Assembly: GCA_018432315.1 (NCBI GenBank)
Contig: JAHDLB010000020.1
Span: forward strand, 1 to 64,000
Direction of reading: 5' to 3'
Length of the DNA: 64,000 bases
Source: Anaerolineae bacterium
Lineage (GTDB): Bacteria; Chloroflexota; Anaerolineae; Aggregatilineales; Aggregatilineaceae
Part shown: positions 1-64,000 of the stretch, piece after piece
Position numbering within the stretch: position 1 is the first letter of the stretch
Layout: each line of letters opens with the position of its first letter
The notes under the pieces: generated by a model
What the model was told of the DNA's origin: nothing
The model's database searches: none
What the model saw: only the letters and a program-made list of their open reading frames with translations
Position numbers and translations under genes: made by a program

Positions 1-92
1 GGCGCCTCTTCCGTCATCAACGTCAGATACGGAGCCACAAACGCCCATTCATCGTCACTTACGTCACTGGGGTATGCTTTTCGTTCGCTCAT
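1..92 (-). mobile_element. IS5-family transposase, N-terminal fragment cut by the window edge
   Basis: The minus strand from the ATG at 92 encodes about 30 residues beginning MSERKAYPSDVSDDEW, then VAPYL. The YPSD-x-S-D-x-EW pattern is typical of the N-terminus (DUF4096-like) of IS5-family DDE transposases. The gene runs off the left edge, so the catalytic domain is not visible and intactness cannot be judged. To its right, 111-127 holds a short inverted repeat (TGCAC, 7-nt loop, GTGCA), and the sequence up to CTAG at 137-140 is a plausible insertion-sequence end. The exact terminus is inferred. Confidence 0.75.
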
Positions 93-150
93 GCCCCCAG
101 TTTAACATTGTGCACCTCAAAAGTGCATAACACGCTCTAGGGGAACGACG

Positions 151-615
151 ATGAGCGTGGGCGATCAGATCGAAGCCTTGATTCCGGTAGCAGTCGCGCT
201 GGTGTTGTCCGGGCTGATCGGGTTGGACCGCGAATGGCGGCACCGCCCGGCAGGCATCCGCACTCACATGCTGGTCGGCATGGGTTCGGCCCTGGTGATC
301 AGCATGGCCCATTTGCAGTACGGCGCCGACTCGGCGGCGCGGTTGGCCGCCAATGTCATCACCGGGATCGGGTTCCTGGGCGCGGGCGTCATCGTCCAAC
401 ACCGGGACCGCGTGCGCGACCTGACGACGGCGGCCTCGCTCTGGATGGTGGCGATGATCGGCCTGACTGCCGGAGCCCGGCTGTACGTGATGGCGACGGG
501 GGCCACCTTACTGGGATGGTTCGTGATCTCCGTGCTGCGCTGGCTGACGAAGCGGCATTTGCCGCCCGACGCGCCCGATCCGGACCAGTTCAGCGAGCCG
601 CGGCACGAGGTATGA
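151..615 (+). CDS. MgtC/SapB family membrane protein
   Basis: A 154-residue inner-membrane protein of the MgtC/SapB family, whose members are linked to magnesium homeostasis and intracellular survival; the molecular function is unsettled. Family hallmarks are visible: LSGLIGLDREWRHRPAGIRTH near residues 19-39, an ITGIGFLGAGVIVQ segment, a TTAASLW motif, and about four hydrophobic helices. The C-terminal soluble domain of longer MgtC proteins is absent. The start is supported by an AGGGGAA ribosome-binding site six bases upstream. The insertion-sequence end lies just upstream, so the native promoter may be displaced. The stop abuts the stop of the convergent response regulator. Confidence 0.88.
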   Translation: MSVGDQIEALIPVAVALVLSGLIGLDREWRHRPAGIRTHMLVGMGSALVISMAHLQYGADSAARLAANVITGIGFLGAGVIVQHRDRVRDLTTAASLWMVAMIGLTAGARLYVMATGATLLGWFVISVLRWLTKRHLPPDAPDPDQFSEPRHEV

Positions 616-1305
616 CTAGTGTTCGTCGTCGGCGGGCAGATGGCGCTCGATGTGGTTTTTGACGGCAAAGACGGCGGCTTCAGCGCGATTGGATACCTGG
701 AGCTTGCTCAGAATGTTACCAACGTAGTTGCGGACCGTGCCCTCGCCTAGAAACAACTGGGCGGCGATCTCGCGGTTGGTCAGGCCCTCGACCATCAAGG
801 CCAGGATGCGCATTTCCTGCGGGGTCAGTTCCGAAAAGGCCGACGCTTCTTTGACCTGGGCGGCCTGGCGGACTTCTTCGAGCAGGGCTTTGGTCATCGT
901 CGGATCGATCAGGGCATCGCCCCGGCCCACCGTGCGGATGGCGTCTACCAGGTCGGTGCTGCCAACGCGCTTGAGGACGTACCCGACCGCGCCGGCGCGA
1001 ACGGCGTCCATGACGAGTTCGTCTTCGGCGTACGAGGTGAGCATGATCACCTTGATCCCGGGCAAGCCGTCCGTGATCTGCTCGCAGGCTTCAATGCCCG
1101 ACAGCCCGCCCGGCATCCGGATGTCCATCACGACGATGTCCGGTTTGTGGGCCAGCGACTGGCGCACGGCATCGATCCCGCTTTCGGCCTCGGCCACGAC
1201 AGTGAAGTCCGGTTGTTGTTCGAGCAGCGCTTTGAGGCCCGCGCGAACGACCGCGTGATCGTCGGCGATAAGAATGCGCAGTGGGGTCACTAGGTTCTCC
1301 GACAT
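616..1305 (-). CDS. NarL/FixJ-family response regulator (receiver plus LuxR-type HTH)
   Basis: A 229-residue cytoplasmic two-component regulator. The receiver domain covers about residues 9-125, with the acidic pair at D15-D16, phospho-acceptor D61 (VVMDIRMP) and the conserved Lys in VLKRVG. The LuxR-type helix-turn-helix covers about 160-225 (LTPQEMRILALMVEGLTNREIA). It is divergently placed from the GAF histidine kinase that starts at about 1513, and the two look like a cognate pair of the DevS-DevR or NarX-NarL kind. The 200-base intergenic region between them probably holds both promoters. DNA target and signal are unknown. Confidence 0.93.
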   Translation of the reverse strand: MSENLVTPLRILIADDHAVVRAGLKALLEQQPDFTVVAEAESGIDAVRQSLAHKPDIVVMDIRMPGGLSGIEACEQITDGLPGIKVIMLTSYAEDELVMDAVRAGAVGYVLKRVGSTDLVDAIRTVGRGDALIDPTMTKALLEEVRQAAQVKEASAFSELTPQEMRILALMVEGLTNREIAAQLFLGEGTVRNYVGNILSKLQVSNRAEAAVFAVKNHIERHLPADDEH

Positions 1306-1512
1306 GATGCAGTTAAAGGTATTTCGGTTTTCCGGATACAGGTTGAACGCACGGCCAACAGGCCACCCGCGGCGCGCTCGACCAGATTATACAATGTGAA
1401 CTGCAATAAAAACCAATGATGGTCCGAGCGGGCAGCGTAGTCTGTATTTTGGTAGTGATTATCTCTCAAACATGGTAGTCGTGATCGGATCAGAAAGCAA
1501 ACGGTGATCACA

Positions 1513-2676
1513 ATGAACTCAACTTCTCATACTCCCGATCATTCAACCGGCCATAACGCCAATATGCTGGACGCGCTCAGCCGCGCGGCGGCGGCGGTGA
1601 CCAGCGAGCTGACGCTGCCCCGCGCGCTGAAGGCCATCACCGACATCGCCCGCGAGCTGGTGAATGCCCGCTATGCGGCGCTGGGCGTGCCCAACGACGA
1701 CGGCACGCTCAAGGCGTTCATCACGTCGGGCATGGATCCCTTCGTCGCCAGCCAGATCGATCACGAGCCGCGCGGCCTGGGGCTGCTCGGCGCGATCCTG
1801 GACTCCGACGAGCCGATCCGGCTCGACGATCTGCACGACGACCCGCGCTCCGCGGGGTTCTGCAGCCACCACCCGCCGATGACGCGCTTCTTGGGGGTGC
1901 CGATCATCAGCCGGGGCGAGCGCCTGGGGAACCTGTACCTGACCGATCCACTGGACGGCGAGCCGTTCAGCGAAGACGACGAACGGCTGATCGTGCTGCT
2001 GGCGAATCACGCGGCAGTGGCGATCGAGAATGCCCGCCTGTCCGAACAACTCCAGTCGATCGCATTGAGCCGCGAGCGCGACCGGATCGGCATGGAGCTG
2101 CATGACGGCGTGATCCAGTCGGTGTACGCGGTGGGCATGAAGCTGGAGATCCTGCGCGGGCAGTTCCCCATGACGCCCGAACAGCACACGCAGTACGAGG
2201 GCATCATCCACGACCTGAACACGATCATCGAAGACATCCGGATGTACATCCGCAACCTGCGCAGCGCCCGCGAAGAACAGGCGACCTTCGGCCAGCGGTT
2301 GGACAACCTGGCGCGCCACTTCCGCGACTTTGCGCGGGTGGATGTCGTGGTCGACGTGCCGTCATCGCTGCGCACGCTCAACGATCAGCAGCGCCATTCG
2401 CTGACGCAGATCGTGCGCGAGGCGCTGTCGAATGTGGCCCGCCACGCCCAGGCGACCCAGGTGCGGGTCAAGGTGCGCGAGGTCGGGAATATGCTGGTGC
2501 TGACGGTGCGCGACGACGGGCGCGGCTTCGATCCGGAGACGGCGCTCAGCAAGCCGGAGAGCTTCGGCCTGCACAACATGGAGCAGCGCGCCCGGCGGTT
2601 GGGCGGCACCTTCCTGATCGAGAGCGAAGAGGGCCAGGGCGCCCTGATCACGGTGCAGGTGCCCTTCCGGCCCTGA
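1513..2676 (+). CDS. GAF-domain sensor histidine kinase, HisKA_3 type
   Basis: A soluble sensor kinase of about 387 residues with no membrane helix. An N-terminal GAF domain (about residues 20-180, with RFLGVPIISRGERLGNLYLT) resembles the GAF domains of DevS/DosT-type kinases, which bind haem or other small ligands; haem binding here is not proven. The HisKA_3 dimerisation domain has the phospho-acceptor His in ELHDGVIQS (about residue 197), and a HATPase_c domain ends the protein (REALSNVARHAQA, DDGRGFD, GLHNMEQRA). The ATG at 1513 follows GGTGA; a GTG at 1504 is the alternative start. It converges with the Gfo/Idh/MocA gene six bases on. The divergent response regulator is the probable partner. 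Confidence 0.9.
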   Translation: MNSTSHTPDHSTGHNANMLDALSRAAAAVTSELTLPRALKAITDIARELVNARYAALGVPNDDGTLKAFITSGMDPFVASQIDHEPRGLGLLGAILDSDEPIRLDDLHDDPRSAGFCSHHPPMTRFLGVPIISRGERLGNLYLTDPLDGEPFSEDDERLIVLLANHAAVAIENARLSEQLQSIALSRERDRIGMELHDGVIQSVYAVGMKLEILRGQFPMTPEQHTQYEGIIHDLNTIIEDIRMYIRNLRSAREEQATFGQRLDNLARHFRDFARVDVVVDVPSSLRTLNDQQRHSLTQIVREALSNVARHAQATQVRVKVREVGNMLVLTVRDDGRGFDPETALSKPESFGLHNMEQRARRLGGTFLIESEEGQGALITVQVPFRP

Positions 2677-2682
2677 CGCCTG

Positions 2683-3690
2683 TCAGACGATGCGCTCTGG
2701 CGCGACGTGCTGGCTCGTTTCCGCCGCGCGCAGCATGGCCTCGATCAGGGCGACGTCCTGCACGGCCTGATTGGGTGTGTTGTGATGCGGCGCGCCGTCG
2801 CGAATGGCGGCGGCGAAGGCCGTGAATTCCTCGCGGATGCCCTGGTGTTCGGGCAGTTCCAGCGCGTAGGTGTCGCTGCCGGTGGCGACGGAGATGACGC
2901 CGTCCGAGATGCGCAGCGCGCCCGCGTCGCCGGTGACGGTCAGCGCCCACGGCCACGGTCCCCCCGCGGCATAGGTGACGCCGAAGCTGCCCAATGCCCC
3001 ATTCTCGAAGACCAACGTGGCGCTGAGCGTGTCGACCGGCGGCAGGTCCGGGCTGTGCTGCGTCGCGACGGCGCTCACGCTGGCGACCTCGCCCGCCAGC
3101 ATTCGCAGCGCGGCGGCATAGTGCACCCCGCCATCCAGCAGCAGCCCGCCGGGAAAGCGGTTCTCGCGCCGCCAGGTCGTCGAGAAGTATTTGTTGGACG
3201 GCGAAAAATCGGAGCGCAGCGCCCAGTCCACCAGCAGCGGGCGCCCGATATCCCCGCGCCGGATGATCTCTGCCGCGCCCGACATCACGTGATCGTAGCG
3301 CCAGTTTTCGGCCACCATCCAGACCTGATCCGCGTGCTGGCCGTACAGGGCCAGCAGCCGCCGCCCGGTGGCGACGTCCGGGGCGACCGGCTTTTCGCTG
3401 ATGACGTGCTTCCCGGCGGCGAGCGCCTGCTCCACCACGGACGGCAGGTTGTGGATCGGCACGACGACGTCCACCGCGTCGATGTCGTCGCGGGCCAGCA
3501 GCGCGTCCAGGTCGGTCGTGACGTCGACCGGGGTGCCCAGCTCGGCGGCCAGGTCTTCGGCGGACTCGCGGCGGCGGTTGCACAGGGCCACGATCTCGAA
3601 CGCGTCGCCGAGCGCTTGCAGCGTCGGGATGTGCGCGTCGCGGGCGAAAATCCCCGTGCCGATGAGGGCGAGACGGATGGGGTTGGACAT
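2683..3690 (-). CDS. Gfo/Idh/MocA-family NAD(P)-dependent oxidoreductase
   Basis: A 335-residue cytoplasmic oxidoreductase of normal family length. The Rossmann nucleotide-binding motif GTGIFARDAHIPTL lies near the N-terminus, and the family EKP motif appears in HVISEKPVA. The C-terminal half matches the alpha/beta substrate domain (GGLLDGGVHYAAALR). Such enzymes oxidise or reduce sugars, inositols or related polyols, so the substrate cannot be assigned from sequence. It is the last gene of a minus-strand run glnA, pucR, then this gene, starting 26 bases after the pucR stop. It is probably co-transcribed with them. Confidence 0.88.
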   Translation of the reverse strand: MSNPIRLALIGTGIFARDAHIPTLQALGDAFEIVALCNRRRESAEDLAAELGTPVDVTTDLDALLARDDIDAVDVVVPIHNLPSVVEQALAAGKHVISEKPVAPDVATGRRLLALYGQHADQVWMVAENWRYDHVMSGAAEIIRRGDIGRPLLVDWALRSDFSPSNKYFSTTWRRENRFPGGLLLDGGVHYAAALRMLAGEVASVSAVATQHSPDLPPVDTLSATLVFENGALGSFGVTYAAGGPWPWALTVTGDAGALRISDGVISVATGSDTYALELPEHQGIREEFTAFAAAIRDGAPHHNTPNQAVQDVALIEAMLRAAETSQHVAPERIV

Positions 3691-3716
3691 GATTCAGGCT
3701 CCTTATGTGGAGAGGA

Positions 3717-5372
3717 TTACAGAATGCGCCGGATGCGCAGGGCGAGATGGACGGCGAGGCGCGTTTCCGGGTTGTCGAGATCGAGGCGGCTGATCTCCTT
3801 GATGCGGTCCATGCGGTACAGCAGCGTGTTGCGGTGGACGTGCAGGCGCTTGGCGGTGCGCGTCAGGTTGCCGTGCTCCTCGAAAAACGCCTCCAGCGTC
3901 GTGATGAACTCGCTGTTTTGGGCCGAGTGGTCCGCCAGATCGCCGAGCGTCTCGTAGTAGAATTTGCGCAGCTCCGGCGATCCGGCCAGCAGCGACAGCA
4001 GCCGGTAGACACCCATCTCCCAGAAGCCGAGCGGCGACGTCAGGCGCCACTGGTGCGCGGTGCGGTAAGCGGCGATGGCCTGCTGGAAGCTCTCGCGCCA
4101 CGCCTGCAGATCGGTCGCCGGCTGGCCCATGCCGATGGCGACCTGCGCCCGATAGCGCTCGGTGACGCGGCCCTGCACGGCCAGCGCCAGGTCGCGCGCG
4201 GTCGTTTCGTCGCCCTCGCAGAAGACGATCACCTCGCTGCCATAGGGCTGCACCAGCGCGCCAAAACTGAGCGCCCCGGCCTGCTCGTTGCACAGCGCCT
4301 CGATCTGGCGGGCGGTGGGCTGGTTCTCGCGCATCCCGCCGATATACAGCGTGGTGTACTGCTGGTCGGGCTGGTATCCCAGGCGGGTCAGGCGCAGCAG
4401 GGCTTCGCTCTCGCTGATGCTGCCGCCCAGGAACTGCTCCAGCACGTTGCCCTGCACACGCTTCTGCGCCTCGCGGATCGCCTTTTCTTTCGCCATCTCC
4501 AGCGCGCAAACCGCCGCGCCGTGCCGCGTGAAGGCGATGTCCAGCTCGTCGTATGGCTCGTCGCTGCCGAAGATCAGCGAGAGAAAGCCGCGGCCCATCT
4601 TCCCCGCGACGATCGGCGCGACCAGCCGCCGCAGGCCCATGTGCGGCAGCGGCACCGCGACCGGGTCCGGGCTGACCTGCGCCACTTCCATCCGGTCGCG
4701 GAACAGGGCCGGCAGCGGGTTGGTGTCGTAGAGCGCGTCCTCGATGATGGTCCAGTTGTCGGACCGCGCCAGCGGCCCGGCGACCGCCAGCGGGCGCAGC
4801 CGCTTGTCCTGCACGACGACCGTCTTGCCGACCATGTTCGCCAGCACGTCCGCCAGCGCTTCGAGGCCGCGATTCTCGGTCGAGAGCTGCAAGAGCTGCT
4901 CGCGGACTTCGCGGCCCCGCTGGTCCGGCGAGAGGGGCGTGCCCATCAGCAGTTGGGCAATCTGCCGCTCGACGTCGCGCAGGACGGTCGTGTCCGGCAG
5001 GCGCAGCAGGACGATCTCGGCCTCGTTGGCGGCATCCTGGGCGGGCTGTCCGATCTCGCCCACGACGCCAATCGCCGCGACGTCCATCTCGGCCAGCTCG
5101 CGCACCAGCCCGACCAGCGTCAGCTTGTCGCTGAGCAGGTGCATGGCGTCCAGCGACAGCAGCGCGATCTCCCCGCCCCGCAGATCGGGAAAGGCGGGGG
5201 GGCGCGTGTTCAGGACGTTGACCCACGTCACCGGGCGGTCGAGCGACGATTGGCCGGCGACGACCGTCGTGCCAACCGGCAGCGCCAGGCGGAGCAGGTT
5301 GAAGACCGTGATCTCGATGGGTGCCTGCACCGGTGTCCTCACTGCTAAAGAGGTCGTTGGACGAGTCCTCAC
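3717..5372 (-). CDS. PucR-family transcriptional regulator
   Basis: A 551-residue regulator of the PucR/CdaR kind. The N-terminal PucR-type domain is recognisable (VFNLLRLALPVGTTVVAG, GGEIALLSLDAMHLL). A GGDEF-like middle region follows, then a C-terminal HTH_30 domain (FFEEHGNLTRTAKRLHVHRNTLLYRMDRI, about residues 490-550). PucR in Bacillus controls purine catabolism; relatives answer other nitrogen or carbon signals. It lies between glutamine synthetase (77 bases upstream) and an oxidoreductase, which suggests a role in nitrogen source use. That link is inference. An in-frame GTG about 12 codons inside is a possible alternative start. Confidence 0.87.
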   Translation of the reverse strand: MRTRPTTSLAVRTPVQAPIEITVFNLLRLALPVGTTVVAGQSSLDRPVTWVNVLNTRPPAFPDLRGGEIALLSLDAMHLLSDKLTLVGLVRELAEMDVAAIGVVGEIGQPAQDAANEAEIVLLRLPDTTVLRDVERQIAQLLMGTPLSPDQRGREVREQLLQLSTENRGLEALADVLANMVGKTVVVQDKRLRPLAVAGPLARSDNWTIIEDALYDTNPLPALFRDRMEVAQVSPDPVAVPLPHMGLRRLVAPIVAGKMGRGFLSLIFGSDEPYDELDIAFTRHGAAVCALEMAKEKAIREAQKRVQGNVLEQFLGGSISESEALLRLTRLGYQPDQQYTTLYIGGMRENQPTARQIEALCNEQAGALSFGALVQPYGSEVIVFCEGDETTARDLALAVQGRVTERYRAQVAIGMGQPATDLQAWRESFQQAIAAYRTAHQWRLTSPLGFWEMGVYRLLSLLAGSPELRKFYYETLGDLADHSAQNSEFITTLEAFFEEHGNLTRTAKRLHVHRNTLLYRMDRIKEISRLDLDNPETRLAVHLALRIRRIL

Positions 5373-5449
5373 CCTACGGCATAGCTCCCAGGCCGGGCGG
5401 TGCTGGCCGGGGATAGAGCAAAACCATCGTTGTTAATGGTATCAAAGGA

Positions 5450-6799
5450 TCAGTAAATTCCCAGGTAGCGGTCAAGCTCCCACGGGCTGACGATGAGCAG
5501 ATAGTCGTTCCACTCCAGCCGCTTGGCTTCGAGGAACCGCTCGAAGAGGTGCAGCCCCAGGGCCTCGCGGGCCAGCTCGCTGGCTTCGAACTCGTCCAGG
5601 GCCTCGTGGAGTGAAACGGGCAGCGTCGTCAGATGGCGGCGCCGGTTCGACACTTCGTACAGTTCCTCTTCGGCGGCGGGCTGCAGCGCCAGCCCGTCTT
5701 TGATCCCGCGCAGCCCGGCGTGCAGCAGCACCGTGAAGGCCAGGTAGGGATTGCAGCTTGGGTCCGTGCAGCGCATTTCCAGGCCGATGCCCGGCTGGTT
5801 TTGCGAGGCGAGGCGCGGCACGCGCAGCAGCGCGCCCCGGTTGAGCTGGGCCCAGGTGACGTAGATCGGCGCCTCCAGCCCGGCCATCAGGCGCTTGTAG
5901 CTGTTGACCAGCGGCGCCAGCACGGCGCAAATGGCGCGCGCGTGGGTGAGCTGCCCGGCGAGAAACGCCTTAGCCTCGCCCGACATGCCGTAATCGTCGG
6001 TGGGGTTGGCGAAGCGGTTGGCGTCGGTTTCGACATCGCGCAGCCACTGGTGAACGTGCATCCCGCTGCCCGGCGCGTCGGTGATCGGCTTGGGCATGAA
6101 CGTGGCGAAGCGCCCCTCCTGGCGGGCGATGGTGCGCACCGCCATGCGCGCGGTCACGATGGCGTCGGCCATGCGCAGCGCGTCGGTCGGCTTGAGGTCG
6201 ATCTCGTGCTGCCCGCCGCCGACTTCGTGATGGCTCGTCTCCACGACGATCCCCATCGCGCGCAGCGCGTCGTTCACCCGCTTGCGAATCGTGCGGGCGA
6301 TGCCCCCCGACGCGTCGAAATAGCCAACCTGGTCGTCAAGCTGGAACGGGGCGGAGCCGCTGGGTTCGTGGAACAGGTAGAACTCGATCTCCGGCGCGAC
6401 CACGTACCGCATCCCCATCGACTCGGCCAACTCCATCGCCTGGCGCAGCGCGCCGCGCGGGTCCCCGGCGAAGGGCTGGCCGTTGGGCGTGTACACGTCG
6501 CAGAACAGGCGCGCTGTCCGGCCCACTTCGCGGTTGGGCGTTTCCCAGGGGATGACGGCGAAGGTGGCGGGGTCGGGCTTGAGATACATGTCGGATTCGG
6601 CCACGCGCGCGAAGCCTTCGACCGCCGAGCCATCGAACCAGACGCCATGCTCGAAGGCTGCGGGCAGGTGATCGGCATCGATGGTCACCGTCTTGACCAT
6701 GCCCGCCACGTCGGTGAATTGGAGGTCCACCGAGCGGACGTCGTGCTCGCGCACGAGTTTGATCACGGCATCAGGGCTTACAGGTTGAACGTCAGGCAT
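5450..6799 (-). CDS. glnA: Glutamine synthetase, type I
   Basis: A 449-residue enzyme that makes glutamine from glutamate, ammonia and ATP in the cytoplasm. It has the beta-grasp N-terminal domain (VDLQFTDVAGMVKTVTI), the VWFDGSAVEGF segment, metal and glutamate ligands in APEIEFYLF and HHEVGGGQHEID, and the ATP-binding stretch FMPKPITDAPGSGMHVH. The length matches the GSI-alpha group rather than the longer adenylylated GSI-beta group. It is the first gene of a minus-strand unit with pucR and an oxidoreductase. Some glnA-like proteins act on amines or gamma-glutamyl compounds instead; the pucR link leaves that open. Confidence 0.9.
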   Translation of the reverse strand: MPDVQPVSPDAVIKLVREHDVRSVDLQFTDVAGMVKTVTIDADHLPAAFEHGVWFDGSAVEGFARVAESDMYLKPDPATFAVIPWETPNREVGRTARLFCDVYTPNGQPFAGDPRGALRQAMELAESMGMRYVVAPEIEFYLFHEPSGSAPFQLDDQVGYFDASGGIARTIRKRVNDALRAMGIVVETSHHEVGGGQHEIDLKPTDALRMADAIVTARMAVRTIARQEGRFATFMPKPITDAPGSGMHVHQWLRDVETDANRFANPTDDYGMSGEAKAFLAGQLTHARAICAVLAPLVNSYKRLMAGLEAPIYVTWAQLNRGALLRVPRLASQNQPGIGLEMRCTDPSCNPYLAFTVLLHAGLRGIKDGLALQPAAEEELYEVSNRRRHLTTLPVSLHEALDEFEASELAREALGLHLFERFLEAKRLEWNDYLLIVSPWELDRYLGIY

Positions 6800-6989
6800 A
6801 GACTCTCACCGGGTTTCACCATACGGGCCTCGACAGTGCTCGGGAGCACCACATACTCTCATTATAGCAAGTTGTGGGGCAAGACCTATTTCCTTGTACA
6901 AATTGCCGGAAGCAGGGCCGCAGCGTATGGGTATCGTTTGAATCGTGTGAAAAACCCATGAAGACACCTGTGTTTCGCTCAACTGTAAC

Positions 6990-7018
6990 TTGACTTTATC
7001 TTTATGCTATGCCATATT
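6990..7018 (+). promoter_or_regulatory. Possible sigma-70-like promoter of the sensory cluster
   Basis: TTGACT at 6990-6995 and CATATT at 7013-7018 are 17 bases apart, about 60 bases before the start of the solute-binding protein gene. It sits in the AT-rich spacer (6,800-7,076) between divergent genes. The match at -10 is only moderate. Confidence 0.35.
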
Positions 7019-7076
7019 GACTGCTGACTGACTCCTGTGGAGACAGATTTTGGATTAATGCTTGAGGGGGCTTTAT

Positions 7077-8144
7077 ATGGGTGCTGTTCGCCATCGCAGT
7101 ACAGGTCTATCCCTCGCTGTGTTCCTGTGTTTGATCCTGCCGCTGGCGGCGGGCGCGGCTGCACACGCCCAGGATGCGCCGCCGCGCGTGCTGATGCTCC
7201 ACAGTTATCACGCCGAATACCGGTGGGAGCAGGAACTGATCCTGGGCGTTACCGCCGGGCTGGCCGAGGCCGGTTACGCGGTCGACGACGGCGCCGTGAC
7301 ACTCGACCACTTCTGGATGGATACGAAACGCCATAACACCCCGGATTATCTGGCGACTATCGTGGGCGAGGCGCGCGACTACATCCTCGAAACCCGGCCC
7401 GACGTCGTCATCGCCACGGACAACAACGCGATCGAGAGGGTCGTCGCCACCTGGCCCGATGAGTCGGTGCCGTTCGTGTATGCCGGGCTGAACAACGCTC
7501 CGGACGAGATCGACGGCCTGACCGGGCGACCGAACATCACCGGGGTGTTGGAGCGCATCCACGTGGCCGAATCCATGGAATGGGTCGCCACGGTGTTCCC
7601 GGATGCCCGGCTGGTGGCGGTGCTGTCCGACAGCTCACACACAGCCATCGTGTCGGCTGGCGACATGCGCACCGCGCTCCACGGATCCGACCGGTTCCTG
7701 GGCGCGCACATGTTCTCGACCAATTCCTATGTCGAGTGGAAGAGCCTGGTGTCTTCGATATCGGCGGTCTATGACGTGCTGATCGTCGGGCTGTACCAGA
7801 CGCTGCACGACGAACGCGGCGTCGTCATGGAAGGCGCCGACGTGATGGCCTGGACCGTCGAAAATTCCGCCGTCCCGGTCGTGTCGTTGTGGGATATGGG
7901 GGCGATCGAGGGCGGCCTGGGCGGCTCGGTGATCTCGGGCGAGGCGCAGGGTTACGAGGCCGGGCTGATGGCGGCGCGCATCCTGCAGGGCGAGTCGCCG
8001 CAGGATATCGCCGTCACGATGCCGCGGCGCGGCAAGCTGGTGCTCAATTCGGCGGCGGTGCAGCGCTGGAACGTGCAGATTCCCCTCGATCTTATCGAAG
8101 TGTCCACCATTTACGGCCCGGACGGTCTTGCAGTGAGCAGGTAA
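7077..8144 (+). CDS. Periplasmic-type solute-binding protein (ABC_sub_bind-like)
   Basis: A 355-residue exported protein. The signal peptide is clear (basic start, hydrophobic core LSLAVFLCLILPLAAGAA, cleavage near AHAQ). The mature part begins PRVLMLHSYHAEYRWEQELI, a pattern found in ABC_sub_bind-type and sensor-associated binding proteins of the periplasmic-binding-protein type I fold. The start at 7077 is chosen because GAGGGGG lies six bases upstream; a TTG at 7062 is less likely. No permease or ATPase gene is nearby. Six bases downstream lies a Cache-HAMP-GAF receptor, so a sensory rather than transport role is inferred. Ligand unknown. Confidence 0.8.
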   Translation: MGAVRHRSTGLSLAVFLCLILPLAAGAAAHAQDAPPRVLMLHSYHAEYRWEQELILGVTAGLAEAGYAVDDGAVTLDHFWMDTKRHNTPDYLATIVGEARDYILETRPDVVIATDNNAIERVVATWPDESVPFVYAGLNNAPDEIDGLTGRPNITGVLERIHVAESMEWVATVFPDARLVAVLSDSSHTAIVSAGDMRTALHGSDRFLGAHMFSTNSYVEWKSLVSSISAVYDVLIVGLYQTLHDERGVVMEGADVMAWTVENSAVPVVSLWDMGAIEGGLGGSVISGEAQGYEAGLMAARILQGESPQDIAVTMPRRGKLVLNSAAVQRWNVQIPLDLIEVSTIYGPDGLAVSR

Positions 8145-8150
8145 GAAACC

Positions 8151-9662
8151 ATGCTACGAAAAACCAGTCTACAGGTACAACTGATCGTCTTCATCGTTTT
8201 GGCCCTGGTCTTGATGGCGGTAGGGCTGATGTCCGTTCAGTTCCGCCAGGAGCGCAACACCCTGGTCGATGCCGAACGCCAGCGCAGCCTGCTGTTGATC
8301 GAGAACGTCCATTCCACCATTCGCGCGGTCAGCCCGTTGATCAACACCTTGCAGGACATCTCCGAGCTTGACGAGCGCCTGGCCGGCATGGTCGAGTCCA
8401 ACGCGGATATCGAGTTCATCACCGTCACCTGGCCCGATGGCGCGGTGATTTTCCATTCGGACCCGGCTTACCAGGGCAAGACGGTGAGCGCGCTCCGCAA
8501 CTTCTCGACCACCGCGACCGAGCAAATGTCGGTTTCGGGCTACGGTTCGGTCTACGTCACCGGCGAAGTGTTCGACAACCCGACGTCCGACGGGCCGGAG
8601 CAGTTCGTGGTCGCCGTCGGCGTCGATGCGGACGCCCTCTCCGGCGCGCTGACCGAGCAGATCGCCACCATCGTGGTGGCGGCGCTGGGCGCGATCGTGG
8701 TCGTCGGCCTGGTGGTGTCCTTCATGCTGCGCAACCGCGTCGTGGCGCCGATCAACGCGTTGGCCCAGGCGGCGACTGAGTTCAGCGCGGGGCACCTGGA
8801 TTACCGGGTCAAGCCGACCGGCAGCCGCGAGCTGATTCGCCTGGCCGAGACGATGAACACCATGGCCGACCAGTTGGGCCAGTCTCGCGCCGAGATCGAG
8901 CGCACCAATCGCACGCTCGAAGACCGCATCCGCGCCCGCACGCGCGACCTCGAGGTGGCCGCCCGCCTGTCGGAACAGGTCGCGACCATTCTCGATCCCG
9001 ACGAGCTGCTGCCGATCGTGGTCGAGATGACCAAAGAAAACTTCAGCTTGTATCACGCGCACATCTACCTGCTGGAAGACAATCACCTGACGCTGGCGGC
9101 GGGTGCCGGTGAGGCCGGGCGCGCGATGAAGGATCGCGGGCACCGCATCCCCCTGGACGCGCAGAGTATTGTGGCCCGCGCCGCGCGCGACAACCGCCCC
9201 TACGTGGTGGACGACGTGACCGAGGTCGAGGACTTTCTGCCTAACCCGCTGCTGCCCGCCACGCGCTCGGAGGCGGCCTTCCCGCTGGCGGTGCAAAACC
9301 GCGTGCTGGGCGTGTTGGACGTGCAGTCGCAGGTGACGGCCCGTTTCGATGCCGACCTGCAGATCGTGTTCTCCACGTTGGGCGGGCAGATCGCGGTGAC
9401 GTTGGACAACGCGCGCCTGTTCAGCGAGGTGGACCGGTCCAGCCGGCACCAGCAGGTCTTGGGCGCTATCACCCAGGAAATCCAGCAGGCGGTGAGCCTG
9501 GAAGACGTGTTGCAGGTTGCAGCGCGCGAGTTGGGGCGTGCCCTGCGCGTGCCGCATACCGCCATCGAGCTTCAGCTTCAGCCTGTTTCCGCCGAGGAAG
9601 GCGAGACAGATCGCGGCGCAGATACCGATCCTGCGCCTGAATTGGAATCGATCCATTCCTGA
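8151..9662 (+). CDS. Membrane receptor with Cache-like sensor, HAMP and GAF domains, no kinase
   Basis: A 503-residue receptor. The N-terminal membrane helix (VQLIVFIVLALVLMAVGLM) is followed by an extracytoplasmic single-Cache-like region, a second helix (IVVAALGAIVVVGLVVSFML, about residues 180-200), a HAMP linker (to about 250), a short coiled coil, and one GAF domain (about 270-425) with the segment FLPNPLLPATRSEAAFPL. The protein stops in what looks like the beginning of a second GAF, without kinase, cyclase or methyl-accepting domain. The same GAF segment recurs in the histidine kinase downstream, so the two receptors are probably paralogous and may work together. Confidence 0.82.
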   Translation: MLRKTSLQVQLIVFIVLALVLMAVGLMSVQFRQERNTLVDAERQRSLLLIENVHSTIRAVSPLINTLQDISELDERLAGMVESNADIEFITVTWPDGAVIFHSDPAYQGKTVSALRNFSTTATEQMSVSGYGSVYVTGEVFDNPTSDGPEQFVVAVGVDADALSGALTEQIATIVVAALGAIVVVGLVVSFMLRNRVVAPINALAQAATEFSAGHLDYRVKPTGSRELIRLAETMNTMADQLGQSRAEIERTNRTLEDRIRARTRDLEVAARLSEQVATILDPDELLPIVVEMTKENFSLYHAHIYLLEDNHLTLAAGAGEAGRAMKDRGHRIPLDAQSIVARAARDNRPYVVDDVTEVEDFLPNPLLPATRSEAAFPLAVQNRVLGVLDVQSQVTARFDADLQIVFSTLGGQIAVTLDNARLFSEVDRSSRHQQVLGAITQEIQQAVSLEDVLQVAARELGRALRVPHTAIELQLQPVSAEEGETDRGADTDPAPELESIHS

Positions 9663-9700
9663 CCGGTCTGAACCACTGACGAGAATTGGAGAAAAGACGC

Positions 9701-10753
9701 GTGTTCAAAAAATCACCCCGTACAATCAGCTTGATCATGGTGTTAGCGCTGTCGCTGGTGCTGCTGGCAGCCTGTGGGTCCGATTCAAACGACGACGACA
9801 AGAAAGACGAATCCCAGTCGCTGACGCCGACCAGCATCCAGCTTTCATGGGTCAATACCATCGAATTCGCCGGCCTGTATGCCGCCGACGCCCAGGGCTT
9901 CTACGCCGACAACGGGCTGGAAGTGGACATCCGCGGCGGCGGGTTTGACGAAAACGGCCAGTACATCGACGCGCTGGGGCTGGTCCTGAGCGGTGACGTC
10001 GATTTTGGTGTGGGCGATGCGGCGTCGCTGCTGCGGGCCCGCGCCGAGGGCAAGCCGCTGGTGGCGATTGGGTCGATCTACCAGCGCAGTCCGGTGTCGA
10101 TCATCGCGCTGGGCAGCAGCGAGATCGCCCGCCTGCAAGACCTGGCCGGCAAGCGCGTGATGATCGAAGAGGGCAGCAACCTCACCATGACGTATGAGGC
10201 CATGCTCGAAGTGCAGGACATCGACCGGTCGCAGATCGTCGAGGTGCCCAACGAGAATTTCGTCGTCGATCCGCTGGTCGATGGCGAGGTCGACGCTTAT
10301 CTGGGCTTTTTGACCAACGAGGCCATGCAGGTCGAGGCGCGCACGGACGACACCGTCGTCAACATCATGGCGAGCGATTACGGCGTCGATATCTACGTCA
10401 ACCTGATCTTCACGTCCGAAGAGACCATCAACGAGCGCCCGGAACTGGTGGAGTCGTTCCTGAAGGCCACCCTGGCCGGGATGGACTGGGCAGTCAACAA
10501 CCCGAGCGACGCGGCCCAGATCGTCCTGGACCGTTTTGGCGACGATCTGCCGGATACGATCCGCGAATTCCAGCCGGAAGCCATGCAGGCGTCGGTGCCG
10601 CTGCTCGAACCGTCGGGCCAGCGCATTGGCGACATGGACCCCGACGTGTGGGCATTCACCCAGGACTTCATGGTCGAGCACGGCGTGCTGTCCGAAGCGG
10701 TCGATCTGGATCAGGTCTATACCCTGTCGTTCCTGGATAAAGTGTACGAATAG
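9701..10753 (+). CDS. NMT1/THI5-like ABC substrate-binding lipoprotein
   Basis: A 350-residue lipoprotein with a lipobox (LLAAC) after a hydrophobic signal. The mature chain fits the SsuA/THI5/NMT1 type II binding-protein family (IQLSWVNTIEFAGLYAADAQGFYADNGL...). The family binds pyrimidine precursors, alkanesulfonates, riboflavin and similar compounds. The GTG start at 9701 follows a GGAG site; a TTG at 9686 is the other choice. No cognate permease or ATPase is present. It lies between two receptors, which suggests it feeds ligand to the kinase encoded just downstream. That role is inferred. Confidence 0.82.
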   Translation: MFKKSPRTISLIMVLALSLVLLAACGSDSNDDDKKDESQSLTPTSIQLSWVNTIEFAGLYAADAQGFYADNGLEVDIRGGGFDENGQYIDALGLVLSGDVDFGVGDAASLLRARAEGKPLVAIGSIYQRSPVSIIALGSSEIARLQDLAGKRVMIEEGSNLTMTYEAMLEVQDIDRSQIVEVPNENFVVDPLVDGEVDAYLGFLTNEAMQVEARTDDTVVNIMASDYGVDIYVNLIFTSEETINERPELVESFLKATLAGMDWAVNNPSDAAQIVLDRFGDDLPDTIREFQPEAMQASVPLLEPSGQRIGDMDPDVWAFTQDFMVEHGVLSEAVDLDQVYTLSFLDKVYE

Positions 10754-10757
10754 AGGC

Positions 10758-10772
10758 GCCCCCGCTTGGGGC
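10758..10772 (+). other. Small hairpin between binding-protein and kinase genes
   Basis: GCCCC and GGGGC flank a five-base loop just after the lipoprotein stop. There is no T-run, so it may stabilise the upstream message end or reduce read-through rather than terminate transcription. Confidence 0.35.
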
Positions 10773-10802
10773 AGCAGCCGGTCGTAAAAAAGGACCGAAA
10801 CT

Positions 10803-13800
10803 ATGAGTGTTGAACGACCTTCTCCCAGCCAATCTCTGCCATGGTGGCGCCAACTGCGCTGGACCCTGATCGCCAACTTCGTGGTGCTGGCGGCGATCCC
10901 GGTGATCCTCGTCTCGGTGATCACTCTGGAGCAAACGCGCGCGCAGGCTCAAGATCAGGTCGTGGCTCAGCTCGAGTCCGTGGCCGAGCTCAAGCGCCAG
11001 CAGATCGCGACGTGGCTGGACACCAGTCACGAGGCATTGAGTCTCATCCAGGCCGGCGGCGCTCGCCATCTGCGGTTGGTGATCCTCGCGGCGGCTGACA
11101 TTCACAACGAGACCCAGTATCGCACGGTCAACTCGTTCCTGACCGACGCAGTGGAATCGAACGCCAACTTCAAGAACCTGTTTTATTACAACACCGACGG
11201 TCAGGTGCTGGCCGCTTCTGATCCCGTGCTGGTCGGCCAGGTGGTGGTACGCCAGCCGTTCTTCGGGCCGAGCTTGCAGGGCGAGCGCTACACGCAGGCG
11301 CCCTACTACGAAGTCGGCCAGCAGGAGCTGACGATCGTCATCGCCCAGCCGGTGTACGGCACGGGGAACCGGCTGGTCGGCGTGTTGGCCGCCCGGCTGG
11401 ACGTGAACACCCTGGGCCACATCATGACCGAGCGTACCGGTCTGGGCGACTCGGGCGAAACGTACCTGGTGAGCTCGCAGAGTAACTACCTGCTGACGCC
11501 GAGCCGTTTCGAAGGATACGGCATGAATCAGGCCTATCACAGCGAGGGGATCGATCGCGCCATCCAGGGCGAGGCGGGATCGGGCGTGTATGACGACTAC
11601 CGCACCCCCCCCAAGAAGGTGATCGGCGTGTACCAGTGGATCCCCGAGCTTCAATCGGCCATGATCGCCGAGGAAGACGAGAGCGAGGCGCTGGGTGCGT
11701 TCATCAATGCGCGCAACTTCAGCTTCCTGCTGGCGGTGGCCGCGGCCCTGATCGCGGTGGGGTTCGGCCTGTTCCAGGCCACGCGCATCTCGCGCCCGGT
11801 GGCGGCCCTGACGTCTGCGGCGTCCAGTATTGCCGCCGGCGACCTGTCGCAGCGCGCGACGATCCGCCAGCGAAACGAGCTTGGTGTGCTGGCGACCGTG
11901 TTCAATGCGATGGCCGGACAGCTCCAGGACCTCGTCGGCTCGCTGGAGGCGCGCGTCGCTGCCCGCACCCAGGACCTGTTCACGACGCTTGAGGTCGGCC
12001 AGCTTGCGACGAGCATCTACCAGCAGGACGACCTGCTGCCGCGCGTGGTGGACTACATCCGCGAGCGGTTCGATCTCTACTACACGCAGATCTACCTGGT
12101 GGACGATGCACAGCGATACGCCGTGCTGGTGTCCGGTACGGGCGAGGTCGGCCAACTGCTGCTGGAACGCAAGCACCGCCTGGACCTGTCCGCAACGTCG
12201 ATTGTGGCGCGGACGGTCCGCACCCGAACCCCGGTGCTGGTGGAAGACACCGAGACCAGCGACGTCCACATGCCCAACCCGCTGCTGCCCGACACGCGCT
12301 CGGAGGTGGCGATCCCGCTGATGATTGGTGACCAGGTGCTCGGCGTGTTGGACCTGCAAACGCAGCACGTCGGCCAGTTCACGACCGACAACCTGCCGGT
12401 GTTCCAGGCGATGGCGAACCAGTTGGCGGCGGCTCTGCGCGGTGCCCAGTCCTACGCCGAAACGCAGGCCGCTATCGAGCGCGCCGACTCCATCAACCGC
12501 CGCCTGACCCGCGAGCGCTGGGAGAGCTACCTGGGGCGCGTGGGGCGTGGCGAGCGCGTCGGCTATGCGTACGACCTGCAGGACGTTCGCCCGCTGTCCG
12601 GCGATACCGGCCCGCTGGAGACTGTGCCCGGCGCGGACAACGGCGGCGGGCGCCTTCACGCGCAGCCCGTCGTGCTGCGCGGTCAGCCCATCGGCACGAT
12701 CAAGGTTGGCGACGACCGCGACCGCGAGCTGTCCGGCGAGGAGATCATGCTGGTGCAGTCGGTCGCCGATCACGTCGCCCAGGCCATCGAGCAGTACCGC
12801 GCGTTCGACGAAACGGAACAGCGCGCCGGTGAGCTCCAGACGGTGGCCGAAGTGTCGGCGGAAGCGTCGACATCGCTGGACCTGGAACGGCTGCTCTGGA
12901 ATGTGTCGAACCTGACGAAAGAACGGTTTGGCCTCTATCACGCGCACATCTACCTGCTGGACGACACGGGCGAGTACCTCGTGCTGGCAGCGGGCGCGGG
13001 TGAGGTCGGCCAGCTCATGCTCGCCCGGCAGCACCGCATCGCGGCCAGCAACCCCGCCAGTCTGGTGGCGCGCGCGCACCGCACGCGCCAGGGTGTCGTC
13101 ATCAACGACGTGACCCAGGCGCCCGACTTCCTGCCCAACCCGCTGCTGCCAGAGACGCGCTCGGAGATGGCCGTTCCCCTGATCGTCGGTGAAACGCCGA
13201 TCGGGGTCCTGGACGTGCAGTCGAGCTTCGCCGGACGGTTCACCGGCGAGGACGTCCAGGTGATGACCACGCTGGCGGCACAGGTCGCCATCGCCGTCCA
13301 CAACGCGCGGCTCTTCGCCGAACAGGTGCACGTGGCCGAGCAGTTGCGCGAGGTCGACCGGCTCAAGAGTGAATTCCTGGCGTCGATGAGCCACGAGCTG
13401 CGAACCCCGCTCAACTCGATCATCGGGTACGCCGAGGTGCTGTTGGATGGCATCGACGGCGAGCTGACCGAAGACATGAACGAGGACGTCACCGCCATCC
13501 ACGGCAGCGGCAAGCACCTGCTGAACCTGATCAACGACATCCTCGACCTGGCGAAGATCGAAGCCGGGCAGATGGACCTCGTGACCGAGGACGTCGATCT
13601 GAGGGAATTCCTGCAAGAGATGATGAACACGTCTCGCGTCTTGATGGGCGACAAATCGGTAGACCTGGTGGTCGACGTGCCGGAGTCGCTGCCGAAGGTT
13701 CACGTCGACTCGCTGCGCCTGCGCCAGATCGTCAACAACCTGCTGACCAACGCGATCAAGTTCACCGAAGAAGGCAGCATCACCGTCCACGCCGAGCAGG

Positions 13801-14054
13801 ACGAGGATCCGGCGATGATCCGGGTCTCGGTGATCGATACCGGCGTGGGCATCACACCCGACAACCTGCCGCTGGTCTTCGAGCGGTTCCGCCAGGTGGA
13901 CCAGTCGCACACGCGGCGGGTCGGCGGCACCGGCCTGGGCCTGTCGATTACCCGCCAGTTGATCCAGATGCACGGCGGCGACATCACGGTCGAGAGCGAG
14001 TACGGCCACGGCTCGACCTTCACGTTCACGATCCCGGCCAGCCCTGCGTCCTAG
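10803..14054 (+). CDS. Multidomain sensor histidine kinase: dCache, HAMP, GAF repeats, HisKA, HATPase
   Basis: A 1083-residue membrane kinase. Helix 1 (LIANFVVLAAIPVILVSVI) is followed by a large double-Cache-like sensor region (about residues 45-290), helix 2 (about 300-320), HAMP, then two clear GAF domains (about 395-555 and 690-840) with a shorter GAF-like block between them. HisKA carries the acceptor His864 in SHELRTPLN, and HATPase_c has NNLLTNAIKF, DTGVGI and GTGLGLSI. There is no C-terminal receiver, so phosphate probably passes to separate receivers; the two downstream genes carry three. It is co-directional with the receptor and binding proteins upstream. Confidence 0.93.
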   Translation: MSVERPSPSQSLPWWRQLRWTLIANFVVLAAIPVILVSVITLEQTRAQAQDQVVAQLESVAELKRQQIATWLDTSHEALSLIQAGGARHLRLVILAAADIHNETQYRTVNSFLTDAVESNANFKNLFYYNTDGQVLAASDPVLVGQVVVRQPFFGPSLQGERYTQAPYYEVGQQELTIVIAQPVYGTGNRLVGVLAARLDVNTLGHIMTERTGLGDSGETYLVSSQSNYLLTPSRFEGYGMNQAYHSEGIDRAIQGEAGSGVYDDYRTPPKKVIGVYQWIPELQSAMIAEEDESEALGAFINARNFSFLLAVAAALIAVGFGLFQATRISRPVAALTSAASSIAAGDLSQRATIRQRNELGVLATVFNAMAGQLQDLVGSLEARVAARTQDLFTTLEVGQLATSIYQQDDLLPRVVDYIRERFDLYYTQIYLVDDAQRYAVLVSGTGEVGQLLLERKHRLDLSATSIVARTVRTRTPVLVEDTETSDVHMPNPLLPDTRSEVAIPLMIGDQVLGVLDLQTQHVGQFTTDNLPVFQAMANQLAAALRGAQSYAETQAAIERADSINRRLTRERWESYLGRVGRGERVGYAYDLQDVRPLSGDTGPLETVPGADNGGGRLHAQPVVLRGQPIGTIKVGDDRDRELSGEEIMLVQSVADHVAQAIEQYRAFDETEQRAGELQTVAEVSAEASTSLDLERLLWNVSNLTKERFGLYHAHIYLLDDTGEYLVLAAGAGEVGQLMLARQHRIAASNPASLVARAHRTRQGVVINDVTQAPDFLPNPLLPETRSEMAVPLIVGETPIGVLDVQSSFAGRFTGEDVQVMTTLAAQVAIAVHNARLFAEQVHVAEQLREVDRLKSEFLASMSHELRTPLNSIIGYAEVLLDGIDGELTEDMNEDVTAIHGSGKHLLNLINDILDLAKIEAGQMDLVTEDVDLREFLQEMMNTSRVLMGDKSVDLVVDVPESLPKVHVDSLRLRQIVNNLLTNAIKFTEEGSITVHAEQDEDPAMIRVSVIDTGVGITPDNLPLVFERFRQVDQSHTRRVGGTGLGLSITRQLIQMHGGDITVESEYGHGSTFTFTIPASPAS

Positions 14055-14185
14055 TGTGCTTGCCGGGCGGGGGGAATGGGGTTGTTGTATTCAGGGCATG
14101 GTTGGGGCGGCCTGTGGCGCCGCTCCGGCCATGCGCTGAACTATGTTAATCTAGTAAAGATCGCTTCAAGAAGGATGCTCTGACG

Positions 14186-16321
14186 ATGCCCTCGCTGATG
14201 AAATCGGTTGTTTGTCTCGATTGCGGCCACGAAATGCCGGTTGAGCCGCTGCCTGCCCAATGCGCCGCCTGCGGGTCGAAATGGATGGACGTCCGCTACG
14301 ATTACGACGCGGCGGCGGGGGCATGGCGGGCGGGCCTCGCCGACCGGACCTCGACGCTCTGGCGCTACGAGGAACTGCTGCCGCTGGCGGATATGACGGC
14401 GGTCGTGTCGATGGGCGAAGGCTGGACCCCGCTCACCCAGGCAACCAACCTGGGCCGCGAGCTGGAGCACCAGCACATTTTCATCAAGGACGAGCGCCAG
14501 TCGCCCACCGGCAGTTTCAAGGATCGCCAGGGGACGGTGACCGTGTCCAACCTGCGGCAGCGCGGCATCACCGAATGCGTGATGGCCTCCACCGGCAACA
14601 AAGCGGCGGCCTACGCGGCCTTCTGCGCGCGGGCCGGCATCCGGCTGTGGATCTTCCTGACCAGCACGGTGCCCGCCGAAAAGCTGCGCGAGCTGGCGCT
14701 GTACGGCGCCGAAGTGGTCAAGATCACGGGCACGTACGACCAGGCGAAGGCGGTCGCCATCGACTTTGCAGCGCGGCGCAACCTGTATTACGACTCGGGC
14801 GCCGATTCGATCCCCGGGCGCGAGGCGTTCAAAACCGTCGCCTTCGAGATCGCCGAACAGCTCGCCCGCCTGGAGCCGCTGGGCGATGGCCGCTGGCGCG
14901 CGCCGGACTGGTACGTGCAGGCGGTCAGTGGCGGCATCGGGCCGTTGGGCGTGTGGAAGGGCTTTCAAGAGCTCAAGCAGATGGGCCTGATCGACAAACT
15001 GCCCCGGCTGGCGCTGATCCAGACGGAGGGCTGCTCGCCGATGGCGACGGCCTGGCAGGCCGGGCAGGAGAAGGCCGAGCCGGTGGTGCCCCACACGCGC
15101 ATCACCGTGCTGGCGACCGGCGATCCGGGGCGGGCATACACGATGCTGCGCGGCGCGTGCCAGGAGACGAACGGCACCATGATCGCCGTGTCCGATGGCG
15201 AGGCGTTCCGGGCGATGCGCCGCATGGCGCGCGTCGAGGGCTACAGCATGGAACCGGCGGCGTCGGTGGCCTTCGCCGGGCTGGAGAAGCTGATCGCCGA
15301 CGGGGTGATCGGCGCTGACGAGACGGTCGTCGTCAACTGCTCCGGCCACACCTTCCCCGCCGAGAAGCACATTCTGGAAGATCAGTACGTTCTCGATCTG
15401 CAATTCGGCGCCGAGGCGACCGCCGGGCATACCCAGCTCGAAGAGGGGTTGGGCGCGGCCCTGGAACGGCTCGACGAGCAGGTGACGACCGTCGTGGTGA
15501 TCGACGACAACCCACAAGACAGCCGCCTGATCCGCCGCCTGTTGCAGGCGCACAAGAACTATCGCGTGTTCGAGGTCAACAACCCGCTCGACGGCCTGGA
15601 CCTGGTTCGCCAGCGCAATCCCGACCTGGTGGTGATGGACCTGACCATGCCGGACCTGGACGGGTTCGCCCTGCTGGAGTCGTTCAAGGCCGATAGCGAA
15701 GTGGCGCACATTCCCGTCGTGGTGGTGTCGGCCAAGACGCTCACGCCCGCCGACCGCGCCCGCCTGGAAGGCCGCGCCGAGTCCCTGTGGCAGAAGGGCG
15801 CCTTCAACACGCGCGAGCTGGTCGAGCACGTCGTCAAGACGCTGGGCGGCGACCTGACCGACACGCCGGACGACCTGGCCGAAGCCTCCGCCGGGCAGGT
15901 GGCGGCAGCGTCGAAGGCCGCGCTCGATCCCGACACGCCCGAACCGCTGCGCGACATCGTCGTGATCGACGACGACCGGCGCGACGCCCGCCTGATCCGG
16001 CGCCTGCTGGAGGCCACCGGGCGCTATCGCGTCCACGAAGCGTACGACGGCGCGTCGGGCTGGCAGACGATCGAATCGGAGAATCCGGCGCTGGTGGTGC
16101 TGGACCTGATGCTGCCCGATACGACGGGCGAGGCGCTGCTCGAACGCCTGAAAGCGAACGAGTCCACGCGCGACATTCCGGTCGTGGTGCTGACGGCGAA
16201 GGACGTGCCCGCCGCGCAGCGCGGGCGGTTGCTGGAAAAAATCATCTCGCTGTTCCAAAAGGCCAATCTCGATCGCCAGGCATTGGTCGATTCGGTGAAC
16301 GAAACGTTGAGCAGCGGCTAA
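14186..16321 (+). CDS. Threonine-synthase-like PLP enzyme fused to two receiver domains
   Basis: A 711-residue fusion. Residues 1-35 hold a zinc-ribbon-like CxxC...CxxC pair. About 60-410 is a fold-type II PLP enzyme like threonine synthase: MGEGWTPL, PLP Lys112 in GSFKDRQ, ASTGNKAAAYA and the phosphate loop SGGIGPLG near 248. Two CheY-like receivers follow, with phospho-acceptors D485 (VVMDLTMPDLDG) and D640 (VVLDLMLPDTTG), and a linker rich in Ala, Asp and Pro. It follows the histidine kinase by 131 bases and precedes a single receiver gene. The fusion is continuous in frame with no sign of a missed stop. The reaction catalysed is not certain: threonine synthase itself, or another O-phosphohomoserine or cysteate type enzyme. 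Confidence 0.9.
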   Translation: MPSLMKSVVCLDCGHEMPVEPLPAQCAACGSKWMDVRYDYDAAAGAWRAGLADRTSTLWRYEELLPLADMTAVVSMGEGWTPLTQATNLGRELEHQHIFIKDERQSPTGSFKDRQGTVTVSNLRQRGITECVMASTGNKAAAYAAFCARAGIRLWIFLTSTVPAEKLRELALYGAEVVKITGTYDQAKAVAIDFAARRNLYYDSGADSIPGREAFKTVAFEIAEQLARLEPLGDGRWRAPDWYVQAVSGGIGPLGVWKGFQELKQMGLIDKLPRLALIQTEGCSPMATAWQAGQEKAEPVVPHTRITVLATGDPGRAYTMLRGACQETNGTMIAVSDGEAFRAMRRMARVEGYSMEPAASVAFAGLEKLIADGVIGADETVVVNCSGHTFPAEKHILEDQYVLDLQFGAEATAGHTQLEEGLGAALERLDEQVTTVVVIDDNPQDSRLIRRLLQAHKNYRVFEVNNPLDGLDLVRQRNPDLVVMDLTMPDLDGFALLESFKADSEVAHIPVVVVSAKTLTPADRARLEGRAESLWQKGAFNTRELVEHVVKTLGGDLTDTPDDLAEASAGQVAAASKAALDPDTPEPLRDIVVIDDDRRDARLIRRLLEATGRYRVHEAYDGASGWQTIESENPALVVLDLMLPDTTGEALLERLKANESTRDIPVVVLTAKDVPAAQRGRLLEKIISLFQKANLDRQALVDSVNETLSSG

Positions 16322-16332
16322 AGGCCTGTGTT

Positions 16333-16379
16333 CCGGGCGAGGCGGGCGGCGGGCCGGCGGCTCGTCTCCCCTCGCCCGG
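16333..16379. repeat. Ten-base inverted repeat between PLP-receiver and receiver genes
   Basis: CCGGGCGAGG at 16333-16342 is matched by CCTCGCCCGG at 16370-16379, with a GC-rich 27-base loop. There is no T-run, so it is an mRNA hairpin candidate in a presumed operon rather than a classical terminator. Confidence 0.5.
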
Positions 16380-16426
16380 GCGTGCCCGGCCCAGACAGGT
16401 TAATTTGCGCTCTGTGGGAGATGTTC

Positions 16427-16795
16427 ATGTCATCCAAACGCATTCTGTACGTTGAAGACAACTTCCAAAACAAGCGGCTCGTGCGTAAGATCCTGGCGGC
16501 GCGCGGGTTCGAGGTCCTCGAGGCTGAAGACGGGCTGACCGGCGTGGAAGTGGCGACGAACGAATTGCCCGACCTGATCCTGATGGACATCAGCCTGCCG
16601 GGCATCGACGGCGTCGAGGCGACTCAACGCATCAAAGCCCATCCCGGCACCATGGCGATTCCCGTGATCGCCCTGACCGCCAACGCCATGCGCGGCGACC
16701 GCGAGCGGTTCATCGCGGCGGGCTGCGACGAATACCTGCCCAAGCCGATCAGCACGATGGACCTGATCTCGATGATCAACCGCTTCCTGGCCTGA
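16427..16795 (+). CDS. Single-domain response regulator (CheY-like)
   Basis: A 122-residue stand-alone receiver: acidic pair E10-D11, phospho-acceptor D54 (LILMDISLPGIDG), conserved Thr in VIALTANAM, and Lys in YLPKPIS. It resembles the DivK/CheY-like receivers that act as phosphate shuttles. The ATG at 16427 is favoured because GGGAG sits six bases upstream; an ATG two codons earlier overlaps the spacer. It lies at the end of the sensory cluster, so it is a likely phosphate partner of the 1083-residue kinase, perhaps competing with the two receivers on the PLP fusion protein. Confidence 0.9.
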   Translation: MSSKRILYVEDNFQNKRLVRKILAARGFEVLEAEDGLTGVEVATNELPDLILMDISLPGIDGVEATQRIKAHPGTMAIPVIALTANAMRGDRERFIAAGCDEYLPKPISTMDLISMINRFLA

Positions 16796-16995
16796 TCCTC
16801 ACACGCTCGTCGCGGCGCAGCCCGTCTCCCCGGCGGCCCCACGGGGAACAGGACTATGGTCCTCTTTCGCCTGGAAAGCGCGCGCGATTGCCGAATTCAT
16901 GATAATATGAACTATAGACCTTCGGCTGCACAAGCCGGGCAGTTCAAACCGTCAGACGGCAATATCTGAGCGATGAAACAAAGAGGGCGAATACC

Positions 16996-18525
16996 ATGAA
17001 AACCGTATTCCGGTGGCTGGTCGTCGCGGTTGTGTGTGCGGGTGTTATCGGCGGGTGGTGGCTGGCACAGCCTCCCATGAGCCAGGCCCAAGGGGGGGCT
17101 GCCTGGACGGTGAGCGTGTTCAGCAATCCGGACCTGGCCGGTTCGCCTTTGCCCTTTGCTGCCGTGACGAACAGCGTCAATTTTAGCTGGGGGACGGGCG
17201 TTCCGGTGATCAACGGTGTGCCGGTGCCGGGCGCGCCCAACGATAATTTCTCGGTGCGATTTGTCACCACCACCTTTTTCACGGCGGGCAACTATCGCTT
17301 CACCGTCCAGGTGGATGACGGTGCGCGGCTGTACGTGGACGGGGTGCTGCTGATCAACGCGTGGCAGGCCGGGCTGGGGCTGCGAACGCTCCAGGCGGAT
17401 TACAACTTCACCGTCGATGGCAACCACACGATCACGGTGGAGATGTTCGACACGATCGACAACGCGACCATCATCGCGAGCTGGGCGCTGTCGGCTGGCG
17501 GGCTGCCGGGCACGCCCGGCGTAGCGGGCCAGGCGTGGTCCGGCGAATTCTTCAACGGGGTCGATCTGGCCGGCCCGCCGATCTACACCACGACTTACCC
17601 GGCGAGCGGCTTGAACCTGAACTGGGGCCAGGGCAGCCCCGGTGGGGCGGTCCCGGCGGACAACTTCTCGGCGCGTTTCATGCGCACGATCAACGTGCCG
17701 TCCGAGCTGGCCGAGGGCGTGTACACGTTTTACGCGCGGGCGGATGACGGCTTCCGCTTCTACGTCGACAACACGCTGATCTTCGACCAGTGGGATGCGT
17801 TCGTCAACCAGACGTTTACCGCGCCGGTCACGCTGTTGAACGGCCCGCACGTGCTCAAATTCGAATACCGCGAGTTCACGATGGATGCCCTGGTCTTCCT
17901 GACGTGGTCGCCGCCCAGCGCGCAGAACCCGGTGATCAACCCGGACGCGTCTGGCGCGCCGGTGCAGGCCACAGCGACTCCCGCCCCCGGCCAGCCGGAC
18001 GGGCAGGGTGGCGAGGCGGCGCCGCCGCCCCCGGCGGTGGGCGTGCGCGGCATGGTGATGGGCAATCTGCGCGTGCGCAGCGGCCCCAGCCTCAGGGATC
18101 CCAAGATCGGCCTGATGCCGTGGGGCACCGAGGTCGACATCCTGGGGCGCGATTCGGGCCACGCGTGGTATCAGGTCAACTTCAACGGGCTGGTCGGCTG
18201 GGCGTACGCGCCGTGGATCAGGCTGATCACCGGGTCGTTCGATGCCCTGCCGTATACAGACGGCACGCGCCCGGTCTTCGCGCCGCCGCCGACGCAGGGC
18301 GTCATCGCGCAGGCGTTCGGCAATATGCGCATTCGCAGCGGCCCCGGCTTCCAGTACCCGAAGATCAGCAAGGCCCAGTGGGGCACGCGCGTCCAGGTGC
18401 TGGCCCGCAGCACGAACGGCCTGTGGATCAAGGTCCAGCATGGCGACGTGGTGGGCTGGACGTACCTGAACTGGTACCGCATCGTGCAGGGCGATCTGGG
18501 AGCGGTGCCGGTCACCGATCAATAA
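16996..18525 (+). CDS. Secreted protein with two PA14-like and two SH3b domains
   Basis: A 509-residue exported protein. After a signal peptide (LVVAVVCAGVIGGWWLA, cleavage near SQA) come two PA14-like beta domains (about residues 35-165 and 175-310), each with the carbohydrate-binding pattern DDGxRxYVD (VDDGARLYVDG, ADDGFRFYVDN). A Pro/Ala/Gly-rich linker follows, then two bacterial SH3 domains (about 350-405 and 435-495; NLRVRSGPS, NMRIRSGPG). PA14 domains bind glycans and SH3b domains bind cell-wall peptides, so a surface-glycan adhesion role is plausible. No catalytic domain is seen. A terminator follows. Confidence 0.85.
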   Translation: MKTVFRWLVVAVVCAGVIGGWWLAQPPMSQAQGGAAWTVSVFSNPDLAGSPLPFAAVTNSVNFSWGTGVPVINGVPVPGAPNDNFSVRFVTTTFFTAGNYRFTVQVDDGARLYVDGVLLINAWQAGLGLRTLQADYNFTVDGNHTITVEMFDTIDNATIIASWALSAGGLPGTPGVAGQAWSGEFFNGVDLAGPPIYTTTYPASGLNLNWGQGSPGGAVPADNFSARFMRTINVPSELAEGVYTFYARADDGFRFYVDNTLIFDQWDAFVNQTFTAPVTLLNGPHVLKFEYREFTMDALVFLTWSPPSAQNPVINPDASGAPVQATATPAPGQPDGQGGEAAPPPPAVGVRGMVMGNLRVRSGPSLRDPKIGLMPWGTEVDILGRDSGHAWYQVNFNGLVGWAYAPWIRLITGSFDALPYTDGTRPVFAPPPTQGVIAQAFGNMRIRSGPGFQYPKISKAQWGTRVQVLARSTNGLWIKVQHGDVVGWTYLNWYRIVQGDLGAVPVTDQ

Positions 18526-18555
18526 TCGCTCGACTACCATCTATCGGCTGAACAG

Positions 18556-18593
18556 GCGCTCCGCTGGGGTCACACTTGACGGGGCGCTTTTTT
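18556..18593 (+). terminator. Rho-independent terminator after the PA14/SH3b gene
   Basis: GCGCTCCG at 18556-18563 pairs with CGGGGCGC at 18580-18587 (one G-T pair), followed directly by six T. It lies 31 bases after the stop codon. Confidence 0.75.
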
Positions 18594-18684
18594 GTGTGAA
18601 ACTAGGACTCAGGTGGGATCGTCCCTGGACGCGTGGGGCGGTATACTCGGTGCTAAGGTCCACGGTGTGTGGGAACGCGGCGGC

Positions 18685-21324
18685 ATGGCATCAACCGAAG
18701 ATATTCACAACACCCAGAAGCTCGCCAACGCGGCAGAAGCGTTTGTCCGCGCGCTGGATGCGCTGTTCGAAGGCGACACGTTCGACCAGTTCTTTCACGG
18801 CGAAACGCTGCGCCGCGCCTACTGGGTGGCGCTGCAAAAGGCGCTCGAACAGGTCGATATGACCGGCGGCGGCGCGCTGGCGCGCGGCCTGCAGGACGGC
18901 CAGGTCCTGGCCGAGCCGCGCATCGTCGACGAGCTGCTCAGGCTGTTCGTGCCCGACCAGACGCCGGACTACGAGAGCGCCGCGCGCGTCTGGGCGGAGG
19001 CGGTCGGCGCGCCGCCAGGGGCGCGCGATGGTCTGCCCGGTGAGTTGGAGGCGTTCTTCGCGCTGCTGGCCGGTGAACTGCGCCGGTCCGGCGAGCTGCG
19101 CATCGCGCTGCGCCAGCTCGAGCGCAGCGGCGGCGTCCGCCCCCGGCACGCGCCCGGCGAAGACCTGGAGCGCCTGCTCGACGCGGCTGTCGTCGGCGGT
19201 CAGGCGATGGTCGCCCGGCAGGTCCGGCATCTGCTGGCGCTGGCCTCCGAGCGCGATCCCGCGCCGCCCGCCGCCAGCCCGGTCGCGGTCGACGCCCAGA
19301 CGCGGTTGGTGGCGTACCTGGAGCCGGACGCGCTGCGCGCCCTGTGGGAACGCGTGGCCGCGCTCGACGATCCGGCGCTGCGCCTGCGCCTGATGGGCCG
19401 GATCGCGCCGCACCTCTACCGCCACCACCTGATCCCGGACGCGCTGGCGCCCGTCCAGTCGATCCTCGCGTCCGCCGAGCCGCCGCTCGACCCGGCGCTG
19501 CGCGTGGACGTGTTGTGCCGGCTGGCGCCGCACCTGGCCGCGTTCAACCGCGACGCGACGCTGCCCTCGTTCCAGCAGCGCGTGCTGGATGGCGTGCTCG
19601 CCATCGACGACCCGGCCTCGCGCGTGCGGGCGCTGGGCGCGCTGATCGCGAGGCTGCCCCCGGCCATGCAGTCCGAGGCGGTGGCGATGGCCTTCGAGAC
19701 GGCGGCGTGCTGCATTCCGAATGAGGTCGCGCGGGCGACGGCGCTCAGCGTGCTGCCCTCGCACCTGCCGCTGGAATTCCAGACCCGCCTGCTGAGCATC
19801 GCCCGCGACATGGCGGAACCGGACGCGCGCGCCCTGCTGCTGGGGCGGATGCTGGCGTACCTGCCCGCGTCGATGCAGCTCCGCACGCTGATCGAGGCCC
19901 TGGACGCGATCCAGCAGATCACCGGCGACGACGCCCGCGCGCGGGCGCTGATCGCGCTGGCGCCCTATATCGACGCGGTGGGCCCGCTCCAGAACCTGCC
20001 GGAGGGGATGCAGCAGGCGATCGCGGTCACGTTCTCGATCGCCCGCCAGGACGACCGGGCGCGCGCCTTTGCGGCGCTGGCGCCGTACCTGTCGCCCGAA
20101 CTGCTGACCGAGGCGCTCCAAGCGCTCAAGGGCATCACCGACGACGTCCACCGCGCGCTGACGCTGGCGAAGCTGGCGCCGCACCTGCCGGACGATCTCA
20201 GCGTGGCGGCGTTTGGCATCGCCCAGGAATTGAGCACGCCGGAGGCGCGCGCGGCGGCGCTATCGGCCATCGCGCCCTACCTGGGAACCCAGGCCCGCGC
20301 CCAGGCGCTGGCCGATGCGCTGGCGGCGGCGCTGGCCGTCGAGCGGCGTTACGAGCGCGTGGTGGCGCTGGTGGACCTCGCGCCGCACCTGCCGCCCGAC
20401 CTCCGGACGCGCGCGCTCAGCGAGGCGCTGACCGCCACCCGCTCGATCCCCGACGAGAGCGAGCGCGGGCGGGCGCTGGTATTCCTGGCGCCGCACCTGC
20501 TGCCGGAGCACCTCGCCGATGCCCTGGCCGACGCGTACACCATCCTCGATCCGCTGGAGCGCGTGCCGGTGTTGAGCGCGCTGCTGCCGTTTCTGCCGGA
20601 CGAGCCGCACGAGCGCGTGGCGCAGGACGTGATCGACACGGCCAACCAGGCCCCGCGTCCCGAGCACAAAGCCAGCATGCTGGCGGCCATCGCCCCGGTG
20701 ATGCCGGACAAGCTGGTCGGCGTGGCGGCCCAGGCGGCGGTGCAGATCCACAGCCCCTACGACCAGATGCACGTTCTCACCGCGCTGCTGCCCCGCCAGC
20801 CGGAACACCTGCGCGACGCGGCGCTGGCCGCGGCCCACGCCGTGCCCGACCCGTACCAGCGGGTGAGCGCCCTGCTGGAGCTGGTCGCGCATACGCCGCC
20901 GGAGCTGCATTACGCGATCCTGGAGGAAGCGCTCGAGACGGCGCTGAAGGTGAGCGACGATTACGACCGGGCGAGCGCCCTGGCGCACCTGGCGCCGTAT
21001 GTCGGGTCGCAGAGCGAGCTGGTGGACCAGCAGCAGGTGCTGCTCGACCTGGCGCTGTCGGCGTGCCTGGACGTGGCCGATCCGGCGGCGCGCCGCCCCT
21101 TGCTGGCGCAGTGGGCCGCCACCTGCGAGGCGTACCTGGCGCCGGCGCAAACCTACATGCTGTGGCGGCGGCTCGTGGAGTTCCTGCGCGAGCGCCCGTA
21201 CGCCGAGGTCATCGCCGACCTGGCCGCGCTGGCGCCGGTGATCGCGCACCTGGGCGCGGTCGGCGCGGTGGACCTGATCGCGGCGCGCCTGCTGGGCCGG
21301 GACGCGGATCAGACCAGCCGGTAG
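18685..21324 (+). CDS. Large alpha-helical (HEAT-like) repeat protein
   Basis: An 879-residue, probably cytoplasmic protein of unknown function. After about 200 residues without recognised domains, roughly 15 degenerate repeats of about 37-40 residues run to the C-terminus. Each has a core like RxxALxxLAPHLPxxLxxxAL (for example KLAPHLPDDL, DLAPHLPPDL, FLAPHLLPEHL). This is the look of HEAT or related helical solenoids, which act as binding scaffolds. No enzyme domain, signal peptide or membrane helix is seen. The ATG at 18685 is preferred over upstream starts, which would overlap the preceding terminator. It overlaps the 3' end of the convergent acetyltransferase gene by 16 bases. Confidence 0.75.
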   Translation: MASTEDIHNTQKLANAAEAFVRALDALFEGDTFDQFFHGETLRRAYWVALQKALEQVDMTGGGALARGLQDGQVLAEPRIVDELLRLFVPDQTPDYESAARVWAEAVGAPPGARDGLPGELEAFFALLAGELRRSGELRIALRQLERSGGVRPRHAPGEDLERLLDAAVVGGQAMVARQVRHLLALASERDPAPPAASPVAVDAQTRLVAYLEPDALRALWERVAALDDPALRLRLMGRIAPHLYRHHLIPDALAPVQSILASAEPPLDPALRVDVLCRLAPHLAAFNRDATLPSFQQRVLDGVLAIDDPASRVRALGALIARLPPAMQSEAVAMAFETAACCIPNEVARATALSVLPSHLPLEFQTRLLSIARDMAEPDARALLLGRMLAYLPASMQLRTLIEALDAIQQITGDDARARALIALAPYIDAVGPLQNLPEGMQQAIAVTFSIARQDDRARAFAALAPYLSPELLTEALQALKGITDDVHRALTLAKLAPHLPDDLSVAAFGIAQELSTPEARAAALSAIAPYLGTQARAQALADALAAALAVERRYERVVALVDLAPHLPPDLRTRALSEALTATRSIPDESERGRALVFLAPHLLPEHLADALADAYTILDPLERVPVLSALLPFLPDEPHERVAQDVIDTANQAPRPEHKASMLAAIAPVMPDKLVGVAAQAAVQIHSPYDQMHVLTALLPRQPEHLRDAALAAAHAVPDPYQRVSALLELVAHTPPELHYAILEEALETALKVSDDYDRASALAHLAPYVGSQSELVDQQQVLLDLALSACLDVADPAARRPLLAQWAATCEAYLAPAQTYMLWRRLVEFLRERPYAEVIADLAALAPVIAHLGAVGAVDLIAARLLGRDADQTSR

Positions 21325-21884
21325 ATCCAGAAGATCGCCACCTCGCCGCGCGCCATGTCGTCGTTGCTGTAATACGCCTCGCGGATTCCCTCGATCTGGC
21401 AGCCCATCCGCGCGTAAAATTTGCAGGCGGGCACGTTGTTCGTCTGGGTTTCGAGCACCACCGCGCGGAAGCCTTGGCGCCGCGCCCAGGTGACCGTCCG
21501 GCGGAACAACTCGCGGCCCAGGCCCTGCCCGCGAACCGACGTGTCGAGCATCAGGTTCCAGATCCAGGCCGTGTTGTTCCACTCCTCCGGCGCGACGTCC
21601 AGCATGCCGGCCAGCGTCCCCTCGGCCTCGACGACGAGGTGCAGCCCGTCACCCTTGCGCAGCCGCGCCAGGATGTGGCGGCGCTCGGCCTGGTCGAAGT
21701 CGTAACCGTCGCCCTTGTCGTACGGCTCCGGCAGCGGGCGCTCCGCCAGCCGCCAGCCCACCGCCAGCCCGTCGCCGTCTTTCTCGACGACCAGCGTGGT
21801 CGGGCTGACGAAGCCGGGGCGAATCGCGGCCAGCCGGGGGATGTCCTGCTCGGTCATGGGGCGAATGCGGATGTCTGGCACCAT
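21309..21884 (-). CDS. GNAT-family N-acetyltransferase
   Basis: A 191-residue acetyltransferase. The acetyl-CoA binding motif A is visible as LMLDTSVRGQGLGRELFRRTV (Q/RxxGxG/A), followed by the helix ARRQGFRAVVLETQTNNVPACKFYARMGC, typical of GNAT motif B. The N-terminal half (IRPMTEQDIPRLAAI) fits the family. The substrate cannot be told from sequence; RimI-like protein or small-molecule acetylation are both possible. The gene is convergent with the repeat-protein gene. Confidence 0.88.
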   Translation of the reverse strand: MVPDIRIRPMTEQDIPRLAAIRPGFVSPTTLVVEKDGDGLAVGWRLAERPLPEPYDKGDGYDFDQAERRHILARLRKGDGLHLVVEAEGTLAGMLDVAPEEWNNTAWIWNLMLDTSVRGQGLGRELFRRTVTWARRQGFRAVVLETQTNNVPACKFYARMGCQIEGIREAYYSNDDMARGEVAIFWIYRLV

Positions 21885-22034
21885 CGATGGGCTCTCCGTT
21901 CAGCAGCGCGCTACCCGAGATTGTATGCCACCGCCGCGAATTTTCAAGAGCTAGCAGGTCTGGCGGCGGTGCCCCGGTTGCCCGGCGGGGCAGTTGCATG
22001 TATGCTCCACAATCGAACCTGAGAGGTGAGAGCG

Positions 22035-23015
22035 ATGCTCGAACGCATACGCAACGGCGCGTGGGGCGCGCGGCTGAGTTTCGGCGCGCTGCTGCTCGTC
22101 TGTTCGGAGTGGGTCGTCTGGCAGACGCCGCTGGACTTCACGCCGGTCGAATGGCTGGGCATCGCGGCGATCACGCTCGCGCTGGCGGCCTTCGCGCTGG
22201 ACCTGATCGCCCGCTGCCACGTCAACGACGTGACCGGGCTGCTGTTCGTCGCCGGGCTGTACGGGCTGGTCGACGCGACGCTGATCAGCCACATCACGGC
22301 GCGCGACCTGCCGCTGAGCCTGATCGTCCGCCCGCTGGGGGCGCTGCCGCTGGCCTTCCTGCTGGCGTTGGGCGCGTTCGCCTGGCTGGCCGGGGCGCGC
22401 GCGGCGCTGCCGCTGGCCGCCGGGGTGACACTGACCGCCGGGCTGGCCTGGGGCGTGTGGATTCGCTGGTTCCCCGTCGTGTCCGACGAGCCGGTATCCG
22501 CGCCGTCGCTGGGCACCGCGCTGATCGCCGTGGGAATCGGGCTGGCGGCGTGTGGGGTGATCCGCTGGGCGTGGCCGCCGCTGGCACTCGCTCGCCGCGA
22601 GGATTGGCTGTTGGCGCCGCCCGAAGCCGCCGCGCTGGGGCTCGTCCTGGTGGCGGCGCTGGCCTGGGGCGCGGCCCAGGACCTGATCGACGCGCTGGGG
22701 CTGGGCATCACCGTGATGCTGGCCGCCTACCTGCTAATGCTGCTCTACATGACGATGCCCACCCGCCGCCCGCCGTCGCTGTTGGGCGCGATCACGCCGC
22801 CGCGCCGCCCGGCGCTGGCGCCCTGGCTGGCCGCGATCGCGGTGTTCCTGGCGGCGGGCTGGATCGGGCACGCGCTGCCCGGCGACGGCGACAGCTCGCT
22901 CCAGAGCGACGTGCTGTTCGGCGCGCTGACCGTCTTCGGCGCGGTATGGCTGCCGGTGGCGTCGATGGTGGCGGGCGTGCGGGCTGTCGTGCAGATGGCG
23001 CGCGACGGGTTTTGA
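22035..23015 (+). CDS. Polytopic membrane protein of unknown function
   Basis: A 326-residue very hydrophobic protein with about nine or ten predicted membrane helices (for example LSFGALLLVCSEWVVWQ, LGIAAITLALAAFALDLIA, GLVLVAALAWGAAQDLI). No transporter motif, catalytic motif or known family pattern is recognised. The ATG at 22035 follows GAGAGGTGA; a GTG at 22026 is an alternative start. It stands alone between a divergent acetyltransferase and a co-directional methylase gene that has its own promoter-like sequence. Function unknown. Confidence 0.7.
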   Translation: MLERIRNGAWGARLSFGALLLVCSEWVVWQTPLDFTPVEWLGIAAITLALAAFALDLIARCHVNDVTGLLFVAGLYGLVDATLISHITARDLPLSLIVRPLGALPLAFLLALGAFAWLAGARAALPLAAGVTLTAGLAWGVWIRWFPVVSDEPVSAPSLGTALIAVGIGLAACGVIRWAWPPLALARREDWLLAPPEAAALGLVLVAALAWGAAQDLIDALGLGITVMLAAYLLMLLYMTMPTRRPPSLLGAITPPRRPALAPWLAAIAVFLAAGWIGHALPGDGDSSLQSDVLFGALTVFGAVWLPVASMVAGVRAVVQMARDGF

Positions 23016-23021
23016 GCGCGC

Positions 23022-23051
23022 TTGCCGGACTCTTTGGGTCTACACTACAAT
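23022..23051 (+). promoter_or_regulatory. Candidate promoter of the methylase gene
   Basis: TTGCCG at 23022-23027 and TACAAT at 23046-23051 are separated by 18 bases, 32 bases upstream of the methylase start. The -10 is close to consensus and identical to that of the tRNA-Ala promoter in this window. Confidence 0.45.
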
Positions 23052-23083
23052 AGCCAAAACCGTTTCCCGAAACGAAGCCAACC

Positions 23084-24175
23084 ATGTCCAACCCTGCGCT
23101 CGACCAGATTCTACTCGGCGACTGCCTGGCTATTCTGCCCACGCTGCCCCGTGCCAGCGTGGATGTGGTGTTTGCCGATCCGCCGTACAACTTGCAGCTC
23201 AGCCAGGAGCTTTGGCGCCCCAACCTGACGCTGGTCGATGCCGTGGACGAGGACTGGGACCAGTTCGAGAACTTCACCGCGTACGACGCGTTCACGCGGG
23301 CGTGGTTGGGCGCGGTCCGCGAGGTGATGAAGCCCACCGCGACGATCTGGGTGTCCGGCACGTATCACAACATCTTCCGCGTGGGCGCGATCATGCAGGA
23401 CCTCGGCTTCTGGCTGCTGAACACCGTGACGTGGTTCAAGCCCAATGCCATGCCCAATTTTCGGGGCACCCGGCTCAAGAACGATGTCGAGTTCATCATC
23501 TGGGCCAAGCGCGACGAGGACGGGCGCTATACCTTCGACCATCACCACATGAAGCAGTTCAACGATGGCAAACAGTTGGGCAGCGTGTGGAAAATCCAGG
23601 TGTGCAACGGGCCGGAGCGCCTGCGCGACGAGAACGGCGGCAAGCTGCACCCCACGCAAAAGCCCGAAGAACTGCTCCAGCGCGTGATCCTGGCGAGCAC
23701 CCGCCCCGGCGACGTGATCCTCGACCCATTCGTCGGATCGGGCACGACGGCGGCGGTGGCCCGCCGGCTGCACCGCCACTGGATCGGCATCGAGCAAAAC
23801 GAGGTGTACGTGCGGGCCGCGCGCGAGCGCGTGGCGGGCGTCCAGCCGCTGAAGCCGGCCCACCCGCTGATCGCCGCCGGGGGCCGCAAACCGCCGCGCG
23901 TGCCGTTCCGCTCGCTGATCGAGCGCGGCTATCTGAAGCCGGGCCAGGTGCTCTACCTGGGCGAGTCCGACCGGTCGGCGGTCATTCTCGACAACGGGCG
24001 GCTGCACGCCGATGGCGTGACCGGCTCGATCCACACGCTGGCCTGCCGGTTGAAAAACGTCCCGTCGTGCAACGGCTGGATGCTGTGGCACTACGTCGAC
24101 GAGCGCACCGGCGAGCGCCGCGCCATCGATCACCTGCGCGGTCTGGTGCGCCAGGCCGGCGCCAGCGAGGACTGA
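23084..24175 (+). CDS. CcrM/HinfI-like DNA adenine-N6 methyltransferase, probable GANTC specificity
   Basis: A 363-residue beta-class DNA methylase. Catalytic motif IV DPPYN is at residues 32-36, and the AdoMet-binding FVGSGTT is at about 216-222 near the middle, the motif order of CcrM and HinfI methylase. Long stretches around GTYHNIFRVGAIMQDLGFW, FRGTRLKNDVEFIIWA and KLHPTQKPEELLQR match what is known of CcrM. The C-terminal part (about 275-363) fits the small RAMA-like domain of CcrM. No restriction gene lies beside it, so it is an orphan methylase that could act in cell-cycle or gene control. GANTC specificity is inferred from family resemblance. Confidence 0.88.
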   Translation: MSNPALDQILLGDCLAILPTLPRASVDVVFADPPYNLQLSQELWRPNLTLVDAVDEDWDQFENFTAYDAFTRAWLGAVREVMKPTATIWVSGTYHNIFRVGAIMQDLGFWLLNTVTWFKPNAMPNFRGTRLKNDVEFIIWAKRDEDGRYTFDHHHMKQFNDGKQLGSVWKIQVCNGPERLRDENGGKLHPTQKPEELLQRVILASTRPGDVILDPFVGSGTTAAVARRLHRHWIGIEQNEVYVRAARERVAGVQPLKPAHPLIAAGGRKPPRVPFRSLIERGYLKPGQVLYLGESDRSAVILDNGRLHADGVTGSIHTLACRLKNVPSCNGWMLWHYVDERTGERRAIDHLRGLVRQAGASED

Positions 24176-24185
24176 TCCCGCCCGG

Positions 24186-25427
24186 TCAGGCTTCCGGCAG
24201 GGTGACCGGCTGGGGCGGCGTGTCGGCGCGCGGCGGGGCTGGCTGGCTCTGGATGTATGCGGCCAACACCGGCGGCATCACGCGCAGGCCCGTGCCGCCG
24301 CTTTCCTCGATCAGCAGCGATTTGTGCCGCAGCTCGCGCACCACGCCCGGCGGCAGGTTTTCGCGCCCCGTCGCCACCCCGAACAACGTCTCGATCTCGT
24401 CCTGGTTCAGGCCGCGCAACAGCGTCGCGCACTCGGCGCGGACGTTGGCTTCCGCGTAGAGGCGCTTGGCCGCCAGCGCGACGGCCTGCTTGTATTCCTC
24501 GGCGCGAATCTGCCCCAGCGCCTCGGCGTGCTGGAACCCCGCACGCAGCAGCCCGGCGAATCCGCCCGTGGCGCGGATCAACAGTCCCAGCGCGTAATCG
24601 TCCTTCGAGACGCTGCGCTGTTCCAACTGCTCGATCATGCGCCAGGCGTCGTCATCGCCGAAGGGGCCCAGGTAGATCGTGTTGTCGTGGAACAGCTCGA
24701 AGAACGGCTCCACGGCGGCCATGCGCGGCCCGATGAGGTACGGCAGGCTGTTGCGGGTGAAGGTCACGAACATGACGCGGTATTTGAACCGGTCGCGGAT
24801 GCTGCGCAGCGCCACGAAAAAGTAGTTGGGCATGGTGCTCAGAAAGCGCTCGAACTCGTCCAGGACGTAGGCGATGCGGATCGGGCGGCCCTGCTGTGCC
24901 TGGCCGCTGAGCGCCGCGTCGAGGATGCGTTCCAGGTGGCGCAGCGCCAGATGCGCGTGCAGCCGGTCCTCGAAATCGGTGACGTCCGGGTGCGCGTTCT
25001 CGAAGCGATCCTGCAGGCGCGCGATGCGCTCGACGAGGTCGGGATCGGGAGTCTCGCCGTGGGGCGGGTGGTAGGCCGGGTAAAGCTGGGGCGTGATCGT
25101 GGTGCGGTGGATGAGCAGCTCGAAGCCCGGCCACGCCTGGGCGGCGATGTCGTCCCGGTTCTGCGGCAGGGCGGGCAGCAGCGCGTTGGGGTCGATGCTG
25201 ATCGCCACGACCGGCCCCTGGCTGGCGCTAAGCGGGGCGTAGCGCTGCCACGGGCTGTTGGGATCGCTGGCGGCCAGCCGTTCCTGGTCCAGGAAGCGGA
25301 GCAGGTTGGACTTGCCCACGCTGGGCGCGCCGATCACGGACGCCGACTGGCCCTGGTCCAGCGCCCGCACGATGGCGGACACCTCCGCCTGGCGATAGTC
25401 GGGGTGGTAGTAGCGCGAACGAGGCAT
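24186..25427 (-). CDS. P-loop ATPase (AAA/STAND-like) of unknown role
   Basis: A 413-residue protein with Walker A GAPSVGKS at residues 33-40 and a Walker B-like AYVLDEFE near residue 188. Between them lies helical sequence with no recognised sensor domain; the C-terminus (about 330-400) may be a winged-helix part (GLNQDEIETLFGVATGRENLPPGVVRELRHKSLL). The layout resembles AAA ATPases of the Orc/Cdc6-MalT-like group, which bind ATP and couple to other proteins or DNA. The gene converges with the methylase (10 bases) and is divergent from pdhA. No partner gene is evident. Confidence 0.72.
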   Translation of the reverse strand: MPRSRYYHPDYRQAEVSAIVRALDQGQSASVIGAPSVGKSNLLRFLDQERLAASDPNSPWQRYAPLSASQGPVVAISIDPNALLPALPQNRDDIAAQAWPGFELLIHRTTITPQLYPAYHPPHGETPDPDLVERIARLQDRFENAHPDVTDFEDRLHAHLALRHLERILDAALSGQAQQGRPIRIAYVLDEFERFLSTMPNYFFVALRSIRDRFKYRVMFVTFTRNSLPYLIGPRMAAVEPFFELFHDNTIYLGPFGDDDAWRMIEQLEQRSVSKDDYALGLLIRATGGFAGLLRAGFQHAEALGQIRAEEYKQAVALAAKRLYAEANVRAECATLLRGLNQDEIETLFGVATGRENLPPGVVRELRHKSLLIEESGGTGLRVMPPVLAAYIQSQPAPPRADTPPQPVTLPEA

Positions 25428-25614
25428 GATCGATCATCCCCCTTTCATCACGACGTTGGCCCAAGTGTAGACCAGCTTGGTCCTATCGACCAATAACGCG
25501 TTTGCCAACCCGCCGTTCACTCATGTAAAATCTCCGTTACGCCACTTCGTAGCTTGTTCAACACCACAGGCGTTATCGAAACGCCTATTTTCATGCACAT
25601 CGAGGGAAAACCGT

Positions 25615-26598
25615 ATGGCAACACCGAAGAAGGACACTCTACTCGATTGGTACCGCCAGATGGTATTGATCCGGCGTTTTGAAGAACGCTGCGCGGAGCT
25701 GTACCAACAGGGGCTTATCGGGGGCTTCCTGCACCTGTACATCGGTCAGGAAGCGACGGGGGTCGGCGCCGTCGCGGCGCTGCGCGAAAACGATCACGTG
25801 ATCACGGCCTATCGCGACCACGGCATCGCCCTGGCGCGCGGGCTGGATCCGAAAGCGGTGATGGCCGAGATGCTCGGCAAGCGGACCGGAGTCAGCGGCG
25901 GCAAGGGCGGCTCGATGCACCTGGCTGACCGCGAGCGCCATTTCTGGGGTGGTTACGGCATCGTCGGCGGCCACCTGCCGTTGGCCGCGGGGATCGCGCT
26001 GGCCGCCCAGTACGAGGAAAAAGACGAGGTCGTGCTGGCCCTGATGGGCGACGGCGCGACGAATATCGGCTACTTCCACGAGTCGCTGAACCTCAGCGCG
26101 GTGTGGAAACTGCCCGTCGTGTGGCTCATCGAGAACAACCAGTACGGCATGGGCACGTCGGTCGAGCGCGCCAGCGGCGCGAAAGAGCTGGTCCGGCGGG
26201 CGCTGGCCTACAGCAGCGAAGACGGCAGCGGGATGAAGATGGGCCCGCGCATCGACGGCATGGACGTGCTGGCCGTGCACGATGCGGTCAGCGAGGCGAT
26301 CGAGCACGCCCGCAAGCACGGCCCGATCCTAATCGAGTCGCTGACCTATCGCCTGGAAGGGCACAGCATGGGCGACCCGCAGCGCTATCGCACCAAGGAA
26401 GAAGTCGAGTCGTTCGTCGAAAGCGGCCCCATCGGGCGCTTCCGCCAGGTCTTGATCGACAAGTATAAGGGCGTCGAGTCGACGCTCGACAAGATCGACG
26501 AGGAAGCCTTGCAGGCGGTTGAAGACGCCGTCGAGTTCGCGCAGAACAGCGAAGACCCGACCTACGAAGATTTGATCAGCCACGTGTACGTTGACTAG
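25615..26598 (+). CDS. pdhA: Pyruvate dehydrogenase (or 2-oxoacid dehydrogenase) E1 alpha subunit
   Basis: A 327-residue E1 alpha subunit. It binds thiamine diphosphate with the E1 beta subunit and decarboxylates pyruvate. The diphosphate motif appears as GDGATNIGYFHESLN...ENN, and family segments include YRDHGIALARG and KGGSMHL. The ATG at 25615 is chosen because CGAGGG lies nine bases upstream and the protein then starts at the usual family position; a longer frame upstream has no support. First gene of the pdhA-pdhB-pdhC operon, nine bases before pdhB. Acetoin dehydrogenase is a close alternative, as these E1 pairs are similar. Confidence 0.9.
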   Translation: MATPKKDTLLDWYRQMVLIRRFEERCAELYQQGLIGGFLHLYIGQEATGVGAVAALRENDHVITAYRDHGIALARGLDPKAVMAEMLGKRTGVSGGKGGSMHLADRERHFWGGYGIVGGHLPLAAGIALAAQYEEKDEVVLALMGDGATNIGYFHESLNLSAVWKLPVVWLIENNQYGMGTSVERASGAKELVRRALAYSSEDGSGMKMGPRIDGMDVLAVHDAVSEAIEHARKHGPILIESLTYRLEGHSMGDPQRYRTKEEVESFVESGPIGRFRQVLIDKYKGVESTLDKIDEEALQAVEDAVEFAQNSEDPTYEDLISHVYVD

Positions 26599-26607
26599 AG
26601 GGGTGAC

Positions 26608-27588
26608 ATGGCAGACAGACCGATTACGATCCGTGAGGCGCTCAGCGCGGCCTTGCGCGAGGAAATGCAGCGCGACGAGCGCGTGTTCATTATGGGCGAG
26701 GAAGTGGGCGTGTGGGGCGGCACGTATGCCGTCACGCGCGGGTTCCTCGATGAGTTCGGTGCCAAGCGCGTGCGCGATACGCCGATCGCCGAGATGGTGA
26801 TCGCCGGGTCGGCAGTCGGCGCGGCGATGGCCGGCCTGCGCCCGGTCGCCGAGCTGATGACGATCAACTTCGCCTTTCTTGCTCTGGACGCCATCGTCAA
26901 CCACATGGCTAAGGTGCGCTACATGTTCAACGGCCAGTTCACCGTCCCGATGGTGATTCGCACCACGACCGGCGGCGGCAAGCAGCTCGGCGCGACGCAT
27001 TCGCACGCGCCGGAGGTCCTGTTCGCGCACTTCCCCGGCATGTACGTGGCGGTGCCGGGCACGGCCTACGATGCCAAGGGCATGCTCAAGGCATCGATCC
27101 GCGATGATAACCCGGTGCTGTTCGTCGAGCACAGCACCATGCTCCAGCGCCGCAGCCCCGTGCCGGACGATCCCGATTTCGTGCTGCCCATCGGCAAGAG
27201 CGACATCAAGCGCGAGGGCGACGACGTGACGATCGTGACCTTCGGCAAAGGGCTGGAGTGGTCGATGGCGGCTGCCGAACAGCTCGAAAAGGACGGTATC
27301 GAGGCCGAGATCGTCGATCTGCGCTGGCTGCGCCCGCTGGACCTCGAGCCGGTCTTCGAGAGCTTCAAGAAGACCAACCGCTGCGTGGTCGTCGAGGAGA
27401 GCCTGCCCATGTTCAGCGTGGGCGCCGAAGTCGCGGCCCAGCTCCAGAACGAGATGTTCGATTACATGGATGCGCCGGTCAAGCGCGTGGCGGCGATGGA
27501 TAACCCGCTGCCCTACTCCCGCGAGATCGAGTTGATGGCGCTGCCCGACGCTCAGAAGATCGTCGCTGCCGTCAAGGAGGTGGTGTGA
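26608..27588 (+). CDS. pdhB: Pyruvate dehydrogenase E1 beta subunit
   Basis: A 326-residue E1 beta subunit with the transketolase pyrimidine-binding fold and a C-terminal transketolase domain. Visible hallmarks are ITIREALSAALREEM at the start, MGEEVG (the Glu that contacts thiamine), and GATHSHAPEVLFAHFPG. The stop codon overlaps the ATG of the E2 gene, and AAGGAGG inside its 3' end serves the next gene, so translation is coupled. It forms the E1 heterotetramer with the product of the preceding gene. Confidence 0.92.
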   Translation: MADRPITIREALSAALREEMQRDERVFIMGEEVGVWGGTYAVTRGFLDEFGAKRVRDTPIAEMVIAGSAVGAAMAGLRPVAELMTINFAFLALDAIVNHMAKVRYMFNGQFTVPMVIRTTTGGGKQLGATHSHAPEVLFAHFPGMYVAVPGTAYDAKGMLKASIRDDNPVLFVEHSTMLQRRSPVPDDPDFVLPIGKSDIKREGDDVTIVTFGKGLEWSMAAAEQLEKDGIEAEIVDLRWLRPLDLEPVFESFKKTNRCVVVEESLPMFSVGAEVAAQLQNEMFDYMDAPVKRVAAMDNPLPYSREIELMALPDAQKIVAAVKEVV

Positions 27589-28919
27589 TGGCCGAACAAC
27601 TCACCATGCCCAAGCTGGGCTTCGACATGGCCGAAGGCACCCTCATCGAGTGGAAGGTCGAGGTGGGGGACACGGTCAACAAGGGCGACGTGATCGCCGA
27701 GATCGAAACCGACAAGGCCACCATTGAGATCGAGGCGCAGGCGGGCGGCACCGTGCTCAAGCTGTTGGCCGCGGCGGGTGACGTGGTGGAAGTCGGCTCG
27801 CCGATTGGCTACGTCGGCGAGGAAGGCGAATCGGCGCCGGAGGATGGCGCCGCGCCCGCCGCCGAAGCGGAAGAGGAACCCGCCGAGGAAGCGCCCGACG
27901 CGGAAGCCGAGGAGAAGGCCGAGGCCGCTCCGCAGGAGGGCGAAGAGGAAGCCGAAGCCGCGCCCGCGGAGGCGCCCGGCGACAGCGACCTGCCCGGCGG
28001 CGTGAAGGCCAGCCCGATCGCGCGGCGCATCGCCGACGAGAAGGGCATCGACCTGCGCCAGGTCAAGGGGACCGGCCCCGGCGGGCGCGTCGTGAAGAAG
28101 GACGTCGAGGACTTCCCGACCGAAGAAGCGCCAGCCGCCCCGGCAGCGGGCGAGCCGGCCAGGAAGGCGGCCCCGGCACCCGTCATCCCAGCGGCGGCAA
28201 CCTACGGCGAGGTGCCCAGCGGGCCGGACGTCGAGGTCATCGAGCTGAGCAAGCTGCGCGGTCGCATCGGCCAGCGCATGATCACCAGCAAGCAGCAGGT
28301 GCCGCATTTCTACGTCACGAGCGACATCGACGTCGCGGCGGCGCTGGAGCTGCGCCAGCAGTTGAACGCTAGCCTGTCCGACGACGAGCAGAAGATCAGC
28401 GTCAACGACCTGATCGTGAAGGCGGCGGCGCTGACCCTGCGCGAGTTCCCGAACCTGAACACGCATTTTTACGGCGACAAGCTGGTGCGCCACAAGCGGA
28501 TCCACATCGGGATCGCGGTGGCGCTGCCCGGCGGCGGCCTGATGAACGTGGTGGCGCGCGACGCGGACAAAACCGCGCTGGGCACGATGGCCGCCCAGAA
28601 CCGCGACATGATCGCCCGCGCGCGCGAGGGGAAGGTCAAGACCGAGGACATCGAGGGCAGCACCTTCAGCGTGAGCAACCTCGGCCCGTATGACGTCGAT
28701 CACTTCAGCGCGATCATCAACCCGCCCGAAGCGGGCATCCTCGCCATCGGCGCGGCCAAGAAGGTGCCGGTCGTGCTGGAGGACGGCACGCTGGGCGTCG
28801 GGATGCGGATGAAGGCGACCATCAGCGTCGACCACCGCGTGAGCGACGGCGCCGAGGGCGCGGACTTCATGCGCGTGTTCAAAGAGTTGCTCGAGAACCC
28901 GATGCGCCTGGTGATCTGA
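27588..28919 (+). CDS. pdhC: Dihydrolipoamide acetyltransferase (E2) of the 2-oxoacid dehydrogenase complex
   Basis: A 443-residue E2. One lipoyl domain (residues 1-80) has the lipoylated Lys43 in EIETDKATIE. An Ala/Glu/Pro-rich acidic linker follows, then the peripheral-subunit-binding domain (ASPIARRIADEKGIDLRQVKGTGPGGRV, about 140-175), a second linker, and the catalytic acetyltransferase domain with the HRxxDG active-site motif (SVDHRVSDGAEG) near the C-terminus. The E3 gene (dihydrolipoamide dehydrogenase) is not in the operon, so E3 must be encoded elsewhere. A strong terminator follows. Confidence 0.92.
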   Translation: MAEQLTMPKLGFDMAEGTLIEWKVEVGDTVNKGDVIAEIETDKATIEIEAQAGGTVLKLLAAAGDVVEVGSPIGYVGEEGESAPEDGAAPAAEAEEEPAEEAPDAEAEEKAEAAPQEGEEEAEAAPAEAPGDSDLPGGVKASPIARRIADEKGIDLRQVKGTGPGGRVVKKDVEDFPTEEAPAAPAAGEPARKAAPAPVIPAAATYGEVPSGPDVEVIELSKLRGRIGQRMITSKQQVPHFYVTSDIDVAAALELRQQLNASLSDDEQKISVNDLIVKAAALTLREFPNLNTHFYGDKLVRHKRIHIGIAVALPGGGLMNVVARDADKTALGTMAAQNRDMIARAREGKVKTEDIEGSTFSVSNLGPYDVDHFSAIINPPEAGILAIGAAKKVPVVLEDGTLGVGMRMKATISVDHRVSDGAEGADFMRVFKELLENPMRLVI

Positions 28920-28972
28920 GCTGAGCGCCGGCCTCAGCCAGCGCGCCAGCAATCGAACGCGAATCGAACATG

Positions 28973-28999
28973 AACCGGGGGACGGTCCCCCGGTTTTTT
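28973..28999 (+). terminator. Rho-independent terminator of the pdh operon
   Basis: AACCGGGGG at 28973-28981 pairs perfectly with CCCCCGGTT at 28987-28995 around a five-base loop, with a run of six T overlapping the stem end. Confidence 0.88.
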
Positions 29000-29283
29000 G
29001 GTTGGCGTGCCCCGACCCGGCGCGTCCCGCGCGTTTCCCGTCAAACCGGCGTGACTTCGCATGACAGTTGTAACTGGTGACCGTGCTTCAGCGGTGTTAT
29101 GCTGGTGATGCTTGGCTCTGTGCCCCGCGCGGCGCCAGCGTGTCGGGGATGCTGGCGACCGCATACCTGCACCGCCACGCGCGGGTATTTTTTACGATGA
29201 ATATGTAGTATATTGGGCGCGCGCAGGATCTCGATCCGGCGGCGCTCATGCCCGGTATTGGTGACGAGTCCACCAGGAGTATT
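29000..29283. other. Non-coding spacer between pdh and glp operons
   Basis: After the terminator no gene-like frame is seen. The last 100 bases turn AT-rich (around 29,187-29,215) and probably hold the glp promoter, but no pair of -35 and -10 boxes stands out. An AGGAG site precedes the glpA ATG. Confidence 0.4.
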
Positions 29284-30879
29284 ATGAACACCTCACATTC
29301 AGTCGATGTGCTGGTCGTCGGCGGGGGGGCGACGGGGGCGGCGGCAGCCTATGACCTGGCGCGGCGCGGGATGCGCCCGCTGCTGGTCGAACAGCTCGAC
29401 CTCTCGACCGGGACGTCCGGGCGCTATCACGGCCTGCTCCATTCCGGCGGGCGGTACGCCGTGCGCGACCTGGAAACCGCCGCGGAATGCATCGTCGAGA
29501 ACCAGGTCCTGCGCCGGATCGCTCCCTTCGCGATCGAGGATACGGGCGGCTTGTTCATCGCTACGCCCGACGATCCCGCCGACTTTCCCGAGCGCTGGCT
29601 GGCCGGGTGCCGCACTGCCGGCATCCCCACCGAGAGCATCACCGCGGCGCAGGCCCGCACCCAGGAACCGGCGCTGACGCCGCGCATCACCGCGGCCTAC
29701 CGCGTGCCGGACGGGTCGTGCGATTCCTTCGACCTGATTCACGCCTTCGTCGAGGCGACGCGCGCCCTGGGCGGCGACGCGCTGATCTACCACCGCGTGC
29801 GCGACCTGATCCGCGAGGGTGACGCGGTCGTTGGCGCCCACCTGGAAGACACGCGCACCGGCGAACGGCGCACCGTGAGCGCGGCCTGCGTGCTCAACGC
29901 GGCGGGCCCGTGGGCGGGCGTGGTCGCCGGGCTGGCCGGGCTGGACGTGGGGATCAAATTCGACCGCGGCGCGATGATCGCCATGAACACGCGCTGGGTG
30001 AACACGATCGTCAACCGCCTGCGCCCCGCCGACGACGGCGACATCCTGGTGCCGGTCGGCACGGTCTGCGTGCTCGGCACCACGTCGGTCCACACCGATC
30101 ACCCGGACGATTACCGGATCGAAGCCTGGGAAGTCAGCAAGATTTTGAGCGAGGCCGATGTCGTGGTGCCCGGCATCCGCCACGGGCGGGCGCTGCGCGC
30201 GTGGGCGGGCGTGCGTCCGCTCTACGAGCCGCCCGAAGCGGGCCACGATGACGCCGAAGGCCGCGAGGTCAAGCGCACCTTCTCGGTGATCGATCACGCC
30301 CAGCGGGACGGCGTGCGCGGGCTGGTGACGGTGGTCGGCGGCAAGCTGACGACCTGCCGCCTGATGGCCGAGCAGGCCGTCGACGTGGTCGCCGCGCAGT
30401 TGGGCAACGAGGCGCGCTGCACCACCGCCGGCGATCCGCTGCCGGGGCCGCACGCGCCGCGCTACCACCAGCTCGGCGGGCGCTTGCACAAACTGGAACA
30501 CGGCGAGCTGCCCGGCGAGCTGATCTGCGAGTGCGAGATGGTCACCCGCGCCCAGCTCGAAGCCGCCATCGACGCCTACGGCGACCAGCCGGTCGCGCTG
30601 GATGACCTGCGGCGCGATCTGCGGCTGGGGATGGGGCCCTGCCAGGCCGGCTTTTGCAGCTACCGCGCGGCGGGCATCCTCCAGCAGAAGAAAGGCCACA
30701 CCGGCCCGGACACCGTCGAGGCGTTCGGCGCGTTCGTGGACGAGCGTTTCCGCGGGGTGCGCCCGCTGTTGTGGGGCCACCAACTGCGCCAGATGTACCT
30801 CGACGAGCTGATTTATCGCCGCACGCTCGGCCTGGATCAACTGGCCGAGCAGCCCACCGAGGAGCCGGCCCATGCCTGA
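29284..30879 (+). CDS. glpA: Anaerobic glycerol-3-phosphate dehydrogenase, subunit A
   Basis: A 531-residue FAD-dependent subunit that oxidises glycerol 3-phosphate to dihydroxyacetone phosphate. The dinucleotide-binding motif VVGGGATGAAAAYDLARRG is at the N-terminus, with TGTSGRYHGLLHSGGRY after it. The C-terminal region has a BFD-like [2Fe-2S] pattern: ICECEMV, then GPCQAGFC. This extra domain separates GlpA from the shorter GlpD. The ATG at 29284 has an AGGAG site. It overlaps glpB by eight bases, the usual glpABC arrangement. Confidence 0.92.
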   Translation: MNTSHSVDVLVVGGGATGAAAAYDLARRGMRPLLVEQLDLSTGTSGRYHGLLHSGGRYAVRDLETAAECIVENQVLRRIAPFAIEDTGGLFIATPDDPADFPERWLAGCRTAGIPTESITAAQARTQEPALTPRITAAYRVPDGSCDSFDLIHAFVEATRALGGDALIYHRVRDLIREGDAVVGAHLEDTRTGERRTVSAACVLNAAGPWAGVVAGLAGLDVGIKFDRGAMIAMNTRWVNTIVNRLRPADDGDILVPVGTVCVLGTTSVHTDHPDDYRIEAWEVSKILSEADVVVPGIRHGRALRAWAGVRPLYEPPEAGHDDAEGREVKRTFSVIDHAQRDGVRGLVTVVGGKLTTCRLMAEQAVDVVAAQLGNEARCTTAGDPLPGPHAPRYHQLGGRLHKLEHGELPGELICECEMVTRAQLEAAIDAYGDQPVALDDLRRDLRLGMGPCQAGFCSYRAAGILQQKKGHTGPDTVEAFGAFVDERFRGVRPLLWGHQLRQMYLDELIYRRTLGLDQLAEQPTEEPAHA

Positions 30880-32176
30880 GAATCCGCGCGCGAACATCCC
30901 GCCCGGCGCGGGAACGGACGTGATCGTGATCGGCGCCGGGCTGGCCGGGCTGATGGCCGCCGCCCAGGCGACCCAGGCGGGCGCGCGCGTGCGCGTGATC
31001 GCCAATGGCTGGGGCCAGCAGATCGTCTCGCCGGGCTGGATCAGCGTGTGCGACCGCGCCGACGACGACGTGATCGCCGAGGTGCGCGGCTACGCCGCCA
31101 TCCACCCGGATCACCCCTACGCCCTGGCCGAAGATGACGCCATGGTGCGCGGCATCGAGGCGTTCCGGAACGTCGCGCAGCAGAACGGCCAGCCCTACGA
31201 CATGCGTGACAAGGACGGGCACAACCTGCGCCTGATGACCGCGTTGGGAGCCATCCAGCGCCCGATGCTGGCCCCGCGCGGCATGGCGAACGGCGACCTG
31301 ACCGGCGTCGGCGGGCCGGTGCTGCTGGTGGGCTTCACCGGCTGGCGCGACTTCTTCCCCGCGCTGGCGATCGACAACCTGCGCGCGGCGGGCGTCGAGG
31401 CGCGCGCCGTCTGCATCGACCTGCCCGCGAACCCGAGCGGCACGTGGGACCTGTGGCCGGGCGACGTGGCTCGCCTGTTCGACGGGGCAGACTTTCGCGC
31501 GGCGGTGAGCGGGCGCATCAAGCCGCACGCCAAAGGCGCGGTGAAGGTCGGGCTGCCCGCCGTGCTCGGCCTGGAGAACCCCGTCGAGGCGCTGGCCGAC
31601 CTGAGCGAGCAGATCGGCGCGCCCGTGTTCGAGATCCCGACCCTGCCGCCCAGCATGGCCGGCGTCCGCCTGAGCAACGCGCTGCGCCGCTGGCTGATGC
31701 GCCACCGGGCGCGGGTCCAGGTGGGGCACCCGGTTGTGCGGGGCGTCGTGGCGAACGGGCGCTGCACGCACGTCGAAGTCGGCGCGCTGGGCCACACCAA
31801 TCCCTTCTACGCCGACCAGTTCATCCTGGCGACCGGCGGCCTGTACAACGGCGGGATTCTCAGCGACGAGACGGGTCGCCTGTGGGAGCCGCTGTTCGAT
31901 CTGCCGGTGGCGACTCCGCCCGGCGACGGGCGCGAAGGCTGGTACGGCGAGCGCCTGCTGCAAGAGCGCGGCCACCCGATTCACCGGCTGGCCGGGCTGC
32001 GCGCCAACAAGCAGATGCAGCCGCTGGGCCAGGACGGGGGGCCCGCCCTGGAAAATGTGTATGCTGTTGGGCACCTGTTGGCCGGGTTCAACCCGCTGAC
32101 CGACGGCTGTGCTGAGGGTATCGCGCTGGCGACGGCCTACAAGGCCGTGCAGACGGCGCTGCAACTGGATGAGTGA
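30872..32176 (+). CDS. glpB: Anaerobic glycerol-3-phosphate dehydrogenase, subunit B
   Basis: A 434-residue flavoprotein subunit. The N-terminal FAD motif VIVIGAGLAGLMAAAQA is clear, and the C-terminus has the closing flavin-binding segment (ENVYAVGHLLAGFNPLTDGCAEGIALATAY). GlpB passes electrons between GlpA and the membrane-anchored iron-sulfur subunit GlpC. The gene overlaps glpA and is followed after four bases by a threonine-dehydratase-like gene that interrupts the usual glpB-glpC order. Confidence 0.9.
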   Translation: MPENPRANIPPGAGTDVIVIGAGLAGLMAAAQATQAGARVRVIANGWGQQIVSPGWISVCDRADDDVIAEVRGYAAIHPDHPYALAEDDAMVRGIEAFRNVAQQNGQPYDMRDKDGHNLRLMTALGAIQRPMLAPRGMANGDLTGVGGPVLLVGFTGWRDFFPALAIDNLRAAGVEARAVCIDLPANPSGTWDLWPGDVARLFDGADFRAAVSGRIKPHAKGAVKVGLPAVLGLENPVEALADLSEQIGAPVFEIPTLPPSMAGVRLSNALRRWLMRHRARVQVGHPVVRGVVANGRCTHVEVGALGHTNPFYADQFILATGGLYNGGILSDETGRLWEPLFDLPVATPPGDGREGWYGERLLQERGHPIHRLAGLRANKQMQPLGQDGGPALENVYAVGHLLAGFNPLTDGCAEGIALATAYKAVQTALQLDE

Positions 32177-32180
32177 GAAC

Positions 32181-33188
32181 ATGACCGTACAAGCGTTAAA
32201 ACCGCCGACCCTGCAGGATGTGCTCGCCGCGCAGGCGCGCATCCGGCCTTACCTGCCCAAGACGCCGCTGCACAGCTACCCGGCGTTGAACGACCTGATC
32301 GGCACCGAGGTGTACATCAAGCACGAGAACTACCAGCCGGTGGGCGCCTTCAAGGTGCGCGGCGGAATCAACCTGGTGTCGCAGCTTCCGGCGGACGTGC
32401 GGGCGCGCGGCCTGGTCGCCGCCTCGACCGGGAATCACGGCCAGTCGGTGGCGTACGCCGGGCGGCTGTTCGGCGCGCCGGTGAAGATCGTCGTGCCGGA
32501 AGGGGCCAACCCCGGCAAGGTCGCTGCCATGCGCGGCATGGGCGCGGAGGTGATCTTCCACGGCGCGCTGTTCGACGACGCGCTGAATCACGCCGCGGCG
32601 CTGGCCGCCGAGCACGGCTACCGCTACGTCCACTCCGGCGACGAGCCGGACCTGATCGCGGGGGTCGGCACGTACACGCTGGAGATCCTCGAAGAGGTGC
32701 CGGATATCGACGCGATCTTCGTCTCGGTAGGCGGCGGCAGCGGCGCATCGGGGACGTGCATCACGGCCAAGTCGATCAACCCGGCGATCCGGGTGATCGG
32801 GGCCCAGTCGGCGCAGTCGCCGGCGGCGTACCAGTCCTGGCGCGACCGGCGCGTGACGACCGCATCCAACCAGACGTTCGCCGAGGGGCTGGCGACGGGC
32901 TGCGGCCTGCAACTGCCCCAGTCGATCCTGTGGGAGCGCCTGGACGATTTCATCCTGGTCGACGACAGCGAGATCATGCAGGCGATGGTGTGGATGATCG
33001 AGCACGCGCACACGCTGGCCGAAGGCGCGGGCGCCACGCCGCTGGCCGCGGCGTACCGGTGCCGCGAAGAGCTGCGCGGGCGCAAAGTCGCCATCATCTG
33101 TTCCGGCGGCAATACGTCGGTCGAGCATTTGCGCCTGGCGCTGAACACGGTGCACGAGAACGGGCACCGCTCGCCGGGCGGTTTGTAA
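32181..33188 (+). CDS. Threonine/serine dehydratase (PLP, fold type II) inside the glp operon
   Basis: A 335-residue PLP enzyme. The Schiff-base Lys lies in NYQPVGAFKVRGG (about residue 58), the substrate loop is STGNHGQSVAYAG, and the phosphate loop is SVGGGSGASGT. The length, with no C-terminal ACT domain, fits catabolic threonine ammonia-lyase, serine dehydratase or EutB-like hydroxyectoine enzymes. It deaminates a hydroxy-amino acid to a 2-oxoacid. It starts four bases after glpB and precedes glpC by 37 bases, so it is probably co-transcribed. The reason for this placement is unknown. Confidence 0.88.
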   Translation: MTVQALKPPTLQDVLAAQARIRPYLPKTPLHSYPALNDLIGTEVYIKHENYQPVGAFKVRGGINLVSQLPADVRARGLVAASTGNHGQSVAYAGRLFGAPVKIVVPEGANPGKVAAMRGMGAEVIFHGALFDDALNHAAALAAEHGYRYVHSGDEPDLIAGVGTYTLEILEEVPDIDAIFVSVGGGSGASGTCITAKSINPAIRVIGAQSAQSPAAYQSWRDRRVTTASNQTFAEGLATGCGLQLPQSILWERLDDFILVDDSEIMQAMVWMIEHAHTLAEGAGATPLAAAYRCREELRGRKVAIICSGGNTSVEHLRLALNTVHENGHRSPGGL

Positions 33189-33225
33189 CCCTGAATAGTC
33201 GAATCGAATGCGTGGTTAGCGTGGC

Positions 33226-34548
33226 ATGACCCATCACAACCCTTTACACCTGATCGAAGAAACGCCCTTCACCGCCGATCACTGCCTGAAGTGCAACATC
33301 TGCACGTCGGCGTGCCCGGTTGCGCCGCTGACGCCGTTGTTCCCCGGCCCCAAGACTGTCGGCCCGCAGGCGCAGCGCCTGCGCGAGCCGGGCGAGCCGT
33401 CGCCCGATCACTCCATCGATTACTGCTCCGGCTGTGGCATCTGCACGCTGGTCTGCCCGCACGGCGTCAAGGTGATGGAGATCAACACCCAGGCCAAGGC
33501 GCGCATGACCGAGACACACGGCATGTCGCCCCGCAACTGGTTCCTGAGCCGCAACGAGCTGTGGGGCCGCCTGGGCACGCCGTTCGCGCCGCTGGCGAAC
33601 TTCGCCGTGCGCAACCGCCTGCTGCGCCTGATCGTCGAGAAGGTCTTCAAGGTGTCGGCGCGCGGGCCGCTGCCGGGGTGGGCGGGCTACACGTTCCGCG
33701 GCTGGTGGAAGAAGCAGGCCAAGCGCTTCCCACGCCCCGAGCCGGAGTCCGACGCGAACCGGGTGGTGTATTTCCACGGCTGCTCGACCAACACCTACGA
33801 GCCGCACATCGGCAAGCTGGCGGTGGCCGTGCTGGAGCACATCGGCCTGCACGTCGAGATCCCGCCGCAGACTTGCTGCGGGCTGCCCGCGCAGTCCAAC
33901 GGGGACTTCAAGGCGGCGCGGCGCTATGCGCGAACCAACATCGACTCGCTGGTCGAATACGCGCGGCGCGGCATCCCGATCGTGGGCACGTCGGCGAGCT
34001 GCATGACGGCGATCAAGGGCGACTACCAGCACGTGCTGGGCCTGGAAGACGAGGACGCCCGGCTGGTGGCCGAGAACACCTACGACTTCATGGAATTCCT
34101 CGACAAGCTGCACCGCGAGGGGCGGCTGCCGGCGGACTTCCAGCCGATCGAGCGCGAGCTGCCCTATCACGCGCCGTGCCAGCTCAAGGCGCACGGCATG
34201 GGCCGCCCGGCGCTGGACGTGCTCGACCTGATCCCCGGCCTGCACGCCTGGGAGATCGACGCAGACTGCTGCGGCATCGCGGGCACGTATGGCTACAAGG
34301 CCGAAAAGCGCGACATCGCCGAGGCGGTGGGCTGGCCGATCGCGCAGCAGGTGTACGACGCGGGCGCGGACACGGTGATCTGCGATACGGAGACGTGCCG
34401 CTGGCAGATCACGTCGCTGACCGGCGCGAAGACGATTCACCCGGTCGAGCTGGTCGCCCAGGCGTACGGCCTGTCGGTCGATGGGTACAGGCCGCCGGTG
34501 GTGGCCGCCGCGCCCCCCAAAGACAAAGAGACGGTGCCGGGCTGGTAA
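33226..34548 (+). CDS. glpC: Anaerobic glycerol-3-phosphate dehydrogenase, subunit C
   Basis: A 440-residue iron-sulfur subunit. Two ferredoxin-like [4Fe-4S] motifs lie near the N-terminus (CLKCNICTSACP and CSGCGICTLVCP). Two cysteine-rich CCG domains follow, with CCGLPAQSNGD and CCGIAGTYGYK, as in heterodisulfide-reductase-like proteins. GlpC links the GlpAB dimer to the quinone pool. It is the last gene of the operon and is followed by a terminator. Confidence 0.92.
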   Translation: MTHHNPLHLIEETPFTADHCLKCNICTSACPVAPLTPLFPGPKTVGPQAQRLREPGEPSPDHSIDYCSGCGICTLVCPHGVKVMEINTQAKARMTETHGMSPRNWFLSRNELWGRLGTPFAPLANFAVRNRLLRLIVEKVFKVSARGPLPGWAGYTFRGWWKKQAKRFPRPEPESDANRVVYFHGCSTNTYEPHIGKLAVAVLEHIGLHVEIPPQTCCGLPAQSNGDFKAARRYARTNIDSLVEYARRGIPIVGTSASCMTAIKGDYQHVLGLEDEDARLVAENTYDFMEFLDKLHREGRLPADFQPIERELPYHAPCQLKAHGMGRPALDVLDLIPGLHAWEIDADCCGIAGTYGYKAEKRDIAEAVGWPIAQQVYDAGADTVICDTETCRWQITSLTGAKTIHPVELVAQAYGLSVDGYRPPVVAAAPPKDKETVPGW

Positions 34549-34575
34549 CCGCCGCCGGCATGACCACGTTCATCG

Positions 34576-34607
34576 ACAGGGACGGCCTCGCGCCGCCCCT
34601 GTTTTTG
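34576..34607 (+). terminator. Rho-independent terminator of the glp operon
   Basis: ACAGGGACGGC at 34576-34586 pairs with GCCGCCCCTGT at 34592-34602 (one mismatch), followed by a T-run. It lies 28 bases after the glpC stop. Confidence 0.75.
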
Positions 34608-34623
34608 TTTCCGATGACGCGGC

Positions 34624-35094
34624 TCAGGTGACGATCTGCCGGTCGAGCACCCAGCGCACCGCCCAACCGATCTCGGTGTGTTCGAGGCAGGCGGTGCAGG
34701 ACGTGCTGAAGCGGACCGGCATGTTGCCTTCGCTGCCGGTCAGCAGCAGGCCGACCAGCTCCTCCATGAACGGGTTGTGCCCCACCAGCATCACCGGCTC
34801 CGGCTCCATGCGCAGCTCGCGCGCCAGCATATCCACCGGGTCATTGTAGTGCAGCCCGGCAACGGCGTTCACGCCCTCCGGCGGCGTGAGGTGTTCGGCG
34901 AAGATCTCGGCGGTTTGCTGGGCGCGGAGCAGGCCGCTGTGGCGGATCTCGTGCACATCGACCCCGGCGCGGGCCATCTGCGCGGCGATCAGGTGGGCGT
35001 CTTCGCGCCCGCGGTCGGTCAGGGGGCGCTCGGCGTCGGTGGCGTAGATCGGGTCTTTGGCGGCTTTGCTGTGCCGGACAAGATAGATTCGCAT
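34624..35094 (-). CDS. SixA-like phosphohistidine phosphatase
   Basis: A 156-residue histidine phosphatase. The catalytic RHG-like motif appears as LVRHSKA near residue 7, and the second His in LVGHNPFMEEL, as in SixA. SixA removes phosphate from His on phosphotransfer proteins such as ArcB or PtsN-type carriers. Here the partner is unknown. It is the last of three minus-strand genes (rlmB-like, nuclease-like, sixA-like), 24 bases after the previous one. Confidence 0.88.
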   Translation of the reverse strand: MRIYLVRHSKAAKDPIYATDAERPLTDRGREDAHLIAAQMARAGVDVHEIRHSGLLRAQQTAEIFAEHLTPPEGVNAVAGLHYNDPVDMLARELRMEPEPVMLVGHNPFMEELVGLLLTGSEGNMPVRFSTSCTACLEHTEIGWAVRWVLDRQIVT

Positions 35095-35118
35095 AACGTC
35101 CTCCCTTTGCGGTGACGC

Positions 35119-35541
35119 TTACTGGTCCGCTGGTGGGGCCGTGAGGGCGGCCCAAAATTCGTCCTGCGTGAGCCGCTTGAAATCCTTCGAGCCCACAAGA
35201 TAGGCTTCGTCTTGCATGTACAAAAACAGCCGCTCGCCGCGCTCACGCTTGAGGTTGATCGCCACGTTGGGCAGCAGCAGGTCGTCGCGCGGCTCGAACC
35301 GGCCTTTGACCTCGACCCAGCATTTCAGGTCCGGCAGGTAAAAATCGACGAGGTAATGCCCGGCGCCGATGCGTTCCGGCTCGTACTTCCAGGCGATCTG
35401 GCGCTGCTCCAGCTCTTGGGCGAAGCGGACCTCCAACAGCGAGCGAAATTCCGTGTTGCGATAGTGGCCCTTCAGCGATCGAATCTCGCGCGGGCCACGC
35501 TGGACGCGGGGCGATGTGCGTTTTCTTCTGTCACCAGCCAC
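35119..35541 (-). CDS. Small PD-(D/E)XK nuclease-like protein
   Basis: A 140-residue protein with the outline of a PD-(D/E)XK nuclease: Glu in FRSLLEVRFAQEL, Asp in HYLVDFYLPDL and the ExK in CWVEVKGRFEPRD. This matches DUF1064 or VSR-like small nuclease folds. A very basic N-terminus (RRKRTSPRVQRGPRE) would favour nucleic acid binding. It lies between an rRNA methylase gene (18 bases) and a phosphatase gene. The function is unproven; residues needed for catalysis are present. Confidence 0.68.
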   Translation of the reverse strand: MAGDRRKRTSPRVQRGPREIRSLKGHYRNTEFRSLLEVRFAQELEQRQIAWKYEPERIGAGHYLVDFYLPDLKCWVEVKGRFEPRDDLLLPNVAINLKRERGERLFLYMQDEAYLVGSKDFKRLTQDEFWAALTAPPADQ

Positions 35542-35559
35542 GATACACGCTCCATGCCG

Positions 35560-36297
35560 CTAGGGACGGCGCCGCTGGCGGAGCACCTCGAACGCGAGGA
35601 TGGCGGTGGCCGGGGCGGTGCCCAGCGACTGGTCGAACGCGCTCCCATAAGGGATCGCCAGCCGCAGGTCGGCCTGATCCTCGAACGAGCGGGTGATGCC
35701 GCGCTTCTCGCCGCCGATGACCAGCAGCAGCGGGACGGTCAGGTTGGCGTCGTAGATCGGGATGGCGTCGTTCCTGGCCGCGACGGCGACCGCCAGCCCA
35801 CGCGCCCGAAAATGGTCGGCTGCGTCCTGGACGGTCTCGGCCACGGCGGTGGGGATCCACTCCGACGCGCCCGCCGAGGCTCGCGCGACCACGCCCGCCG
35901 CCGACAGCCAGTTGCGCGGGCGGACGATCAGCCCATCCGCGCCCGCCGCGTAGAGCGCGCGGACGGCCTGCCCGAAGTTGAACGGGTCTTCGATGCCGTC
36001 CAGCATGGCAACGAACGGGGCCGGGCAGTCGCGGGCGATGTCGTCCAGCGCGACGAAGCGGCGCGGCCCGACCTGCGCGACGATGCCGCCGTGGGTGGAG
36101 CCGCCGGCCAGCGCGTCGATGTCGTCCGCGCTCACGCGTTCCAGCGGGATGCCGGCGTCGCGGGCGGCACGTTCGAGCCAGGCCACGCCGCGATCCCACT
36201 TGTTGGCCCGGATGGCGATGCGCTCGATGGGGCGGCTGCCCGCTTTGAGCGCGGCCCGGACGGAAATAAAACCTTCCAGGAGGGTTTGCTCGGTCAT
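35560..36297 (-). CDS. TrmH/RlmB-family 2'-O-ribose RNA methyltransferase
   Basis: A 245-residue SPOUT methylase of the TrmH family. An N-terminal substrate-binding domain (EGFISVRAALKAGSRPIERIAIRAN) is followed by the knot fold with motif 1 DGIEDPFNFGQAVRALYAAG (like the DxxxNxG motif), and the C-terminal AdoMet motif LLLVIGGEKRGITRSF with LRLAIPYGSAFDQSLGTAPATAILAFE (N/SLNVSxA-like). RlmB methylates 23S rRNA; the exact nucleotide here is not known. It is divergent from the tRNA-Ala promoter. Confidence 0.88.
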   Translation of the reverse strand: MTEQTLLEGFISVRAALKAGSRPIERIAIRANKWDRGVAWLERAARDAGIPLERVSADDIDALAGGSTHGGIVAQVGPRRFVALDDIARDCPAPFVAMLDGIEDPFNFGQAVRALYAAGADGLIVRPRNWLSAAGVVARASAGASEWIPTAVAETVQDAADHFRARGLAVAVAARNDAIPIYDANLTVPLLLVIGGEKRGITRSFEDQADLRLAIPYGSAFDQSLGTAPATAILAFEVLRQRRRP

Positions 36298-36319
36298 AGC
36301 ATTATGATAGCAGAAATCC

Positions 36320-36348
36320 TTGACAGCGCTTGAGGGGACTGCTACAAT
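36320..36348 (+). promoter_or_regulatory. Strong sigma-70-type promoter of tRNA-Ala
   Basis: TTGACA at 36320-36325 and TACAAT at 36343-36348 are 17 bases apart, 17 bases before the tRNA 5' end. Confidence 0.88.
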
Positions 36349-36364
36349 GCACGGCAGATCACAG

Positions 36365-38153
<1,789 letters not shown>

Positions 38154-38154
<1 letters not shown>

Positions 38155-38669
38155 TAGCTTTTCTCCTGTTTAAGAGCCTGGATAGCGCGTGCCATGTCAC
38201 TGTTGTGACCTGCATACGCGCCCATCCACTCGGGATAACGCATTGGGATCGCGGTCATTATGAGTGTGATGAATGCATTGAGGGCGGCGTATTGGATAAC
38301 GGCCCGGACCAGTAGCGATGAGTCTTTTCGGGTTAGAAAAGCCACGACGGATAGGATAACCACCACAATCAGCGATGCAAAAGGCCCGGCGAGGGCCACC
38401 AGTGCCCGCTGGCGCGGCGTGATCCTTGTTTCAACATCCATCTGCGCGAAGCCGATCCACAAAGGCATCCAACTTGCCAACGTGATTCGGATGCGCTCGA
38501 AATTCAGGGTGAGGACCGTTTTCTGAGGCGGTGGCTGGCTGCCGAGCAGGATATCGACATGTGGAGCCCCAACCGATAAACCGGCCAGCGCATGTCCCAG
38601 TTCATGGAAAAACGTCAGCAGCGGGGCGGTGAGCAGAAGCGTGATTAGTATGGCAATCGTTGTTTCCAT
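38154..38669 (-). CDS. M50-like membrane metalloprotease
   Basis: A 171-residue membrane protein with the zinc-binding HELGH motif at residues 22-26 inside the first hydrophobic segment, the arrangement of site-2 (M50) proteases. Three more hydrophobic segments follow (for example ALVALAGPFASLIVVVILSVVAFL and AVIQYAALNAFITLIMTAIP). The GPFASL stretch resembles the conserved NxxPxxxLDG region only loosely, so the second metal-ligand Asp is uncertain. The stop overlaps the start of the serine recombinase, which suggests a shared mRNA. Substrate unknown. Confidence 0.72.
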
Positions 38670-38781
38670 GATTTACCCTGTGCTTGCGTCAGGTGTGCCT
38701 GCCGGTTCAGGAATAGATCGCCCGCGCTCCAACGCCAGTTCGATCCACAGGCGCTTCGCGTCTTCGCCATTATCTCAATCA

Positions 38782-39888
38782 CTACTGCCGCAGCGCCGCA
38801 TCGAAGAAATCGATCATCCGGGCTGAATAGTGCTCGGGGTCGGCAGAGAATCCGCCGACATGCCCGGCATTCGCGATGATCCACAGGTCGCCGTTCTCAC
38901 CGAGGTAAGGTTCGTACTCGCGGTTGAAGTCGGCTTCATACGGGGCCAGGCCGCCGGCAACAAGCATCAGGCGGCGCGGGGCAATCTGTGGGATAAGCTG
39001 TTTTGCTGGAACCAGTTCCTCGCCAAGATAGACCTCAGCCAGCCAAAATGCCTGGCGGTTGATGAACCGAATGAGCGTTGCGCCAATGCCGTCATAATAA
39101 GAAGGAATATCCTCGACGTTGTTGATGCCCAGTCCATCGCTCCAGATAGCCTTCAAGCGCGGCTCGTTCGGGCCAGCCATCACCAGGATGTGGGCACCGA
39201 GTGACAGCCCCACGCCCCCGATGCGATCAGCATCGACCTCGGAACGTTCCGACAACCAATCGATAATCGGTGTGATGTCCCGCTGGTCGTATAGGCCAAC
39301 CGATTGACGCTCACCGGTACTTTCGCCAGATGCGCGTTGATCGTAGACCAGCACGCCAAAGCCCGCTTCATGGAGCACGCGCGCATGCCGGAGCCCGTCT
39401 CTGCGATCGCTCCGGCTGCCGTGCAGCACCATCACGACGGCGCCGCTCCCATCCGTTGGGGGCGCGTACCATCCCGCCAGCGTCTCATTATCGGCGACCG
39501 GTATGTTCACTTCCTCAACATCATCGCCCAGGCCACTGGTCTCAATGCAGCACACGTCATGATGCTGGGCGGGGGTCTGGGCGTAGAAATAGATGAACGG
39601 CCCAATGAAGGCGATTGTCAGAACGATTTCGAGCAGCACTGCCAGCGTCACGCGACGGCGGTAGATCCAGCCCCCGATCATGCCCAGACCAAACTCGACG
39701 ATCAGCCCCACACCCAGGCCAAACGCCAATCCGATCAACAGCCAGCGGACCAGGTCGAACACGTAATAGCCGGCGACGGCAAACAGCGCTCCAAAAATCA
39801 GCGCGTTTATAGCGGGGAAGAGCAGTCGCGGCAGCCAGTTGTTCTGGCGACTGGGGCTGGCGTTGCGGTTCTTGTCGTCTGGGGTCAT
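38782..39888 (-). CDS. Membrane-anchored alpha/beta hydrolase
   Basis: A protein of about 368 residues. The N-terminus has about three membrane helices (INALIFGALFAVAGYYVFDLV, LIGLAFGLGVGLIVEFGLGMIGGWIY, IVLTIAFIGPFIYFY). The rest is an alpha/beta hydrolase: oxyanion-region HG in VVMVLHGSRSDR, nucleophile Ser in GVGLSLGA (GxSxG), and the catalytic His in IIANAGHVGG. Members include esterases and peptidases; the substrate is unknown. The ATG at 39888 (MTPDDKNRN) is taken, with longer starts to 39921 possible. A copy of the CGGAACGTTCCG palindrome lies in its coding sequence. Confidence 0.78.
   Translation of the reverse strand: MTPDDKNRNASPSRQNNWLPRLLFPAINALIFGALFAVAGYYVFDLVRWLLIGLAFGLGVGLIVEFGLGMIGGWIYRRRVTLAVLLEIVLTIAFIGPFIYFYAQTPAQHHDVCCIETSGLGDDVEEVNIPVADNETLAGWYAPPTDGSGAVVMVLHGSRSDRRDGLRHARVLHEAGFGVLVYDQRASGESTGERQSVGLYDQRDITPIIDWLSERSEVDADRIGGVGLSLGAHILVMAGPNEPRLKAIWSDGLGINNVEDIPSYYDGIGATLIRFINRQAFWLAEVYLGEELVPAKQLIPQIAPRRLMLVAGGLAPYEADFNREYEPYLGENGDLWIIANAGHVGGFSADPEHYSARMIDFFDAALRQ
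39241..39250. repeat. GGAACGTTCC palindrome, copy 1 (within hydrolase gene)
   Basis: Flanked by C and G, giving CGGAACGTTCCG. On the coding strand it encodes Glu-Arg-Ser (LSERSEVD). It is the leftmost copy, about 6 kb from the next. Confidence 0.85.
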
Positions 39889-40058
39889 GTGGAGTGCTCT
39901 GTACCATATCGTGTGCATCAATTATGGTGGATCTTTCTTCCCCGGCCTAGCTGGGGTCGCAACAAGACACCGACGCACTAACGCCAATTCAATTCCCGGT
40001 GCTTGCTGTCTTCGCTGGCGCGTAGGATTCCGCCCACTCAACTGCGAAGCGCTGCGGA

Positions 40059-40274
40059 TCACCGGGCCGCTGCTTCACTTTCCGAAGGCTCGATCACATC
40101 ATCGAGGACCAGCTCTTGCTGTTGGGTGGCTTCCTCGCCAGCGCGAATCGTCTGGGCAATGAGGTCGACGTTGGCCGCCAGGGCATCCTGGACGCTGGAA
40201 TACCGGTACAGAGATGGGTCGTTGCCGATGGTCAGCGGGAAGGGTTTCACTTTGTTGCTGCGACGGTGGGCCAT
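40059..40274 (-). CDS. Small protein of unknown function
   Basis: A 71-residue protein starting MAHRRSNKVKPFPLTIGND and ending in an acidic tail (LVLDDVIEPSESEAAAR). The start is supported by an AAGGGA site about eight bases upstream. The middle (SSVQDALAANVDLIAQTIRAGEE) looks helical. No family is recognised. It is divergent from the tyrosine-recombinase-like gene, with 271 bases between them. Size and placement would suit a regulator or an accessory factor; nothing more can be said. Confidence 0.5.
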   Translation of the reverse strand: MAHRRSNKVKPFPLTIGNDPSLYRYSSVQDALAANVDLIAQTIRAGEEATQQQELVLDDVIEPSESEAAAR

Positions 40275-40545
40275 GGGTTTATTCCCTTCCAGCAAAAAAG
40301 AGAGCCGGCATCGCTTTGAATCGGACAGCGTCACCAAAAGTCTCGCCCAATATCCCATCACTGGATATTTTGGCCTTGGCATCGCCGGTTGATGCGCAAG
40401 CTCTGAGTATTGAGTGCAACATTGTGCTTTTCTCCTGCGTGAATTCCTCGGCCAGACCTTGACGAAGTCCGCCCTCCGAGGTACACTGATTGTACCACAA
40501 AGGGCGTATAATTCCAAAATTCCTAACCGAAGAGGACGGTGGTCG

Positions 40546-41559
40546 ATGGATGAACAGCAGCAGCTTCCAGAATGGTTCGCCATACAGAGCGAAGAACGGT
40601 GGACCAAGGACCTCCGCGTCCGTGTCGACGCATTGGCGACATGGCTCAGACGCCAAGACCAGCCGTGGTACGCGCTGGACTTGCAGGCGTTCGGCGTCCA
40701 TCTGCAAGAGGAGGCCGGCCATGCCCCAGCCACGGTGTATGCCTATCTCTCATCGGTTCGCGCCTGGCTGCGGGAGCTGCTGGAGGAGGGCGTTGTTCTA
40801 GACAGCGTGCGAAATGACCTACGAGGTCGTGTCCCGCCAGATCGGCTCGATGAAGAAGCCAACGCGATCGTCACGGCGATCAAGGACGCGATTGACCCCG
40901 GCAAGACCCCCGTCGAGCTGCCCGATGCAGAGCCGGACTACACGCGCCTGACTGCCAATGACCTGGTCGCGTTCTTCGACAGCATCAAGCGCAGAACAGG
41001 GCTAACCCTGCTGCGCGACCGCGCGATATTCGGCCTGATGCTGGGCTGCGGCCTGCGCATTCACGAGATCGTGCAGCTGAGCGCTGTGGACCTGTTCTGC
41101 TGGGACCCACGGAACTACGAGCCTGCGGTTCATGTCCCGCCGGGTTTCGGCAGTACCGAGCGCATCGTCCCCTACCACCCCTTCCCAACCATACACGACT
41201 GGGCGCGGGACTGGGTCAGGGTTGCGGAGATCGTGGACGGCCCGGCATTCCGAGGCTTCATCCCCCGACAACATGCCATCCGGCCTGAGGCGCTGTCCGC
41301 GCGAGCGGTCGAGAAAATCCTGGGGGGCTACAAGATTGAGAGGGGGGAGGGGATGGTCAAGATCAAGCCGATGGACCTGCGGCGGGCGTATGCGCGCATT
41401 CTGTACGAGGGTGGGATCAGCCTGCCCGAAATCCAGGCTCGGCTCGGCCTCAAGGGGGCGGGGGCGGTGCTCAACTACATTGGCGGAGATGAGGCCGACC
41501 TGCGCGTTCCGTTCGGCCAGGATGTCTTCGAGTTCTTCAATCTGCATGTTTTCAACTAA
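40546..41559 (+). CDS. Tyrosine-recombinase-family integrase with altered catalytic positions
   Basis: A 337-residue protein. An N-terminal SAM-like core-binding domain (about 25-110, WLRRQDQPWYALDLQAF) is followed by a catalytic domain (about 140-330). R171 is seen in GCGLRIHEI, the second Arg in MDLRRAYARIL (R279), and a Tyr in LNYIGG (Y311). The usual His of the HxxR box is Met276, and the usual His/Trp position in LGHxS is Leu or Lys (LGLKGAG). The enzyme may therefore be impaired or represent a divergent lineage such as XerH- or phage-like forms. The ATG at 40546 has a GAGGA site. Confidence 0.82.
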   Translation: MDEQQQLPEWFAIQSEERWTKDLRVRVDALATWLRRQDQPWYALDLQAFGVHLQEEAGHAPATVYAYLSSVRAWLRELLEEGVVLDSVRNDLRGRVPPDRLDEEANAIVTAIKDAIDPGKTPVELPDAEPDYTRLTANDLVAFFDSIKRRTGLTLLRDRAIFGLMLGCGLRIHEIVQLSAVDLFCWDPRNYEPAVHVPPGFGSTERIVPYHPFPTIHDWARDWVRVAEIVDGPAFRGFIPRQHAIRPEALSARAVEKILGGYKIERGEGMVKIKPMDLRRAYARILYEGGISLPEIQARLGLKGAGAVLNYIGGDEADLRVPFGQDVFEFFNLHVFN

Positions 41560-41584
41560 TGTAATCGCCAGGAGGCGTAAGACC

Positions 41585-41914
41585 ATGAGCAACTTCAACC
41601 AGCGGTCAACACCGCGCGCGACAAGCAAGTGGCTGTTCTTCTATCAGGCTAAGATCGTCGCGCTGGCGTACGCCATCAGTCTTATCCCGCTGCCAGTCCG
41701 GATGGCACATGCCGTGGCTGTGGAGGGGTTCGTCCTGTGGCTACTCATCTCGGCCATTTACACCGTGTGGTACCGCCGTCGCGGGGGTATGCTGGACGTA
41801 ACCGAGTACGTAGTACACGATGAGGAGGTAAACCTCAGGACGCAGGTTGGGTACCTGCCAGGTAAAAGCAATTCGGCGTCTAGTGCTGATCGGACGAACG
41901 TTGTAAAGCCATGA
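41585..41914 (+). CDS. Small membrane protein of unknown function
   Basis: A 109-residue protein with two hydrophobic stretches (KIVALAYAISLIPLPVRMAHAV and GFVLWLLISAIYTVWYRRR), a basic N-terminus and a polar C-terminus. A GGAGG site precedes the ATG. It lies 25 bases after the integrase gene and 13 bases before the primase gene, so the three are probably one transcript. No known family is recognised. Confidence 0.65.
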   Translation: MSNFNQRSTPRATSKWLFFYQAKIVALAYAISLIPLPVRMAHAVAVEGFVLWLLISAIYTVWYRRRGGMLDVTEYVVHDEEVNLRTQVGYLPGKSNSASSADRTNVVKP

Positions 41915-41927
41915 TGGCAAAGAGGAT

Positions 41928-44495
41928 ATGATGAAAGACAGTGACAAAAACAGTTTGCGATCCTTGTCCGAGGATCGCAAACTCCACCAAACGAAATCGC
42001 TCACGATCGACCCCAATCGACAATCTATCAAGACACAGGAGGTCTCAATAGACACCATGAATGATATCGCTGTGGGTGATAATCCTATTATATCACAAAC
42101 CGACTCGGTGTCTACGGCTGCTCAGGCTGAGCAGAGTGCGCCTGAAGCCAACGACAGTGACCTGGCGGGCTGGCAGAAGCTACTGAAGGACAGAGGTATC
42201 CTTGAAGCTGCACTGAAGGCCGGTTGGAGCGGTTTCGAGTGGAACGGGCATCCCGGCTGGGCAATTCCGCTGGCGGACGAAAACGGTGATCTTCTGAACC
42301 TACCTGACGGTCGTCCTGCTCAACGGTGGAAGAACCAGACGAGTACGCCTGAGGACGGCCAACCGCCCAAGTACTTCTGGGGATACCCCGGCGCCGCCAA
42401 AGGGCAAACCAAGCCGGAAGGCTGTGATTGCTACCACATCCCCGGAGTGTCCTTGCCAGAGGCCATCGAGCAACACGGCGGAGCGCTGATGGTCGCGGCA
42501 GGTGAGCCGGATATGCTTACTCTCCACACCGTGGGGTTCGACAACGCGCTCTCATTTTTCGGGGAGACCAATATCCCCAAAGACTTCGTCACCAGGGCGC
42601 GCCGGTGGGGGACTACTAAGATTGGGTACATTCCCGATCGCGATGATACGGGGCACAAGTCGGTCGAGAAACTGGCAACGCTTCTTCGTGGAACAGGCAT
42701 CCCGCTGCGAATTTTCCAGCTTCCCGAGGAGGTGAACGGTACACCGATCAAAGATGTCAACGATTTGTATCGCGCACTGGGTTGCGATCCCAAGCGCTTC
42801 CGGAAGGAGTTGAGCAAACTTGAGAGAATCACGTTGACCAATGAACTCGACGACCCTGACACCAGTGGTCGCAAGCGTGGAAAACGTAGCCGGCAGACCA
42901 CAGCCTATCGTGAACTGCCGGGTGATTTCTATGAGGCGATCGAAAGCGCGTTAGGCGTCTCTGAGTACCAGTCGAACGGATGGAGCAAGCCAATCGCGTG
43001 CCCCTTCAAGTCCCACGAGCACGATGATTCGAAGCCGGCTGCTGCGTATCATCGCGACTATCACATCGTGCACTGCTTAAAATGCGGGCAAACGTGGCTT
43101 GCTGTTGAGGTGGGAGCTGTGCTGGGGCATAACTGGCGTGACTACTGCAAGCGCGAACGGTCCGAATCTCCTACGCACTCGCGACGCGGCAGCACTTTGC
43201 GTGAAGCGTTCGACGCTGCGGAAACACAAGGCGAGACGCCGACCACGCCAGACGACGATGACCTGGGTGACCAGTTGATCGCCGAGATGGATGGGAACCT
43301 GGCGTACTTCCGCGGTAGTTGGCACCGATACGAGAATGGTTGGTGGCAGCGCGAACAGAATGTTAAACGCCCCATCTGGAAGGTCCTGAGTGACAACAAG
43401 TGGGCAGGTATTAAGCCGCGCCAGAACAGGGCCAATTCGGTAGAGAGCTACCTTCAGAGCCAGTTGTACGTGCCTGACGAGGCGGTAGATGCCGGACACA
43501 ACTATATCAACCTGCAAAATGGAATGGTCAATCTCGCAACAGGCCAACTTGAACCACACAACCGCGAGCTGTACGCCACGTGGCAGCTCGATTTCGCCCA
43601 TGATCCTGACGCTCAATGCCCAATCTGGCTGCAATGTCTGAACGACTGGCTGACCCACCCAGATGGAAAGCCTGATGAGGAGATGATCTGCCTGCTTCAG
43701 GAGGCCTTTGGCTACAGCCTGACAACGGACACCAGCTTTGAGACTGGATTCTGGCTGTATGGGCCTGCCGCCAGCGGCAAGTCCACGGTGTTGAAGGTCC
43801 TCCAAAAGTTGCTTGGGAACGGGCATACTAGCCTGGATTTGAGCATGCTGGACAAAAATCATTACCAGCTCGCTGAGCTCCCGGGAAAAAGGGCCATCAC
43901 ATGTCCAGAGGCGCGCAGCAACACGGTCGTCGCCGACCACATCATGAAAACCCTGATGAGCGGTGAGCGGATGGTCGCTCGGCAAATTTACGGGCGCAGC
44001 TTCCAGCTTGAACCGTACGCGAAGCTCTGGTGGGCTATGAACGAGCTGCCCTCTAACCGAGACCGCTCCGATGGGCTGTACCGGCGCTTGAAAATCCTGC
44101 CTTTCCCCAACGCGATCCCCCTTCACAAACGGGACCGGAAGCTGCTGGACAAGCTGCGCAGCGAGCTGCCCGGGATCTTCAACTGGGCTCTGGAGGGCTT
44201 GAAGCGTTTGCGGGCGAATGGTGCATTCACCGAAGCTGCTCAGGCGCAGCAGGCGGTGGAGGCCTACCGGCTAGAGAATGATGTCGAGAAAATGTTTGTC
44301 GATGAATGCTGTGTCGTTGACCCGCAAGCGTCCGTCCGATCCAGCGTTCTGTACGATGCCTACAAGCTGTGGTGCGAGGAGAATGGGTATCGTGCCAAAA
44401 CCCAAAAGGCAGTCGCGAGTGACTGGGCACGCCTCGGCTTCGAAAAGAAAGAAAGACGGGAGGGCAACGTGTACCTTGGCCTTAGAGTGAAGTAG
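41928..44495 (+). CDS. D5/P4-type primase-helicase
   Basis: An 855-residue replication protein. A TOPRIM-like segment (about 230-250, IGYIPDRDDTGHKSVEKLA) is followed by a Cys/His cluster that may bind zinc (CPFKSHEHD...HCLKCG, about 357-388). The D5_N region leads into an SF3 helicase domain: Walker A GPAASGKST at about 612-620, and ITCPEARSNTVVAD and WWAMNELPSNRDRSDGLYRRL as the B, B' and C motifs. This is the gene layout of phage, satellite and plasmid primase-helicases. The N-terminal 120 residues are polar and low in complexity and contain an 11-base inverted repeat, so the true start may be further in. Confidence 0.9.
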   Translation: MMKDSDKNSLRSLSEDRKLHQTKSLTIDPNRQSIKTQEVSIDTMNDIAVGDNPIISQTDSVSTAAQAEQSAPEANDSDLAGWQKLLKDRGILEAALKAGWSGFEWNGHPGWAIPLADENGDLLNLPDGRPAQRWKNQTSTPEDGQPPKYFWGYPGAAKGQTKPEGCDCYHIPGVSLPEAIEQHGGALMVAAGEPDMLTLHTVGFDNALSFFGETNIPKDFVTRARRWGTTKIGYIPDRDDTGHKSVEKLATLLRGTGIPLRIFQLPEEVNGTPIKDVNDLYRALGCDPKRFRKELSKLERITLTNELDDPDTSGRKRGKRSRQTTAYRELPGDFYEAIESALGVSEYQSNGWSKPIACPFKSHEHDDSKPAAAYHRDYHIVHCLKCGQTWLAVEVGAVLGHNWRDYCKRERSESPTHSRRGSTLREAFDAAETQGETPTTPDDDDLGDQLIAEMDGNLAYFRGSWHRYENGWWQREQNVKRPIWKVLSDNKWAGIKPRQNRANSVESYLQSQLYVPDEAVDAGHNYINLQNGMVNLATGQLEPHNRELYATWQLDFAHDPDAQCPIWLQCLNDWLTHPDGKPDEEMICLLQEAFGYSLTTDTSFETGFWLYGPAASGKSTVLKVLQKLLGNGHTSLDLSMLDKNHYQLAELPGKRAITCPEARSNTVVADHIMKTLMSGERMVARQIYGRSFQLEPYAKLWWAMNELPSNRDRSDGLYRRLKILPFPNAIPLHKRDRKLLDKLRSELPGIFNWALEGLKRLRANGAFTEAAQAQQAVEAYRLENDVEKMFVDECCVVDPQASVRSSVLYDAYKLWCEENGYRAKTQKAVASDWARLGFEKKERREGNVYLGLRVK
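41953..41982. repeat. Perfect 11-base inverted repeat at the 5' end of the primase gene
   Basis: GTTTGCGATCC (41953-41963) and GGATCGCAAAC (41972-41982) around an eight-base loop. It lies 25 bases after the assigned primase start. Confidence 0.85.
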
Positions 44496-44562
44496 AGGCC
44501 TACGGTCATAGGCTCCGACGCCTGAGAGCCGGTTCGCTCTCCCGTCGTCCCTTCAAGTTATC

Positions 44563-44598
44563 TGGCGGCACGTGGTACGAATGGTACTCGTGCCGCCA
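44563..44598. repeat. Perfect ten-base inverted repeat after the primase gene
   Basis: TGGCGGCACG (44563-44572) and CGTGCCGCCA (44589-44598) with a 16-base loop that itself holds GGTAC repeats. No T-run follows, so termination is possible but unproven. Confidence 0.7.
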
Positions 44599-44878
44599 AG
44601 TTGTTCTACTCATCGATGCAAACTCGATCGCCCGCCTGCCCTGGTGAGACCCCTCTCGGTAGTCACAACCGTAGGAGACCGTCACGCATCAGCGCCGGGT
44701 CACCTGGTCGTGCAAATAGCTTGTTGCTTTCGCATGGCAGGGGCGTGACAGACACTGGCGGAGGATTTTGTGGTGCCTTGAACGTGTCGGCCTACCCCAA
44801 GTCATCGGGGAGCAGCGTGCTGGTCGGCGCCGCAAGATTATTCTGGCCGGACGGCTAGCCCGATCGGTGACTGTCCTT

Positions 44879-44905
44879 GTGGAGGGTGTGGAGGGTGTGG
44901 AGGGT
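44879..44905. repeat. Three tandem GTGGAGGGT nonamers (iteron-like)
   Basis: Exact head-to-tail copies at 44879-44887, 44888-44896 and 44897-44905, followed by TTTT. The same nonamer occurs inverted 100 bases to the right. Confidence 0.88.
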
Positions 44906-45005
44906 TTTTCCAATGTATCCTAGTTTTTCGACGCTACTGTTACGTACATCATAAGGCAAACAAAAATCAAGCGTAATCTGAGAATTCCCAACATATATAG
45001 AGCTA

Positions 45006-45023
45006 ACCCTCCACACCCTCCAC
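45006..45023. repeat. Two tandem ACCCTCCAC nonamers, inverse of the left array
   Basis: Exact copies at 45006-45014 and 45015-45023, the reverse complement of GTGGAGGGT. The pair of arrays brackets an AT-rich spacer. Confidence 0.88.
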
Positions 45024-45236
45024 AATCAGCACAACGGAAAACCACGCCTGAATTGAAATCAACTATGCAGTGCACACACCTATGTGAAGCGCACGTTGTC
45101 TCCTGCCCAGGGCCGCAACTCGCAGGCAGCACCAGCGTCTCAAATGATCTGTTCTATTGCATCTCAGTTGAACATTTATTGATTAATATCATGCAGTTCA
45201 TTCACATTCAAAGCAATAGTTATAAATTATGACGCC

Positions 45237-45246
45237 GGAACGTTCC
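45237..45246. repeat. GGAACGTTCC palindrome, copy 2
   Basis: Flanked by C and G, with an extra GGGAAC half-site directly to the right. Non-coding, about 300 bases before the membrane gene at 45543. Confidence 0.85.
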
Positions 45247-45303
45247 GGGAACCGACTCACATGGCCGCACAGGATGCATTTTCATCCCTCTGGCGGACTT
45301 CAT

Positions 45304-45323
45304 TGGGCGACAAGTGTCGCCCA
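45304..45323. repeat. Nine-base inverted repeat between palindrome copies 2 and 3
   Basis: TGGGCGACA and TGTCGCCCA around AG; an operator-like site of a different sequence from the GGAACGTTCC family. Confidence 0.75.
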
Positions 45324-45354
45324 TTTTCCTGACCTTCACTCTTTCTTCATTTTC

Positions 45355-45364
45355 GGAACGTTCC
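45355..45364. repeat. GGAACGTTCC palindrome, copy 3
   Basis: Non-coding, 118 bases after copy 2, with an extra CGGAAC half-site to the right. The right flank is C rather than G. Confidence 0.85.
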
Positions 45365-45542
45365 CGGAACGGCGCTACAAGCCGCCTGGCATAGCCTGGC
45401 CCGACGCGCGTGGTAGACCGGCAACAGGCCGCCACCGGCACCCCTCAGCCCAGATGCATGGGCTGGCAATTTGTACTATGATGCAGCTACAAACGCCGGC
45501 AGGATGGCCTGGCGCGCGCTTCACCACCGGATGGAGACCCCG

Positions 45543-45995
45543 ATGACCCTCAGCGACGAAACCACCCAGCTTGCCCTGATGCTGTTGTGCGGCGTGCCGC
45601 TGGTCCTGGGCGTGCCAGGCACCGTCTTATTGTGGCTCGGCTTCAAGCTTCACGTCAGCGACAAGACCAGCGACCAGGGTGTTGAGCGGACCATGCGCCG
45701 CTTCGCCCAGGGCTTTGTAGGCCGTCAGGAGGAAGGCACCGGCTTCGTCGACAGCCTGCTGGGCGCCTCGGGTGACGCACAGAAACCCGGCTGTCTGGCC
45801 CAGCTGTTCCTCTACCCGGGCGCGCTGCTGTACGGTCTGTTGAGCCTGTACTTCCGCGTACTGCTCCTGCCCATCCGCGTCGTCTGGTGGCTCATAAGGC
45901 TTCCCTTCCGCTGGCTGGCAGAGCATCCACGCGTCCGGTTTGCCCTGGTGGTCCTCATCATCGCTCTGGTCATCCTGGGCGCCCTGGCCCGCTGA
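45543..45995 (+). CDS. Membrane protein of unknown function
   Basis: A 150-residue protein with an N-terminal membrane helix (LALMLLCGVPLVLGVPGTVLLWLGF), a soluble middle (residues 35-80), and two C-terminal hydrophobic stretches (LFLYPGALLYGLLSLYFRVLLLPIRVVWWLI and FALVVLIIALVILGALA). The ATG at 45543 has a GGAG site six bases before it; one further upstream is possible. Two GGAACGTTCC palindromes and a second inverted repeat lie upstream and could act as operators. No family recognised. Confidence 0.62.
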   Translation: MTLSDETTQLALMLLCGVPLVLGVPGTVLLWLGFKLHVSDKTSDQGVERTMRRFAQGFVGRQEEGTGFVDSLLGASGDAQKPGCLAQLFLYPGALLYGLLSLYFRVLLLPIRVVWWLIRLPFRWLAEHPRVRFALVVLIIALVILGALAR

Positions 45996-46552
45996 GACGG
46001 CATTACCCCCCTGTTCACTTTGAAGCCCTTGGTATCGGCAAGAGGGTGTCCGTTTGGCGCAGTAAGGCACCAAAAGGACCCGTGGCCTGCGTTTCACCCC
46101 TCTGAGAGCGTCCTGGCGCGCCGTCAGGGACTTGTGGGCTCGGGAAAGGCACCCTGCGGCCATGTTACTTGTAGACGACAGAATTTGGACTGTTGGACTA
46201 CACCCAGGGGACGGCAAGGCTAGCGCAGGAATTGACGTTTGCTGTCCTGTCGTGAATGGCTTGTGGACTTGCAGCTCGCCTCTACGACGGGGGATTATCT
46301 GGGAAACTGATCGGCTGGGCATGCGAGACGATTTCTCAGAATTGCTCACAAAATGCGGTCTGGGCCATTTTTTTGCAGCACATGGATGCCCACGGGGATA
46401 TGAGCCAGTTCACAAATTCGCCATTTTCGAAAGCGACCCGCCTTCACCACATCCCGGAACGTTCCGGAACCCCCAGGAAAACGAACATCGCGCCGGGGGG
46501 AACAGCGCGATGTCGTCGAAGATGGTGACCAGAGGGGTCGTGGCACAGCAGC
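45996..46552. other. Non-coding stretch
   Basis: No gene with a convincing ribosome-binding site or protein-like composition is seen on either strand. One GGAACGTTCC palindrome (46456-46465) lies in it. Confidence 0.5.
46456..46465. repeat. GGAACGTTCC palindrome, copy 4
   Basis: Non-coding; flanks C and G; an extra GGAAC half-site follows directly. Confidence 0.85.
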
Positions 46553-46867
46553 TCACCCCCTCAGCTGGCGGAGGATGGCGTCCTTCATCTCCCTTCCCTC
46601 GCGTGTGGTGAGATAGCGGCTGTTACGGCCAGCCGAGTGTGGCGGGCGGTACAGCGACCCACTCCGGGCCATGGACCGCGTCATTTCCTTCAGGACGCTC
46701 ATGGTGTACGCGGCAAAGCGCGGGTCGCCGGCCAGGTCGCGGATGGGCCGGGCCTCCGGATAGTCGCTATCCGTCTGAAAGAAGTCCAGCAGGTCGGCGA
46801 TGAGTTCCTGCCGCTGCCGCTCGGTCAGGTCACTCACGGTTTGAATTGGCTTGCGGTCGTCCGTCAT
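46553..46867 (-). CDS. Small protein of unknown function
   Basis: A 104-residue protein beginning MTDDRKPIQTVSDLTERQ, rich in charged residues and probably helical, ending with a basic segment (REGREMKDAILRQLRG). A GGAG site lies about nine bases before the ATG. A perfect 18-base palindrome sits 17-34 bases upstream of the start and is a probable operator. It follows the HTH frame with 45 bases between. No family recognised. Confidence 0.55.
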   Translation of the reverse strand: MTDDRKPIQTVSDLTERQRQELIADLLDFFQTDSDYPEARPIRDLAGDPRFAAYTMSVLKEMTRSMARSGSLYRPPHSAGRNSRYLTTREGREMKDAILRQLRG

Positions 46868-46883
46868 GTCCGTTTCTCCAAGG

Positions 46884-46901
46884 CCAGGGAATATTCCCTG
46901 G
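46884..46901. promoter_or_regulatory. 18-base perfect palindrome, candidate operator
   Basis: CCAGGGAATATTCCCTGG lies in the 45-base gap between the HTH frame and the small gene at 46553-46867. Its core GGAATATTCC is related to the element-wide GGAACGTTCC by a change of the two centre bases. Confidence 0.7.
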
Positions 46902-46912
46902 GGTGTATCGAT

Positions 46913-47098
46913 TCAGCTTTCTTCGCCAGCATCCTTCAGTATCTGCTGGGCTTTGTGAACTGTCGTGTGCGAGACGCCGATGACCTCTTGTAGCTGCCGG
47001 CTGGGCGTGTCCAGGTGCTCGGGATGGTTCTCCAGCCATGCCAAAGCCCTCTGCAACTTTGGTGAAGTCCGCTGGCGCGGCGCGTGTCCAGCCGTCAA
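46913..47098 (-). CDS. Helix-turn-helix frame, possibly the C-terminus of the upstream membrane protein
   Basis: The best start is a TTG at 47098, giving 61 residues with a helix-turn-helix (SRQLQEVIGVSHTTVHKAQQIL). No ribosome-binding site is seen there. The same frame stays open upstream to about 47,269 and the translation is protein-like (DVLASAVREGLG, ARSEALLSGILEALTRLEEHA), but it has no ATG, GTG or TTG in that part. It overlaps the 3' end of the membrane gene, and a slippery heptamer lies at 47,251-47,257. It may therefore be made by -1 frameshifting. Alternatives are a sequencing or natural frameshift, or a CTG start. Confidence 0.5.
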   Translation of the reverse strand: MTAGHAPRQRTSPKLQRALAWLENHPEHLDTPSRQLQEVIGVSHTTVHKAQQILKDAGEES

Positions 47099-47229
47099 AT
47101 TTACGCCGTTGACGCCCGCTTCAGCGTGCTCCTCCAGCCGGGTGAGGGCCTCCAGAATGCCGCTCAGCAGGGCTTCGGAACGGGCAAGGTCAGGATTTGC
47201 CGTGCCAAGCCCCTCCCGGACAGCGCTGG

Positions 47230-48150
47230 CTAGAACGTCGGCGAATTGTCGAAAGGGACGGTCTCGACATCACCCTCCAGGCCATTCCCCAACAGCAGGT
47301 ACGGGCTGCCGGCATCCAGCGCCAGCTTGTTCTCCACCAGGAACTTGCGGTGCAGCGCCATGCGCGTGCGTTCCTCGGCCTCTTCCGTCCAGCGCCGGTC
47401 GATTTCCTCCCGCCAGGCGGCTTCCAGCTCGCTCTTGATGCGGTCGTTCTCCTGGCGGTACAGGTCGTAGCTCAGATGCGCCAGCTGCGAGCCGACCGAG
47501 TGCAGGGCGAAGGGCGCCACGACTCCCATGAATACCGCGAACCCCAACTTCAGTAGGTCCAGGGTGGTCATCGAGGCCAGACTGGTCTCCAGGACCGGCA
47601 TGGCGGCGGTGAAGACGTTGGCACACAGGACCAGGGCAAACACCAGCTTCGCGTAGCGCTGCAAAGATGTGTCCGGCATCTGGTCGTAGTCGGGCACGGG
47701 AGCGAGCCCAAGCCGCACCTTGATGCCCTGCAGGATAGCCGGCAGGGTGATCACCCGCCTCTCCAACCCATGCTGCAAGCGCTGGCGGGTGGCGGCGAAG
47801 GCGACGTAGACCATCGAGCCCTCGGTCATGACCACGCCCAGGATGCCAATCGTCTGCGTCCAGAACCAGCCGTCGTTGGCGGCCACCCCGCTGAAGGCGG
47901 CGTAGGTCTTGTCGGCGCTGATGACCATGCTCGAGATGAGAATGAGCATCAGGAACGCCGGCATGATCGCGATGGCGCGGACCAGGGCTTTGATGACCAC
48001 CGGGTTGTCATGCACCAGGTCGCGAATGGCGGGCTTGGGCTTGGGATGGCGCGTTTCCATCTCCTTGAGGTACGCCTGGTAAGCCTGGCCCCGCGCTTCC
48101 GCCTCCTGGTGCGGCGTCAAGGGCTTGAGCCGGTGATTTGATGCTGTCAT
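47230..48150 (-). CDS. Polytopic membrane protein, possible DUF2637-like element protein
   Basis: A 306-residue protein with a polar N-terminus (to about 48), about four membrane helices (for example ALVRAIAIMPAFLMLILISSMVI, TIGILGVVMTEGSMVYVAF, KLVFALVLCANVFTAAM, LLKLGFAVFMGVVAPFALHSV) and a charged helical C-terminus (YRQENDRIKSELEAAWREE). The pattern, with an HTH frame after it, recalls DUF2637-type proteins of actinobacterial integrative elements; that match is an impression, not a search result. A GGAACGTTCC palindrome lies about 40 bases upstream of the start. Confidence 0.62.
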   Translation of the reverse strand: MTASNHRLKPLTPHQEAEARGQAYQAYLKEMETRHPKPKPAIRDLVHDNPVVIKALVRAIAIMPAFLMLILISSMVISADKTYAAFSGVAANDGWFWTQTIGILGVVMTEGSMVYVAFAATRQRLQHGLERRVITLPAILQGIKVRLGLAPVPDYDQMPDTSLQRYAKLVFALVLCANVFTAAMPVLETSLASMTTLDLLKLGFAVFMGVVAPFALHSVGSQLAHLSYDLYRQENDRIKSELEAAWREEIDRRWTEEAEERTRMALHRKFLVENKLALDAGSPYLLLGNGLEGDVETVPFDNSPTF

Positions 48151-48186
48151 AACATTCCTCCGTTTCGATAGTGTCGGGTCAGGGCT

Positions 48187-48196
48187 GGAACGTTCC
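48187..48196. repeat. GGAACGTTCC palindrome, copy 5
   Basis: Lies in the 54-base gap between the RecA-like gene and the membrane gene, upstream of the latter. Left flank T, right flank G. A promoter operator role is possible. Confidence 0.85.
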
Positions 48197-48204
48197 GAAG
48201 CCCA

Positions 48205-49332
48205 TTACAGGTCGTTGTCCAGCAGATGGTTGATGGTGTCATCGTCCGGCAACTCGTCGAGCGCGATAATCGGCGCCTCAGCATCGGCCTTGTTGAGATT
48301 GCTGATACGCCACCGGACTGCCGCTTCAACCTCGGCGGCCAGCTCGCGATCTTCCTCAAGCGCCATCGTGACCTGCTTCTCGCCCACACCGATCTTCTCG
48401 CGGCCATGATCACGCTGGAAAAACCACGAACAAGCTCCCTTGATGGGGCTGCCGTCTTCCTTGGAGAAAACTCCAAGCTCCCTGCCAAGCATGGCCAACT
48501 CCGCGATGATGTCAGCCGTTCCCGTGTCCAGGAAGACTGTCACCAGCGCCTCGCGACCATTCCGGCCCACTTTGTTCTTGGAGCATTTCACGCGAAATTC
48601 CAGGCCGTACACTTCTCCGGTAGTCTTGTCAATGAGGGGCACCGGCTTCTGCACGACCCGACTAATGATCGAACTGTAAAAGCGGGGCGAATGACCACCG
48701 GGTTGTTGAACTTGAGGCCCGTAGGCAAAGCTGGCTTGGCCGAACTTATCCCGAACTTGGTTGATGCAGAGCACCGCCGTTGTGCTGTTGGCAAGCTCAG
48801 TCTTTGCACTCTTGAAGTACTGCGCGAGCACCGACGCCCGGCCTGCCACAACCTTGTCGCCAATCTCGCCGGCCAACTCCGCCTCAGTCGCCAGGGCTGC
48901 GATGCTGTCGAGCACAATGAGGTCGAACGCGGAACGTTCCGGGTTATCCGGGTGTTTCCACTTGACCATCTTGCGCATGGCGTTGAGCGCCTTCTCCGCG
49001 CTAGTGGGTTGGATCAGCCAAAAACGGCGGTCCTTGTTGTCGCCGCCCACGTCCAGGCCGAACTTTCCAGCCCAAATCGGGTCTATGGCAGCCTCGACAT
49101 CAACGTAGGCGACGTAGCCACCCCGGTCGATGACAGCCTTTGCAGCCATCAAAGCCAGGGTGGTCTTGCCCTGGCCTTCAGGGCCATAGAGCGTGCTGAA
49201 CCTGCCAACCGGCAGGCCGCCCCCGAAGGCATAGTCGAGTGCAAGGCTGCCAGTCGGATAGAACTGCACCGGCTCCGGCTCGGCCACGAACTCGATAGAG
49301 TCATCTCGGAACATCTTTTGAAGATCGCTCAT
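48205..49332 (-). CDS. RecA-like recombinase of mobile-element type
   Basis: A 375-residue RecA-family ATPase. Walker A GPEGQGKTT is at residues 50-58, preceded by the RecA-like LALDYAFGGGLPVGRFSTLYG, and the Walker B-like FDLIVLDSIAAL lies near 135. The NQVRDKFG segment and GGHSPRFYSSIISRV match the L1-L2 region of RecA, though divergent from the host-type sequence. It would support strand exchange or recombination-dependent replication of the element. Its start lies two bases after the stop of the HNH gene. One GGAACGTTCC palindrome is within its coding region. Confidence 0.87.
   Translation of the reverse strand: MSDLQKMFRDDSIEFVAEPEPVQFYPTGSLALDYAFGGGLPVGRFSTLYGPEGQGKTTLALMAAKAVIDRGGYVAYVDVEAAIDPIWAGKFGLDVGGDNKDRRFWLIQPTSAEKALNAMRKMVKWKHPDNPERSAFDLIVLDSIAALATEAELAGEIGDKVVAGRASVLAQYFKSAKTELANSTTAVLCINQVRDKFGQASFAYGPQVQQPGGHSPRFYSSIISRVVQKPVPLIDKTTGEVYGLEFRVKCSKNKVGRNGREALVTVFLDTGTADIIAELAMLGRELGVFSKEDGSPIKGACSWFFQRDHGREKIGVGEKQVTMALEEDRELAAEVEAAVRWRISNLNKADAEAPIIALDELPDDDTINHLLDNDL
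48931..48940. repeat. GGAACGTTCC palindrome, copy 6 (in RecA-like gene)
   Basis: Flanks C and G. It encodes Glu-Arg-Ser (NPERSAFDL). Confidence 0.85.
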
Positions 49333-49333
49333 G

Positions 49334-50317
49334 TTAGTCGTCTCCCGCTTCTGCTAGTTCGGTGTAGTGATGGTACAGGTGCGCCCAGGTTGAGCCTTTG
49401 AGGACATGCTTGACTGCTCCCCCACTTACGCCGAGCGCGCTGGCAATTTCCCGGCGCGTGTGGCCGCTTCTTGCCATCCGGTAAATCCTGAGAACTACGG
49501 CCTCAGTGAGTTGTGCCATGCCGTGTTTCTCACCACGCGGTGTGCCGCGCAAGTTATTTACCGCCGCAAGCAGCGCAGGGTCTATCTCGACGTGGGACCA
49601 TGTTTTGCGGTGCAGTATGTTGCCCACTACGTGGCTACCGACTCCACACACAACAGCGATTTGCCGCCACGTCATACCTCGCGCTCTCATCTCAAAGATG
49701 CAAGGGATGTCGGCCTCGGTTAGCGCTGTTAGGTGGTGACGACTGCCGCGCGGGCGTCCCCGCAGAGCATTCGCCGCATTGATCAAGTCAGGAGCAATCT
49801 CGACGTGGGACCATGTTTTGCGGCGCAATGCTCTCCTTATCACTGAGTCATCAACGCCGAATTTCTCCGCAATCTCTGCTAGCGTCATGCCCTTCACACG
49901 CATCTTGAAAATGCGCGGGATGTCGGCCTCAGTCAGCTTCGAGAACGGCAGGCGGCTCCCTCGCAGCATCGTGCCGTGCCTGTCCTTGTCTTTCATGTTG
50001 TTAAGCGCAGTGTCCCACCGCAGGTTTTCCAAGTGGTTGTCGGTGGGATTGCCATTGTTGTGGCAGCCCTCCATACCGTCCGGGCGTGGCCCGACGAAGG
50101 CTTCGAGTACCAGGTGGTGGACAAGAACACTTCTTCTCCTGCCGTTATCGTGTAAGTCCACCATACGGTATCCGCTATTGTCGAACGGCTTGAGCATTCG
50201 GCCTGGCCTGGTAGCCCTGCCAGCCGCCACCCGCTTCACGCGGCCCATGTTGCTGACCTCGTAGATGCCTTCAAACCCGACTACAGGTTTCCAGATTTCT
50301 CGGTGGTTTTTCGTCAT
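49334..50317 (-). CDS. NUMOD4/HNH endonuclease with three tandem HTH repeats
   Basis: A 327-residue homing-type endonuclease. It starts with a NUMOD4-like motif (EIWKPVVGFEGIYEVSNMGRVKR), then an HNH module (VLVHHLVLEAFVGPRPDG...CHNNGNPTDNHLENLRW). The C-terminal 200 residues hold three tandem helix-turn-helix repeats of about 65 residues (LTEADIPRIFKMRVKGMTLAEIA, LTEADIPCIFEMRARGMTWRQIA, LTEAVVLRIYRMARSGHTRREIA), the first two ending KTWSHVEI. The repeats would bind a long DNA target. It overlaps the next HNH gene by four bases. Confidence 0.88.
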   Translation of the reverse strand: MTKNHREIWKPVVGFEGIYEVSNMGRVKRVAAGRATRPGRMLKPFDNSGYRMVDLHDNGRRRSVLVHHLVLEAFVGPRPDGMEGCHNNGNPTDNHLENLRWDTALNNMKDKDRHGTMLRGSRLPFSKLTEADIPRIFKMRVKGMTLAEIAEKFGVDDSVIRRALRRKTWSHVEIAPDLINAANALRGRPRGSRHHLTALTEADIPCIFEMRARGMTWRQIAVVCGVGSHVVGNILHRKTWSHVEIDPALLAAVNNLRGTPRGEKHGMAQLTEAVVLRIYRMARSGHTRREIASALGVSGGAVKHVLKGSTWAHLYHHYTELAEAGDD

Positions 50318-51075
50318 CGACAGTTTCCTTTCTCGCCAGTCGCCGTTTCGGAACGTTCCGCAGAGAGATCGTCTTCGGGCGCTGGAAGTGTGATGTGAAG
50401 ATTTGTATTGCGCTGCTCATAGGCACTCTTGAAGCGCTCAAATGCGAGCGACACCTGCAAACGGCCATAACGCTTGAAGGCAATCCTGAACAGCTTGTCC
50501 CGGACCTCGGGATTGTGCGCGCGGCTGTGGCAGTTGGCGCAGAGCAGGGCGGTCAACTCCGGCACATAGGACAACTCACGCGCAGCCGGGTTGTTCACGG
50601 TCATGCCGCGCTGCAAGAGTTCGTGTAGCTGCAGGCCCAGGTGGTCGGGGGACTGGCCGCACAGGTCACACTTGGCGTGCTTGATGCCGCCGCGCTCGAC
50701 GATCATCGTGTGGCGCATCATCGCGCGCATGAACTCCAAGTCTTGTGTCATCTTGCCCCTTTCCAGCGCAGGGATGCGCTCAAACTCAAGACGGTCTTCA
50801 AGGTGCTGGACAGTCTCGCGCAGGTTGTGGCCCCACCGCCGCGCGTTGGCGTCCATGACGAGCTTCGCCATGCGCAGGGCGGTCTTGGGCTGGCCGTGAT
50901 GCTCGCGCCCGGCGTCTGAGATCACGAAGCCGGTGTCCCGGTCCACGATGCGCCAGGTCCAGCGCCAGGCTCGCCCGGTGACTACGGCGAGCATGTTGTA
51001 GTCACCGGGCAGAACGAAGCTCGTGAACTTGCCGGTCGTGATGCGGCTCCAAGTAGGGTGGTCGTCGGTGGGCAT
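50314..51075 (-). CDS. HNH-type nuclease-like protein
   Basis: A 253-residue protein. A C-terminal zinc/HNH-like module is visible: CDLCGQSPDHLGLQLHELL, then ALLCANCHSRAHNPEVR, with four Cys and conserved His. The N-terminal half is without recognised domain, but its aromatic-rich start (WSRITTGKFTSFVLPGDYNMLAVVTGRAWRWTWRI) is unusual. The stop overlaps the next gene (ATGA). A GGAACGTTCC palindrome is in its last codons. Confidence 0.8.
   Translation of the reverse strand: MPTDDHPTWSRITTGKFTSFVLPGDYNMLAVVTGRAWRWTWRIVDRDTGFVISDAGREHHGQPKTALRMAKLVMDANARRWGHNLRETVQHLEDRLEFERIPALERGKMTQDLEFMRAMMRHTMIVERGGIKHAKCDLCGQSPDHLGLQLHELLQRGMTVNNPAARELSYVPELTALLCANCHSRAHNPEVRDKLFRIAFKRYGRLQVSLAFERFKSAYEQRNTNLHITLPAPEDDLSAERSETATGEKGNCR
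50350..50359. repeat. GGAACGTTCC palindrome, copy 7
   Basis: In the 3' end of the HNH gene at 50314-51075, 33 bases before the start of the neighbouring HNH gene. Flanks C and G; encodes Glu-Arg-Ser (SAERSETA). Confidence 0.85.
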
Positions 51076-51105
51076 GGGTGGTGTCTTCCTTCGGGAGCGG
51101 GCCGG

Positions 51106-51225
51106 CTAGTCCTCGTCGAGCAGCAGGTTGTTGGCGGCAACCAGGATGTCCTGGATGAGGGAGTTGGGGGCGTAGAAAACGGCGCTTGCGCAGTCTCGGA
51201 ACGTTCCGAGATTGGGTCGAGTCAG
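51106..51225 (-). pseudogene. Possible gene remnant with palindrome insertion
   Basis: This 39-codon frame ends in a protein-like tail (CASAVFYAPNSLIQDILVAA, then NNLLLDED) but has no start codon; a TGA lies just before it. An ATG in another frame begins 20 bases upstream (MTDSTQ), so a frameshift near the GGAACGTTCC palindrome at 51198-51207 would join them. It may be a gene broken by the palindrome or simply chance. Confidence 0.25.
51198..51207. repeat. GGAACGTTCC palindrome, copy 8
   Basis: Extended palindrome TCTCGGAACGTTCCGAGA, 18 bases, upstream of the HNH gene that starts at 51075. Confidence 0.85.
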
Positions 51226-51327
51226 TCATCGCCAGCGGGGTCTTGGGGCGTGGAAGGGTGGGGCCGGAATCGAACATTTGTCTTTCTGAGTCATATGATT
51301 CACCACAGCGGTGTTACAGGGTCTAGA

Positions 51328-51945
51328 TCAGTCGGAAGAGCCTGTTTCCGTGTCCTGGGTCACGTTTGAGCTATCGTCGTTTCTAGGGCCTGTTTTGAGT
51401 CTCTGAGGGGCATCTCGCGTGGCGGGGTTATCGCGCGAGGGCAGCTCTCCGGAACGTTCCGGAACGCTGTCGCGGGTCAGGTCGGAGTTGTCGCGGGCGT
51501 GCTCGCCGTAGAGCTGCTTTGCAGCCGCGTCGTAGGCTTCCGCGGCCTCCTCTGCCGTCTCGAAGTAGCCCAGGAAGTGGCGGCGGTTGTGGACCTGGAT
51601 GCGCGCGTAGTATTTCTGGTTGAGCCGGTGCCAAGAGACCCCCTTGTAGCCGGAGGCATTGAGCTGGACCTTGCGGTTCCACTGGTTTTGGGCGCGGGTG
51701 ACCAGGCGCAGGTTGGCGCGGGTGTTGTTGAGCGGGTTGCCGTCGATGTGATCGACGATCTGACCGGGTTGGGCGTCGAGGAGATACCGGTGCAGGTAGA
51801 CACGCTTGCGCGCGCCGTTGACTCTCACCGAGCCGACAGCGTAGCCGGTGCCGTTGATGTGCCAGCGAAATTGGGAGAGCGCCTCGAAGTCGGAATCATC
51901 GACCAGGGCGAATCGCCCTTTGGAGAGTGGGAGCTGTTTGGGCAT
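51328..51945 (-). CDS. HNH endonuclease with AP2 DNA-binding domain
   Basis: A protein of about 205 residues. The N-terminal half has the HNH_3 module (VYLHRYLLDAQPGQIVDHIDGNPLNNTRANLRLVT). An AP2-like DNA-binding domain follows (SGYKGVSWHRLNQKYYARIQVHNRRHFLGYFETAEEAAEAYD), the usual layout of phage HNH-AP2 homing enzymes. The C-terminal 60 residues are polar and disordered. The ATG at 51945 (MPKQLPLSKG) is taken; a TTG at 51960 would add five residues. One GGAACGTTCC palindrome is in its 3' part. Confidence 0.88.
   Translation of the reverse strand: MPKQLPLSKGRFALVDDSDFEALSQFRWHINGTGYAVGSVRVNGARKRVYLHRYLLDAQPGQIVDHIDGNPLNNTRANLRLVTRAQNQWNRKVQLNASGYKGVSWHRLNQKYYARIQVHNRRHFLGYFETAEEAAEAYDAAAKQLYGEHARDNSDLTRDSVPERSGELPSRDNPATRDAPQRLKTGPRNDDSSNVTQDTETGSSD
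51451..51460. repeat. GGAACGTTCC palindrome, copy 9
   Basis: In the AP2/HNH gene (VPERSGEL); flanks C and G, with a further GGAAC half-site to the right. Confidence 0.85.
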
Positions 51946-51960
51946 GAGGATGTGCTGCAA

Positions 51961-52602
51961 GTGGGTGGAGGAGGTGTCAAGGAATTGAGGCCAGGTTGTG
52001 GACTTGGTGACCTGGCGTCCCAGCGGAGAAGAGAGTGGTACCCGACGCTTAGGACGGCAGTCATTTTACCCCAAAGCGGGTAGTGAGTCAAATGTCCGCT
52101 ATTAGAACAGTCTGGCGCATCTGGACCCCTCTATGGCACGCATTCAGCCGTGAGCATCACCCGCCCGCGGAATATTCCGGGAGCGCCTTGGAGCTTGCTG
52201 AGGCCAGTTTTGCCGATTAGGACTATTTGCCCATGTTGCGGGTTTGACACACCCTGAGACCTGCGGTAATCTGAGTAGGGGTAACCGAGAGAGCCTTACC
52301 CGTAACGGCGTTTCGGATATTATTCTATTATTAGCTAGCTTATACGGGGCCGGGGGGAATTCTTCTCATTCCTTATCAAACCGCAGCTTTCGTCCGCGTC
52401 GACCAAGTGGGCGCTCGAAAAAGCGGGAAACTGATGGTCAACTCGGACCGTTAGTTCTCCCGGCGTTATCAGCCCCCGCGCCCGCACATAGTCCCGTTGC
52501 CGCATGCAGCAGATGTATGTCGGAACGGCGGAGCATGCATGGTGAACCAGGTATCTACCGCACGGCGGTAGTCACCGACACGTCTCTGTCTTCAAGGGCT
52601 TT
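51961..52602. other. Spacer near the right side of the element
   Basis: No convincing gene is seen. A GGAATATTCC palindrome within CGGAATATTCCG lies at about 52,169-52,180, the same core as the 18-base operator candidate at 46,884. The AT-rich tract around 52,315-52,345 stands out from the surroundings. Confidence 0.4.
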
Positions 52603-52815
52603 GTGCCGAATGTACAGAAAGTCATTGTGGCACAGATTCGGGGTGACAGAAATTTGCTCCAAATACCGGAGTTGAGCGAAGAAACCGATATCAGATGGCC
52701 TCTATACCGGAACGGGCGGGAAACGGGCCGATGCTACCGCCAGATCGCGGCGGAGGTGGGGCTGCACTGGACGAGGGTCGGGCAGATTGTGCGGTCATCA
52801 GAGAAACACAAATAA
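52603..52815 (+). CDS. Possible small HTH protein or gene remnant
   Basis: A 70-residue frame with a GTG start and no clear ribosome-binding site. The second half has a sigma-like helix-turn-helix (CYRQIAAEVGLHWTRVGQIVRS). It may be the tail of a larger lost gene. It lies just before the truncated epimerase. Confidence 0.3.
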   Translation: MPNVQKVIVAQIRGDRNLLQIPELSEETDIRWPLYRNGRETGRCYRQIAAEVGLHWTRVGQIVRSSEKHK

Positions 52816-52826
52816 GCTGAAATTCG

Positions 52827-52979
52827 ATGCCAACCCCTAGAGTCTTTGTGATTACTGGTGGAGCAGGTTTCATAGGATCAAATCTGGCTGCTGATCTTTT
52901 GAATTTGGGACATTCAGTTCGCATAATAGATGACTTCGCTGCGCAGTCTTCTCTCGCTAGCAACCCCGGTTACCGCTGA
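52827..52979 (+). pseudogene. Truncated NAD-dependent epimerase/dehydratase (5' fragment)
   Basis: Fifty codons from ATG to TGA: VFVITGGAGFIGSNLAADLL and HSVRIIDDF. The GGAGFIGSN Rossmann motif and the following Asp pair are those of extended short-chain epimerases such as UDP-glucose 4-epimerase or dTDP-glucose dehydratase, which are about 310 residues long. The match ends after residue 42 or so and a new stop follows, so the gene is broken. Its codon use is AT-richer than the flanking host genes. It probably belonged to the polysaccharide cluster on the right and was cut by recombination at the element edge. Confidence 0.75.
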
Positions 52980-53057
52980 AAAACCCATAACAGGTTGCGT
53001 CTTTGTCATAAGCCGGGTGTCCAATGCTTTAGGAACCGCTCAAGTCGTAGGGGGTAG

Positions 53058-53798
53058 ATGACTGCAAAACACATGAAGAACGTGTCTTCTTTTGCTAAAG
53101 CGCCGACCTTGGGGGCGGTTGTGCTGTGCCGCCTGGATTCAAAGCGTCTGCCGGGTAAAGTGCTGATTGACATCCACGGGCACCCCTTATTGTGGTATGT
53201 GCTGGAGCGGTGCCGCCACGTCGAAGCCTTGGATCACATCGTAGTGGCGACCACCGCTCGGCCCGTGGATGACTCGATCGTTGAGTATTGCGAACAAGAA
53301 CATGTCGATGTCTTTCGCGGAAATGTCAACGACGTAGCGCAGCGGGTGTTGGGCTGCGCGCGCCAGTACAACATGGACTATTTCGCGCGGATTAACGGGG
53401 ATAGCCCATTCTGCTCGCCTACACTGCTCAATCAGGCCTGGCACATTGCGCGGACCCAACCGGTTGATATCGTGACCAACCTGGTCGAGCGGTCGTTTCC
53501 GTATGGCGTGAGCGTCGAAATCTTTAGGACGGCGGTCTTTGAAGCCGGTTATCACCACCTGGATCAACCACGCTATCAAGAGCATTCCACGCTCTTTTTT
53601 TATGAAAATATAGACAACTACCGTCATTACAATATACGGCGTGCAGGGGATAATTTGAGCGATGTGCGTTTGACCGTGGACACGCCCCAGGACCTGGAAA
53701 CGTTCCGGGCGATTGTCGCAGCGTCGTCGCGGGCGTGGTCAGAAATCGACTACCAAGAGGCTGTTGCCCTGAAAAGAGAGTGTGAAAAATCGCGATGA
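53058..53798 (+). CDS. SpsF-like cytidylyltransferase family protein
   Basis: A 246-residue nucleotidyltransferase-like protein. The N-terminal signature VVLCRLDSKRLPGKVLIDI is the CMP-sugar synthase pattern, and ATTARPVDDSIVEYC and DYFARINGDSPF complete the core fold. SpsF-type proteins activate or modify nonulosonic acids with CTP. Here the next genes are a pyruvyl transferase, a NeuB-like synthase and an SpsG-like protein, matching the spsE-F-G theme. The start may be the ATG at 53058 or at 53073. It overlaps the next gene (ATGA). Confidence 0.82.
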   Translation: MTAKHMKNVSSFAKAPTLGAVVLCRLDSKRLPGKVLIDIHGHPLLWYVLERCRHVEALDHIVVATTARPVDDSIVEYCEQEHVDVFRGNVNDVAQRVLGCARQYNMDYFARINGDSPFCSPTLLNQAWHIARTQPVDIVTNLVERSFPYGVSVEIFRTAVFEAGYHHLDQPRYQEHSTLFFYENIDNYRHYNIRRAGDNLSDVRLTVDTPQDLETFRAIVAASSRAWSEIDYQEAVALKRECEKSR

Positions 53799-54880
53799 TT
53801 AACCTGTTCAACATCCGCCCCAAGGGATTCAATGTTGGCAACGATGTCATTTTTCAGGGAATGCAACAGTTTCTTCATCATGCGTTCAAACGCTATATCA
53901 ACATCGTCACCCTTCCGGCCACGTCGCGCTATGAAAGCCAGGCCCAGGCCGGTTTCACCGCCCGCACGATCTACGAGATGAACCAGTATGGGCACGGTGT
54001 AATCCTTGGGGGCGGCAATATCTATGAAAACGGCGAGCTGGAAATCAACCTCAATGCGCTGGAGAAATTGCAGATTCCGATGATGGTGTTCAGTGTCTCG
54101 CGTGGGCGCGTCTATAACCGGTTGCACGAATTGGTGCCGCGCACCGATACGACGCCGGATAATGTGCTGAAGGCCGTCAATGGCAAGACCCGCCATGTCT
54201 ATGTGCGCGACCAGGCCACCACCGACTATCTCCATCAGCTCGGATTGGCGCACGTGAAAACCATCGGCTGCCCCACCATCTTCATCAACGATATTGCCCA
54301 CCGGCTGCCCAAAGTCTATAAGCCAGACCAGGCCACGGTGCTGCTGTCGGTGCGCAACCCCTCGCTGATGAGCATTCCGCTGCACAAGCAGGCCCAGGTG
54401 CGGAAAGATATCTATGACATCATCGCGTTTTTGCACGATAACGGGCGCAACGATATTCACATGCTGTGCCACGACCACCGGGACATTGCGTTCGCTGCCA
54501 CCTTCCCGGATATCGATTTTATCTACACCGGCGACGTATATACCTACCTCGCCTTATTGAGCCACGCCAAGCTGAACATCACCTACCGCCTGCATTCGTT
54601 TTTGCCGTGTCTCTCGTTTAGCGTGCCGACGATCGCGATTAGCTACGATGAGCGAGCGATTAGCCTGATCGATACCGTGGGCTACGACTCGTGGAATATC
54701 AACATGGTCGAAAACGACAATGTGATGGACCTGGTTGAGGATCGCTACCAGCGGCTGGACGAGTTAAAAACCATGAAGGAGCAGAACGCGCCCCTGTGGC
54801 AGACCCTACGAGAGAATATGACGCAAGCCTTTGATGAATTTGCTCAGGATGTACTCGACTATGCGATGAGAATTAAATAG
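53795..54880 (+). CDS. Polysaccharide pyruvyl transferase family protein
   Basis: A 361-residue protein of the CsaB/WcaK-like family (INLFNIRPKGFNVGNDVIFQGM at the start, then GHGVILGGGNIYENG, a VFSVSRG motif, and VYVRDQATTDYLHQLG). The family adds pyruvate ketals to sugar chains or cell-wall polymers, often using PEP. The start overlaps the SpsF-like gene, so the two are translationally linked. The role in this surface glycan is inferred. Confidence 0.8.
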   Translation: MINLFNIRPKGFNVGNDVIFQGMQQFLHHAFKRYINIVTLPATSRYESQAQAGFTARTIYEMNQYGHGVILGGGNIYENGELEINLNALEKLQIPMMVFSVSRGRVYNRLHELVPRTDTTPDNVLKAVNGKTRHVYVRDQATTDYLHQLGLAHVKTIGCPTIFINDIAHRLPKVYKPDQATVLLSVRNPSLMSIPLHKQAQVRKDIYDIIAFLHDNGRNDIHMLCHDHRDIAFAATFPDIDFIYTGDVYTYLALLSHAKLNITYRLHSFLPCLSFSVPTIAISYDERAISLIDTVGYDSWNINMVENDNVMDLVEDRYQRLDELKTMKEQNAPLWQTLRENMTQAFDEFAQDVLDYAMRIK

Positions 54881-54893
54881 GTAGTCAAACCTA

Positions 54894-55889
54894 ATGAACA
54901 ACATACACATTATTGCCGAAGCAGGCACCAACCACGCGGGCGCTCTGAACACCGCCCAGCGCCTGATCGACATCGCGGTTGAAGGCGGTGCCGATTCCGT
55001 CAAGTTCCAGATCATCTACCCGGAAGGTCTCTATCTGCCCCGCACGTTCGAGACGGGCGAGTATGTTGATAACCCGGTGTTCCAGCAACGCCAGGCGATG
55101 ATGCTGCCGGACGAGGACTACGATCGGCTGGCGGCCTACTGCGCCGACAAGGGCATCGCCTTTTCCGCGTCGATCTTTGACCAACGCGGCATCGACCTGC
55201 TTGATCGGTTGCAGGTGCCGTTCATCAAGATCGCGTCCTGTGATCTGAACAATGCACGGCTGCTGCAACGGGCCGCCGCCACCGGGCGCAAACTCATCGT
55301 CTCGACCGGTATGGCGTCGTTGGGTGAAGTCGAAGAAGCGGTCGAAAGCATCGTCCAAACCGGGCATACGGACCTGGTGTTGATGCACTGTGTCTCGGTC
55401 TACCCGGTCGAGACAGCGGACACCAACCTGGACTTCATCGACACGCTCAAACAGGCGTTTGGATTTCCGGTCGGTTTTTCCGACCACACCGAAAACAACG
55501 TCGCGTCGATTCTGGCTGTTTCGAAGGGCGTTACCTGGCTCGAAAAGCACATCACCTACGACCGGCAGGCGGTAGGGTTCGACCATCGTTACGCGATGGA
55601 GCCGGAGGTTTTCGCCAGTTATGTCTCGGAAGTGCGCAAAGCCGAGCAGGCATTGCAGCGGGCGCCGGTGAAGATCGGCGCGAACGAAGCCAACACCAAA
55701 GTGCGCGCCCGGCGCGGTCTGTATGCGGCGCGTGACATTCCGGCGGATCATGTGCTGACGGAGTCAGACATACTCGTTGTGCGCCCGGAAGGGCCGCTGC
55801 GCCCCAATGATCAGCCTCTCATTTTGACGCGGCGTGCCAAACGCGTGATCCGCCAGTATGAAGCCCTGGCCCTAGAAGACTTCGCCTGA
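54894..55889 (+). CDS. N-acetylneuraminate/legionaminate/pseudaminate synthase family
   Basis: A 331-residue NeuB-type enzyme that condenses a six-carbon amino sugar with PEP to give a nine-carbon nonulosonic acid. The NeuB TIM-barrel is clear (IIAEAGTNHAGALNTAQRLID, VKFQIIYPEGLYLP, STGMASLGEVEEAV, HCVSVYP) and an antifreeze/SAF domain ends the protein (about 270-331, RRGLYAARDIPADHVL). NeuB, LegI, PseI and SpsE cannot be separated by eye. Two bases separate it from the next gene. Confidence 0.92.
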   Translation: MNNIHIIAEAGTNHAGALNTAQRLIDIAVEGGADSVKFQIIYPEGLYLPRTFETGEYVDNPVFQQRQAMMLPDEDYDRLAAYCADKGIAFSASIFDQRGIDLLDRLQVPFIKIASCDLNNARLLQRAAATGRKLIVSTGMASLGEVEEAVESIVQTGHTDLVLMHCVSVYPVETADTNLDFIDTLKQAFGFPVGFSDHTENNVASILAVSKGVTWLEKHITYDRQAVGFDHRYAMEPEVFASYVSEVRKAEQALQRAPVKIGANEANTKVRARRGLYAARDIPADHVLTESDILVVRPEGPLRPNDQPLILTRRAKRVIRQYEALALEDFA

Positions 55890-55891
55890 TC

Positions 55892-56920
55892 ATGACCGAA
55901 TGGCTTCCCACCGTCCTGTTTATCGCCAAGGGCTCGGTCGCAGAGGGGATGGGGCATGTCATCCGCACACGCACCGTCGCGCGGGCGATGCAGCAGCGAA
56001 CAGCCACCCACTTGGCGATCATTGGCGATGCATATGCGGCGAATCTGCTGGTCAACCGGGGGATTCCCTTTACGCAGATGGCCGACTGCGCCGAGGTGCT
56101 GTCGCTGTACCGGTCGTTGCAGCCGGATGTCGTGGTCTTTGACATGCTGGTATTTGAGCCAGCCGCATTCCGCGAGATCAATTCAGGCTGCTTCACCGCG
56201 TCGCTGTCGCCGGTATTCAACTGCCTGCCCGATACGGACGTGGTGTTTCACCGGACCAGCGTGTTGGGCGACGATTGGACGGCGGGCGAGGGGCGGGGCC
56301 CGGCGATTCGGGCCGGGCTGTCGTACGCCGTGATCAACGATCACTGCAAACGCATCCCGACCGAGATTTTCCAGCACCATCTCAACCAGGACATGTTGAC
56401 GGTGGCGATCTCGATGGGTGGGTCCGACGTCGCCAACAAAAGTCTTCGCATTCTAGAGACTATCAAAGCCATCGACGAGCAGTTGTTGATCTGGGTCATG
56501 TTGGGGGAGGGGTATCTCCATTCATACCAGGCCCTGGTCGAGAGTGTGCGCGGCAGCAAACACGAGATCATCCTGGCGAAAACCACTACTTCGATGTGGC
56601 GAGTCTTGAGCACCTGCTCGCTGGCGATCCTGGCGGGGGGCACGACGACCTACGAAGCCGCGTATGCCGGGCTGCCCTCGATCAATATCCTGGAATCGGC
56701 AAGTCGCCGGTTTTTGATCCAGGAGTTGGTTGAAAAAGGGTTGAGTCTGTGCGCAGGGCACACCCTTGATGAAGCGCTGGAAAATCTCAACCCGCTGGTC
56801 AGGAACCTGTACCGCCATCGTGACAGGCTGCTGGCCATGCACCGGGCTTCGCGCGATCAGATTGACGATCAGGGCGTACAGCGCATTGTCGAGCGCTTGA
56901 TAGAAATGTGGCGCGAGTAG
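55892..56920 (+). CDS. SpsG/PseG-like GT-B family protein
   Basis: A 342-residue protein. The N-terminal FIAKGSVAEGMGHVIRTRTVARAM motif with the GxGHxxRxxxLA pattern, and the C-terminal ILAGGTTTYEAAYAGLPSINI motif, are those of the MurG-like PseG/SpsG group. PseG removes UDP from a UDP-sugar in pseudaminic acid synthesis; SpsG is less certain. The place after a NeuB-like gene favours the nonulosonic acid pathway. Confidence 0.82.
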   Translation: MTEWLPTVLFIAKGSVAEGMGHVIRTRTVARAMQQRTATHLAIIGDAYAANLLVNRGIPFTQMADCAEVLSLYRSLQPDVVVFDMLVFEPAAFREINSGCFTASLSPVFNCLPDTDVVFHRTSVLGDDWTAGEGRGPAIRAGLSYAVINDHCKRIPTEIFQHHLNQDMLTVAISMGGSDVANKSLRILETIKAIDEQLLIWVMLGEGYLHSYQALVESVRGSKHEIILAKTTTSMWRVLSTCSLAILAGGTTTYEAAYAGLPSINILESASRRFLIQELVEKGLSLCAGHTLDEALENLNPLVRNLYRHRDRLLAMHRASRDQIDDQGVQRIVERLIEMWRE

Positions 56921-57063
56921 CCCTGATTCTCCTGTATGCCGGTCGTGGTTCACCCGTTTTACGGGAGAAGGTGTTCGCGCCGGTTGGCAGTATTTGGATG
57001 TCTTTCGCGTACGGTAGCCCGACCGTCTGGTTGGCTGGTGTGCGAACGTTAATTGGACAGAGT

Positions 57064-58380
57064 ATGACCATCCGCACATCTCACTTGTTGAGAGCAGCCT
57101 ATACCCCCCTGAGAAACGCCTTTCACGATCGCGATTCGTCGGATCAACTCGCCTATATCGTGTTTAGTGGTATCAAGACGATGGTGCAGTTGGTCACGGG
57201 CTTGTGGGTTGCCAGGTTGGTTGCGCCGGAGGATATTGGTGTCTGGCAGGGGGTGGTGATCCTCCAAGCCTACATGGCATTTCTTTCGCTGGGGGTGCCG
57301 GCGAGCATCAAACGCGCCTACGCGATTCATAAAGGCGCAGGACGGGATGATCTGGCAATTAATACGGCGGGGGTTGGCCTGCTTTGGACGTTGATCTCAT
57401 CGGCGATCAGCGCGGTGATCGTCCTGGGCGTGATGGTATATCTTTGGGCGCAAGGCTACGCCTCAAAGACGATGCTGGCGGTTATGCTGTTCAGCATCCC
57501 AGCGTTTTTCGTCCCGCTGATGGATTATTATGAGTCGCTTTATCACGGCGAAAACCGGTTCAGGGCGCTGGCCAAGGTCAATTTCCTGAGCAGCCTTTTC
57601 CTGATCATCAGCGTGGGGTTTGTCTACGCGGGCGGTTGGGTCGGCCTGTTCGCGCGCTATGCCTCTATTCCCCTGGTCGCGGTGCTCCTGCGCCGCTATT
57701 GGCTCGCGATCTCGATCAAACTACGCTGGGACAGGCAGGTGTTGCTGGAACTGGTGCGGTTTGGGCTAAAGGTGCTGGTGGCAAACTACATTTCGGGGCT
57801 ACTGCTGGTGGCGGACCGTACCCTGATTGCGACCAACCTGGGGAGCGAAGCGCTCGGTCTCTATTCACTGGCGCTGACTGCGCAGACGGCGATGATCATT
57901 TTGCCAAGCTCCTTCACTCAGGTCATCTATACGCGCATGAATTATCGCTATGGTCAATCTGGCAAGCTCAGTTCGTTAAAGCGGCTGGCTTTTCTGCCGG
58001 TGATTGTCAATGCGGTCGCGCTGATTATCCCGGCGATCGTCCTGATGATTTTGGTGCGCCCGACGGTGAGGCTCATCCTGCCGAATTATGTCGGAGGCAT
58101 TCCGGCGGCCCGGTGGATGGTGCTGTCCGGCTATTTTATGATGCTCCGGTCGAGTGGCACCATCTTTTCAACCCGCGACCGGATGCTGCCTTACAGCCTG
58201 TTGTTGCTGGCTGCGCTGGGATGTATGTACGCTCTGGGGTGGATCGCCGTTCGCCAGTTTGGGACGATAGAAAGCGTGGCGATCGTCAAAACCATTACGA
58301 TGGCGCTGCTTGCGCTTGGCATCAATGTCCAGGTCTATTTTTATATCGCCAAATCCGAGGGCACGGAGTCCCATGTCTGA
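57064..58380 (+). CDS. Polysaccharide flippase (Wzx/MATE-like)
   Basis: A 438-residue membrane protein with about 12 hydrophobic helices, the size of Wzx-type flippases. The start ATSHLL-like MTIRTSHLLRAAYTPL is taken at 57064; upstream frame extension has no ribosome-binding support. The gene lies in the middle of the surface glycan cluster and would move lipid-linked repeat units across the membrane. It overlaps the next gene by eight bases. Confidence 0.82.
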   Translation: MTIRTSHLLRAAYTPLRNAFHDRDSSDQLAYIVFSGIKTMVQLVTGLWVARLVAPEDIGVWQGVVILQAYMAFLSLGVPASIKRAYAIHKGAGRDDLAINTAGVGLLWTLISSAISAVIVLGVMVYLWAQGYASKTMLAVMLFSIPAFFVPLMDYYESLYHGENRFRALAKVNFLSSLFLIISVGFVYAGGWVGLFARYASIPLVAVLLRRYWLAISIKLRWDRQVLLELVRFGLKVLVANYISGLLLVADRTLIATNLGSEALGLYSLALTAQTAMIILPSSFTQVIYTRMNYRYGQSGKLSSLKRLAFLPVIVNAVALIIPAIVLMILVRPTVRLILPNYVGGIPAARWMVLSGYFMMLRSSGTIFSTRDRMLPYSLLLLAALGCMYALGWIAVRQFGTIESVAIVKTITMALLALGINVQVYFYIAKSEGTESHV

Positions 58381-60262
58381 ATGGATCATCTGCCCGACCG
58401 TCGATGCTGAAGCGATGGCGGCCCGGCAATCAGCGCAAACGGGCAGGCCAGTTGTATATAGTTATGTGCCTGCCAACAAGCCGAATGTCGAACGCGCTGT
58501 TTTTCTGACCGAGATGGCCAGGACGCAGCGATCCCTCCAGGATTGTTTTTTTGCGGCGCGCGAACTCTGGGACCGGTTTTGTGGGCTCGACATTGACGGC
58601 GCGTCGGTACGCGCCTGGCTGCAAATGAGTAACACCGATTTTTTGTCGCTCATCGAATGCCAGGCGATTACCAGCCTGGCGCATTACGTGATGCATATCG
58701 ACCTGGTGGATCAATTTGTCGCCAGGCATGATGTGATATCGTTGGTCATGGCGGCGCGCACCCCGTCCGAGACGGTTTTTGCGTGGCAAGCGGCAGCGGC
58801 CAAGCATGGTATCCCGTTTGAGTTTCTTCCATCAAACTGGAGAAAACGCCGGGTGGTCCTCCTTGATGTTGGCAGCCCGCTGGCCATGCTTCACAATCAT
58901 CGGCTGCGCGCCAGACTCCTGCACTACCTCTCCCGGCCAGCTAGCGTGTTGGCTCACACGCGCTGGAGCGCGTCCAGGGTGGCGGCCCACGATCCCAAAA
59001 CAGTCTGGATCGAAGTGCCTAATGACAAAATGGCCCGCAACCAACTGCCGGTGGCTAAAGCATTGGCTGAGATGGGCGTACCGGTTGGGTTTCTGCTGAC
59101 AGGCGATTTTCATGCATCCGGTTCCTGGATCAACGAGCACTCATGTGTGCGTGTCGACGAGGTGGTTGGCCCGGTTGGCCTGTCAGGCTATCTACGTTCG
59201 CTTTTCCGGTTGGTGGGAACTGGTTGGGCGATGAGCCGCCGGTTGAATGGGCGGGCTTTTGTAGGGGCGCTGCAAACCCGGATGGCCGAGCATGCCGCCA
59301 TGTTTCAATTAGTGCTTGACCAGATGTGGGCACAATTTGGACTGGGGAGCGTCGCGTACGAAAGCAGCATCGAGACGAGCTTCAAGCAAATGGGATTGAA
59401 GAACCTGGTGATGTCGGATGAGCGGCTGCCCCGTGATCGCCGGATCATCGCCGCTGTGCACCGTTCGGGTGGCAAAGTGGCATCACTGCAATTCGGCCAG
59501 TTGTACCGCACTGGGCTGTTTGGTCCCACGCCAGTGGACAAGTTTTTGGCGTGTGGATCTCATATTGCTGGTCAATTTTCCGATCCGGCGCGTCCTGGGA
59601 TCGTCGAGTGTGTCGGCTTTGTGGAAACCGACGAACTGTTCCACCTGCTTCAGCAGCGAGATACCATACGGGACCGGATCGTTGCCCGTTTTGGCCTGGA
59701 TGGTGGCCGTCCGGTTGTGCTGATGGCGTTGTCGCCGCTGAAAAGCACCGCTGCGCCTGAAAAGCTGGAAGATATCTTGCGGATTGTGGCGCGGGTGGTA
59801 GTCGAGGCTTCGGCATCACTCCTGGTCAAGTTACATCCCGCCGAATGGCAGGGCGAGGTTTATGTGCGGGTGTTGGCCGAATTTCCTGATCTCGCATATG
59901 CCGTTGTCCGGTCGGAAATATCGCCAAACGAAGTGGTGCTGTGTGGTGATATCCACGTGACGAACGGGTCCACGGTCGGGGTCGGCATGTTATTGTCTGG
60001 CAGACCGTTCATCGATATACCCTTGACCGAATCCTATGCGGAAGACAGCTATGTTGGGTGGGGCGTGGCGCTTCGGGCCGACCGCCCCGACATGTTTGAA
60101 CAAGCCCTGACCCGGTCGATCAACTACCCGGCCTCGGTCACAACGGAAACGGCCAGCGCGCGTGAGAAATTCATCGCCGAGCGGCTGACGGCGTTTGATG
60201 GGCAGCGCGCATCGACCGCTGCCGCGAAAATCCAGCAGTTTTTCGAGAACCCCGGGCATTAG
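58373..60262 (+). CDS. Probable glycan transferase with HP motif
   Basis: A 629-residue protein of uncertain function. The C-terminal half has the GT-B-like features of capsule polymerising transferases: LVKLHPAEW (HP motif, about residue 485) and VTNGSTVGVGMLLSGRPFIDI (a Ser/Thr-rich nucleotide contact loop). These motifs are shared by CDP-glycerol transferases and bacterial sialyl- or polysialyltransferases. With a nonulosonic acid cluster upstream, a sialic-like transferase is a reasonable guess. The N-terminal 250 residues match nothing recognised. Start ATG at 58373 overlaps the flippase stop. Confidence 0.55.
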   Translation: MSEWIICPTVDAEAMAARQSAQTGRPVVYSYVPANKPNVERAVFLTEMARTQRSLQDCFFAARELWDRFCGLDIDGASVRAWLQMSNTDFLSLIECQAITSLAHYVMHIDLVDQFVARHDVISLVMAARTPSETVFAWQAAAAKHGIPFEFLPSNWRKRRVVLLDVGSPLAMLHNHRLRARLLHYLSRPASVLAHTRWSASRVAAHDPKTVWIEVPNDKMARNQLPVAKALAEMGVPVGFLLTGDFHASGSWINEHSCVRVDEVVGPVGLSGYLRSLFRLVGTGWAMSRRLNGRAFVGALQTRMAEHAAMFQLVLDQMWAQFGLGSVAYESSIETSFKQMGLKNLVMSDERLPRDRRIIAAVHRSGGKVASLQFGQLYRTGLFGPTPVDKFLACGSHIAGQFSDPARPGIVECVGFVETDELFHLLQQRDTIRDRIVARFGLDGGRPVVLMALSPLKSTAAPEKLEDILRIVARVVVEASASLLVKLHPAEWQGEVYVRVLAEFPDLAYAVVRSEISPNEVVLCGDIHVTNGSTVGVGMLLSGRPFIDIPLTESYAEDSYVGWGVALRADRPDMFEQALTRSINYPASVTTETASAREKFIAERLTAFDGQRASTAAAKIQQFFENPGH

Positions 60263-60266
60263 CGTG

Positions 60267-61469
60267 ATGAGAGTCCTGTTTCTTGCTCGCCAGTTTCCAT
60301 GGCCGCCAAATGATGGGGAAAAGGTCATTGTCTACAATGTGATTCGCCATTTGGCCGCGCGCCACCAGATCACGCTGCTCACGTTCGAAAGCCAGGCAGT
60401 CACGGCTGAAGCTATGCAGCGGGTCGAGGATCTCGGCATTGACGTTAGGCTGGGGGGCGCGCCCATGTCCAGGCTATCCACGCGCGACAAGATCGCCAAT
60501 CTGCTCTCGCCGTCACCAGTCGAAATCTTACGCTGGCGGATACCTTCCATGCGGCAGATGATCCGAGAGGCCAGGAGCCAGCAGAAATTTGACGTCGCGC
60601 ACGTGGATACGGCTATGTTGGCGGTCTATCATGTCGACCTGGCAGGGCTGCCGGCGGTGTTGTCACCGCACGACTCATGGGGCATGTTGATGGAACGCAT
60701 CTACCAGGCACACCCCACCTCGAATCCGCTGCGGCGACTGGTGAGATGGCTTGAACTGCGAAAAATCCGGAACTTTGAGGCGTTGGTGTACCGCCGGTTT
60801 GGGAAAGTTTGCGTGGTGGCCGGGCCGGACGCCCTGGCCCTCAAAAAGCGGCTGCCTTCAGAGCGCGTGGCCGTGATACCGAACGGAGTGGATACCGACT
60901 TCTTCACTGCCTCAGACGAGCACGGAGCAGTTGAGCCGTCGGTTGTTTTTTCGGGTGTGATGTCCTACTTCCCAAATGAAGACGCGGTGCTGTTTTTCTA
61001 TCACCAGATCTGGCCCCGAATCGTAGAAGTCATTCCGGAAACCATGTTCTTTATCGTGGGACGCGATCCAAGGGCCAGCGTGCGAGCATTAGCCGATCGT
61101 GATGAGCGGATCGTGGTGACCGACAGCGTCGAGGATATTCGCCCATATATTGGTCGGGCGACGGTGTACGTGTCGCCGCTTCGGGTGGGGGCGGGCATCA
61201 AGAACAAAGTGCTTGAAGCCATGGCGATGGGGAAGGCAATTGTGGCTACACCTTTGTCGTGTGACGGCATCGAGCTGCAATCCGAGACGCATGTGCTTGT
61301 GCGCGAAATCCCAGATGATTTTGCCAGTGCAGTAATAGATTTGATAAAGAACAAAGCGTTGAGAAGTCGCTTGGGAGCTAACTCTCGGAAGTTGGTTGCT
61401 TCTAAGTACAGTTGGGGCAGCATAGCTACACAGTACGAAGATCTATATTATGAGGTACGCAGGTTGTGA
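60267..61469 (+). CDS. Glycosyltransferase, GT4-like (Stp1/WreE family look)
   Basis: A 400-residue GT-B enzyme. It starts MRVLFLARQFPWPPNDGEK, a pattern of the sugar transferase Stp1 group. The C-terminal half has the GT4 nucleotide-sugar pocket: IPNGVDTDFF, VYVSPLRVGAGIKNKVLEAMAMGKAIVATPL (the EAMAxGKAIVA E-x7-E motif). The donor sugar cannot be told. Base use is still near that of the preceding genes. It overlaps the following gene by four bases. Confidence 0.87.
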   Translation: MRVLFLARQFPWPPNDGEKVIVYNVIRHLAARHQITLLTFESQAVTAEAMQRVEDLGIDVRLGGAPMSRLSTRDKIANLLSPSPVEILRWRIPSMRQMIREARSQQKFDVAHVDTAMLAVYHVDLAGLPAVLSPHDSWGMLMERIYQAHPTSNPLRRLVRWLELRKIRNFEALVYRRFGKVCVVAGPDALALKKRLPSERVAVIPNGVDTDFFTASDEHGAVEPSVVFSGVMSYFPNEDAVLFFYHQIWPRIVEVIPETMFFIVGRDPRASVRALADRDERIVVTDSVEDIRPYIGRATVYVSPLRVGAGIKNKVLEAMAMGKAIVATPLSCDGIELQSETHVLVREIPDDFASAVIDLIKNKALRSRLGANSRKLVASKYSWGSIATQYEDLYYEVRRL

Positions 61470-62905
61470 ATGCCCTCGGTTCCTGGAAGAATCTGCCGTT
61501 TTTGCACCGTGAGTGGTTGGTATTTGGATTTGTACTCAGTGGATCTGTCTTTTCAGGTTTCACGATAGTACAGCATCCACAGATATCTCTCTTCATGTTG
61601 CTAGTGCTCTTTGGCATGGTTTTTCTGGCAGTATCTGTTAGGCGGAATGACGCTTTTATTCCCCTAGTGTTGCTAATATTTATAATACCATTCGATCGTC
61701 TAGTTGTTTTGTCTGGTTTTGGCAGTGCTAGCAATACAGGTAACACAATTATGCCTCTTTTGGGCATGGGAGTTTTCGGGATCTGGATCCTCATAACAAC
61801 TATCACTCATAAGAGAATCAAACGATTCAACGAACGATTTTTATTGATAGTATTTGCTGTGATTGTATTCCTTACTACACTCGTGAATGCTACAAGTTTA
61901 AGCGATCTTATTTCCGCTCGTACGTATGCACAACTCTTTATTTTTACGTTTCTTATAGTTCAGATAGTCGATACGCCGGCCAAGTATAAAGCATTGGTTT
62001 GGGCGATTATTATTTCAAATACAATGCTCGCCCTTTATACGTCAGTTTCTGGAAACATATTTGTTTCGCGAGTCTCAGGTACAATGGAAGTTGAAGCCTA
62101 TCGCGCAATTGGAGCTCGCGGCGACCCAAATTTCACCGCTCAACAACTCCTGACAGCATTGCCGTTCATGACGTTTTTCCTTCTTAACGCCAAGATGTTT
62201 GAAACGCGTTTACTCCTAACCATCTCGACCTTTTTTTTACTGACATCCGTGATGCTAACCCAATCTCTAGGCGGCTTTATAGGATTGTTTTTCGCCCTTA
62301 CCTTAATCATGATGTTTCACATGCACGGCGATTCCCAGAGATTCAACCATATCGTTATATTAATGTTTTCCACCTTTGCTGCGATCTACTTCATCCCAAA
62401 TTACGTATCAGATAAGGCTGCTGAACAGCTTCAATTGCTCTCAGAGCACGAACAAGACAGACTCGAATTTGGCAGCGGGCGTACTGCGTCTTGGTTAGCA
62501 TCGTTGAGGGCAATGTCTTCGTCGCCTTTGTTTGGTACAGGCCCCAAGAAAGAATTACAAGTTATCGCTCAGTACGATCCTCTTGGGCGCCACATAGATT
62601 CAAAGGCTCCACACAATGCGTTTTTATCCGTTGGAACTCAAGTGGGTGTGGGGGGCTTGATAGCATTTGGCGTTCTTGTATTTGGCAGTTTATATAAACT
62701 TTATCGCGCTATTCGGTCATCTCACGGTTGCCTATCATGGCAATCCTTGGGCGTTTCCACTTGGGTCAGTCTTAGCGCCTTTTTGCTTCAGTCAATAGCT
62801 CTGGACTCACAATACAGCAAATCACTATGGCTCTTGATCGGTATGGCTATTGCATACCGGCTAATCAGTGAAAACAAAAACACAGAAATTAACGAGAAAG
62901 GCTGA
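61466..62905 (+). CDS. O-antigen polymerase/ligase-like membrane protein
   Basis: A 479-residue protein with about ten to twelve hydrophobic helices and a periplasmic loop near residues 310-390 ending in HNAFLSVGTQVG, as in the O-antigen ligase or Wzy families (HNxxL motif). It may polymerise repeat units or attach the chain to its acceptor. The GTG start overlaps the glycosyltransferase stop. The gene is clearly richer in A and T than upstream genes, which suggests a separate origin. Confidence 0.8.
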   Translation: MNALGSWKNLPFLHREWLVFGFVLSGSVFSGFTIVQHPQISLFMLLVLFGMVFLAVSVRRNDAFIPLVLLIFIIPFDRLVVLSGFGSASNTGNTIMPLLGMGVFGIWILITTITHKRIKRFNERFLLIVFAVIVFLTTLVNATSLSDLISARTYAQLFIFTFLIVQIVDTPAKYKALVWAIIISNTMLALYTSVSGNIFVSRVSGTMEVEAYRAIGARGDPNFTAQQLLTALPFMTFFLLNAKMFETRLLLTISTFFLLTSVMLTQSLGGFIGLFFALTLIMMFHMHGDSQRFNHIVILMFSTFAAIYFIPNYVSDKAAEQLQLLSEHEQDRLEFGSGRTASWLASLRAMSSSPLFGTGPKKELQVIAQYDPLGRHIDSKAPHNAFLSVGTQVGVGGLIAFGVLVFGSLYKLYRAIRSSHGCLSWQSLGVSTWVSLSAFLLQSIALDSQYSKSLWLLIGMAIAYRLISENKNTEINEKG

Positions 62906-62906
62906 G

Positions 62907-64000
62907 ATGAAAGTCCTCATATTAGCCGAAAACACGCACATGGGCGGCATTAACCGCTATTGCATCGACCTGGTTCAGGGGTTGAACGAGATGGGTGTAT
63001 CTGTGTCCTTAATGGCTATCACTCGCCGATCCGATGACCGGGAACCATGGCTGCTTAACCAGGGCCAACAAAGCGGGATCGTTGTTCGACAGCTTGTCAT
63101 GCATTACTTTCTCGATTTCAGCGCAATCTTCCGGCTTAGGCGCATCTTGAAACATGCGCGATTTGATATTGTGCATTCGCAAGGATACCGTTCGAATATC
63201 ATTGGACGTCTGGCAACTCGGGGGTTAAAACGATCCATTCCGTCAATCACGACCTTACACGGCATCATAACTCAGACCGACGATTCACGTAGAATGCGAT
63301 TCTATCTCAAACTGGATCTAATGACCCGTAGCTGGTCGCACCACTTTATTGCTGTCGATCAGGGGTCGAAAAACCATTATGTAAAATTGGGTATATGTCA
63401 TGAAAATATATCTGTTATTCACAATGGAGTTTCACTTCCTAACATAGATCGAGTATTTGTAAATAATAATCACAAAATTATAGTTGGTTATGTTGGGCGA
63501 CTATCGAAAGAAAAAGGAATTGATTACCTCATCAATGTTATTAAGAATGTTCTCTCTCTCTCTTCGCAAGTTGAATTCTTGATTATTGGGGATGGTCCTG
63601 AAAAATACCTTCTAGACCCGTTGAAGGAAGCCCCTATCGAGAACCATGTCACTTGCGTTGGGCAAGTGAGTGACATAGCCCCATACTACAGACAGATGGA
63701 TTTGATCTTGGTGCCATCCAGAAGCGAAGGACTGCCGTTTGTTGTTCTCGAGGCCATGTCCTACGGTATTCCTGTGATAGCGACACATGTTGGAGGGTTA
63801 CCAGAAATCATTGTCAGCGGTGAGAATAGCATATTGGTTTCACCTGATCGTACTGTTGAAGAGATCACTCAGACCGTGTTAGTGTTGGCGAAAGATCACA
63901 ATCAGCGGACCGCTTTGGGTATAAGCGCACGCCGTACGATTGACGAACGATTCAGCCAACGCATCATGTGTCAGAAAACACTCGAAATGTATAGACATAT
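62907..64000 (+). CDS. Glycosyltransferase family 4, 3' end beyond the window
   Basis: The frame starts with MKVLILAENTHMGGINRYCI at 62907 and stays open to the window edge, giving at least 364 residues. GT-B features are clear: IHNGVSLPN, IVGYVGRLSKEKGIDYLI, IIGDGPE, and the donor-site motif SRSEGLPFVVLEAMSYGIPVIAT. One base separates it from the polymerase-like gene. Like that gene it is AT-rich. The C-terminus is not seen. Confidence 0.88.
   Translation, partial: MKVLILAENTHMGGINRYCIDLVQGLNEMGVSVSLMAITRRSDDREPWLLNQGQQSGIVVRQLVMHYFLDFSAIFRLRRILKHARFDIVHSQGYRSNIIGRLATRGLKRSIPSITTLHGIITQTDDSRRMRFYLKLDLMTRSWSHHFIAVDQGSKNHYVKLGICHENISVIHNGVSLPNIDRVFVNNNHKIIVGYVGRLSKEKGIDYLINVIKNVLSLSSQVEFLIIGDGPEKYLLDPLKEAPIENHVTCVGQVSDIAPYYRQMDLILVPSRSEGLPFVVLEAMSYGIPVIATHVGGLPEIIVSGENSILVSPDRTVEEITQTVLVLAKDHNQRTALGISARRTIDERFSQRIMCQKTLEMYRH

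Follow-up and report, generated by a model that had tools for sequence, protein, structure and literature searches.

Can a histidine kinase act directly on an amino-acid PLP enzyme, through receiver domains that the enzyme itself carries? The question is raised by a gene on the forward strand of the window, by which we mean the whole 64,000-nucleotide stretch of DNA analyzed here, in which a sequence-only reading had described one continuous 711-codon frame. ORF reading confirmed that frame at positions 14186-16321 (+), running from the ATG at 14186 to the stop at 16321 through 711 codons without an internal stop. The encoded 711-aa protein has the order Zn-ribbon, fold-type II PLP domain (PALP), receiver (REC), receiver, as follows.

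14186..14287 (+): N-terminal Zn-ribbon-like segment, residues 1-34 (C10, C13, C26, C29); invariant Cys
14405..15346 (+): fold-type II PLP (PALP) domain, residues 74-387, with K112 and the loop SGGIGP at 248-253; Pfam, Foldseek, invariant residues
15347..15490 (+): linker, residues 388-435, mostly disordered in the model (pLDDT below 50 at 391-423 and 425-432)
15491..15829 (+): receiver 1, residues 436-548, with acceptor D485, acidic D440/D441, S515 and K537; Pfam, conservation
15872..15928 (+): inter-receiver linker, residues 563-581; pLDDT below 50
15950..16318 (+): receiver 2, residues 589-711, with acceptor D640 and K692; Pfam, conservation; missing from clade B (see below)

Pfam places PALP at residues 74-387 (6.6e-69) and recognizes two Response_reg stretches (7.4e-36). 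The PALP match (PF00291) reaches 232.9 bits against a cut-off of 35 with the catalytic Lys present, K112 lying in GSFKDRQ and SGGIGPLG at 248-255, which bears out the earlier description of a complete-looking fold-type II PLP enzyme. A receiver (PF00072) is expected to have an acidic pair, an acceptor Asp, a Thr/Ser and a Lys, and these are present; the acceptors D485 and D640 had been placed correctly, and both receivers are intact. The protein thus has the makeup of an enzymatic response regulator, in which a receiver is joined to a catalytic domain whose active-site residues are intact.

Multisequence alignment of 100 relatives, counting at each site only the sequences that cover it, revealed that the four Zn-ribbon cysteines (C10, C13, C26, C29) are invariant (98/98), as are the catalytic K112 (98/98), the STGN segment wherever covered, and S248-G249-G250-x-G252 (100/100). 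Ser/Thr386 is kept in all relatives covering the site. In the first receiver D441, D485 and K537 are each found in 100/100 sequences, position 515 is always Ser or Thr and Asp/Glu440 is kept, and where the second receiver is present D640 and K692 are retained in 67/67 and 66/66 sequences, respectively. Because mean column identity across the aligned relatives is only 51%, the predicted functional sites are evidently under selection, with both cofactor chemistry and phosphorylation chemistry kept. The fused clade also has invariants of its own, namely R104, Q115, W155, R168, K188, W242, Q245, S248, G249, P253, T311 and T389.

Recurrence was assessed in 151 genomes of the same order, a 400-genome spread of Chloroflexota and 84,980 species genomes. 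Within the order, full-length relatives are common at 45-80% identity; 107 of the 151 genomes match at E<=1e-60, and nearly all matches listed extend into a receiver. Matches running through PALP into a receiver at E<=1e-150 occur in 42 of the 400 Chloroflexota genomes, spanning at least two classes, with 7 of the 42 outside the class of the window. The best 80 loci from the scan of 84,980 species genomes are titled as Chloroflexota groups or as an unnamed bacterium, except for one Pleurocapsa-labelled MAG. That record, L135, filed as Pleurocapsa minor (a cyanobacterium), carries the Chloroflexota cassette, appears to be one and the same contig as G009:C19, which is placed in the order of the window, and looks mislabelled. 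A search for plasmid, phage and viral carriage gave no full-length match.

An assembly join or a frame accident, either of which would have produced the fusion artificially, is a negligible explanation: we found no evidence in its support, and about 100 contigs from unrelated assemblies carry the full-length fusion. Nor are enzyme and receivers always separate genes, another circumstance in which the sequence-only reading expected its proposal to fail, since in every complete relative read the PLP domain is followed by one receiver or more, and no separated enzyme/receiver version was found among the close relatives read. The PLP-REC-REC order recurs as had been suggested, but the second receiver is not essential, many relatives having only one. 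Two forms can be distinguished: clade A, the window type, is PALP-REC-REC of about 700 aa, with one member (L051) carrying a single receiver, and clade B is PALP-REC of about 555 aa. A 1695-aa frame in L108 was considered as a longer fusion and rejected; no domain is recognized ahead of its PLP part, and the extra length probably reflects an extension of the open frame. Utilizing 64 PLP domains (43 fused and 21 standalone), a phylogenetic tree separated the fused domains from the standalone ones with 100% SH-aLRT support, along a stem whose length is 1.69 changes per column; support for clade A as one clade is 99%, while clade B is not resolved as one. Since all fused PLP domains group together with full support, the simplest reading of the tree is that the fusion arose once and then persisted.

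The genes on either side connect the fusion to a signaling system. Around the fusion, the window holds the following genes.

7062..8144 (+): ABC_sub_bind-type substrate-binding protein, possible sensor input; Pfam PF04392, 3.7e-17
8151..9662 (+): HAMP-GAF protein without a kinase domain; Pfam HAMP, GAF_2
9686..10753 (+): NMT1/THI5-like substrate-binding protein; Pfam PF09084, 5.2e-50
10803..14054 (+): histidine kinase, dCache-HAMP-GAFx3-HisKA-HATPase, 1083 aa, probable phosphodonor; Pfam, neighbourhood
16427..16795 (+): solo receiver gene, DivK-like; Pfam 1e-25 on 16328-16795

Pfam thus upholds both the 1083-residue kinase reported immediately before the fusion and the single receiver gene after it. 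The solo receiver probably starts at the ATG at 16427 (122 aa) and not at the GTG at 16328, because its homologues are mostly 121-129 aa long. Among the best 80 loci of the 84,980-genome scan, 56 of 74 have a same-strand kinase domain related to that of the window as the immediate upstream neighbor of the fusion, and in 68 of 78 the next gene downstream encodes a receiver, so that the proposed recurrence beside histidine kinases, once checked, proved real. The whole genome (5.7 Mb) has 71 HisKA matches, from which about one kinase neighbor would be expected by chance. Median gaps of 51 bp on the kinase side and 12 bp on the receiver side, with many overlaps, point to an operon. Lineages in which no kinase directly precedes the fusion include L076-L078, L082-L084, L087 and L088. 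Clade B often has a hybrid kinase upstream, as long as 3015 aa, and a REC-kinase gene downstream; giant hybrid histidine kinases of about 2200-3000 aa stand upstream of clade B fusions in L052 (9467-16036, with seven GAF stretches), L053 (1-8010) and L129. Judged by this gene order, with a kinase upstream and a receiver downstream, often only a few bases apart, the fusion is the predicted output protein of a dedicated two-component cassette.

Upstream of the kinase, the two substrate-binding proteins belong to different families, are separated by the HAMP-GAF protein and are possibly sensor inputs. The ABC_sub_bind-type gene is also found upstream in L072, with similar sequences in L073 and L093; the NMT1/THI5-like gene occupies the same place in L071, L075, L098, L103 and L123, and a relative of the HAMP-GAF protein stands upstream of the cassette in many relatives. 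Farther upstream, on the opposite strand, lie a glutamine synthetase (5450-6799) and a PucR-type regulator (3717-5372), and an antisense-frame match suggests a glutamine synthetase/PucR neighbor in some relatives too. Downstream, a secreted-looking protein with two PA14 and two SH3 domains (16996-18525) has relatives directly behind the cassette in several families, and a 910-aa repeat-like protein lacking a Pfam match (18592-21324) is found beside the cassette in the same family (L038, L039; 54-55% identity). An N6_N4 DNA methylase with a RAMA domain (23084-24175, +) adjoins a weakly AAA_16-like gene (24186-25427, -).

What the enzyme might do is less easily read. By both sequence and fold the closest solved structures are threonine synthases, at 23-31% identity, the best Foldseek hits are likewise threonine synthases, and so are the best NCBIfam models for the PLP domain, which would suit a protein that is simply the threonine synthase of the cell with receivers attached. 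The PLP domain scores below both threonine synthase cut-offs, however (161.7 vs 167.1 for TIGR00260 and 273.1 vs 303 for PRK08197). Moreover, the motif NSxNPxRxEGQKT, which we take to help bind the substrate phosphate in the Thermus enzyme, is present in solved bacterial threonine synthases and absent from all fused members, where its place is taken by a segment that contains Gly and mostly ends in (K/R)E(S/A)(M/F)KT. The genome of the window also encodes a separate ThrC (L003), which reaches 260.6 bits against the TIGR00260 cut-off of 167.1 and has the motif with one change (EGQKS), and besides it a PRK08197-type paralogue. That the fusion serves as the housekeeping enzyme is therefore very improbable, and threonine synthase, as a function, does not survive from the sequence-only reading. 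The threonine synthases 2zsj, 2d1f, 1uim, 6cgq and 1e5x share with the fusion the fold, a catalytic Lys in an SFKD segment and an STGN-type loop, but the fusion is without their substrate motif, falls below the cut-offs and carries receivers. With the PRK08197-type "threonine synthase", standalone members of which adjoin the fusion in some loci (L138, L139, L142), it has in common the N-terminal Zn ribbon and overall PALP domain; the PRK08197 type carries EPYRxEGKK and TGGGTG, whereas the fused clade has SGGxGP and mostly (K/R)ESMKT and forms a separate clade on a long stem. We conclude from these sequence comparisons that the fused PLP domain can be regarded as a distinct fold-type II subfamily.

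Additional enzymes accompany the cassette in some lineages. In 25 of 80 loci the fusion is followed by a GNAT protein of ~295 aa, encoded on the same strand every time; in another class (L162, L163) this protein is found again, there ahead of the kinase. Strong GNAT matches (at least 200 bits) occur in 15 of the 400 genomes, all within the 42 fusion genomes, as a raw count that ignores kinship. In GNAT-like examples (L111:11529-12413, L048:10179-11063, L162:15776-16687) Pfam recognizes one GNAT domain only, the C-terminal half having no match. As a general partner the GNAT was rejected: none lies near the fusion of the window, and the nearest homologue in its genome, at 30% identity, is on another contig. 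A GNAT gene at 21309-21884 of the window is not counted as a homologue of the cassette GNAT. In five clade B loci, from some Anaerolineae (L138:11039-12256, L139:10932-12188, L142:11030-12199, L132:4443-5312 and L145), the receiver gene is followed by a standalone PALP gene, which in L139 comes immediately after the fusion instead; the L138 copy, at 567 bits, exceeds the PRK08197 threonine synthase cut-off (303). We regard these genes as a pathway hint.

We favor, as probable, the reading that the fusion is an enzymatic response regulator, in which the output of a threonine-synthase-fold amino-acid PLP enzyme is set by phosphorylation of its receivers via the adjoining kinase. The kinase, through its dCache and GAF inputs and possibly both substrate-binding proteins, would sense a small molecule and, as the intact chemistry and the operon suggest, would phosphorylate D485 and/or D640, while the solo receiver would compete for phosphate or pass it on. 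Dimerization or release of the receivers, transmitted via the flexible linker, could then alter the activity of the PLP dimer. The product might be some amino acid or keto-acid, though not housekeeping threonine, and in some lineages it is perhaps acetylated by the adjoining GNAT. That phosphorylation gates enzyme activity we infer from architecture, operon and residue conservation.

The AlphaFold model of the window protein is good within domains (mean pLDDT 87; pTM 0.63), with linkers 391-432 and 563-581 below pLDDT 50, and the clade B model (pTM 0.72) has the same floppy linker; neither contains a confident docking of receiver to enzyme. Contacts with other proteins may be all that the receivers provide, with catalysis unaffected, and the lack of a confident docking would suit a PLP domain that is active and ungated, its receivers serving for localization, for scaffolding, or as a phosphate sink or relay between the kinase and the solo receiver. 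A receiver number that varies from one to two and a solo receiver nearly always next door would fit as well. Conversely, the PALP-then-receiver order is fixed across at least two classes, has a single origin and has lost its receiver in no complete relative read, which argues for functional coupling and leaves ungated activity unlikely, if still to be taken seriously. A second proposal reverses the flow of information, the PLP domain being an amino-acid ligand sensor, no longer an enzyme, and the receivers its output through protein contacts. Loss of the threonine synthase substrate-site motif would be expected of such a sensor, but in every relative that covers these sites the STGN and cofactor loops, the catalytic Lys and Ser/Thr386 are retained, and a protein that only senses would have no need to keep the catalytic Lys. 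Receiver-linked ligand-binding domains can be inputs, according to Galperin et al. (PMC5847659), and we consider the sensor role distinctly improbable, more so than ungated activity.

The enzymatic response regulator that we favor would not be without precedent. A receiver-like fold is attached to a PLP enzyme in the Orn/Lys/Arg decarboxylases, as a CheY-like "wing" domain, although these enzymes are of fold type I and have an N-terminal wing, no phospho-acceptor and no kinase operon. In the archaeal census PMC5847659, which cites Galperin 2006 and 2010 for response regulators with enzymatic output, multiple instances of receivers on standard metabolic enzymes are described, the archaeal cases being narrow in phyletic spread. 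Like the fusion, these proteins combine receiver(s) with an enzyme under likely environmental control in a narrow phyletic range, and a BcsA-like glycosyltransferase among them has one or two receivers, as the fusion does. The outputs given in the section of that census consulted (KaiC-like NTPase, glycosyltransferase, thioredoxin reductase, PPDK) include no PLP enzyme, whereas here the output is a fold-type II PLP enzyme, and here the enzyme comes first and the receivers last. Allosteric fold-type II PLP enzymes (CBS, PMC9081730; threonine deaminase) share with the fusion a catalytic core followed by a C-terminal regulatory domain, but are regulated by small ligands where the fusion carries a phosphorylatable receiver; the PLP-enzyme allostery review PMC9081730 makes no mention of response regulators. 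Our literature search, which lay outside the Galperin 2006 and 2010 lists, found no description of a PLP or threonine-synthase enzyme with receivers. The remark that such an arrangement is not established was therefore fair for PLP enzymes, but receiver-bearing metabolic enzymes are, as a class, already recognized (PMC5847659). As far as the literature was searched, the kind is known and the PLP version is a new variant.

More tentatively, and with doubt outweighing belief, we propose that the kinase, the PLP-enzyme-receiver, the solo receiver and sometimes the GNAT together control a dedicated small molecule derived from an amino acid, the kinase switching on either its synthesis or its breakdown; this molecule might be an N-acetylated signal. 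The output would then be a metabolite and not transcription, and the fused PLP clade a new activity. The clade likely has a reaction without assignment, and annotation would tend to call it "threonine synthase". Most two-component systems in bacteria exert their effect through transcription, second messengers or motility. If the favored reading is true, a widespread single-origin family with a PLP amino-acid enzyme as output would link phosphorelay to metabolism directly, as a switch that could be tested with no more than two or three purified proteins, and by which an external signal may control whether a metabolic enzyme is active without acting through genes.

Follow-up and report, generated by a model that had tools for sequence, protein, structure and literature searches.

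The repressor of Streptomyces phage phiC31 binds sites that carry the name CIR, and the sites of parS, Noc, SlmA and MatP are short exact palindromes found both within and between genes. HIP1-like sequences are highly iterated palindromes that occur genome-wide. In the cluster A mycobacteriophages (L5, TipsytheTRex), more than 20 stoperators are spread over the element, in operators and in intergenic positions (PMC9283540). An account of plasmid RK2 (PMC11790492) places KorB operators both near to and far from promoters and describes a ParB-like clamp that silences over distance. Dispersed element-wide sites are a known class, described from a handful of well-studied phages and plasmids. In the literature searched we found nothing on point about elements of this kind in Chloroflexi or among ICEs, GGAACGTTCC and GTTACGCGTAAC appeared only in apparently unrelated papers (one on Streptomyces regulons), and we met neither the element family nor the word swap between siblings nor the reader proposed below; absence in print is not proven by these searches.

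We analysed a window of 64,000 nucleotides from an Anaerolineae bacterium (GCA_018432315.1, contig JAHDLB010000020.1, positions 1 to 64,000). A sequence-only reading had listed nine exact copies of GGAACGTTCC at 39241-51460, and the window scan reproduced all nine coordinates exactly (Table 1). Its description of the copies also held in detail. Seven of the nine read CGGAACGTTCCG, the exceptions being sites 3 and 5; the additional GGAAC on the right of four copies follows directly at sites 4 and 9 and after a 1-base gap at sites 2 and 3. Genic and intergenic copies are mixed (four and five, respectively), and all four genic copies (sites 1, 6, 7, and 9) encode Glu-Arg-Ser.

The set is all-or-none, since the window contains a single one-mismatch copy (53697) when 2.3 would be expected at one mismatch or fewer. 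A dinucleotide model predicted 0.019 exact copies in 17 kb. The genome-wide count that the sequence-only reading had proposed as a check showed an element-specific density: the own genome (G000; 5,691,113 bases, 66 contigs) holds 16 copies, nine in the window and only seven elsewhere (three on C46, two on C17, and one each on C39 and C51), and a reversed control word had none. With the seven other copies as background, 0.015 copies were expected in 12.2 kb (P about 1e-22, a post hoc value that is still tiny when corrected for some 1024 palindromic 10-mers and some 470 windows of equal size). Chance is excluded as the source of the nine copies. Among 61 genomes including G000 the word was ordinary, with 0 to 6 copies per genome in the other 60. 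The feature is real and private to the mobile element. A host-wide repeat or a restriction/methylation word was ruled out by the element-only density. The flank that the window copies have in common ends at about 17-19 bases; no longer repeat was found, and recombination via common flanks was rejected.

Table 1. Sites and genes of the window element, in window coordinates.
Feature	Position	Strand	Remarks
Serine integrase	36391..38154	-	gene end overlaps tRNA-Ala 36365-36437; 23% identity to C64 sibling
Site 1	39241..39250		within alpha/beta-hydrolase gene 38782-39921, Glu-Arg-Ser
Tyrosine recombinase	40414..41559	+	37% identity to C64 sibling
D5/P4-type primase-helicase	41928..44495	+	
Site 2 with extra GGAAC half-site	45237..45251		6-8 bp downstream of promoter-like match 45201-45230
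Site 3 with extra GGAAC half-site	45355..45370		intergenic
Site 4 with extra GGAAC half-site	46456..46470		intergenic
104-aa protein	46553..46867	-	no family match; winged-helix-like by eye; second candidate binder
Related palindrome GGAATATTCC	46888..46897		another at 52169-52178
Small helix-turn-helix (HTH) protein	46916..47221	-	putative start; homologous to two C64 proteins (37-40% identity); candidate binder of the sites
Membrane protein	47230..48150	-	about four hydrophobic stretches by eye; 36-37% identity to C64 sibling
Site 5	48187..48196		intergenic; 36 bp ahead of membrane-protein ATG (gap equal in C64 sibling)
RecA/UvsX-like recombinase	48205..49332	-	32% identity to C64 sibling
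Site 6	48931..48940		within RecA-like gene, about 400 bp in
NUMOD4-HNH endonuclease with HTH repeats	49334..50317	-	
253-aa protein	50314..51075	-	weak HNH matches
Site 7	50350..50359		3' tail of gene 50314-51075; 32 bp ahead of ATG of gene 49334-50317
Site 8	51198..51207		intergenic, upstream of gene 50314-51075
HNH endonuclease	51328..51960	-	AP2-type tail by eye; 49% identity to C64 sibling
Site 9 with extra GGAAC	51451..51465		3' tail of AP2-HNH gene

The stretch that carries the sites adjoins tRNA-Ala and has a serine integrase and two or three HNH proteins; none of the element proteins scanned matched a capsid or terminase. We found neither an attR (the best repeat of the tRNA region was 14 bases at 51869, inside the HNH gene) nor the right border of the element. 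In the gap 3' of the primase gene (44877-45034) lies an inverted repeat of 30 nt, TTGTGGAGGGTGTGGAGGG, whose arms are 98 nt apart, a possible origin. The GGAACGTTCC sites are biased away from coding sequence: four of nine lie in genes where 77% of the sequence is coding (P = 0.036), and the sites of the C64 sibling described below behave likewise (two of seven in genes, 73% coding, P = 0.017), with gene limits that follow our own choice of open reading frames. Promoter-like matches were not above chance in the promoter scan (6 found, 3.7 expected). The related palindrome GGAATATTCC occurs seven times genome-wide, two of them in the window and three on C46.

Comparison with phiC31, which served as a known positive, revealed both likeness and difference. 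One exact palindrome is dispersed far above chance across each element, and the same scan returned 15 copies with the core TACTCACGTGAGTA in phiC31. However, 14 of these 15 are intergenic, whereas only five of the nine window copies are, so copies in the window element are not almost all intergenic; most phiC31 copies reach about 18 bp, compared to 10-12 bp in the window. No phiC31-type repressor was found among the proteins scanned. As with stoperators, the sites are spread over the element, but stoperators are asymmetric 13-mers oriented with transcription and the window sites are perfect palindromes. The KorB and ParB-parS systems differ in that no ParB/KorB domain was detected in the window or C64 proteins scanned; such a protein is present in a further element, L063. 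The sites of parS, Noc, SlmA, and MatP mark chromosomes; among the four elements considered here a ParB-like protein occurs in L063 only. Unlike HIP1-like repeats, GGAACGTTCC does not occur chromosome-wide: of its 16 copies in 5.69 Mb, nine are in the window.

A search for the membrane protein in 154 genomes of the order gave matches in four, including the own genome, where a second copy was located on contig C64. An unsupervised scan for over-represented palindromes in this stretch returned GTTACGCGTAAC seven times (expected 0.000). These seven exact copies span 13.7 kb, and only four others exist in the genome (two on C2, one on C31, and one on C38; n = 11). One-mismatch copies number nine genome-wide, three of them on C64 and three on C2. 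GGAACGTTCC is absent from C64, and the window has no copy of GTTACGCGTAAC with fewer than two mismatches. The two elements have five gene families in common at 32-49% protein identity, or six when the serine integrase is counted (Table 1). Each has a site that stops exactly 36 bp ahead of the ATG of the membrane-protein gene, whose neighbour is the small HTH gene; the other site positions are not the same. Their RecA genes align without gaps at both internal sites, and the internal words thus arose by substitution and not by insertion. An insertion element within genes was ruled out for the RecA gene on the same alignment. A remnant on C2 matches C64 in the end of its tyrosine recombinase (76% over 33 residues) and in a 114-aa protein (56-64%), and it has two sites, one in each matching gene, at places homologous to C64 sites; this conservation may be due in part to the encoded protein (Val-Thr-Arg).

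The sequence-only reading had proposed a DNA site used across the element, and this part is well supported by the element-specific density, the exactness, the bias away from coding sequence, and the 36-bp position kept in C64. It had also taken absence of the word from related elements as evidence against such a site. Literally, the C64 sibling does lack GGAACGTTCC, but a word of its own is arranged there in the same way, and the case for an element-private site is stronger for it.

How general such palindromes are was assessed by scanning for exact half-sites of 6 bases at gaps of 0-3, compared to 40 Markov shuffles each. The best counts were 7 in the window, 7 in C64, 5 in L063, and 4 in L055, with shuffle maxima of 2. 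L063 and L055 are two further Anaerolineae elements with private palindromes of their own: GATAAC-N-GTTATC in L063 (5 exact) and CAATCC-N-GGATTG in L055 (4 exact and three one-mismatch copies). Among the distinct loci of D5-primase relatives, 2 of 20 besides the window passed; L107, L109, and L110, on the contigs of L055, L057, and L063, had no separate scan, and L108, also in the scanned set, is a repeat of the contig of L059. The other 18 distinct D5 loci, C46, and the phage contig L074, which is not a D5 locus, gave counts of 1 or 2, within reach of the shuffles. The C2 remnant had a count of 2, above its shuffles (maximum 1). No case among thirteen chromosomal pieces exceeded all shuffles (L029 reached 3, equalled by one shuffle). 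In 60 additional pieces of the own genome (874,237 bases) the counts were 0-3, one of the two 3-counts being a 48-bp tandem repeat, except for one piece with 17; this count comes from a CRISPR-like array with a 61-bp period in L378 (G000:C12, 6043-6958).

In L063 (G091:C65), which has FtsK-like, ParB-like, D5, and tyrosine recombinase genes, the open reading frames at 63-539 and 18129-18605 are identical and lie 18,066 bases apart, which points to a circular element of about 18 kb. The L063 palindrome also has nine copies among the early genes of a podovirus-like contig (L300, 3710-7613). L300 and L063 have no real homologue in common, and the word alone therefore does not name its binder. Other repeats were encountered in L136, an IMG/VR contig (CGTTACGCGTAACG seven times at 8378-8756, six copies in a 52-bp tandem array), and near the D5 primase of L056 (G118:C23, 5460-5565), where a run of 15-bp GATC-rich repeats perhaps represents iterons. 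Relatives of the membrane protein were absent from GTDB contigs and IMG/VR. Among 396 genomes of the class, besides the own genome, one phage contig (G361) had a relative, in a search that scored at most five candidates per genome and in which misses are likely; this contig had no palindrome set.

We give about even odds to the palindromes being dispersed, element-private binding sites of an element-encoded DNA-binding protein, most likely the small HTH protein of the operon after site 5. The GGAACGTTCC sites would most likely be operators like those of phiC31 or of RK2 KorB. The HTH domain was modelled with pLDDT > 90 over most of its length, a fold search gave nothing below E 0.3, and the protein has no close solved relative. 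In its gene, no standard start codon is in frame before 47098. In the stretches fetched around membrane-protein homologues in G011, G022, G028, and G361 there was no good HTH match (best E 0.012). We infer that an HTH homodimer would recognise CGGAAC/GTTCCG; bound beside promoters or start codons it would block initiation, and bound within operons and genes it would block elongation or seed spreading. The replication, recombination, and nuclease genes of the element could thereby stay silent until excision, and an own word per element might allow two siblings to coexist in one cell without cross-talk, like phage immunity groups. Several observations speak against operators: four of nine sites are genic; one of these lies inside the RecA-like gene, at about 400 bp, a place where one would not expect a plain operator; operators seldom come as exact copies with no degenerate ones; promoter-like matches do not exceed chance; and all site positions but the 36-bp one differ between the siblings.

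Under the main rival, segregation or anchoring, the palindromes would be spread centromeres (like ParB parS, Noc, or MatP), with the membrane protein tying the bound element to the envelope. Genic dispersal and exactness fit this rival. In C64 the HTH gene overlaps the membrane-protein gene by a few bases, and in the window the two almost touch. In L063 one of the five exact private palindromes falls in the gene for the ParB-like protein (Noc model, E 8e-4; 4umk, E 1e-4), a gene that also overlaps one for a membrane protein, and the C64 HTH resembles the HTH of this ParB (42% over 31 aa, E 0.003); L055 has an actin-like partition gene (by eye) and a MerR-type HTH protein. These mixed gene sets make partition a serious rival. 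Against it, no ParA or ParB domain was seen among the window or C64 proteins scanned, the L063 membrane protein has no BLASTP match to that of the window, and an element that is integrated can do without its own partition; we consider this explanation rather unlikely. About as unlikely is the broader proposal of a private address system, in which every Anaerolineae integrative element would have one exact palindrome written all over its DNA and a small HTH protein, coupled to a membrane protein, to read it, with co-resident siblings silenced, kept, or anchored separately without ParA/ParB.

That every copy is exact would also be expected of a passive short repeat, spread by conversion or mutation bias with no binder, and the decayed HTH gene fragments on C46 hold the word inside a longer repeat. 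The short extent of the similar flanks in the window, the different sequence of the C64 palindrome, the bias away from genes, and the conserved 36-bp spacing make this improbable. Even more doubtful are targets of the HNH nucleases of the element, or recombinase sites for module exchange: related HNH proteins are common to the window, C64, and L055 elements and several sites lie at gene ends, but L063 shows the pattern although nothing in it matches that HNH protein, nine cuts in its own element would be costly for a nuclease, and the sequences flanking the sites are not common. Capture of sites of a LacI-type host regulator is very improbable. It would account for the two chromosomal copies (GGGAACGTTCCC) that flank a LacI-family gene on C17 and for pairs with about 1.07-kb spacing that recur in four relatives. 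The window sites, however, lack the outer G/C of the C17 operator, no LacI gene lies nearby or among the element proteins scanned, and the C64 sibling uses another word.

The C17 pair itself (L001, 6746-6755 and 7818-7827) looks like an operator of the LacI-family gene between its copies; an rRNA origin was rejected, as Rfam gave only tRNA in the three sources searched. On C46 (L002) the decayed HTH fragments at 8167-8199, 9733-9765, and 10041-10073 carry GGAATATTCC, GGAATATTTCC, and GGAACGTTCC at the same place, and one pair differs by a double change that keeps the palindrome. A similar fragment is present in the window at 52603-52815.

Two siblings in one genome with different words, common genes, and one common site position form a natural specificity-swap pair, in which change of the site and change of the reader can be compared directly. 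The same palindrome scan needs no annotation and can be applied to any genome to find such systems. With its different word in a similar pattern, the sibling suggests that every element marks its DNA for its own protein.
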